Source of the DNA: Deltaproteobacteria bacterium | GTDB taxonomy: Bacteria; Desulfobacterota; Binatia; Binatales; Binataceae | NCBI GenBank assembly: GCA_021801125.1 | Contig: JAJYYI010000143.1 | Coordinates: forward strand, 1-32,587 | Length of the DNA: 32,587 nucleotides | Direction of reading: 5' to 3' | Shown: positions 1-32,587 of the stretch, in pieces | Layout: each line of letters begins with the position of its first letter | How positions within the stretch are numbered: the stretch's first letter is position 1 | The notes under the pieces: model-generated | What the model saw: the letters and a program-made list of their open reading frames with translations, nothing else | What the model was told of the DNA's origin: nothing | The model's database searches: none | Program-made: the position numbers and the translations under genes

Positions 1-70
1 CAAGCGCGAGCATCTTACCCGTGACGTTTTCGCGTCGGGTCCGCTCGTCATCCTGATCCGCCAGGCAAAA
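1..70 (-). pseudogene. Continuation of the cyclase/ATPase gene beyond the nonsense codon
   Basis: Reading on in the same frame after the TAG at 71-73 gives FCLADQDDERTRRENVTGKM and then LAL up to the window edge. This resembles the segment that normally follows PYLPLIELL in this cyclase/ATPase family (a D-DE-R-RE-VTGK-L-L pattern). The frame is open to base 1. A single substitution of a Tyr codon (TAY to TAG) would explain the interruption. The rest lies outside the window. Confidence 0.6.
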
Positions 71-1165
71 CTATCGCTTGAAGAGTTCGATCAACGGCAG
101 ATAGGGCGAGGCACGGCCGTACGAAACCGAAAACCCTTCCATCACAACGCATTCACTTTGCGACAGCAGCTTGAATTCGTGAAACAGGCGCGATTTGCCA
201 ACTCCCGCCTCCGCCATGACAGCCACGATCTGGCCGCGGCCTTCGTGCGCGAGCGTCAATGCCCGCCGCAATTGTTCCATCTCGTGATGGCGGCCAACAA
301 ATCTGGAAAGGCCGCGTTGAGCGGAGATCTGAAGCCGCGTCCGCAAGGGACCCAGCCCTATGACTTCGTAGACGTTGATCGGTTCGCTGACGCCCTTGAC
401 GCGTGTCAGGCCGAGCGGCTTTACCTCGAAATACCCGGCCGCCAATCTCTGCGTCGCCTCGGCGATCGCGATCGAGCCGGTCGGCGCCAGAGCTTGCATC
501 CGCGCGGCGAGGCTCGTCGAATGGCCGATGGAAGAATACTCGGTATGCTGGTCGCCGATACGGATCGAACGCACCACTACCTCGCCTGTATTCACGCCAA
601 TGCGAATCTCGATGGGCGGACTCCCGGCTGCTCGCAAACGCGCAGAATAAGCCCGATTTTCTTGCTGCATCCGCAAGGCCGCGTACAACGCCCGACGCGC
701 GTGATCCTCGTACGCGATGGGCGCGCCGAACAAGGCGAACACCCCGTCGCCGGTGGATTGCGCGATATAGCCGCCATAGCGACGCACTGAATCAATCATC
801 AGGTGCAGGGCGGGATCGACAATGGCGCGCGCTTGCTCGGGATCCAGCCCCTCCATCAGCTCCATCGAGCCCTTGATATCGGCGAACAGCGCGGTGACCG
901 TCTTCCGCTCTCCATCAACCGGAACATCAGCGACCGTATCCTCGGACGCTATGCGAATGTCATGGAGCGACCTTTTAAGCCCCGCCGGCAGGGGACCTGT
1001 GGCTGGCACGGAACGAAGAGCTTTCCCACATTCTCCGCAGAACTTGAACTGCGCCGGATTTTCAAAACCGCATTGCGAACAGCGATTCCCGAGCGGCGCG
1101 GCGCAATTCCCGCAGAACTTCATGCCGTCCGGGCTCTGAAAACCGCAGCTTTGACAGGCGTGCAC
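71..1165 (-). CDS. Zinc-ribbon / class III adenylate cyclase / ATPase protein, interrupted by an in-frame TAG
   Basis: Signalling protein expected to make cAMP or act as a cyclase-fold regulator. Two zinc ribbons open it (C4/C7...C18/C21 and C29/C32...C43/C46). A class III nucleotidyl cyclase domain follows (about 85-270) with both metal-binding aspartates in place: D96 in FADIKGS and D140 in STGDG. An AAA/STAND-type ATPase then begins, with Walker A EAGVGKS (319-325). Start is GTG at 1165, with TAAGG about 7 bases upstream. Family members usually run on for several hundred residues of ATPase and TPR repeats, but here a TAG at 71-73 stops translation after 364 residues, ending ...LIELFKR. The cyclase domain itself is complete, so a truncated product could still be active. 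Domain calls are sure; functional status is uncertain. Confidence 0.85.
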   Translation of the reverse strand: MHACQSCGFQSPDGMKFCGNCAAPLGNRCSQCGFENPAQFKFCGECGKALRSVPATGPLPAGLKRSLHDIRIASEDTVADVPVDGERKTVTALFADIKGSMELMEGLDPEQARAIVDPALHLMIDSVRRYGGYIAQSTGDGVFALFGAPIAYEDHARRALYAALRMQQENRAYSARLRAAGSPPIEIRIGVNTGEVVVRSIRIGDQHTEYSSIGHSTSLAARMQALAPTGSIAIAEATQRLAAGYFEVKPLGLTRVKGVSEPINVYEVIGLGPLRTRLQISAQRGLSRFVGRHHEMEQLRRALTLAHEGRGQIVAVMAEAGVGKSRLFHEFKLLSQSECVVMEGFSVSYGRASPYLPLIELFKR

Positions 1166-1985
1166 CTTGTAACCTTAGCTCGCCGGCCAACCTCTGCCAA
1201 TTACGAATTCGCACAAGACAAAAGCACCGACGACGATACCCCAGGGTCGCATTCACCACGCGAATGTCGTGGAAATTGCCGTCAAAAAAAGATTCTTGCG
1301 CCTTTCCCGCCGTTCGGGCTCAAGCCGGCTCGCGATGGGAGGCGGCTTCGTTGCGCCCGGCGCAGAAAGAAAAGCAAACCCCGATCAGCGATGCGCAGGT
1401 CCCATACCGGGCTAGCCTTTATTTGCAACCTGCCACAACGCACCGAAGTCTCCCCAGATCGATGTAACCAACACGCCTTCCGGCCGAGTCCGTCCATCCC
1501 GAGACTTTCCTTACGCTGTGTTTACTTTCGTTTCAATGCCATTTCCTAAGTTTCTGCGATTGTTGGCGCGGTTCGCATGCATTTGGCGCGCCACGCACTT
1601 GCATTTTAATTATGAATAAAACTCTTTAATATTCTTTTTCGATTTTCGTTGACAAGACCCATTCCTATGTATTTCCCTTGTCATACCTGAAGGCACCCGA
1701 CGCCGGCTATACGAAATGAAGCCGACACCCCTAAAGCCAAAGAGGCCCTCAATCCCGACCCTGTCGCCCGGCGGCTTGCTGCACGAAATCAAGAGGGCTG
1801 ACCCGCAGAGCAGGCGCAAAGGCTCCAATGGGGCAACCCACCATCTCACTTTCGAGCGAAGCGCTTCGGTGACTGTTCTTCATAGATTGGCCCCTCGTAG
1901 CGCAACGCGTCGGATTGTGGGCGGTTGGGTCGAGGAGTAATCGCGAGCGGGTGGAAAAGCCACAACAAGGGAGCGAAGTTCGCTG
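1166..1985. other. 820-base intergenic region between divergent transcription units
   Basis: No convincing gene was found. It separates the leftward cyclase gene from the rightward exporter operon, so both promoters should lie here. Bases about 1590-1680 are clearly AT-richer than the surroundings. They include a TTGACA at 1649-1654 that could be a -35 box for the exporter operon, but the only -10-like sequence (near 1670) is poorly spaced, so I do not call a promoter. Short reading frames crossing this region show no recognisable protein features. Confidence 0.5.
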
Positions 1986-3005
1986 GTGTTTATAGTGAGA
2001 CCCTGGTTTTCCGCATTGCACGGTCGTCTGTTGCTCCCGGTTATCGCGGGGATTTTGACGACCGTCGCGATGCTGATGGTGGCCGTGAAGGGCAGGTCCT
2101 ATTGGCTCACTCAGCGTTCGGGCTTCGTCCTGCAGGTTTCCGGAAACATCGAGGCCCATCAGAGCGCGTTGGGTTTCGAGTTGGTGCAAGGTCGGATCGT
2201 TTCGCTCTCGTTCGAAGAAGGCCAATGGGTTGAGAAAGGAACCGTGTTGGCCCGACTGAACGATGCGGATTACCGCCAGCATGTGGCGGAAGCTCAAGCA
2301 GCGTTGATAGTGCAGGAGAGGACGCTTGCCGAGGCGCAGCAGAGTTTCGTCGCCGCGCAGCACTCGGTCGCTGCGGATAACGCTGACCTCGCGCAAAAGC
2401 AAAGCGATTTTAACCGCTTTGCGATGCTTTACTCTGGCGGCGTGATTGGGGCGCGAGACTACGACCTGGCGCGCACCGCTATGTTGCAAACGAAAGCGAT
2501 ACGGCTGCGCGACTGGGCGGTTCAGCAGGCGCGCGCGAGGGCTATCGCTACCGCGCAAGCCAACATCAAGTACGCTCGTGAACAACTCGAGCGAGCGAAG
2601 ATTCTTCTTAATGATACTGTGCTGCGGGCGCCTTTCTCCGGTGTTTTGGTTACCCGGGACGCCGAGGTAGGTGAAGTGGTTGCTCCAGGCACGCCCGTGG
2701 TCACCTTGGCCGATCTCGACCATGTATGGCTGCGAGCGTATGTGAGCGAGACTGAACTCCAGAACGTTCATCATGGGGATATCGCCTCAGTCAAGACCGA
2801 CGGTTCTCACGGATGGCGCTATCGCGGCAGGGTTTCGTTCATCTCGTCACAGGCTGAGTTCACTCCAAAAAGCGTTGAGACCAGCGTCGAGAGAGTGAGC
2901 CTGGTCTATAGGATCAAAATCGACCTTGATAACCCACGCCATGAACTGAAGCCCGGCATGCCCGCTGACGCGGGACTTCCTGCGCAGGCTGACTTACGTC
3001 AATGA
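1986..3005 (+). CDS. HlyD-family membrane fusion (periplasmic adaptor) protein
   Basis: Periplasmic adaptor of an ABC efflux pump, of the YhiI/YbhG kind, linking the inner-membrane transporter to an outer-membrane channel. It has one N-terminal membrane segment (about 14-34) and a first lipoyl half (QVSGNIEAHQSALGF...). A long Ala/Gln/Glu-rich coiled-coil hairpin covers about 95-200. The second lipoyl half carries the typical LRAPFSGVLVTRDAEVGEVV. The C-terminal barrel ends near LKPGMPADAGL, the usual end of the family. Start is GTG at 1986 with AAGGGA upstream; a second in-frame GTG lies at 1995. It is first gene of the operon, 10 bases before the first ATPase. No outer-membrane TolC-like partner is seen in the window. 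Confidence 0.9.
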   Translation: MFIVRPWFSALHGRLLLPVIAGILTTVAMLMVAVKGRSYWLTQRSGFVLQVSGNIEAHQSALGFELVQGRIVSLSFEEGQWVEKGTVLARLNDADYRQHVAEAQAALIVQERTLAEAQQSFVAAQHSVAADNADLAQKQSDFNRFAMLYSGGVIGARDYDLARTAMLQTKAIRLRDWAVQQARARAIATAQANIKYAREQLERAKILLNDTVLRAPFSGVLVTRDAEVGEVVAPGTPVVTLADLDHVWLRAYVSETELQNVHHGDIASVKTDGSHGWRYRGRVSFISSQAEFTPKSVETSVERVSLVYRIKIDLDNPRHELKPGMPADAGLPAQADLRQ

Positions 3006-3015
3006 GCGCTCCGGC

Positions 3016-3966
3016 ATGAGCCACCCGGGCGAGTCGATAGTCGCCGTGCGCGGCCTTAGGCGAAGCTTCGGCTCTACGAAAGCCGTCGACGGTCTAAGCT
3101 TCGACGTTTCGAGAGGCGAGATCTTCGGCCTTGTCGGCCCTGATGGAGCGGGCAAGACCACCGTCATGCGAATCCTCGCGGGAGTGCTCACCGCCGATTC
3201 CGGGTCAGTCGAGGTGGCCGGATGCGACGTACGCCGATACCCCGAAAGCGTAAAGTCACATATCAGCTACATGCCGCAGCGCTTCGGACTCTATGAGAAT
3301 CTTTCCATCGATGAGAATATCGCATTTTACGCAGGGCTTTTCGGGGTCAGTCGACGTCAGCGCGAAGAAGTGGCTGCCCGCCTCCTCGCGCTTACCGGTC
3401 TGAGCCGGTTCCGGTCGCGGCTAGCCGGCAAACTCTCCGGCGGAATGAAGCAAAAGCTCGCGCTCATCTGCGCCCTGATCCACGAACCGCAACTTGTGTT
3501 GCTTGATGAACCCACAACCGGAGTTGATCCGATCTCGCGCGGCGAATTGTGGCACCTTCTCTACGAGTTGCAGGCGCAAGCTGTAACGCTGCTCATTGCG
3601 ACGGCCTATTTAGAGGAGGCGGAACGATGCAACGAGCTTGCCCTGATCCATCAGGGACGTTTGCTTGCCTGCGACAAACCGGAGCACCTCAAACGCCGCA
3701 TGGCGGGCGAAGTGCTCCGACTCGTCACGCCTGATCCCAGGTCGGCGCGCGACTATCTGGCCGCGGCCGAAGGCGTTCGAAACTGCGTCTTGATCGGCGA
3801 CGGAATTCGCCTCGTCGTCGACAACGCTGAGCTTCGCATGCCCGAGCTTCGGTCGCTGATGCTTCAAACCGAGTTGCGTTTTAGCAGCTTCGAACAGGTC
3901 TCTCCCACAATCGAGGATCTCTTCGTAGCGGGTGCTGCCGGTTTGTTGCAGGGAGCGCCTCAATGA
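3016..3966 (+). CDS. ABC transporter ATPase (first nucleotide-binding subunit)
   Basis: Energises the exporter. Walker A GPDGAGKT is at 41-48, a canonical signature LSGGMKQK at 140-147 and Walker B VLLDEPTTG from 161, with the catalytic Glu present. The switch (H-loop) histidine is missing: the motif reads IATAYLEEAE, with Ala at 197 where the second ATPase has His200. From memory, the same ATAY-type sequence occurs in the N-terminal half of the fused double-ATPase protein RbbA/YhiH, so this gene looks like the separated N-terminal half of such a protein. Its stop overlaps the next start (ATGA at 3963-3966), indicating translational coupling. A non-canonical ATP site is inferred; being an ABC ATPase is certain. 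Confidence 0.95.
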   Translation: MSHPGESIVAVRGLRRSFGSTKAVDGLSFDVSRGEIFGLVGPDGAGKTTVMRILAGVLTADSGSVEVAGCDVRRYPESVKSHISYMPQRFGLYENLSIDENIAFYAGLFGVSRRQREEVAARLLALTGLSRFRSRLAGKLSGGMKQKLALICALIHEPQLVLLDEPTTGVDPISRGELWHLLYELQAQAVTLLIATAYLEEAERCNELALIHQGRLLACDKPEHLKRRMAGEVLRLVTPDPRSARDYLAAAEGVRNCVLIGDGIRLVVDNAELRMPELRSLMLQTELRFSSFEQVSPTIEDLFVAGAAGLLQGAPQ

Positions 3967-4925
3967 CACCCGGCAACGGTGAAGACGCTGGCGCGATCAG
4001 GGTCGAAGGCTTGACCAAGCGCTTCCGCAGCTTCACCGCGGTCGACAACGTAACCTTGCTCGTCAGGCGCGGAGAAGTGCTCGGGCTTCTGGGTCCCAAC
4101 GGCGCCGGCAAGTCGACGCTAATTCGAATGCTGTGCGGAATTATGCGGCCCACCGCAGGATGCGTCCACGTTGCGGGGATCAACGTAGTCGAGCACGCGG
4201 AAGCTGTTCGCCAACACCTTGGCTACGTATCACAAAAGTTCTCGCTTTACGACGACCTCACCGCCGCCGAAAACCTCCGCCTGTTCGGCGGTTTGTATGG
4301 GCTTGGCGGACAAGCGTTGGTAGCTCGCGTGCAATGGGCGCTTGCGATTTCCGGCCTGGACGGAAAAGGCGACGTACTGACCCGAGATTTGGGGGGCGGG
4401 CTCAGGCGGCGTCTGGCGTTGGGTTGCGCGATGCTCCATCGACCGCCGATTCTAATTCTCGACGAACCCACTTCCGGAATCGATCCCATGTTGCGCAGGC
4501 AGTTCTGGGAGTTGATCCATCAATTTGCCGCCGAGGGAGTGACCGCCCTCGTCTCAACGCATTACCTTGACGAGGCCGACTACTGCAATCGGTTGGCGCT
4601 GATGAGCGCGGGGCGTCTGGTTGCGCTCGGAACGCCGCACGAGCTGCGCTACGCCGCGGCCAGGGGCGATTTAGTCAGGGTGGAATGCGACGCACCGGTG
4701 CGGGCGGCGGAAATGCTGAAAGCCGTCCCCGGCGTGCATGACGTCGCTATCTTCGGTAACGCGCTGCACGTATCGATCACTAACATGGAGCCGGAGGCGG
4801 CGCTTCGCGCCAGCCTCGAAGCACGCGGTATCGCCTGTATGAGTATCGAGGCCATCGAGCCTTCGCTAGAAGACGTGTTTGCGCAGCGTCTTGGAAGTGA
4901 CTCGCGCGAGGAGCCGGCAGATTGA
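3963..4925 (+). CDS. ABC transporter ATPase (second nucleotide-binding subunit)
   Basis: Second ATPase of the same exporter, equivalent to the C-terminal half of YbhF/RbbA-type proteins. Walker A GPNGAGKS is at 44-51, Walker B ILILDEPTSG from 163, and the switch His200 is in VSTHYLDEAD. The signature is degenerate: LGGGLRRR at 143-150, with Gly in place of the usual Ser. With the preceding gene this suggests a heterodimer in which one composite ATP site has lost both its H-loop histidine and its signature serine, while the other is intact. It overlaps the upstream gene by 4 bases and the downstream permease start by 1 base (TGATG). Confidence 0.95.
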   Translation: MTPGNGEDAGAIRVEGLTKRFRSFTAVDNVTLLVRRGEVLGLLGPNGAGKSTLIRMLCGIMRPTAGCVHVAGINVVEHAEAVRQHLGYVSQKFSLYDDLTAAENLRLFGGLYGLGGQALVARVQWALAISGLDGKGDVLTRDLGGGLRRRLALGCAMLHRPPILILDEPTSGIDPMLRRQFWELIHQFAAEGVTALVSTHYLDEADYCNRLALMSAGRLVALGTPHELRYAAARGDLVRVECDAPVRAAEMLKAVPGVHDVAIFGNALHVSITNMEPEAALRASLEARGIACMSIEAIEPSLEDVFAQRLGSDSREEPAD

Positions 4926-6061
4926 TGAACGCGCGTCGGACTTTGCTGGTAGCACGCAAGGAAGTAACTCACGTGCTGCGCGATCCACGCAGCCTATTTC
5001 TCGTGCTCTTGATGCCGCTCGCGCAGATGATGTTTCTCGGATATGGCGTTAATCTCGACGCTAAGCATATCCCGCTTTGCATCTTCGATCGTGAAGGAAG
5101 TCAAGCCAGCCGCACTCTGCTCAGCTGGTTCGGCGCCTCGGAGTACTTTAGCGTAGTGAATGTACTCCGTACCTACGACGAATCGGTGGCAGCGCTCGAC
5201 GCAGGCAGGTGCAGGATGGCGCTGGTCATTCCGGCCGACTTTTCCCGAGAGGTTAACGACAAGGGCAAAACTTCCGTCCAGGCGCTGGTTGACGCAACCG
5301 ACGACAACCACGCGAATCTCGCGATCGTCTACGCGCGCGCAGTTCTTGCGACCTATTCCGAGAAGCTCCGATTAGATTACCTAGGCCGCCGGGGATTCGC
5401 TCATCAACTTGGCCCGATCCTGACCGTCGAAACGCGCACCTGGTTCAACGAGGAACTAGAAAACAGAAACCTGGTCGTGCCAGGTGTGATGGTCATCGTG
5501 ATGGCCATGGTGGGGGCGTTGCTGACGTCGCTCACGATCGCGCGTGAGTGGGAGGTCGGCACGATGGAACAGCTCATCTCGACACCGATCAAGCCGATGG
5601 AGATCGCACTCGGCAAGCTTATCCCCTACTTTGCCATCGGGTTGCTGGACACGGCTCTGTGTGCGGAGATCGGCGTTTACTGGTTTAACGTGCCGATGCG
5701 AGGTTCGATAGTCACGTTGACCTTGGCCTCGTCGCTCTTTCTCGTCGTGGCGTTAGGGTCGGGGTTCTTATATTCGGCGGTTACCAAGAGTCAGTTCGGC
5801 GCAACGCTGGTCGCCCTCCTGATGACCTATATGCCGTCGCTTCTGCTTTCCGGCTTCGCTTTCCCGATAAGCCAGATGCCTTTCGCAGTGCGCTTCGTAA
5901 CTTATTTCGTTCCGGCGCGCTACTACGTGACGATTTTGAAAGGGATCTTCCTAAAAGGCGTGGGACTTAAGAGCCTTGCCGTGCCAACGCTGGTACTGGG
6001 TCTCTACGCGATAGTCGTGATGGTGCAGGTCACCGCTATCCTGCGCAAGACCGTCGACTGA
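4925..6061 (+). CDS. ABC-2 type permease, subunit 1
   Basis: Inner-membrane channel subunit of the exporter, of the YbhS/YbhR/YhhJ type (ABC2_membrane_3). The N-terminal cytoplasmic motif HVLRDPRSLFLVLLMP leads into the first membrane helix. A large extracytoplasmic domain follows (about 35-170), then five helices grouped in the C-terminal half. The segment TIAREWEVGTMEQLISTPIKP is the conserved ABC-2 coupling region (R-E-E-GT-EQL-TP). I chose ATG at 4925, which overlaps the previous stop, over the in-frame TTG at 4922. It is followed after 5 bases by a second, related permease. Substrate cannot be read from the sequence; relatives export drugs or other amphipathic molecules. Confidence 0.93.
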   Translation: MNARRTLLVARKEVTHVLRDPRSLFLVLLMPLAQMMFLGYGVNLDAKHIPLCIFDREGSQASRTLLSWFGASEYFSVVNVLRTYDESVAALDAGRCRMALVIPADFSREVNDKGKTSVQALVDATDDNHANLAIVYARAVLATYSEKLRLDYLGRRGFAHQLGPILTVETRTWFNEELENRNLVVPGVMVIVMAMVGALLTSLTIAREWEVGTMEQLISTPIKPMEIALGKLIPYFAIGLLDTALCAEIGVYWFNVPMRGSIVTLTLASSLFLVVALGSGFLYSAVTKSQFGATLVALLMTYMPSLLLSGFAFPISQMPFAVRFVTYFVPARYYVTILKGIFLKGVGLKSLAVPTLVLGLYAIVVMVQVTAILRKTVD

Positions 6062-6066
6062 GCGAG

Positions 6067-7200
6067 ATGTTGCGGCGCGTTTTTAGGCTACTGGTCAAGG
6101 AGTTGCTGCAGATCAGGCGGGATCGTTTCGCGCTCATCGGCCTTTGCGCCTTCCCCATCATGGAGCTTCTGATCTACGCGTACGCGGCGAGTTTCGAGGT
6201 TCGCAACGTGACGATGGCGGTTCTAGATCGCGACCATAGCCAGGAAAGCCGCGAGTTTTTGTCCCATTTGGTCGCCAGTGGTCGGTTCAAGATAACCGTT
6301 ATCGCCCGCGATCCTGGGGATATTGTGCGGAGCATAGACAGCAGCAACGTCGGCGCCGCCCTCCAGATAAACGCCGGGTTCGCCGAACTTTTGCAGAAAG
6401 GCCGAAACGCTCCGGTCCAGGTAATTTTCGACGGCACTGACTCGAATACCGCGCTTATCGCTCGCGGATACATAGAAGAGATTGTCGCCGGGCTCGCCGG
6501 AGATCGACTGCGTAACAGGCTGAACCATCTGGCCCCCCGCCTTACACCACTGCTCCCCGAAGTAAGGCTGGCCCAGCGCCCTTGGTATAACCGAGACCTC
6601 CGCAGCCGCTGGTTTTTCGTGCCGGGAGTTATCGGCGCCATCGCCTTGGTCGAAGTGCTGTGCCTGGGTCCAGTTCTGGTGGTACGCGAGCGCGAAAGCG
6701 GAACGCTAGAGCAGCTGATCGTGACTCCGTTGCGACCCATCGAGATGCTTCTGGGAAAGGCGGCTCCGATTTTCTTGATCGGGCTCATCAACGTGTTTCT
6801 GCTCGTCGCGATAGCCATCGCGTGGTTCCGCTTGCCGTTCAGCGGGAGCGTTTCCGCGCTGCTGGCGGGCACGGTGCTCTTCCTGTTCAGCACGCTGGGT
6901 ATCAGCCTCCTGCTCTCCACCAGCAGTTCGACGATTCAACAGGCCTTCGCGATGGGCTTCTTTTTCGTCATACCGGCGCTCGCGCTCTCCGGATTAATCT
7001 TTCCGATAGCTAGCATGCCGGTCGCTCTACAATGGCTCACCTATGTCGATCCACTGCGCTACTTCCTAGTCGTACTGCGCGACACATTCCTCAAGGGAAG
7101 CGGCATCGACCTCCTATGGCCTCAGCTCTTCGCGATGGGGCTTTTAAGCGTCGTATTGTTTAGCGCGAGCGCGTTAGCGTTCCGCAAGTCACTCGATTGA
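6067..7200 (+). CDS. ABC-2 type permease, subunit 2
   Basis: Paralogue of the preceding permease with the same layout: cytoplasmic start ELLQIRRDRFALIGLCAFP, one helix, a large external domain, then a C-terminal helix bundle. The coupling motif is VRERESGTLEQLIVTPLRP, and the last loop FVDPLRYF-like segment (TYVDPLRYFLVVLRDTFLKG) is typical of the family. Two unlike permeases and two unlike ATPases imply a heterotetrameric core, as in the YbhFSR exporter except that the ATPases are not fused. ATG at 6067 lies 5 bases after the preceding stop. The stop falls 47 bases before the preferred start of the patatin gene. Confidence 0.93.
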   Translation: MLRRVFRLLVKELLQIRRDRFALIGLCAFPIMELLIYAYAASFEVRNVTMAVLDRDHSQESREFLSHLVASGRFKITVIARDPGDIVRSIDSSNVGAALQINAGFAELLQKGRNAPVQVIFDGTDSNTALIARGYIEEIVAGLAGDRLRNRLNHLAPRLTPLLPEVRLAQRPWYNRDLRSRWFFVPGVIGAIALVEVLCLGPVLVVRERESGTLEQLIVTPLRPIEMLLGKAAPIFLIGLINVFLLVAIAIAWFRLPFSGSVSALLAGTVLFLFSTLGISLLLSTSSSTIQQAFAMGFFFVIPALALSGLIFPIASMPVALQWLTYVDPLRYFLVVLRDTFLKGSGIDLLWPQLFAMGLLSVVLFSASALAFRKSLD

Positions 7201-7247
7201 GGTGGCACGTGGAAGGCTGGGGAAATTCGCAAATAGGAGAGCGCGTC

Positions 7248-8453
7248 ATGAAAAGCGCCACGAGAAGCGCGGAACCGACGAGTGTAGGGTTCGCGTTACT
7301 GGCTCAGTCGCCCTCGATAATCTCATCGGTTGACGCTCTTGCGCGTCTATTACAGGGCGCAGGTCTAAGGGTGGAAATCCTCGACCTGCGGACGCTGTGC
7401 GCGCGCCAGGCGCGCCTATCCCCGCCCAACGGACACGTCCCAGCCTCGCATGGAACTGATAATACCGGGGGCAATGTGACGCGCCCTTGGCTCCTCACAG
7501 CCGACCGCTTAATTTTCGTGACGGACGCCGCTAACTTGCCGCCGCCGGAGGTCTTCGATCTCGCACTGGGCGGCGCGCCCGCCGACAGCGCCGAACTTAT
7601 CATAGTGCACGAAAAGGGAAGCGGCGCGCCGGCTGGAACGGATGCCGTCCTCGCTCGCTTGGGACCAAGGCTTCATCACCATATTCGCGAGGGAAGCACG
7701 GAAGACATCGCTCGTTTCGCGCGCTTGATTCTGGGACGCGGTGTCGGCGTCGTCTTTTCGGCCGGAGGAACCAGCATCCGGCGCAGGTTCGCCATGCTAG
7801 GCGCGCTTCATGCGCTGCGCGATCTTCGCGTGGCCCTGGATTTTTGGGGCGGCGCGAGCATCGGCGCCGTCGCCGCCGCCGTCGGCGCCGCGGAGGTCGA
7901 CAGTTCGGAGGCGTTGCGTTATTTTCGGCGAGCTTTTGTCGATGATGATGTTCTAAACGATCTCGAAGGAAACAAAATCACGCGGCTTTTGCAGGAAAGG
8001 TTCGGCGACGCCCGTCTAGAGGACTGCTGGCGCCCTTGCTTTTGCGTCTCGTACGACTGCACGTCGCAGCGGATCAAAGTTCATCGACGAGGTCCGCTCC
8101 ATCGGGCGATTCGCGCGAGCGTGGCAATTCCCGGCTTCCTGAGCCCCGTGGTTGAGCAGAATGAAACTTTGATCGACGCCGCGATGATTAACCCTCTGCC
8201 CGTGGACGTGATGCGCGAGCTTCACACCGGACCGATTATCGCGGTGGACATCATGTCCAATGCGCTCAACGTCGCCGTTGGCGCGCGAACGACTGCGCCC
8301 GATCATTTGCTCAAGCCCGAAATGCCGCCACTTGAACAACCTGGGTCCCGCGACTGGGCCGACTACGAAAGAGTAGTAGATTCAGCTTATCACTACGTCT
8401 TTAACGTGTTCGACAAGGCTGCCGTAGACCTGCCGCGCGCCTGGGAAGTCTGA
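7248..8453 (+). CDS. NTE-type patatin-like phospholipase
   Basis: Predicted serine lipid hydrolase (lysophospholipase/phospholipase) of the neuropathy-target-esterase/RssA group. The nucleophile elbow is GAS204IG and the dyad aspartate D310 is in LIDAAMINPLPVD (family form is DG-G/A). Residues about 80-165, ending in a HHHIREG...ARFARLILGR segment, match the linker that in mycobacterial-type proteins joins a cNMP-binding domain to the patatin domain. No cNMP-binding domain is present here. The oxyanion-hole motif is altered: AGGTSIRRR where GGGARG is usual. Start ATG 7248 has AGGAG at 7235-7239; an in-frame TTG at 7197 overlapping the permease stop is less likely. Being last in the exporter operon suggests a lipid-related role, which is inference. 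Confidence 0.85.
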   Translation: MKSATRSAEPTSVGFALLAQSPSIISSVDALARLLQGAGLRVEILDLRTLCARQARLSPPNGHVPASHGTDNTGGNVTRPWLLTADRLIFVTDAANLPPPEVFDLALGGAPADSAELIIVHEKGSGAPAGTDAVLARLGPRLHHHIREGSTEDIARFARLILGRGVGVVFSAGGTSIRRRFAMLGALHALRDLRVALDFWGGASIGAVAAAVGAAEVDSSEALRYFRRAFVDDDVLNDLEGNKITRLLQERFGDARLEDCWRPCFCVSYDCTSQRIKVHRRGPLHRAIRASVAIPGFLSPVVEQNETLIDAAMINPLPVDVMRELHTGPIIAVDIMSNALNVAVGARTTAPDHLLKPEMPPLEQPGSRDWADYERVVDSAYHYVFNVFDKAAVDLPRAWEV

Positions 8454-8614
8454 GCGAGACCGGCGGCGGCGCCACGTTAAAGCTAAGGTGCTTCACCCGT
8501 GTTCGTTGCACGTGTGGGCATGCCACGGATCGCGCCCGGGCCGGCTGCGTCCGGCGCCGGTCGGGATTCGCGTTCGTTATAGCCCACAAGCCGAGTCGGT
8601 TCAGCTCGAATGAG

Positions 8615-9297
8615 TTATTGAGCGCCGCAAAAATTGCGCGCCATTGGTGCCCTGTAACAGGCCCCCGCAAGGGTCTGGTCAGCCGCCACAGGCGTAAAGT
8701 TCCAGTTCGAGTTGCTGGGGAAACACGCCAATAGCGGCGAGACCAGATTTTGCCTTGTTGTTTGATCAGCGGCCGCGAAGCTTGCGGGCAGCGTGACCGA
8801 GAAGCCCACACAGCCGCCCGTTGGACAATCGATATCCTTGCAGGCGCATGCGCAGGTCTGGTCGCGCTCCTGTGGCGTCAGAGATGCGAAGGGGTCGGGA
8901 TTGCCTTGCGCGACGCTCGCCAACGCCGGGGAGCTGCTTCTGGCTCTCTACGCTCGTGGTCGTGTCGATATAGTAATGCCCGTGGTTGACGATCATCGTC
9001 TCGCGCTGGTAGATAGCAGATCCTGCCATCCTGATGAACTCGGTCGGCTTGGGCGACATGTTGTCTTCTGCCCCATTCAAATATTCGCGGTAGAGCGGAA
9101 CCCCGAAACAGAACTCGTCGCTGCAGGGCGTGTCCCACTGCGAGCACCCGACGCCGCCCGCTTTAGCGCACTCCGGATAGACCACGCTGGCGACGTAGCC
9201 TTTCAGCTGCGTGCCGTACGGACTGGTCAAAGCCGTGCCAGACTCGAGCACAGCGTTGTCCGACGCGCATTGGATGCCCTGGATCGGCGCGCTGCTG
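8615..9297 (-). pseudogene. Frameshifted C-terminal fragment of a Cys-rich protein of unknown family
   Basis: Two minus-strand frames join into one protein-like sequence. The first (about 9297-8932) reads ...TALTSPYGTQLKGYVASVVY and includes CSQWDTPCSDEFCFG. The second (about 8930-8615) includes ERDQTCACACKDIDCPTGG and ends ...MARNFCGAQ with TAA at 8615-8617. Removing one base from the GGGG run at 8928-8931 (plus strand) joins them as ...KQLPALASVAQGN. Upstream of GTG 9251 the frame stays protein-like up to about 9297, where it runs into a plus-strand gene remnant, so its N-terminus is lost. I do not recognise the family. Cysteine richness and the Ser/Thr/Asn content would suit a secreted protein. 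Confidence 0.5.
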
Positions 9298-9760
9298 TTT
9301 CAATTCCCTCCTTATTTCGCGAAGCGGACCGCAAACGTCGACTACACCGCCCAGCTTCAGAGCCACCTACCCGGCCTGAGCATCGCGGTTGAGTCTCGCC
9401 ACCGCTGTTGGGTTTTCGCGCAAACACATCACGTCGCAACCATGAAATTTCTGCGTGATCACGGACTTTATTACGTTTCGGGGGAGCCCGAATTGCCCGC
9501 TACCATACCTCTTTTTTGCGGTGACTGGCGACCTAGCCTACGTCCGCTTCCATGGCCGCAATCGCGCCAACTGGTTTAAAAAGGTGGCGACAACAGCCGA
9601 GCGATACATGTATCTTTACTCGGAGCAGGAACTGGCGGACTGGGCCGTGCAGCTTAAACGCCTTCGCGGAGTCCACAGGGCCTTTGTTTTTTTCAACAAC
9701 TGTTATCGTAATTTGGGCGTGATGAACACGACCATGATGGCGCAAATCTCGGCTCATTGA
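9287..9760 (+). pseudogene. DUF72 (YecE-like) protein remnant, N-terminus missing and frameshifted
   Basis: The sequence starts abruptly at GALLFQFPPYF, about residue 100 of a normal DUF72 protein, and continues through SIAVESRHRCWV and FLRDHGLYYVS. At the T6 run 9512-9517 the frame changes; the next frame carries the diagnostic LAYVRFHGRN, TTAERYMYLYSEQELADW and the C-terminal VFFFNNCYRNLGV. Removing one T restores a continuous frame. About 100 N-terminal residues are absent and are replaced by the opposite-strand fragment at 8615-9297. DUF72 has a TIM-barrel fold of poorly known function. I read this as a non-functional remnant; a sequencing error could explain the frameshift but not the missing N-terminus. 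Confidence 0.8.
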
Positions 9761-9781
9761 AGGTGTGAAGCAGGAGCCCGT

Positions 9782-10549
9782 ATGACACTCAAATTGATTT
9801 CGCTGGCCACAGACGCAACCTCCGCCATGGTAGGCAAGATTTTGGATTTTAAGGGTTTGGACTACGAGGTCGTCGATGCCGCCGAGGAAGGTTCGGCCCA
9901 GCAACCGCCTGCCCGCCCATCAGCGCGAGGGAGCAGCGCCGTGTCGGACGCCGCGCTGCAAGAGGACAAACGCACCCTTCAAAATGAGCCGGCGAAGCTC
10001 GCCGACGCACAAAGCTACATCGTCCAACAACTTCCCGCGATCATTTTTGCCGACGGCGAAAGCGTTGTTGGCGAACCTGCGATAATCGCACGGTTGGAGG
10101 CCGAATATCCTGAGCCAACCGTGCTTCCCCCTTCCCACGCCGGCCTTCACCAGATACTCGCACGCTATTTCGCGGGCGAGCTAGGCACGGCGGTCTTGCG
10201 CACCGCAATGCCCGAGCTGTTGGAGCATTATCGGGCAAAGGGTCCCCGGGCTCTGGCGAGATATGTCAGATGGGTCGAGCAGCGATCGGGCGCGGGTTTC
10301 TGTCAGAGCGCCCTGGAAGAAACCGAATCCAACCGGTCGATGGTACGGCAGCTGCTCGCACCGTTGGAAAGCGAACTCCAGGGGCGTGCTTTTCTCTTGG
10401 ATAGGATCGGGCTCGCCGATTTCGCGCTTTACGGACAGCTACGCTCTTTTGCCTGTGACGGCACACTCAAGCTGCCCGGAGACTTTCCCGCATTGCGCGA
10501 ACATTTCTTACGAGTCGACCGGATCACGGCCCACTTGCCAGCGGACTGA
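9782..10549 (+). CDS. Glutathione S-transferase-like protein
   Basis: Probable cytosolic GST-fold protein of 255 residues. The N-terminal thioredoxin-like part opens KLISLATDATSAMVGKILDF and continues to the cis-Pro segment LPAIIFADGESVVGEPAIIARL, the usual glutathione-binding strand and helix. An all-helical C-terminal GST domain follows, ending in GLADFALYGQL, matching the N-capping box region of the family. Residues about 36-75 (Ala/Pro/Ser-rich, then charged helix) are a longer insertion between the first beta-alpha unit and the cis-Pro strand than in standard GSTs. No Cys or Tyr stands at the usual catalytic site, where TDATS occurs, so activity is uncertain. ATG 9782 has a good AGGAG. 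The 3' end overlaps the convergent VanZ-like gene by 26 bases. Confidence 0.7.
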   Translation: MTLKLISLATDATSAMVGKILDFKGLDYEVVDAAEEGSAQQPPARPSARGSSAVSDAALQEDKRTLQNEPAKLADAQSYIVQQLPAIIFADGESVVGEPAIIARLEAEYPEPTVLPPSHAGLHQILARYFAGELGTAVLRTAMPELLEHYRAKGPRALARYVRWVEQRSGAGFCQSALEETESNRSMVRQLLAPLESELQGRAFLLDRIGLADFALYGQLRSFACDGTLKLPGDFPALREHFLRVDRITAHLPAD

Positions 10550-11042
10550 CCCCGCTCCAGGCGGCCTTGGCCAAGCGCAGGAGATGGCCGGCTAGCGCCC
10601 CACTGAAGTCGATCCCCACGTCGTACGGCGACGGGGTGCGGCCGGGCACGAAAACCTGATGGGTTTCGTCCAGCACCGCGTACAGCGCACAAACGACCAA
10701 CGCAGTGGCCGGAGAATGGCCCAATGGCCCGCGCACGAGCAACCAGAAGAGCACCGCGTACTCGCTAAGATGAGCGGCCTTGCGAATCAGGTGGTGCATA
10801 AAATGGATGGTCGAGGCGGCACACCATGGGAGCAACCACCGCAGAATCGGTTCAATCACGCTCGCGGTCTGACTCGCCGTGAAAAAAGATGTCGAAAACA
10901 GCCAAATACAGACCGCCCAGAACATCGGCGGCAGCCATACGTTGACCGTACTATTTCGTGGTTCGCGCAGCACGCGCACGCTCTCACTCCTCGCCAAGAC
11001 CGGCCAAGAGATGATTTTGCGTAAGACAGAACGGTTCACCAC
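10524..11042 (-). CDS. VanZ-like family membrane protein
   Basis: Small polytopic membrane protein of 172 residues. Family hallmarks are visible in order: HHLIRKAAHLSEYAVLFWLL (the K-HF-EY-like pattern), then DETHQVFVPGRTPSPYDVGID (DE-hQ-F-PGR-----D) and an ending GALAGHLL. Four membrane helices are expected. VanZ gives low-level teicoplanin resistance in enterococci, but most members of this family have no known role, so no resistance claim is made. It converges on the GST-like gene with a 26-base overlap of coding ends. The long basic N-terminus (about 35 residues) before the first helix makes the start uncertain. Confidence 0.85.
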   Translation of the reverse strand: MVNRSVLRKIISWPVLARSESVRVLREPRNSTVNVWLPPMFWAVCIWLFSTSFFTASQTASVIEPILRWLLPWCAASTIHFMHHLIRKAAHLSEYAVLFWLLVRGPLGHSPATALVVCALYAVLDETHQVFVPGRTPSPYDVGIDFSGALAGHLLRLAKAAWSGVSPLASGP

Positions 11043-11209
11043 CCGAACGTGTTTCCATGCGGGATAAGCCTCTGGCCAAGCGAGTTACTAAAAGACGTCA
11101 GCCTTACTTGAGGATAAACCAGATGGGGCCTGATTCAAAGCGCGCCCCCGCACCGCGCTCTATCGGCTACGGCGCCTGAGGAGACCTTGGCATAAAAGCT
11201 GCTCCGCCG

Positions 11210-12760
11210 TCAGCCCGTATCGTCGGCATCAGGTTTTCGCGGTCTGGCCGCGTCCGGCATCACAGCCAACGTGCGCGCGCGCAGGCGTCCGCGATGCACT
11301 CGAACGTCAAGCACATCTCCTACATGCACATGGGAGGCGTCCACCACGATTCGACCGCCTTGCCTGTTGATAGCTATCGCGTAGCCGCGCTCTAAGACAC
11401 GTAGAGGCGACAATGAATCAAGGCGTGAACCAAGCTCGATCATTCGACGCCGCTGGCGCTCCAGAATTTGGCGAAAAGCTGACTCGGCCCGTCGCGCCAA
11501 TGCGGGCGGCTGCTCACAGTATATCGCAACGCACCGGTTTATCGCTTCGCGCAGCCGCCCATCCAGCCGTTCAGCGCGCGATCTCTCTTCTCTTAGGACA
11601 GGTCCGAGGCTCTTGCGCAGCGCCTGAGTTAGACCGTTCACCTTAAGGCGAGATTCGCGCAGCAAAACGCGCGGCGGCCTGAGCCTTTGCGCCAGACTGG
11701 ACACTCGCAGACGACGCTGCATTAAACTGCGCCGCGCGCTATCAATCAGGTCTCGCGCGTCCTCATCCAGGCGCTGACGCGCTTGGCGCAGCGCCCATCG
11801 TGGATCCTTCAGGTTGCGGGTTAATCCGGAAAAGCGCTCGCGGCAACCGCTTAAATTCTTCGCCATTGCGCGGCATAATAGCGAGCAGCGTTGCGCGATC
11901 TGCTGCTCAAGCTCCTGCTTCACCGGAGTAACCATCTGGGCTGCGGCTGACGGCGTTGGCGCGCGCACGTCGGCGACCAGATCGGCGATCGTATAGTCGA
12001 TTTCATGGCCCACTGCGGAAACCACCGGAATCCGCGAGGCGTAGATCGCTCGCGCAACCACTTCTTCGTTGAAGGCCCACAGATCCTCCAGCGAGCCCCC
12101 GCCGCGACCGAGCACGATCACCTCCGCACGCCCATCCGCGTTCAACGCCTTCAGCGCAGCCGCGATTTCGGCTCCCGCGCCGTCGCCTTGAACCTTGGCC
12201 GGACTGATGATGACGTGGACGTTCGGATTTCGCGAGAAGATAATCTTGAGCATATCGTGCAGCGCCGCGCTGCCGGCTCCGCCCACCGGTCCACCCAGCG
12301 CCGTCACCAGACCGATCACGCGCGGAAAAAACGGCAAGGCACGCTTGCGTTCGGCATTAAAAAGCCCTTGCGCTGCAAGCCGGCGCTTGAGCTGTTCCAG
12401 GGCGATCTGAAGCGCGCCGGCTCCGCGCGGCTCCAACTCCTCAGCATAGAATTGGAGCGCTCCACGCGACTCGTAGACGCTCACCCGCCCGAACACTAGC
12501 ACTTCGATCCCGTCTTCAAGCTTGAAGCGAAGCCGCTGAGCGGAATTGCGGAACATCACGATGTTGATCGCGCTCTGCGCGTCCTTCAGCGTGAAGTACA
12601 GGTGACCCGACGAGGCTTGGCGCGCGTTGGAAATTTCGCCCATCACCCAGCAATGCGAAAAGCTCTTCTCGAGCGAATCTCGCACCCGGCGCACCAGTTG
12701 GGTGACGCTCAGCGCCTGACTAGCGCGGGAAACCGCCGCGAGTTCCGACTGCTCTGCCAT
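11210..12760 (-). CDS. xseA: Exodeoxyribonuclease VII large subunit
   Basis: Large subunit of the enzyme that degrades single-stranded DNA to oligonucleotides, a cytoplasmic repair enzyme. The N-terminal OB-fold is clear (ALSVTQLVRRVRDSLEKSF...VMGEISN, then SSGHLYFTLKD). The catalytic core holds VIVLGRGGGSLEDLWAFNEE and SAVGHEIDYTIADLVADVRA. A long helical region and a C-terminal SLSPLRVLERGYAI complete it. The usual SP-TG-A segment reads VTALGGPVGGAGSAALHDML, slightly longer and Gly-rich. I chose ATG at 12760 over the in-frame TTG at 12778 and GTG at 12763, because the family begins just before the OB-fold. The small subunit gene xseB, often adjacent, is not found beside it. Confidence 0.95.
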   Translation of the reverse strand: MAEQSELAAVSRASQALSVTQLVRRVRDSLEKSFSHCWVMGEISNARQASSGHLYFTLKDAQSAINIVMFRNSAQRLRFKLEDGIEVLVFGRVSVYESRGALQFYAEELEPRGAGALQIALEQLKRRLAAQGLFNAERKRALPFFPRVIGLVTALGGPVGGAGSAALHDMLKIIFSRNPNVHVIISPAKVQGDGAGAEIAAALKALNADGRAEVIVLGRGGGSLEDLWAFNEEVVARAIYASRIPVVSAVGHEIDYTIADLVADVRAPTPSAAAQMVTPVKQELEQQIAQRCSLLCRAMAKNLSGCRERFSGLTRNLKDPRWALRQARQRLDEDARDLIDSARRSLMQRRLRVSSLAQRLRPPRVLLRESRLKVNGLTQALRKSLGPVLREERSRAERLDGRLREAINRCVAIYCEQPPALARRAESAFRQILERQRRRMIELGSRLDSLSPLRVLERGYAIAINRQGGRIVVDASHVHVGDVLDVRVHRGRLRARTLAVMPDAARPRKPDADDTG

Positions 12761-13270
12761 CACGTCGCAACCTAACAAAATTCGCGGCTCTAAACCTAGC
12801 GTGCGAAACGCGACACCTCAATTCTCGGCGACCGGAACCCAACCGGAGCGTCCAAGGCGATTAGACATTGGGGGCACGATTGAGGCAGCCCTCCAAATTG
12901 CAGGATGGCTGAAAACTAATTGGCAAAACAGGCTTCAACCGGACCAGCGAGACAATTTACGGATGGTTTAGCGCTGCGGAGGGCCGTTGGCTGTACCGCC
13001 GCTAGATTCGCCCGTGCTCAGAAGACGCTCTTTGCGCGCGGACGCTACGGCGCGGCTCGGCCGAGTTCCGTTCTCAGCGACCGTAGAAGTTGACGCAACG
13101 CGCCCGGCCGCTGGATCCGACGCCTCGGAGTCCGTCATCCGCTTTCCCAACGCACGCGGCGAAACCGACCCACTGCAGGTAGAAAATCGGCGCCCGACTC
13201 TATAGGAGAAAAAAGCGGGACGGAAAATGCTCTTTCCGTCCCGCCCATTCGGTTCGCAGCTAGGGAAAGT
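12761..13270. other. 510-base non-coding stretch between ctpA and xseA
   Basis: Apart from the ctpA terminator near its right end, nothing is recognisable. Short frames of 60-72 codons cross it on both strands, but none has a good ribosome-binding site or family features. The xseA promoter should lie in about 12770-12960, which is modestly AT-richer than the rest; no clear -10/-35 pair was found. Confidence 0.5.
13209..13244 (-). terminator. Intrinsic terminator of the lgt-tlpA-ctpA operon
   Basis: A perfect 12-bp stem, 13215-13226 paired with 13233-13244, encloses the 6-base loop 13227-13232. Read on the minus strand it is followed directly by six T (plus-strand A run 13209-13214). It begins about 27 bases beyond the ctpA stop codon. 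It is a textbook Rho-independent terminator for leftward transcription. Confidence 0.93.
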
Positions 13271-14722
13271 CTATCGCTCGGCCTGTGCTTGCCCGGGGAC
13301 CGGTCCGGCCTTGCTCAGAATGGGCTTACCCTCTGTGTTCCAGTGATCGAGGATTGCAATCGCGCGCTCCATTTGTGGGTCGCGATCCTTACGCGCCTGA
13401 CCCGTCGCGGCCTGGGCCGGCGACACTTCGCGATGTTGAAGGGTCGCACCAGGACCCGAGACCGGCGCTTTCGGAGCCCCTGGTGCGCCATGGCTGTCGC
13501 CATTATCACCGTTCCCGTTGCTGAAGTGATGCGGCAGATCCTTCTCGCGGATTACCGGATGCTCTTCCACGGCACCCGGCATATTAGCCATCGCCACGGT
13601 CGGCTGCGCCTCTTCCACGATTACGTCAGGCGTGATTCCCACGGCTTGAATCGATCGGCCATTCGGAGTGAAGTAGCGGGCGGTGGTGAGCCGTAGAGCT
13701 GACCGGTCATCCAGCGGCAGAATAGTCTGGACGGAGCCTTTGCCAAAAGTCTGGGTGCCGACGATAACCGCCCGGCGATGGTCCTGAAGAGCGCCGGCTA
13801 CGATTTCGCTGGCGCTGGCACTGCCGCTGTTAACCAACACCACCATCGGATACGGAGAATACCGGTTGTGGGTCTGGGCAAAGTACTTCTGCTGTTGGCT
13901 GTCGGTGCGCCCCTCGGTGTACACAACCATGCCACCGTTAAGGAACTCACTGGCCACACGCACAGCCTGATTGAGAAGCCCGCCTGGATTATCCCGCAGA
14001 TCTAGTATCAGAGCTTTGACTTTGCCGCCGTCATCTTTGGCTAATTGAGCCAAAACATGGCGTACGTTTTCGTCCGTGTTTTCCTGAAACGATGTGATTC
14101 GCAGATCGCCGATTCCATTCGGCAACACCTTGAACTTAACCGATTGAATCCGGATCACGTCTCTGGTTAGCGACACGGTGAAGAGTTGCGGCACGCCCTC
14201 GCGGTGCAACGTCAGCCTGACCGACGTACCCTTGGGGCCGCGCATCTGCTTGACCGCCTCGGTCAGCGTCATGTCCTTGGTGAAGTTGTTGTCGATCTTG
14301 ATGATCTGGTCGCCCGCCTTGAGGCCCGCGCGGTAGGCCGGCGTGTCCTCGATCGGCGATACCACCGTCAGCACACCGTCCTTGATCGTGATCTCCAGGC
14401 CGAGGCCGCCGAAGCTTCCTCTGGTCTCGACCTGCAGGTCCTTGTACAACTCGGGCGTAAGATATGCGCTGTGCGGGTCCAGAGAGGCCAACATACCGGA
14501 GATAGCGCCTTGAACGAGTTGTTTGGTGCTCACCGGCTCGACATAGTTCTTCTGCACGATCGCGAGCACGTTGGCGAAGGTTTGCAGCTCTTCATAGGTG
14601 TCGTCCTGTAAGGCCTGAGCGCGGCGTCCACCACGCTCTTCCAGCGCCAAAAACGCGAACGCGGCGACCATCACCAACGCCACCCACCGCCAATTGGCTC
14701 TGAAACGATTACGCTTAAACAC
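13271..14722 (-). CDS. ctpA: C-terminal processing peptidase (S41 family)
   Basis: Periplasmic serine protease that trims or degrades envelope proteins. After a short basic N-terminus one membrane segment or uncleaved signal anchor appears (WVALVMVAAFAFLALEE). An N-terminal helical part follows with FANVLAIVQKNYVEPV, then a PDZ domain (GLGLEI...VVSPIEDTPAYRAGLKAGD). The catalytic domain has the serine in NSGSASASEI and the lysine in TFGKGSVQ, the Ser/Lys dyad of the family. The roughly 110-residue tail is Pro/Gly/His-rich and low in complexity. I chose GTG 14722 (GGGAG about 10 bases upstream) over the in-frame TTG 14752. It is last gene of an operon with lgt and tlpA and is followed by a strong terminator. 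Confidence 0.95.
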   Translation of the reverse strand: MFKRNRFRANWRWVALVMVAAFAFLALEERGGRRAQALQDDTYEELQTFANVLAIVQKNYVEPVSTKQLVQGAISGMLASLDPHSAYLTPELYKDLQVETRGSFGGLGLEITIKDGVLTVVSPIEDTPAYRAGLKAGDQIIKIDNNFTKDMTLTEAVKQMRGPKGTSVRLTLHREGVPQLFTVSLTRDVIRIQSVKFKVLPNGIGDLRITSFQENTDENVRHVLAQLAKDDGGKVKALILDLRDNPGGLLNQAVRVASEFLNGGMVVYTEGRTDSQQQKYFAQTHNRYSPYPMVVLVNSGSASASEIVAGALQDHRRAVIVGTQTFGKGSVQTILPLDDRSALRLTTARYFTPNGRSIQAVGITPDVIVEEAQPTVAMANMPGAVEEHPVIREKDLPHHFSNGNGDNGDSHGAPGAPKAPVSGPGATLQHREVSPAQAATGQARKDRDPQMERAIAILDHWNTEGKPILSKAGPVPGQAQAER

Positions 14723-14803
14723 GGAATTTGAACTCCCGTATGACGGTCTCAATACTCACCAAACACCATCATAACCCAAACGATCAACGAGAGAAACCGC
14801 AGC

Positions 14804-15364
14804 TTATCCGGTTTTGGCGTCAAGCAGCTCACGCAGCGCTTCGCGCACATCCTCGCGCGCCCAGTCGAAAGCGCCCAAATGATGCGCCACAATGCGCCCC
14901 TGACGGTCGATAATGAACGTTTCGGGCACTCCGGTGACATCGTAGGACTCGGCAACCTTGCTCTGCGGGTCCAGCAGAACCTCGAAGTGATAACCGTGTT
15001 TGCGCACAAAGGGTTGGACGACCGTGGCCCCTTTGGCATCCTGACTGACCGCCAGAATCACGAAGTCGCTCCGGTCGGCGAAGGCGCTGTAGAGCTTCTC
15101 CATGGACGGCATCTCCGTCAGGCACGGCGCGCACCAAGTGGCCCAAAAATTCAAAAACACCACCTTGCCGCGCAGCGAAACGAGCGACACGCTGTGCCCG
15201 TCCAGGTCCTTGAGGGCGAAATCGCTCGCTAGCTTTCCTGTAGCCACCGTGTCCGCCACGGAGGCCGCTTCACGCCGCTGGCGCACGCGCGCCAGCAAGA
15301 GCACGACGATCGCCGCCACGGCCAAGGCGGCACCCACCCACGCGACTCGCGAGTCCCGCTTCAT
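14804..15364 (-). CDS. TlpA/ResA-type thiol-disulfide oxidoreductase
   Basis: Membrane-anchored periplasmic thioredoxin-like reductant, typically serving cytochrome c maturation or reduction of specific envelope proteins. One N-terminal membrane helix (about 7-26) precedes the redox domain. The active site is FWATWCAPC with cysteines 78 and 81. The AhpC/TSA-like segment LKDLDGHSVSLVSLRGKVV and the cis-Pro region VTGVPETFIIDRQGRIV are typical. The ATG overlaps the lgt stop by 4 bases (ATGA), indicating translational coupling. The ctpA gene follows after about 80 bases. No cytochrome maturation genes are nearby, so the specific partner is unknown. Confidence 0.92.
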   Translation of the reverse strand: MKRDSRVAWVGAALAVAAIVVLLLARVRQRREAASVADTVATGKLASDFALKDLDGHSVSLVSLRGKVVFLNFWATWCAPCLTEMPSMEKLYSAFADRSDFVILAVSQDAKGATVVQPFVRKHGYHFEVLLDPQSKVAESYDVTGVPETFIIDRQGRIVAHHLGAFDWAREDVREALRELLDAKTG

Positions 15365-16209
15365 GGCTGCGTCAAACCAGCCTTCTGAGGCAGCGGGTTC
15401 TTGGCGGAAGTCATGTAGGACAGCGTGTAGCCCACAAGCCCAACAACCACCATCGCGATAGCGATAAGCTGCGCCTCGCTCAGACCCAATAGAACCCGGG
15501 GATTAATACGCACGAATTCGACGACAAAGCGGCTAGCCCCTGCAAGTATCAGGTATAGATAGAACACCTGCCCGTCCTTGTCACTCAACCGCTTGCGCAT
15601 CGACCATAAGACCACAAACCCGAGAAAGTAAAGAATCGTTTCGTATACCGGGGTCGGGTGCACGCGCACCCCAGGAAAATAGCCCGACACCAACTGGCCT
15701 GAGGAGTCCAGCGTGAGCACGGTCTGTGAATTCCAGCCCACGATCGCGTTGGGATATGCCATCGCCCACGGCAGCGTGGACGGCAGGCCCCAGTCACCGT
15801 CGCCCGAGAGCTGGCAGCCCTCGCGCCCGATCGCGTGGCCTAGAAGCAACGCCGGAGCGGCCATGTCCGCCAAACGGAGCCAGGGGATGCCGTAATAGCC
15901 GGCGAAAACAACACTCGCTAGAATCCCGCCAATAAGGCCGCCGAAGAAGACAAAGCCCGAGCCGGAAAAAATCATTAGCTTGGGATCGGCGAGGTAAGTC
16001 GGCAGGTTTTCCAAAATGTCGTAGAGCCGCGAGCCGACTAGGCCGGAAACCAGCGACACCAGAAGCAGCCGCGACGCAAGCTCCACTCCGTACCCGTGGC
16101 GCACAAATTCGCGCCGCAGGATGATGTCAGCCGCCAGAAAGCCGAGCGCGATCATCAAGCCGTAGCTGTAGACCGTAATCGGCCCGACACGGAAAAGAAT
16201 CGGAATCAT
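15361..16209 (-). CDS. lgt: Phosphatidylglycerol-prolipoprotein diacylglyceryl transferase
   Basis: Inner-membrane enzyme that adds diacylglycerol to the lipobox cysteine of prolipoproteins, the first step of lipoprotein maturation. Length (282) and seven-helix pattern fit. Recognisable segments are ITVYSYGLMIALGF at the start, FFGGLIGG, the signature GHAIGREGCQLSGDGDWG (family form GRIGNFINGE-WG; Arg129 corresponds to the essential arginine), HPTPVYETILYF and SRFVVEFVR near the end. ATG 16209 is the first gene of the lgt-tlpA-ctpA operon; the divergent dtd gene starts 182 bases away, so the promoter must lie within 16210-16391. Confidence 0.95.
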   Translation of the reverse strand: MIPILFRVGPITVYSYGLMIALGFLAADIILRREFVRHGYGVELASRLLLVSLVSGLVGSRLYDILENLPTYLADPKLMIFSGSGFVFFGGLIGGILASVVFAGYYGIPWLRLADMAAPALLLGHAIGREGCQLSGDGDWGLPSTLPWAMAYPNAIVGWNSQTVLTLDSSGQLVSGYFPGVRVHPTPVYETILYFLGFVVLWSMRKRLSDKDGQVFYLYLILAGASRFVVEFVRINPRVLLGLSEAQLIAIAMVVVGLVGYTLSYMTSAKNPLPQKAGLTQP

Positions 16210-16391
16210 CGCTTAACCCGGTATATTAGTTGATGCAGGCGGTGCTCGGAAAGTAGGCCGACAATGCTGCGGGTTAGCGCCGTACCGCATCACCTTCTAT
16301 TGACTCGACGTGCCCGCAGCCCAAGCTGTCCGCTCGCGCCGGCTCACGCCGCTGCGTTCGAGCGGTGAAAGGCAAGGAAGCCACACTGGAT

Positions 16392-16838
16392 ATGCGCGCG
16401 GTAATTCAACGCGTAAGCGACGCGGACGTCACGGTCGACGGTCGTGTCGTGGGAAAAATCGGCAGCGGCATGCTCGTGCTCCTCGGCGTTGAACAGGACG
16501 ACACCGAGCAGGATAGCGCGCTTGCTGCAGACCGTATAATAGGGCTTAGAATCTTCGCCGACGCCGACGGCAAGATGAACTTGAACCTCAGAGACTGCGG
16601 CGGTCAATTGCTTGCGGTCTCGCAATTCACGTTGCTCGCGGACCTAAGCCGCGGGCGACGGCCGTCATTTGCGCGCGCCGCAGCGCCAGAGCACGCCCGC
16701 CGCTTGTACGAAGATTTCATCGGTCGGTGCCGTGCGGCAGGATGCGTCGTCGAGCAGGGAGAATTCGGCGCCACGATGCAGGTGCGGTTGACCGGCGACG
16801 GGCCGGTCACAATCGTATTCGACAGCCGCCGGGGATAA
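16392..16838 (+). CDS. dtd: D-aminoacyl-tRNA deacylase
   Basis: Removes D-amino acids (and glycine mischarged on tRNA-Ala) from tRNAs, a translation quality-control enzyme working as a cytoplasmic dimer. The start [17 protein letters not shown] is nearly the family consensus, which selects ATG 16392 over an in-frame GTG at 16365. SQFTL stands at 77-81, and the cross-subunit GP motif is GDGPVTI near residue 135 (the usual Asn is replaced by Gly before DGPVT). Length of 148 is standard. First of three co-directional genes ending with trmL, a second tRNA-related enzyme. Confidence 0.95.
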
Positions 16839-16889
16839 GTCGATGACGCACGAAAGCCCTCACTGCGACAGCGGCAACGAGGTAGTGAA

Positions 16890-17387
16890 ATGACGCGGGC
16901 CGGGTTCTACACCATCGAATCGGGACAGATTTCGTTTCGCCGCGACGGAAATTGGTACGTCGATGGGGAATTGATCGACAACCCGAGAATCTCGACGCTC
17001 TTCAGCCGCAATATTCATCAAGCTCCCGACGGCAGCTATTTTCTCCAGATAGGGGACGAGCGCGCCACCGTAACGGTGGAGGACACGCCGTACGTTGTGC
17101 GCACCGTCGAAGGCGATAGCCGCAGCGGCTTTACCCTCGTGCTGAACGACGGCGAGCGCGAGCCGCTCGATCCCGCTTCGCTCTGTGTCGGCGACAATGA
17201 CGTCCTTTACTGCTCGGTCAAGGCGCAGCGCACCCGCGCGCGCTTCTTGCGCCCCGCGTACTATCACCTCAGCACATGCTTCGAGGAAGACGCGAACGGA
17301 GATATCTACTTCGTCGTCAATTGGCGCCGCTATCCGCTGCTCCACTCAGGGAAGGCCTCGGGCGGGCAAACGACGACCGACAATTAG
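16890..17387 (+). CDS. Conserved protein of unknown function, DUF1285/DUF4505-like
   Basis: A soluble 165-residue protein. The sequence reads as I-F--DG-WY--G--I-NPRI--LFSR, then YFLQIGDERATVTVEDTPYVV, then AYYHLSTCFEEDANGDIYFV and a final NWRRYPLL. The first two blocks resemble DUF1285, and the last block resembles the end of DUF4505 (UPF0598) proteins; I cannot decide between these by eye. No signal peptide or membrane segment is seen. It lies 51 bases after dtd and 7 bases before trmL, so it is probably co-transcribed with two tRNA-acting enzymes. That association is the only clue to function. Confidence 0.75.
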   Translation: MTRAGFYTIESGQISFRRDGNWYVDGELIDNPRISTLFSRNIHQAPDGSYFLQIGDERATVTVEDTPYVVRTVEGDSRSGFTLVLNDGEREPLDPASLCVGDNDVLYCSVKAQRTRARFLRPAYYHLSTCFEEDANGDIYFVVNWRRYPLLHSGKASGGQTTTDN

Positions 17388-17394
17388 TCCGCTC

Positions 17395-17868
17395 GTGACC
17401 GACCCGCTGCTCAACGTCGTACTGGTACGACCACAGATTCCGCAGAACACGGGCTCGATCGCGCGGCTTACCGCGGCCACGCGCGTTCGCCTGCACCTAA
17501 TCCGCCCGTTGGGGTTTTCACTCGAAGATCGTTACCTGAAACGGGCCGGCCTGGACTACTGGCCGTCGGTTGACCTGCGCATTTACGATACTTGGGAAGA
17601 CTTCGCGGGACAATTCGACCACAGCAGGATGAAATTTTTCTCCGCTCGCAGTAAGAACAGCTACGTCACCGCGCGCTTTGAGGATGGCGATTTTCTGGTC
17701 TTCGGCAGCGAAACAACCGGCCTTGGAGCGCCATTTCTGGCGAACCGTACGGCTCAGACCTACGCCATCCCCATCTTCACGACCGAAGTGCGAAGCCTCA
17801 ACCTTTCCAACGCGGTGGCGATAGTGGTTTACGAGGCGCTGCGCCAACTTGGCCGGCTTGAATCATGA
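17395..17868 (+). CDS. trmL: tRNA (cytidine(34)-2'-O)-methyltransferase
   Basis: SPOUT-fold enzyme that 2'-O-methylates the wobble nucleotide of certain leucine tRNAs. Family blocks are all present: LNVVLVRPQIPQNTGSIARL at the N-terminus, LHLIRPLGFSLEDRYLKRAGLDYW, then the knotted cofactor site LVFGSETTGLG, IPIFTTEVRSLNLSNAVAIV and a final YEALRQLG. The length of 157 is normal. GTG at 17395 is chosen because it lies 7 bases after the previous stop and just before the conserved start; the frame is open further upstream but there it overlaps the DUF gene. No strong Shine-Dalgarno sequence is visible, so translation is probably coupled to the gene before. Confidence 0.93.
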   Translation: MTDPLLNVVLVRPQIPQNTGSIARLTAATRVRLHLIRPLGFSLEDRYLKRAGLDYWPSVDLRIYDTWEDFAGQFDHSRMKFFSARSKNSYVTARFEDGDFLVFGSETTGLGAPFLANRTAQTYAIPIFTTEVRSLNLSNAVAIVVYEALRQLGRLES

Positions 17869-17988
17869 CGGCACGGCCTCGCGCGCGGCACCGCACGCTC
17901 TCGCACCGCAAGCGTACGGCAGGCGCCACCCACTATCGGGCTGTCGCGCTTCACCGGCAAACCGCCCCGCGCTGGCGGCCCGCTCTCT

Positions 17989-19149
17989 CTACACCGCCTG
18001 TTTAGCCCGGCCTGCGGCGCCGGCGTGCTGGTGAGACCCGTGACTCTTTTCCTCACGCACGACGAAGCGGCGGTCCAGTTGACCCAGTTTCTCCACCACG
18101 CCGCCGTACTCCAGTTCCGAAATCGGCAGCATCGCCGGCCCCGAAAACCCTTGCATCCGGATCTCAGCGGCCTTTTGAGCAACGTTGTTACGCACCCAAT
18201 CCCAAAAGGGATGGTCGAAAACGTCCACCGGTTCGGTCAACTTCCCACCGTGCACGCAGAACGCGGCGCCGGTTACGATCGGTGGTCCGTCGAAGAAGGA
18301 GATCCCGCCGTTTTGCTTGACCGGCATCAAGGGACCGTTGTGGCTGCCGCGCATCGTGCCCGCCACGTAATGACCAATTCGGTATGGTGAAAGCACCTCG
18401 CCAGTGGCCGGGAACACGCCCTGAGTGCGCACCAGAGCAACCGGGTCGTCCTTGCCGGTGTAGGTGCCCGCGATGTTGTGCAAGCGGGAAGTAGAGACCA
18501 CCGCGCCCATCTCTCCAGTGCTCCGGCTGCGGATCGACTCCACGACAAAGCGCTCGTTATCACGCAGCAGACACGCGATATCATAAAGTTCTTCGGGCGC
18601 GTTGAGTTCGATCACCCGGTCCCCCTCGGTATGGTTCACGTCCATTATCGTGAACGTAAAACCCTTGGCCATCTTGGGCGAGAGCAGGAATCCGGCGCAG
18701 TGCATCGGGTCGGTAAACGCCAGGTAGAGCGGCAGGTTAAACGCTCCGGGGTTGGTCTTATCGGCGGTGAACAGGAGAAACGGCTCATTAGGGCGTTCCT
18801 CGAATTCCATCTCGCACGATCCCGGCCCCAGCCCTTTGACGTTGCCTGAAAACGAGTCTTTCAGCAGGTCCTGTCCGGCTCCATAAAGCCCCTGCTCCCT
18901 GGCCACGCGGGTGCCTTCCAGAAAAGCATCCCAGGCCAGTTGATGAATTTCCGGGTTATCCACACCTCGCTCATGCACCATCAGTATCGCGAGGTCGTCG
19001 CCCGCCATGTTGATATGGTGGCTAAGGAGCAGTTTCTTGGCCTTCTCCTTGACGAACTGCTCGACTGCCTCCCTGAGCCGCGCGCTCGGCCTGATATGGC
19101 CTCCTATCGCGCCCACGTCGGCTTTGATACAAGACAGTGTAATCTTCAC
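17989..19149 (-). CDS. fbp: Class V fructose-1,6-bisphosphate aldolase/phosphatase
   Basis: Bifunctional gluconeogenic enzyme: condenses triose phosphates to fructose 1,6-bisphosphate and then dephosphorylates it. The start MKITLSCIKADVGAIGGH carries metal ligands D11 and H18; further acidic ligands are in AGDDLA (51-52). The aldolase pair is in IAGTYTGKDDP, with Tyr230 and the Schiff-base Lys233. GPGSCEMEFEERPNEPFL, DPMHCAGFLLSP and YVAGTMRGSHNGPLMPV are family blocks. GTG 19149 has GGAGGGG 8 bases upstream and gives 386 residues. It stands alone, converging on trmL. The enzyme is typical of archaea and of deep-branching or autotrophic bacteria, often marking one-way gluconeogenic flux. Confidence 0.95.
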   Translation of the reverse strand: MKITLSCIKADVGAIGGHIRPSARLREAVEQFVKEKAKKLLLSHHINMAGDDLAILMVHERGVDNPEIHQLAWDAFLEGTRVAREQGLYGAGQDLLKDSFSGNVKGLGPGSCEMEFEERPNEPFLLFTADKTNPGAFNLPLYLAFTDPMHCAGFLLSPKMAKGFTFTIMDVNHTEGDRVIELNAPEELYDIACLLRDNERFVVESIRSRSTGEMGAVVSTSRLHNIAGTYTGKDDPVALVRTQGVFPATGEVLSPYRIGHYVAGTMRGSHNGPLMPVKQNGGISFFDGPPIVTGAAFCVHGGKLTEPVDVFDHPFWDWVRNNVAQKAAEIRMQGFSGPAMLPISELEYGGVVEKLGQLDRRFVVREEKSHGSHQHAGAAGRAKQAV

Positions 19150-19186
19150 AGCTTTTTCCCCTCCCGTGTGGTCTCCGGAAACCCAC

Positions 19187-19202
19187 ATGCCGCAGGCGGC
19201 AT
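19187..19202 (-). promoter_or_regulatory. Inverted repeat in the 5' leader of the FBP aldolase/phosphatase gene
   Basis: ATGCCGC and GCGGCAT are separated by two bases, a perfect 7-bp inverted repeat between the putative -10 element and the ribosome-binding site. It could be an operator or an RNA hairpin. Its short loop favours a DNA-binding site. Function is not shown. Confidence 0.35.
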
Positions 19203-19212
19203 ATCGTAGCGA

Positions 19213-19221
19213 AGTATATCA
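19213..19221 (-). promoter_or_regulatory. Putative extended -10 promoter of the FBP aldolase/phosphatase gene
   Basis: On the minus strand the bases read TGATATACT, an extended -10 element (TGN-TATACT). It lies about 64 bases before the GTG start. No good -35 box is at the usual distance, which is common with an extended -10. The 7-bp inverted repeat at 19187-19202 would fall in the 5' leader. Confidence 0.4.
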
Positions 19222-19570
19222 TGCTCCCGCACGTCGCCACCCCTGGTCCTTGAGGTCTCAGCCGGGCAGACGCCCATGACTCGGCCGAACAAAAAGCTTT
19301 GACACACCGCAGGACGCAACGCCATCGAATCGCGACAAACGATCAGCCGCGTTTACGCGTTAGCCAGCAGCGCCGCCAGACGCGCCGGCGAAACTACCTT
19401 ACAATCGATCCCGTCGCAGGAACAGACCCCCCCTTGCGAAGGCACCAAGCCGAGCCCATCGAGAATTCTACATTTATACCGATTTAGTCGTCTTGGCCTC
19501 AAGCGCGAATTTAGCTAGAAGCTAACCGTTCAAACTAAACTGTCGCCGACCTTTCAAGGAGGGCAAACAA
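19222..19570. other. Non-coding stretch upstream of the zinc-ribbon membrane protein
   Basis: No gene is visible in these roughly 350 bases between two divergent genes. A perfect 6-bp inverted repeat with a 3-base loop lies at 19511-19525, followed by an A/T-rich tract 19530-19541 that could include a -10 box for the rightward gene. AAGGAGG just before 19571 is the strong ribosome-binding site of that gene. Confidence 0.45.
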
Positions 19571-19993
19571 ATGGCCATAACCTGTCCCAAATGCTTCAGC
19601 TCCAACGCGGAAAACGCGAGCTTTTGCTCGGCGTGCCAGGCGCCCCTTAAGGGAGGCGGTGCGATTAAGCCGCTCGCGGCCTTCGCCTATCTCCTCGGCT
19701 TCGTGTCGGCAGCAATTTTGCTGAACCTCGAGCCGTATAATCAAGACCCGGCTGTAAAGTTTCATGCTCGCCAGTCAATCGTATTTTCCGTCGGCTGGCT
19801 CGCGCTGAATATCATCCTGCTGGTGTTTATCGGTTTCGCGCCCGCGTTCCTCGGCAACATCCTGGATTACGTGCGCGGCATCGCTAATCTCGCTCTGGCC
19901 GTAGTTTGGGTCTATCTGATGTACCAGGCCCTGACGGGGGTCCAATACCGCCTGCCGTTGATAGCGGACTGGACCGACTCCTTCGGCACCTGA
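19571..19993 (+). CDS. Zinc-ribbon membrane protein, DUF4870-like
   Basis: A 140-residue protein. The N-terminus is a zinc ribbon (CPKC at 5-8 and CSAC near 17-20), then three membrane helices: AAFAYLLGFVSAAILLNL, a segment after FHARQSIVFSVGWLALNIILL, and the last in IANLALAVVWVYLMYQAL. The HARQSIVFSVGW block is the DUF4870-type hallmark (HA-QSL-). The function of this family is unknown. ATG 19571 has a near-perfect AAGGAGG. It is monocistronic and followed by a hairpin at 20001-20030. Confidence 0.8.
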   Translation: MAITCPKCFSSNAENASFCSACQAPLKGGGAIKPLAAFAYLLGFVSAAILLNLEPYNQDPAVKFHARQSIVFSVGWLALNIILLVFIGFAPAFLGNILDYVRGIANLALAVVWVYLMYQALTGVQYRLPLIADWTDSFGT

Positions 19994-20000
19994 GCCTGCT

Positions 20001-20030
20001 GGCGTGCCGAATGGCCGGTAACGGCACGCC
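20001..20030. terminator. Hairpin between convergent genes, possible bidirectional terminator
   Basis: GGCGTGCCG (20001-20009) pairs perfectly with CGGCACGCC (20022-20030) around a 12-base loop. It starts 8 bases after the stop of the zinc-ribbon gene and lies 79 bases beyond the end of the convergent coiled-coil gene. There is no T run, so termination strength is uncertain. Confidence 0.5.
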
Positions 20031-20108
20031 ATCTATCGGCCAACCCCAACTTGCGGCTCCGTTCGGCTTTTGAATAGCTGACAATGGATAGGCGCGACCG
20101 CCTGACGG

Positions 20109-20408
20109 TCATTTGGGAGGATAGGGAAGCGGAAGATTCTTCGGCACTTTACCGGTCACCCGCACCTGTTCGAGTTCTTTGAGAAGCGTCTGATTCTCGC
20201 TCGAGAGGCGATTTTCTTCCTGCTCTACTTTGTTGAGCGCCGCCTTATTTGCTTCGTTCTCGCTTTGGAGTTGATTGATTCGCTTAGTCAGATCGTCAAT
20301 TTTGGCCTGTTGCTCGCTCTCGAAAGCGAGGCGACGTTGATACCAGTACGAAAAGGCGCCAGCGGCGATAGCTGCTAGTACAAGAAAAGCAATAACGCCT
20401 CTTAACAT
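20109..20408 (-). CDS. Small membrane-anchored coiled-coil protein
   Basis: A 99-residue protein of unknown function. One N-terminal membrane helix (about 4-22, MLRGVIAFLVLAAIAAGAF) is followed by a heptad-rich helix of about 50 residues (KIDDLTKRINQLQSENEANK and onward), then a short tail with prolines ending LPLPYPPK. The layout recalls FtsB/FtsL-type bitopic coiled-coil proteins, but there is no sequence motif to support that identity. ATG 20408 lies about 29 bases downstream of a possible promoter. It is a single gene converging on the zinc-ribbon gene. Confidence 0.7.
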   Translation of the reverse strand: MLRGVIAFLVLAAIAAGAFSYWYQRRLAFESEQQAKIDDLTKRINQLQSENEANKAALNKVEQEENRLSSENQTLLKELEQVRVTGKVPKNLPLPYPPK

Positions 20409-20436
20409 CCCACACCACTCGCTGCGTTAAGTTGCT

Positions 20437-20464
20437 AAAATAGCGCTTCTGTAACCCAACGCAA
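20437..20464 (-). promoter_or_regulatory. Putative promoter of the coiled-coil protein gene
   Basis: On the minus strand TTGCGT (20464-20459) and TATTTT (20442-20437) are separated by 16 bases, a plausible -35/-10 pair. Transcription would begin about 20-25 bases before the ATG at 20408. It is a pattern match only. Confidence 0.35.
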
Positions 20465-20857
20465 ACCTTAATGTAGCATCGGGTCGATGGAACATCGCGC
20501 GTGACCGCTGCGCGGCTGCCGCGCGCGGACCGTCCACACCTGGTCAAAACGCGCGTAGTCGTGACCGGTTGCCGCGCCGCCCCCGACCCAACGGACCGCA
20601 ACAGGCGTGAAGTCGAACCTGCCACCCATCCCCGAATTCACACACGACCTTCCCGGCCGCCACCGGCGAGCGTGCGCGAAGTCGCCCGCTGGACATGCTC
20701 TGACGCACTGATATGATACCGTTAACGCGACCGTGAAGGACCAGCTTGCGCGGCGATCGCCGTTTTGGGTCGTCGCTTAGCATCGCCAGGCCGCCTCGAC
20801 CTTGGGTCGTGCGTACGGCGCACTTGCTTACACCACCGCCGCCCGGGGCACGGCTAA
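20465..20857. other. Non-coding stretch upstream of the secreted protein gene
   Basis: A very GC-rich region of about 390 bases with no recognisable gene, RNA or repeat. Short open frames cross it on both strands, as expected for this base composition. The promoter of the secreted protein gene should lie near 20700-20850, but no clear boxes are seen. Confidence 0.45.
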
Positions 20858-21559
20858 ATGTGCAGCAAGATGCGCAAATCCAGGATCGCTACCCTGTTGC
20901 TTGAAGCGGGCAAAACGAGCCGGGTAGCATGGGCGTTTGCCTTCGCGCTGCTCGCTGGGTTAGTTTTGCCAAACGGCCCGGTCCTGGCGGACCCGGTAAT
21001 CAAGAGCCAACAAGAACCCGCCCAGACCCAGGAGATTCCCCAGCTCCGCCCGCAAGCGAACCATCACCCCTCTGGCTCGAAAATCCCGCGCTCGCAGGTG
21101 GTCGAGATTCCGCGACAGTTCCTCGGATGCTGGCATGGCGCGGTCGGTCAAGAGCAGTTGACCAACCTCGAACTCCTCTCACCGCCGCGGATTGACGTTT
21201 GGCTCACGAAAAACTATCGCGTATGCTTCATTCGTCAGGGCGACGAGCTCAGGGTGACCATCGCTGACAGCAACGTCGACCAGCACGACCAGGTGCTGCG
21301 CGCAACGTCAACTCTGGAGCCGGTCACCGCCAGCGGTAATCAGGTCGAGCTTGACGGCTACCTCACGCTTATCGAACGCTCTTCCAACCTGTTCGGCCTC
21401 GCCGAGCACCCACCCACGGTGGTTCTCGAACGCGTAAAGTTGCGCGGCGAGCTGCGCGAGGACAACGCGATGGCGGTACAGGGCCAAGTTACCGGCTATT
21501 ACAACGGCCGGCCGTGGTGGATCGGACAATGGCGCTGCAACTTCGAGCGCCAGCCCTGA
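20858..21559 (+). CDS. Predicted exported protein of unknown function
   Basis: A 233-residue protein with a signal peptide: basic start MRKSR, hydrophobic core WAFAFALLAGLVLP, probable cleavage after GPVLA and before DPVIKS. A Gln/Pro-rich linker of about 40 residues follows. The mature domain is predicted to be beta-rich: QFLGCWHGAVGQEQLTNLEL, YRVCFIRQGDELRVTI, and the end GYYNGRPWWIGQWRCNFERQ. It has three cysteines in the mature part. I do not recognise the family. ATG 20858 or ATG 20870 could be the start. It stands alone, 25 bases from the 3' end of the opposite-strand tRNA. Confidence 0.7.
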   Translation: MCSKMRKSRIATLLLEAGKTSRVAWAFAFALLAGLVLPNGPVLADPVIKSQQEPAQTQEIPQLRPQANHHPSGSKIPRSQVVEIPRQFLGCWHGAVGQEQLTNLELLSPPRIDVWLTKNYRVCFIRQGDELRVTIADSNVDQHDQVLRATSTLEPVTASGNQVELDGYLTLIERSSNLFGLAEHPPTVVLERVKLRGELREDNAMAVQGQVTGYYNGRPWWIGQWRCNFERQP

Positions 21560-21584
21560 CGGCGTGCCTTATAGTAAAACGGAG

Positions 21585-21658
21585 TGGCGGCGGTAGGACT
21601 CGAACCTACGACAGCGCGGATATGAGCCGCGTGCTCTAACCATCTGAGCTACGCCGCC
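21585..21658 (-). tRNA. tRNA with CAU anticodon, probably elongator Met
   Basis: A complete cloverleaf on the minus strand. Acceptor arm GGCGGCG (21658-21652) pairs with CGCCGCC (21592-21586), and the discriminator is A at 21585. The D arm is GCTC...GAGC. The anticodon stem CGCGG/CCGCG encloses the loop CTCATAT, with CAT at 21624-21622. The T arm GTAGG/CCTAC encloses TTCGAGT. CCA is not encoded. The D-arm block GTAGCTCAGATGGTTAGAGC fits elongator tRNA-Met. tRNA-Ile with lysidine-modified CAU cannot be excluded by eye. The acceptor arm begins with a G1-C72 pair, so it is not initiator tRNA-fMet. Confidence 0.93.
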
Positions 21659-21709
21659 TTCAGGCGGTTAAGCTTAGCCGCAACCGGCGTCGCGAGAAAG
21701 AGCCAAAGC

Positions 21710-22438
21710 CTAGGCACACACCAAGCGCTGCACCTTAACTTCACGGCTCCCGCGCGAAATCTGGTAAAGCAGCCCTTCCACTAGTTCGATACAACTGAGT
21801 TTGCCGCCGTATACCAGTCCAGTGTCCAGCCCGATTTTGTACGGCAGATCGAGCATCACGGCCTTCATCGGCGTGTGGCCGAAGACCACCGTGTACCCAA
21901 GTTGGTGGGGCTCAAGTATGAACTCCTGGCGGATCCAGAGCATATCCTCTTCGTCCTGCTCTTCCCAGACCACCGACGGGCGGATTCCGGCATGAACGAA
22001 AAGGTACGGCGGGCGAAGCTCGTACGGCCGTAACGTCCGCATAAATTCAATGTGGGCGGGAGGAATCAGCTCCGGCGCCTTGCGAGCATCGTCGGTGCCG
22101 TAGCTTTCCAGCGTGTCCAAGCCTCCGTTTAGCAAAAAACTGTCGCCGTAACGCCCAGGAAATCCAAGAAAGGACAGCATCATGTCCTCGTGATTTCCCT
22201 TGAGGAACACCTTCTCGCACGGAGTCTCCTTGAACTCGATCAAGGTCTGCAACACGTCGCGCGGGCTCGGGCCGCGGTCGACGTAATCGCCGATGAAAAC
22301 CACCGTGTCCCGCGCGGCAGGGTCGATCGCCTTCAGCATCGCCTCCAGTTCCACCGCGCAACCGTGTAAATCTCCAATTACGAAGACACGCCCGCAATTA
22401 GACACATGCGCTCTCGGTGCTCTACCCTTCTGCTTCAT
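21710..22438 (-). CDS. PPP-family metallophosphatase (Ser/Thr phosphatase / diadenosine tetraphosphatase type)
   Basis: Predicted two-metal phosphoesterase of the PPP superfamily. It has every signature motif: GDLHG (22-26), GDYVDRG (50-56), GNHED (81-85), FVHAGI and VVFGHTPM. This set occurs both in bacterial protein Ser/Thr phosphatases and in symmetrical Ap4A hydrolase/PrpE-type enzymes; substrate cannot be assigned. The 242 residues have no membrane segment. The ATG at 22438 lies within the end of meaB (17-base overlap), so translation is very likely coupled to that of the GTPase chaperone. Confidence 0.9.
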   Translation of the reverse strand: MKQKGRAPRAHVSNCGRVFVIGDLHGCAVELEAMLKAIDPAARDTVVFIGDYVDRGPSPRDVLQTLIEFKETPCEKVFLKGNHEDMMLSFLGFPGRYGDSFLLNGGLDTLESYGTDDARKAPELIPPAHIEFMRTLRPYELRPPYLFVHAGIRPSVVWEEQDEEDMLWIRQEFILEPHQLGYTVVFGHTPMKAVMLDLPYKIGLDTGLVYGGKLSCIELVEGLLYQISRGSREVKVQRLVCA

Positions 22439-23438
22439 CGGGGGTCTCTTTGTCGCGCTCCTCGGCCCACAGCACCTCCGCCATCGTCGCCGGACTGCCG
22501 GTTATCGTCCGCGCCGCATGATACGGGTTAAGCTCGCCTCGGCTCACCTGGGAAACCAACGACGCCACCGCGCCGCGCGCCAAGCCGCGCAAGACCTGAG
22601 CTTCCATTTCGGTGGTCAGAATCTCCCGAAACTCGCGCAAACGGCGCTCGCCCTCGATTACCGGGTCGCGATGGCTCAGGAGATAGGCGCGATGACTCGC
22701 GATAGCCTGGACCAGAGCGTCGATCCCCTGTCCTTCGGCCGCTTGAGTCAGCAGCACCGGCGTCCGCCATCCGCCGTCGCTTTTCAGTCTTACGCTCAGG
22801 TCAAGCTCGGTTCGCAAGCGCTCGGCGCCGGATCGATCCGCTTTGTTGACGACGAAGATGTCCGCTATCTCGTTAAGACCCGCCTTCATCACCTGCACCG
22901 AATCGCCGCCCTCGGGCACGGTCACGACGACCGTAGTATGGGCCAGGTCCATCACCGCCAGCTCGGTTTGACCAACACCCGCGGTCTCAATCAAAATGGG
23001 ATCGTAGCCGAAAGCGTCGAGCACGCGCGTGGCCTCGCGCGCGGCCCGCGACAACCCGCCGTGACTACCGCGGGTAGAGAGGCTTCGTATAAACACGCCG
23101 GCGTCGCGAAAATGGTCCGCCATGCGAATCCGGTCTCCCAACACCGCGCCACCGGAAAAGGGGCTGGACGGATCGATTGCCAGCACCCCGACCTCGCGGT
23201 CGAGCGCGCGGTACGCGGCGACGAGGCGGCTAATCAAGGTTGATTTCCCCGCCCCTGGAGCTCCAGTGAAGCCGACCACATGCGCCCGGCCAGTCTTGCG
23301 ATACAACTGGTCCATCAATGCCGCAACCCCGGCCGAGCGATTCTCGACCAGGGTTATTACGCGCGCTAGCGCGCCCTTGTCGCGCGCTTCGAAGCGCTCT
23401 AACAGTTGCTTAAGCTTAGCGCTGAGTTTCTGCGGCAA
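22422..23438 (-). CDS. meaB: Methylmalonyl-CoA mutase-associated GTPase MeaB (ArgK family)
   Basis: P-loop GTPase that guards adenosylcobalamin loading and repair of methylmalonyl-CoA mutase. After a helical N-terminus (ALARVITLVENRSAG) comes Walker A GAPGAGKS (59-66). IDPSSPFSGGAVLGDRIRM, the switch/Walker B region ETAGVGQTEL and the guanine-specificity motif NKAD follow. A C-terminal dimerisation arm ends it. Length of 338 is typical. Start is TTG at 23438, the best-supported start near the conserved N-terminus. No mutase subunit (mutA/mutB or small B12 domain) is in the window, so the client lies elsewhere. It overlaps the phosphatase gene downstream. Confidence 0.93.
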   Translation of the reverse strand: MPQKLSAKLKQLLERFEARDKGALARVITLVENRSAGVAALMDQLYRKTGRAHVVGFTGAPGAGKSTLISRLVAAYRALDREVGVLAIDPSSPFSGGAVLGDRIRMADHFRDAGVFIRSLSTRGSHGGLSRAAREATRVLDAFGYDPILIETAGVGQTELAVMDLAHTTVVVTVPEGGDSVQVMKAGLNEIADIFVVNKADRSGAERLRTELDLSVRLKSDGGWRTPVLLTQAAEGQGIDALVQAIASHRAYLLSHRDPVIEGERRLREFREILTTEMEAQVLRGLARGAVASLVSQVSRGELNPYHAARTITGSPATMAEVLWAEERDKETPDEAEG

Positions 23439-23674
23439 CTGGCCTGCCCTCAGAGGCGTGGAGCGCCGCTCGCTGCGGCGCCAAGCACGGCTTTATGGGT
23501 GATCATAGCTGGGCGGTCCTTTCGCAGCAATCCAGACTCCCGCGATGGAGGCCCGACAGCCGCTCGGAGGTCGCAGCCGAGCAACCGCGCGGGTTCTAGG
23601 GAACATTTAGTTTAGATGGATGCCGCGTACCACTTTAATTGTCTTTGCTTCAATGTCAGTTTATTTTTAATGCC

Positions 23675-24106
23675 GTGAAGTTGCCGGAACTTTATAGCGA
23701 TTGGCGCCTGGTGACCGGACTGGTTTTAATCATCATGGGCGCGGTCAACTGGGGCGTCGGTTTTATCGGCACCGAGCAGTATCGACAGCCACCCAGCGTC
23801 GCATCCGAGACCCAGTCCGAGGACATCTCCAGTGTTTTCGACGGACTCGACGACAGCTCGAACCGCGCGGTCCTAACGCCGCTCGTCGACCGCCAGCGCA
23901 AGGTTTCCATCAACTCCGCTCAGATGGATTTCTTTCATGCGGTTTTCCTAGTCGGGCAAGCTCTATTCGTCGCCGGATTGGTCATCACGCTGGCCACCTT
24001 GCTCGCCACGTTCCATCGCGACGCAAAAAACGCGATGAGCCGCGCCTTTCGTGCTAATCTCTCGAACGGATTAGGCTTGCAGCGGCGCGAAGACGCGCAG
24101 CGGTAG
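23675..24106 (+). CDS. Predicted small membrane protein of unknown function
   Basis: A protein of about 143 residues with two membrane segments: LVTGLVLIIMGAVNWGVGFI near the N-terminus and FFHAVFLVGQALFVAGLVIT with its continuation near residue 105. They are separated by a polar loop of about 60 residues rich in Ser and Asp. The C-terminus is basic and cytosolic. I do not recognise the family. GTG 23675 is my preferred start because it places the first helix near the N-terminus; an in-frame TTG at 23639 is possible. No clear ribosome-binding site is seen for either. It lies 114 bases before ispE, possibly in the same transcript. Confidence 0.6.
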   Translation: MKLPELYSDWRLVTGLVLIIMGAVNWGVGFIGTEQYRQPPSVASETQSEDISSVFDGLDDSSNRAVLTPLVDRQRKVSINSAQMDFFHAVFLVGQALFVAGLVITLATLLATFHRDAKNAMSRAFRANLSNGLGLQRREDAQR

Positions 24107-24220
24107 ACCGGCTGTTGAGCAAAGCTTTGGAGCGGCGCGAAACCGGAAAGCCGCTGCTATGATGGCGCGCGCGCCGAGCCGGCGTGCCGGTCGAAAAGCG
24201 GCCGCCTTAAGCGAACACTG

Positions 24221-25087
24221 ATGAGAAAGACGATCGGCGGTCTCGCGCCCGCCAAGATAAATCTTTTTTTACGGGTAACCGGCCGGCGACCAAACGGCTA
24301 CCATGATCTCGACTCGCTATTTTTGCCGCTTGCGCTTTACGACCGCGTCACGATCGCCCTTACCTGCGGCACCCGTCGCTCGGTTGCGCTGCGCTCCAAC
24401 CGCCCCGAGTTGCCCACCGACGAGCGCAATCTCGCCGTGGCCGCAGCCCGCCGGATGCTTGCGCGCTACGACATTCAGGCCGAGGTCAACATCGATCTGG
24501 ACAAACAAATCCCGCTCGGCAGCGGGCTCGGCGGCGGCTCGAGCGACGCCGGCGCGGTCATCCGGCTCCTCGCCGAGGTCTTGGGAATAGCGGACCCGGA
24601 CGGGCTCGCCGCGGTCGCGCTTTCCGTGGGGGCCGACGTCCCCTTTTTCCTGGACCCCCGACCGGCCAGAGTCGGAGGCGTCGGTGAAAAAATCATGCCC
24701 CTGGCGGCGCCGACTCTGTCGCTCGTACTGGCCACGCCGCCAATCGAGGTTTCGACCGCGAGCGTGTACGCCCAACTTAAGCCGGCGCGATGGAGCGGAG
24801 CGGCCAGCGCCGAGGAAATCGAGCAGTTCTGCGCGGGCGACGTGCGCCCCGCGATGCTCGTCAACGACCTTGCGCAACCGGCGTGCGAGCTTTACCCCGC
24901 GATTAAGCGGCTATGGCGCCTGGTGGAAACCACCGCTGCGCAGGCCTGCGGCATGTCCGGGAGCGGAGGCACCATTTTCGCGATTTACCCCCACGCGCAA
25001 GCGGCAAGGCAAGCCCGCGAGCAGATAGCGCGGCTCGACTCCACGGCGACCACCCTTGCCGTGCAAACCATCCCCGCCCTACCCTAA
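24221..25087 (+). CDS. ispE: 4-diphosphocytidyl-2-C-methyl-D-erythritol kinase
   Basis: ATP-dependent GHMP kinase of the methylerythritol phosphate pathway of isoprenoid synthesis. The N-terminal motif LAPAKINLFLRVTGRRPNGYH contains the conserved Lys12. The glycine-rich ATP loop is PLGSGLGGGSSDAGAV (98-113), and GADVPFF carries the catalytic aspartate. The C-terminal motif is MSGSGGTIFAIY. Length of 288 is standard. ATG 24221 directly precedes the conserved block. It converges on the DUF1122 gene with a 4-base overlap of coding ends (25084-25087). ipk-adjacent genes such as prs, often found with ispE, are absent here. Confidence 0.96.
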   Translation: MRKTIGGLAPAKINLFLRVTGRRPNGYHDLDSLFLPLALYDRVTIALTCGTRRSVALRSNRPELPTDERNLAVAAARRMLARYDIQAEVNIDLDKQIPLGSGLGGGSSDAGAVIRLLAEVLGIADPDGLAAVALSVGADVPFFLDPRPARVGGVGEKIMPLAAPTLSLVLATPPIEVSTASVYAQLKPARWSGAASAEEIEQFCAGDVRPAMLVNDLAQPACELYPAIKRLWRLVETTAAQACGMSGSGGTIFAIYPHAQAARQAREQIARLDSTATTLAVQTIPALP

Positions 25088-25911
25088 GCGAGCGCCTCGG
25101 CAAGCAGCGCGGCGGCGCGCCGCTTAGCCCGCGCGACTAGCGCCGCTTGGGATTCTCCGGCAGGCAGGTCCGTCTTCAGAAAATCCTGAAGCTCGCGGCG
25201 ATGCTGCTCAGCAGAGCAGCGCGCGGCGGCTTCGTCGGGCGGCTTGTTGGCCTGAAGCTTGCGCGGCCCTTCGTGCCCGCCTTCCGAAAAATACCAGTCC
25301 TTGAATTGCCCGCTAAAGCCGGCCGCGAACAGGAGCGCGCCAAGATGGGTCGCTATCGGCAGGACGCCCAAGACCAACTCAGCGAAGGTTTCCTCCTGGC
25401 CGCCGCTTTCGTAATCGACCATCAGGTGGCCGCCGGGCGGGATCATCTCGGCAAGCCGTTCGATCACGCCCTTTTCCATGCCTAGAGCGCGAGCGTCAAG
25501 TCTGCGGCCGTCTGAGAACTCAACTTTGGGATAAATGCGGCATTCGATCCACGGACGCACGCCTTTTCCGCCCAGACTCATGATGCCGCTGATCAGAGGA
25601 GTCGTGGAGATTTCGTTTGGGCCTCCGATCAGCTTCGCGGCGAAATGGGCCCAGCCACTGCGGGTTTTATTTTTTTGGGTGTTGAGCCGAAGCCTATAGC
25701 CCGCGCATTCCCATCCTTCGAGCCACGCTGAAAGCGCCTGCGCCGCGCGGTTCGTCCCATCCATCCCGCGTGGCGAGGACCCTTCCGGAGCTAGCGGCGC
25801 GCGACGCTCGCCCGGCCTTTCGCCGGCGGCCAGGACGCCGCCAATGCCAGGTCCGGCGCTCGCGCTCGGCCCCTTTTCCGGCCCTTCGGTACGCCGCCTA
25901 TGCTCGCTCAT
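25084..25911 (-). CDS. DUF1122 family protein
   Basis: A 275-residue protein of unknown function. The conserved core has RSGWAHFAAKLIGGPNEIS, GGKGVRPWIECRIYPKV, EMIPPGGHLMVDYE, PIATHLGALLFAAGF and FKDWYFSEGGHEGPRKLQ, the pattern I associate with DUF1122. A low-complexity Arg/Pro/Ala-rich region of about 50 residues precedes it, and the C-terminus is a long Ala-rich helix. ATG 25911 overlaps the purU stop (ATGA), so the frame that continues upstream inside purU is not coding. Translational coupling to purU suggests a link to formate or one-carbon metabolism. This is a context inference only. Confidence 0.8.
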   Translation of the reverse strand: MSEHRRRTEGPEKGPSASAGPGIGGVLAAGERPGERRAPLAPEGSSPRGMDGTNRAAQALSAWLEGWECAGYRLRLNTQKNKTRSGWAHFAAKLIGGPNEISTTPLISGIMSLGGKGVRPWIECRIYPKVEFSDGRRLDARALGMEKGVIERLAEMIPPGGHLMVDYESGGQEETFAELVLGVLPIATHLGALLFAAGFSGQFKDWYFSEGGHEGPRKLQANKPPDEAAARCSAEQHRRELQDFLKTDLPAGESQAALVARAKRRAAALLAEALA

Positions 25912-26771
25912 TGGAAGACGATCGTTTTGTTCCCGTGGACGAGGACGCGCTTTAGCAGGTGGGCGCTGACGGCATGGGCCAAGACCGTCACCTCGACGTC
26001 CTTGCCCTTGCGCGCGAGGTCTTTGACCGTGTCGCGATGAGACACCGCGGTCGTGCCCTGCGTGATTATCGGTCCGGCGTCCAACTCCTCGGTTACGTAA
26101 TGCGCGGTGGCACCGACCAGTTTGACGCCCCGCTCGTAGGCTTGCCGGTAGGGCTGCGCGCCCACGAAGGCGGGCAAGAAGCTGTGATGAATATTGATTA
26201 TCGGCTTGCCCCACGCGCGCAGGAAGTCGCCCGAAAGCACCTGCATGTAACGCGCGAGAACCAGCAGGCTGCATCGCCACTCCGCAAGTTTTTCAAGCAG
26301 CCGAGCCTCCGCTTCGCCCTTACGTCCTTTTTCGACCGGAATCGTCACGAACGGTACTTGAAAAGGGCGAACCAGCGGCTCGAGGTCCGGATGGTTCCCG
26401 ATCACGCCGACCACCTCGCCGTTCAGCTCGCCCAAATGATGGCGGGTCAGCAAATCGCTCATGCAATGGGGAAGCTTCGACACCATGATGACGATTCGCT
26501 CCCGCTGCGTGCTGTCAAAAAGCTCCCATCGCAGCGACAGCGAGGAGAGCGCCTTGGGCAATTCGACCGCCAGCAGCGAGCGCATCTCCGCTATCGAGCG
26601 CGACATGCTCGCGAAGTGTATCCGCCAAAAAAAATGGCCGTCGTCGCGATCCGTATGCTGATCCGAGTCAACAATATTGCAGCCGTTAACGAAGAGCAGG
26701 TTGGAAACGCTTGCGATGATCCCCGGCCGATCCAGGCAAGAGATCAAAAGCGTGCCCGTCTGAACTTCCAT
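25908..26771 (-). CDS. purU: Formyltetrahydrofolate deformylase
   Basis: Hydrolyses 10-formyl-tetrahydrofolate to formate and tetrahydrofolate, balancing one-carbon pools. The N-terminal ACT domain reads TGTLLISCLDRPGIIASVSN. The formyltransferase domain follows, with GNHPDLEPLV, LARYMQVLSGDFL, IINIHHSFLPAF (catalytic His) and TEELDAGPIITQ (catalytic Asp). I chose ATG 26771 because GGGAGG lies 10 bases upstream; an in-frame ATG at 26789 is within reach but has no such site. This gives 287 residues, normal for PurU. It overlaps the downstream DUF1122 gene by 4 bases. The divergent rsmI starts 148 bases away. Confidence 0.95.
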   Translation of the reverse strand: MEVQTGTLLISCLDRPGIIASVSNLLFVNGCNIVDSDQHTDRDDGHFFWRIHFASMSRSIAEMRSLLAVELPKALSSLSLRWELFDSTQRERIVIMVSKLPHCMSDLLTRHHLGELNGEVVGVIGNHPDLEPLVRPFQVPFVTIPVEKGRKGEAEARLLEKLAEWRCSLLVLARYMQVLSGDFLRAWGKPIINIHHSFLPAFVGAQPYRQAYERGVKLVGATAHYVTEELDAGPIITQGTTAVSHRDTVKDLARKGKDVEVTVLAHAVSAHLLKRVLVHGNKTIVFQ

Positions 26772-26919
26772 CCGCAACACGCCTCCCATTGGGAAAGTCG
26801 TTCTTTACCGATCTAACCAAATCAGTCTGGCCTTGCACAGGGCGTCGCCCGTCTCGCGCTTTAGCGCGCTAGAATATTCGCGCGGCCGAACCTCCGATAG
26901 GCCGTTTTGGAGAATCGCG

Positions 26920-27858
26920 ATGAAAGACGAAGCTGGCCCGCGCCGCGGCATTTTATTCGTCGTGGCCACGCCGATCGGCAACCTCGAGGATATCACTCTG
27001 CGCGCGCTTAAGATTCTGGCCGAGGTGGACGTGATCGCATGCGAAGACACGCGGCGCACGGCGCTGCTGCTCAAGGCTTACCAGATCGCCAAGCCACTGG
27101 TGAGCTATTTCGAGCACAACGAAGAGCGGCGTACCCGAGAGTTACTGGAACAGCTTGGCGCGGGCAAGAAAATCGCGCTGGTCACCGACGCCGGCACGCC
27201 AGGAATCTCCGACCCCGGTTACCACCTGGTGCGCGGCGCGCATGAAGCCGGTTTTCGCGCGGTTCCTGTGCCGGGGGCGTGCGCGGTCGCGACGGCGCTT
27301 TCCGTGGCCGGCCTTGGGGCTTCGAGCTTTTGTTTTGCCGGGTTTTTACCGGCTCGCCCCGCCGAGCGGCGCCGGACGCTGATCGAGCTTAAGCACGAGT
27401 CGCGCACGATCGTCTTCTTTGAGGCCGCGCGCCGCCTTGCGGAGAGTTTAAGCGCGATGGCGGCTGAGTTTGGCGCTGATCGCCGCGCGATAGTGGCGCG
27501 CGAGCTGACCAAGGCTTACGAGGAGATCGACGTCGGCGCGCTTGGCGAGCTTGCGGCGCGGACCCCGTCGCGCGAACTGCGCGGCGAAGTCACGCTGGTC
27601 GTCGCCGGGGAACCTAGAAGTGCGTCTTCATCGGTCGGCGGTCGGTCTGACGCGGTGATGGTGAAAAGCGGCGCACACCCGTCGGTCAAAGAACCTCTGA
27701 CGATCGAGATGCTGCGCGAGGCGGGCTTAAGCCTCAAGCAGGCCGCCAGCGTGATGGCGCGGGTCTACGGCCTGAGCCGTCGCGACGCCTATCAACTCGG
27801 GACGCGCCGCAGTCCCGCGTCCTCCGTCCCTGCCAAGCCCACCGACGCCGAGCCCTAG
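26920..27858 (+). CDS. rsmI: 16S rRNA (cytidine(1402)-2'-O)-methyltransferase
   Basis: Tetrapyrrole-methylase-fold enzyme that 2'-O-methylates C1402 in the decoding centre of 16S rRNA. The hallmarks are LFVVATPIGNLEDITLRAL, DVIACEDTRRTALLL, LVTDAGTPGISDPGY, VPGACAVATALSVAGL and FFEAARRL, ending with RELTKAYEE and LRGEVTLVV. ATG 26920 has GGAG about 7 bases upstream and is preferred over a frame open from 26833. A C-terminal extension of about 80 residues beyond LRGEVTLVVAG is Ser/Arg-rich and includes SLKQAASVMARVYGLSRRDAY. The TAG stop at 27856-27858 lies inside a decayed CRISPR repeat. Confidence 0.95.
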   Translation: MKDEAGPRRGILFVVATPIGNLEDITLRALKILAEVDVIACEDTRRTALLLKAYQIAKPLVSYFEHNEERRTRELLEQLGAGKKIALVTDAGTPGISDPGYHLVRGAHEAGFRAVPVPGACAVATALSVAGLGASSFCFAGFLPARPAERRRTLIELKHESRTIVFFEAARRLAESLSAMAAEFGADRRAIVARELTKAYEEIDVGALGELAARTPSRELRGEVTLVVAGEPRSASSSVGGRSDAVMVKSGAHPSVKEPLTIEMLREAGLSLKQAASVMARVYGLSRRDAYQLGTRRSPASSVPAKPTDAEP

Positions 27859-27881
27859 CCGATCCGCAGATCGGCTGCAAC
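27857..27881. repeat. Decayed leader-distal CRISPR repeat overlapping the rsmI stop
   Basis: The 25 bases match positions 13-37 of the array repeat exactly, including the whole palindromic hairpin. The first 12 repeat positions (27845-27856) no longer match and encode the last residues of RsmI. A 34-base segment (27882-27915), the size of a spacer, separates it from the first intact repeat. Degenerate repeats are typical of the oldest, leader-distal end. Confidence 0.85.
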
Positions 27882-27915
27882 CGGCGGCACGCGCGTTGGG
27901 TCATCAGCTCAGCGT

Positions 27916-29024
27916 GTTTCAATCCTCAGCCGATCCGCAGATCGGCTGCAACGACATAGGATTAGATAGATCAATGCCCTCCATGGGCGTTTCAATCCTC
28001 AGCCGATCCGCAGATCGGCTGCAACCATAACTGGTTATGTATATCGTTTTCGCGTGATAGTTTCAATCCTCAGCCGATCCGCAGATCGGCTGCAACCAAT
28101 TGTATTCGACCCATTTTTAGATAGTAGGTGGTTTCAATCCTCAGCCGATCCGCAGATCGGCTGCAACGGGACACCGAACGCGGCACAGACTGCGGCAGTA
28201 AGTTTCAATCCTCAGCCGATCCGCAGATCGGCTGCAACGATGATATTGCCGAATTCCTACGACCTCGTAAAGTTTCAATCCTCAGCCGATCCGCAGATCG
28301 GCTGCAACGTTTGTTGCGGCGGGTTGACATGTATCCAGAATAGTTTCAATCCTCAGCCGATCCGCAGATCGGCTGCAACGTTAGAAGTTACGAATAATGG
28401 TTACTACTACAATGTTTCAATCCTCAGCCGATCCGCAGATCGGCTGCAACGACTGGTGTTTGAGGTATCACGTTTTCCCTGCGCGTTTCAATCCTCAGCC
28501 GATCCGCAGATCGGCTGCAACAAGGTAGAGATGGGGCGTGGGTACGTTTTACGTGTTTCAATCCTCAGCCGATCCGCAGATCGGCTGCAACTCAGAATCC
28601 ACTATGAACTGTTACATAATCGAACAAGTTTCAATCCTCAGCCGATCCGCAGATCGGCTGCAACACGTGCGGCGAGTCCATACATTCCTGGAACGTATGT
28701 TTCAATCCTCAGCCGATCCGCAGATCGGCTGCAACTACCTAGGACATTATTTCTTGTTAATCCTAGCAGTGTTTCAATCCTCAGCCGATCCGCAGATCGG
28801 CTGCAACTCGAAAACAGGGTGTTGCTGTAACGTATGTACCGGTGTTTCAATCCTCAGCCGATCCGCAGATCGGCTGCAACGTATGTCAAGACTGGTACAA
28901 TCCTAGCCGCTAGCGGTTTCAATCCTCAGCCGATCCGCAGATCGGCTGCAACCGGGGATATTGCCTTCATACGTCGGTATAAGAAAAGTTTCAATCCTCA
29001 GCCGATCCGCAGATCGGCTGCAAC
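27916..29024 (-). CRISPR. Type I-C CRISPR array, 16 intact repeats and 15 spacers
   Basis: Sixteen identical 37-bp repeats (plus-strand form begins GTTTCAATCCTC and ends GGCTGCAAC) begin at 27916, 27989, 28060, 28131, 28202, 28272, 28343, 28414, 28485, 28555, 28628, 28699, 28771, 28844, 28916 and 28988. Spacers are 33-36 bases. On the minus strand the repeat reads GTTG, then a 9-bp stem (CAGCCGATC/GATCGGCTG) with loop TGCG, then AGGATTGAAAC. This 11-base end is the expected crRNA 5' handle left by Cas5d cleavage. Transcription is therefore leftward, the same direction as the cas genes, and the newest spacers lie at the 29024 end. The repeat sequence is constant throughout; only the unit at 27857 is decayed. 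Confidence 0.98.
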
Positions 29025-29173
29025 GGCCTATATGGTACTACCCTTGGGTCCATTCCACCAGATATTGATCGCGGCTCCCTCCGAAAACGCAGAGGCCGCT
29101 CTTTTCGGCGCGTTGAAGAACGTCTCACCTGCGCGAACTTCGCGGTATTTTGGCGATCGCCGAGGGTCCGCGC
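29025..29173 (-). promoter_or_regulatory. CRISPR leader
   Basis: The 149 bases between the cas2 stop and the first repeat on the transcribed strand are the expected leader, given the array orientation. They should hold the pre-crRNA promoter and the integration-guiding sequence adjoining the repeat at 29024. No clear -10/-35 pair was recognised. It is not markedly AT-rich, unlike many leaders. Confidence 0.65.
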
Positions 29174-29464
29174 TTACACAAGTAGAGGGTCGTGGATGTC
29201 AAAGGCGGGTTGCTTCCCGATTAGCGAGAGGTGGCGCTCGCGCGGCTCCATCAGCCGGTAGATTCTCACGCTGTCCTTGGATTTTTCCATCTCCCGCGCC
29301 AGGCGATGCTTGAGCAACTCCAGGGCCGCTTCATTGAGGACGCACTCGAACACCGACTTTTGCACGCGCTGGCCGTAGGCCATGCAGACCTGGGCCACGC
29401 GCCGAAGCCGCCGTCTGCCGGCTGCATCGTCAGTCGCAACGTCATAAGCCACAAGAACTTCCAT
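29174..29464 (-). CDS. cas2: CRISPR-associated protein Cas2
   Basis: Small ferredoxin-fold protein that, with Cas1, integrates new spacers. MEVLVAYDVATDDAAGRRRL is the conserved N-terminal strand with its aspartate (YDV). QRVQKSVFECVL and the later SVRIYRL are the other family blocks. Length of 96 is typical of the I-C type. It starts 15 bases after the cas1 stop and is last in the cas operon. The leader and array lie immediately downstream. Confidence 0.96.
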   Translation of the reverse strand: MEVLVAYDVATDDAAGRRRLRRVAQVCMAYGQRVQKSVFECVLNEAALELLKHRLAREMEKSKDSVRIYRLMEPRERHLSLIGKQPAFDIHDPLLV

Positions 29465-29479
29465 ACCTGCGCTCCTCCG

Positions 29480-30511
29480 TTAGCGGTAAAAGAAGGGCGG
29501 GTAATCCGCGAGGTCGCCCCGTAGATGTCGAGCCAGCAAACGCGCCTGCACATGGGGTACGAGCCCCAGCGGCAATTTTTGCTTGAGGAGGCGGTGCTGA
29601 AGTTCTTCGGCTTTGCGCTCCTGGAACGCCTTTAACACCTCGCGTCTGCCGCTCTCGGTAAGGCGGACGGCCCCGCCGGGTAAAAATTCGAAACTCTGCG
29701 CGGAAAGTTGCTTCCGGTTGATCAAGGTTATTGCCAGGCGATCGGCCAGGATGGGGCGAAATTCCTCCATCAGGTCGAGCGCCAAGGCGGGGCGACCGGG
29801 CCGGAGCGCGTGCAGATAGCCGACCTGCGGATCCAAGCCCACACCCTCGACGGCCGCAGCACATTCTGCGCCGACTAATGCATAAAGAAAGGAAAGCACG
29901 GCGTTGACGCGGTCTCGCGGCGGGCGGCGAGTCCGGCCGTCGAAGGAGAAATTCTCCCGGTCGCCGCGCACCATCCATCCGAACACGCCGAAGTATGTGC
30001 GTGCCGCGTCGCCCTCCGCTCCGCGCACTTGGTCGAGGTCGTTCAGCTCTCTGAGGCCCTCCAGAATCACGCCGAGCCGGTGGGCTGCGTCGGACAATGA
30101 GCTTCGCGCCGACTCTTCGTCCGTCTCCCTAGCGGCGCGCAGTAGCACTTGCCGGCTGTTCTGAATCTTGGCGGCGACGATTTGCCGCGAGATCGCGAAC
30201 GTGCGCTGCTGATCCGAAAGCGCCAAGTGTTGCGCGCGTCGCAAAAGCACGTTGCCCTGCAGGCGACCTTCGACGCGCGCCTTAAAGCGCCCGTTGCGGT
30301 CGAGCCAAACGAGGTTTCTGCCGTCCTCCGCGCATCGTTCGATCAGAAAGGGACTGAGCGTGACCTGCCCGAATATCACTATTCCGCTCAGGCGTGAGAG
30401 CGGCACGCGCATGCGCGTTTCACGCTCGACCTCGACGCGAACCGTGTCGTGGTCAAGGTGAAGCATCGCGCCCTGAGTGAGAACGTATAGAACGTTTAGG
30501 AGTTCAGTCAT
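29480..30511 (-). CDS. cas1: CRISPR-associated endonuclease Cas1
   Basis: Metal-dependent integrase that inserts spacers at the leader end. MTELLNVLYVLTQGAMLHLD opens the N-terminal beta domain. The catalytic residues are visible: Glu166 in GAEGDAARTYFG, His234 in GYLHALRPGRPAL and the acidic cluster DLMEEFRP at 246-253. All are intact, so the protein should be active. I chose ATG 30511, which overlaps the cas4 stop by 8 bases; an open frame continuing upstream to 30583 lies inside cas4 and lacks Cas1 similarity. The 343-residue length fits type I-C Cas1. Confidence 0.97.
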   Translation of the reverse strand: MTELLNVLYVLTQGAMLHLDHDTVRVEVERETRMRVPLSRLSGIVIFGQVTLSPFLIERCAEDGRNLVWLDRNGRFKARVEGRLQGNVLLRRAQHLALSDQQRTFAISRQIVAAKIQNSRQVLLRAARETDEESARSSLSDAAHRLGVILEGLRELNDLDQVRGAEGDAARTYFGVFGWMVRGDRENFSFDGRTRRPPRDRVNAVLSFLYALVGAECAAAVEGVGLDPQVGYLHALRPGRPALALDLMEEFRPILADRLAITLINRKQLSAQSFEFLPGGAVRLTESGRREVLKAFQERKAEELQHRLLKQKLPLGLVPHVQARLLARHLRGDLADYPPFFYR

Positions 30512-31163
30512 CGCCCTCGCCAGGGCCGGGCCAGGGATGAAAGAGCGCTCCCTTAAGGCCGCGCAGACGCGCAGGCTCGCCAATCACCTGCGGCATGCAA
30601 ACATTTATCAGGGAGCAATTGGGGCAGCGGGCGTCATTGGGCGCCGGCGGAAGCCTGGTTTGCTCGATCATGGCGCGTATATTCTCGACGGCATCCTCGG
30701 TGCGCCGTCGCAGCTCGGCATCGAAGCGCACCTCGTATCTCCGCCTCGCGGCGTGATAAAACACCGCGCCACGGTGTACTTCCACACCCATCATTTCTTC
30801 CAGGCAAAGCGCCTGCGCGCACAGCTGTAGGTCGGCGTGACGCCCGCGCCGCCTGCCGACCTTGTATTCAACCGGGTAAGGACCACTGGGCCTCAACTCG
30901 ACCGCGTCCGCCACGCCGCGGAGCCCAAGTCGTTCGGACCAAAGCGGGGCGCTCCGCACAACCCTGACCCCGGACGACAGGGTATCCTCGCCCGCCTCGA
31001 TCCGCTCGTGAGCCAGGCGACCCCGAATCGTGAACACGTTTTCCTCAAACACCTGCTCGATGTGGATCAACGCGCACTGGCGCGGGCAATAACTGAAGTG
31101 CTCGATCGCGGAGATCGGCACCTCGAGCAGCTCTCCGCTTGACCGCACGTTCCGTCTCGGCAA
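30504..31163 (-). CDS. cas4: CRISPR-associated exonuclease Cas4
   Basis: RecB-like nuclease with an iron-sulfur cluster; trims prespacers and selects those with a PAM. PISAIEHFSYCPRQCALIH holds the first cluster cysteine (Cys26). Cys180, Cys183 and Cys189 in RCPNCSLINVC supply the others. Nuclease residues are GVAD (Asp86), E99-Y-K101 and the QL-Q motif DLQLCAQAL. The start is not certain: TTG 31163, 11 bases after the csd2 stop, or an internal GTG (31148 or 31121). It is separate here, not fused to Cas1. Its end overlaps cas1 by 8 bases. Confidence 0.95.
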   Translation of the reverse strand: MPRRNVRSSGELLEVPISAIEHFSYCPRQCALIHIEQVFEENVFTIRGRLAHERIEAGEDTLSSGVRVVRSAPLWSERLGLRGVADAVELRPSGPYPVEYKVGRRRGRHADLQLCAQALCLEEMMGVEVHRGAVFYHAARRRYEVRFDAELRRRTEDAVENIRAMIEQTRLPPAPNDARCPNCSLINVCMPQVIGEPARLRGLKGALFHPWPGPGEGDD

Positions 31164-31174
31164 CAGCCGACGGT

Positions 31175-32089
31175 CTAGCCAACCAGCCTAGTCAGATGGA
31201 TGCCGCCGGGTAAATTGTCCGCATCCACGGCTATTTGGTAATCGGCAAACGCGCGCGGCGGTCCGGCGTCAGGCTTGAGCCTTACTGAAATACGCTCGAA
31301 CAATCGCTGGGCAGGCGCGTTGCCGAGCGGACTTTCATGGCTGAAAACGTAGAGCCCCTGCACCGCCATCATGCCGCGCGCCGAGGAGCGATCCAGATCG
31401 AACATGTTCTGGAGCGCGGTCCAGAACAATCCCAGGTCGTCGCGGTCGGCGCCGGTCTGCTTGGCAAAGTGAGGGTTGAAGAAGCCATGCGCGCGGTAAA
31501 GCCCGTAAGGCACCAACGCCTTGCGTCCCATTTCGGTACGCTTACCGCCTTCACCCTCGCCGCTCTCTTCGGAAACCGCGACTTCCGTATCCTCCGCTCG
31601 GGTCACTGCCACACGAGTGATGGAAAGATCCAGGGGCACTACGCGATCGATAGAGCGAGCGAACGTCAATTGAATTGGTCCGCGCACCTGGCCGCAGTTC
31701 ACGCCCGTGGTCATGACGGCGCCGAACATCCGGATGTCGTAAAAGTTTCGGCACATCCATGCTCGCGCCTTCTCCACTTCCGAGGCTTTTTGCTTCGCGC
31801 CGGTCGATTTGAGCCCGTTGGCTTCGTAAGCGCGCTCATGTTGCGTATTAAGGGCGACTCCGCTCCGGACGTAAATCTTGAATCGCTCCTCGCTGCCCCG
31901 CAGCGTATCGATATAATCGCGCACCTTGCGCTTGAGCGCCACGTCGGTGACCAATCCCTGCATCGTTTCGGGATCCACGCGCGGCAAGTTGCCTGCGTCG
32001 GGGTCGCCGTTAGGATTGCCGTCGGCAACGTCAAACAGGAAAACGAAATCGTGCCGCTGCGTTTGGTTGGTATGAACGGTATCAACCAT
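31175..32089 (-). CDS. csd2: Type I-C Cascade backbone protein Cas7 (Csd2)
   Basis: RNA-binding RAMP protein that forms the helical backbone of the I-C Cascade along the crRNA. The start HDFVFLFDVADGNPNGDPDAGN is the Csd2/Cas7 signature. VDPETMQGLVTDVALKRKVRDYI, then MCRNFYDIRMFGAVMTTG, GQVRGPIQLTFARSIDRV and YGLYRAHGFFNP follow in order. Length of 304 is standard. ATG 32089 follows a GAGG site. It assigns the system to subtype I-C together with the repeat structure. An acidic Glu/Ser/Gly loop (AEDTEVAVSEESGEGEGGKR) near residue 165-185 looks like a surface insertion. Confidence 0.97.
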   Translation of the reverse strand: MVDTVHTNQTQRHDFVFLFDVADGNPNGDPDAGNLPRVDPETMQGLVTDVALKRKVRDYIDTLRGSEERFKIYVRSGVALNTQHERAYEANGLKSTGAKQKASEVEKARAWMCRNFYDIRMFGAVMTTGVNCGQVRGPIQLTFARSIDRVVPLDLSITRVAVTRAEDTEVAVSEESGEGEGGKRTEMGRKALVPYGLYRAHGFFNPHFAKQTGADRDDLGLFWTALQNMFDLDRSSARGMMAVQGLYVFSHESPLGNAPAQRLFERISVRLKPDAGPPRAFADYQIAVDADNLPGGIHLTRLVG

Positions 32090-32173
32090 GTCCTCGCCTC
32101 CAACAAAGCCGCGACGTGCGCGGTCTGAGCTAACTGATCTCCAAAACTGACTCCGAAACTCTGGTCCTGAGCG

Positions 32174-32587
32174 CTATGCGTTGCCGGGCTCCGCCATGGC
32201 CTGGCGCGCGGCCCTTGCTTCTTTTGCCTGGGCGCGGTCGTGGGCCCGCTGATGGTAGTAGCCCAGCGAAAACAGCCCCTGCTCCTCTAGCGTGAGTGTT
32301 GCGGGAAAGCTTGGAATCCCAGAGGTGATCTCCTCGATGCGCGCCTCTATCGCCGCTCGCGCGCCGGGATTATCCCGCTCCAGCTTCGACAGATGGGCTC
32401 GGGCGAGCTTGAGCAAGTTTGGGTACACCAGGCGAGGCGACGAGGATGCCGCCCCGTAGAAGCGATCAACAATCGTAGCTTTGGGACGAATTGCCAGGCG
32501 TTGCGCCTGCTCCAGAACCGCGAGCAGCCTACCGCATCGGTAAGCCGGGCTTTGCTCTTCCGCATTGAGACTCACCATCGTGTCCTC
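32174..32587 (-). CDS. csd1: Type I-C Cascade large subunit Cas8c (Csd1), C-terminal part only
   Basis: The frame is open to the window edge, so only the last 137 codons are seen; the Met at 32578 is internal. The segment PAYRCGRLLAVLEQAQRLAI, then ATIVDRFYGAASSSPRLVYP and the end LTLEEQGLFSLGYYHQR are the characteristic C-terminus of Csd1. Cas8c recognises the PAM and in I-C systems also yields the small subunit Cas11c by internal translation of its C-terminal part, so this visible region would also encode Cas11c. csd2 follows after 84 bases. cas5 and cas3 are expected upstream, beyond base 32587. Confidence 0.95.
   Translation of the reverse strand, partial: EDTMVSLNAEEQSPAYRCGRLLAVLEQAQRLAIRPKATIVDRFYGAASSSPRLVYPNLLKLARAHLSKLERDNPGARAAIEARIEEITSGIPSFPATLTLEEQGLFSLGYYHQRAHDRAQAKEARAARQAMAEPGNA

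Follow-up and report, generated by a model that had tools for sequence, protein, structure and literature searches.

The CRISPR array of the window (the whole stretch of DNA analysed, 32,587 nucleotides) is, with a probability of roughly 90%, an ordinary type I-C array whose leader-distal end lies beside rsmI. Its oldest repeat is truncated and meets the rsmI stop codon. The case is a further instance of the known 3'-truncated terminal repeat, here next to a convergent housekeeping gene that keeps its native end.

The array and its terminal repeat

The genome to which the window belongs (G000) measures 3.5 Mb in 150 contigs, of which the window is C60. Its features are listed in Table 1, together with those on a second contig of the same genome, C11.

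Table 1. Features of the type I-C locus and of rsmI; positions are those of the window unless a contig or locus is named
Feature	Position	Strand	Evidence or remark
rsmI, 16S rRNA (cytidine(1402)-2'-O)-methyltransferase, 312 aa from ATG at 26920	26920..27858	+	TIGR00096, 243 bits (cut-off 167.9); PF00590; orthologue in G001
Terminal (leader-distal) CRISPR repeat, truncated	27857..27881	-	5' 25 nt (transcript sense) kept with 8-bp hairpin
Oldest spacer, 34 nt	27882..27915	-	no second copy in 29 genomes including G000, at most 3 mismatches
16 perfect 37-nt repeats and 15 further spacers (33-36 nt)	27916..29024	-	
Putative leader region, between cas2 and first repeat	29025..29173	-	placed by position and strand
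cas2	29174..29464	-	TIGR01573, 67.7 bits (cut-off 24.5)
cas1, type I-C	29480..30583	-	TIGR03640, 504.8 bits (cut-off 385)
cas4	30504..31163	-	TIGR00372, 136.1 bits (cut-off 65)
cas7/csd2, type I-C	31175..32089	-	TIGR02589, 340 bits (cut-off 182.25)
cas8c/csd1, 3' part, cut by contig end	32174..32587	-	TIGR01863 profile positions 463-584
cas8c/csd1, 5' part	contig C11 (L088), behind pxpA, cas3, cas5		TIGR01863 profile positions 7-381
cas3	L088:8819-10981		HD part TIGR01596, 80.3 bits (above cut-off 43.45)

The array (27857-29024) consists of 16 perfect 37-nt repeats, 16 spacers and one truncated terminal repeat. Since cas8c, cas7, cas4, cas1 and cas2 all lie on the minus strand and the repeat ends in ATTGAAAC, the array is read on the minus strand, as GTTGCAGCCGATCTGCGGATCGGCTGAGGATTGAAAC, with its oldest end at 27857. 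The genes cas1, cas7 and cas8c matched type I-C families, Cas1c above its curated cut-off, and the proteins by which a type I-C system is recognised (Cas3, Cas5d, Csd2 and Csd1) were all found. The cas5 gene matched Cas5c/Cas5d (TIGR01876, 147.1 bits, cut-off 85), the helicase core of cas3 scored 95.4 bits against TIGR01587, under the cut-off of 102.45, and both cas8c fragments, each taken alone, scored below the whole-protein cut-off of TIGR01863. The cas1 ORF is listed from a TTG; its true start is probably near 30511, because the profile match begins at residue 28. As to cas6, there was no room for a further gene between the named cas genes in the two contigs as assembled, with the gap inside cas8c. 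No Rfam family reached its gathering score in 26700-29300, the array DNA had no match in a phage collection at E 0.01, and the exact repeat was found in none of the viral contigs.

The 25 bases at 27857-27881 are identical to the last 25 bases, on the plus strand, of the 37-nt repeat GTTTCAATCCTCAGCCGATCCGCAGATCGGCTGCAAC. They lie 71 nt before the next copy, in register, with the 34-nt spacer between them; this match together with the register is far beyond chance. The rsmI stop codon TAG occupies 27856-27858, its last two bases being the first two of the retained repeat. Thus, the truncation of the oldest repeat and its meeting with the rsmI stop, as seen in a first-pass annotation, are real and correctly placed. 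The same annotation had the 3' 25 bases surviving, which is true on the plus strand only: read in transcript sense, the repeat retains its 5' 25 nt and lacks its 3' 12 nt, namely the 11-nt handle and G26, the last base of the stem. Compared with the consensus in transcript sense, the first 25 nt are identical and 8 of the last 12 are changed. All other copies (16/16) are identical, so that the leader-distal repeat alone deviates from the consensus, and it does so at the 3' end in transcript sense, as in degenerate terminal repeats. The bases at 27845-27856 match the missing part of the repeat at 4 of 12 positions, so no recognisable remnant of it is left there.

The full repeat is predicted to fold into a 9-bp hairpin with base 26 of 37 as the last paired base, leaving 11 nt over; 11 nt also follow the hairpin in 9 of the 10 other type I-C consensus repeats that were folded. 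Cas5d is described in a review as making the 11-nt 5' handle in type I-C (PMC5965380). The handle of the oldest spacer's crRNA comes from the intact repeat at 27916-27952. The last repeat has no spacer after it, so its handle would be part of no crRNA, and loss of this handle should be harmless for that reason. The retained half of the hairpin borders the oldest spacer and could still give the 3' end of that crRNA, in which case processing of the last crRNA would continue.

Transcription across the junction

It had been suggested in the first-pass annotation that the pre-crRNA would run antisense into rsmI. The direction is as claimed, the array being on the minus and rsmI on the plus strand. 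A scan of 27600-29200 gave two terminator-like sites, both at 29129-29145 on the plus strand and none on the minus strand. As neither strand has such a site at the junction, the pre-crRNA could run into rsmI as antisense. On the sequence evidence, we consider it unlikely that the pre-crRNA reads through the array end and lowers rsmI expression as antisense RNA: array ends with a housekeeping gene nearby in convergent orientation occur elsewhere too, e.g. in L231 (see below), and transcription of an array can fall off before its far end.

On the plus strand, the predicted hairpin starts at the first base of the rsmI stop codon and has a folding energy of -13.7 kcal/mol, which would suit the proposal that the retained palindrome serves rsmI as a transcription terminator or 3'-end stabiliser. 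An intrinsic terminator combines a G+C-rich hairpin with a T-run. No T-run follows this hairpin, which is therefore not a canonical terminator; as an intrinsic terminator for rsmI the candidate was ruled out. The scan, which placed its only sites at 29129-29145, likewise speaks against a terminator at the junction. In addition, the palindrome was not found in the genome of a relative of the same genus (G001) with up to 1 mismatch, and thus comes from the array. A role as terminator or stabiliser is, altogether, distinctly unlikely. Both ideas can be combined: the antisense precursor RNA would couple CRISPR transcription to the 16S rRNA methyltransferase, and the hairpin, common to both 3' ends, would tune the overlap. 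Such coupling seems quite improbable.

The RsmI C-terminus and the insertion site

The stop codon overlaps the edge of the repeat, and intergenic DNA of the G001 type is not recognisable here. Both observations could be taken to mean that a deletion joined rsmI with the array, or that the array end was overwritten, giving RsmI a new C-terminus. However, G001 lacks the 37-nt repeat even when 3 mismatches are allowed (it carries another cas1, below the I-C cut-off, and is not CRISPR-free), and its RsmI ends at the same aligned place. Counted from the MKDEAG start, RsmI has 312 aa in both genomes; the ORF listed for G001 has 314 aa and starts two codons earlier. In both, 18 residues follow YQLG, and the aligned ends are CCC-TAG here and CCC-TAA in G001, so that only the third base of the stop need derive from the junction. 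The protein has a complete methylase domain, and its C-terminal HTH match ends before the tail begins, covering residues 268-294 here (RsmI_C in Pfam, 26.6 bits, just under the cut-off of 27) and 269-296 in G001. The tails themselves are not closely alike in sequence, and their DNA alignment is only modestly better than that of codon-shuffled tails, 38 of 2000 of which scored as well.

A new C-terminus is thus very improbable, and the related idea that the missing 12 bases of the repeat became rsmI sequence fails on the same comparison. As evidence against a new C-terminus, the first-pass annotation would have accepted relatives without CRISPR that have the identical C-terminus and downstream palindrome; the C-terminus of G001 does match in place and length, the palindrome is absent. 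On this comparison of sequences, RsmI appears to retain its native C-terminus and stop codon, and the protein looks unchanged. A deletion or insertion junction would have fallen at the rsmI stop.

In G001, rsmI has pxpA as its direct neighbour, in convergent orientation and at a distance of 120 bp. Among 29 rsmI loci (L003-L031, flanks of at most 1,500 bases) this neighbourhood was found in one, that of G001. In the window genome pxpA, 83% identical to that of G001, lies on contig C11 and is followed by cas3, cas5 and the 5' part of cas8c. The two cas8c pieces are complementary, with profile positions 382-462 missing between them; the ends of C11 and C60 show no exact overlap. Most simply, a single I-C locus would lie between pxpA and rsmI, with the assembly broken inside cas8c into two contigs, and the complementary cas8c fragments suggest how C11 and C60 would be joined. 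Between pxpA and cas3 lie 587 bp (L088:8232-8818, on C11) that include a run of 10 N; compared with the 120-bp pxpA-rsmI gap of G001, they showed no similarity beyond the pxpA end (blastn, E 1e-3). The sister genome without the locus shows the gene order, and the array boundary can thereby be set against an unoccupied site.

DNA similarity to G001 was found in 9 pieces, in order, from 9284 to 27808 of the window, inside rsmI. In window positions 1-9283, similarity to the G001 contig is lacking: it stops at 9284 although the fetched G001 stretch (L033) continues for about 7 kb, and gene order therefore differs there. An artificial junction, created in the assembly of a metagenome bin, is hardly credible, even though the window is one of 150 contigs and 13 of 58 surveyed arrays ran to within 90 nt of a sequence end, given this ordered similarity and the position of the other I-C flank beside pxpA, the neighbour of rsmI in G001, by which two separate contigs indicate one insertion site.

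A cas1 above the I-C cut-off was found in G000 and in 0 of 34 other family members searched, one of which is just 53% complete; this favours gain of the locus in the lineage of the window genome. With a single same-genus genome for comparison, a loss in G001 would fit too. A counterpoint to gain is G034, of the same family, in which an array of three repeats differs from the present repeat by 1-2 mismatches (L043:1689-1869, contig C103 of G034). In G034 no match to the I-C cas1 family was found at E 1e-60.

Elsewhere in the window genome, a lone perfect 37-nt repeat is present on contig C95 (1896-1932; L042:1896-1932), with its crRNA sense towards clpB, from whose ATG its end is separated by 28 nt. 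The flanks are shared by G001, which lacks the repeat; between the aligned flanks there are 255 bp in G001 and 599 bp in G000. The lone repeat could be what is left of an array after collapse, or else a solitary repeat unit. Collapse of an array to one repeat is discussed in PMC8047081, and solitary repeat units have been reported in viral genomes (PMC10651486). Should the clpB leader transcript include the C95 repeat, it might be cut there by Cas5d. The array leader shared only matches of 9-12 bases with the DNA before this repeat or before the G034 array.

Array ends in type I-C loci

The ends of type I-C arrays were surveyed in the same phylum. Among 395 genomes, 85 were above the Cas1c cut-off, and 71 of the 84 other than G000 were taken. 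The 13 left out were 11 with less than 1,000 nt of contig beyond cas1, plus G198 (about 1,850 nt) and G316. An array was seen in 58 of the 72 sequences (window included); most of the 14 without one are short contig ends, but L213 and L239 exceed 15 kb. The far end was visible in 45 of the 58 arrays, the other 13, close to a sequence end, being dropped. Handles were scored without gaps; L219 (indel) was counted as mutated, and L180 and L204 as intact despite complex array ends.

The last handle was replaced (at least 5 of 11 bases) in 9 of the 45 arrays, window included, changed at 1-4 bases in 7 and intact in 29. Terminal truncation is therefore not the rule in this sample (29/45 intact), unlike the report for E. 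coli and Salmonella (see below). In the 9 arrays with a replaced handle, the hairpin was still predicted in 4 (the window, L171, L177 and L231), partly in L175, and lost in 4 (L200, L203, L212 and L230); selection to keep the hairpin is therefore unsupported. Plain truncation of the opposite kind, with the handle kept and the 5' part lost, was found in none of the 43 arrays in which the sequence continues for 150 nt or more after the last copy. Beyond the last copy of these 43, a 3' fragment of the repeat was present in 2 (L180 and L204) and a 5' fragment in 8 (L204 included). Both 3' fragments are explained, as in L180 the array changes to another repeat variant and in L204 there is a second array. 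The survey suggests that the first change in the last repeat is in the crRNA handle that no spacer uses.

A close parallel was seen in L231 (about 2990-5485; genome G080), an I-C array with the handle lost from its terminal repeat. A convergent ORF, in which three NADH dehydrogenase domains were recognised, has its stop 25 nt beyond the hairpin. Distances to convergent ORFs were taken mechanically in the survey, and four of those genes were checked by Pfam.

In gene content and order the locus is like type I-C CRISPR-Cas (cas3-cas5-cas8c-cas7-cas4-cas1-cas2), as it is in its Cas1c, Csd2, Csd1 and Cas5d families, the repeat end ATTGAAAC and the 11 nt after the hairpin. The repeat has 37 nt, whereas the most frequent length in the I-C survey was 32 nt; other 37-nt repeats occur there, e.g. 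in L214, L217 and L228. For E. coli and Salmonella, the 3' end of terminal repeats is described as 'almost always degenerated' (PMC2886076), many terminal-repeat polymorphisms are described as 'substitutions or truncations in the 3' end' (PMC8047081), and the CRISPRDetect paper reports in general terms that mutations and partial deletions affect repeats towards the end far from the leader (PMC4869251). As in the degenerate terminal repeats of these three reports, the last repeat has lost its 3' end here, with the 16 other repeats identical. It differs from them in that the break, which spares all but one base of the stem, coincides with the stop codon of the adjacent gene. Arrays are known to end in this manner, and the present one is an ordinary case.
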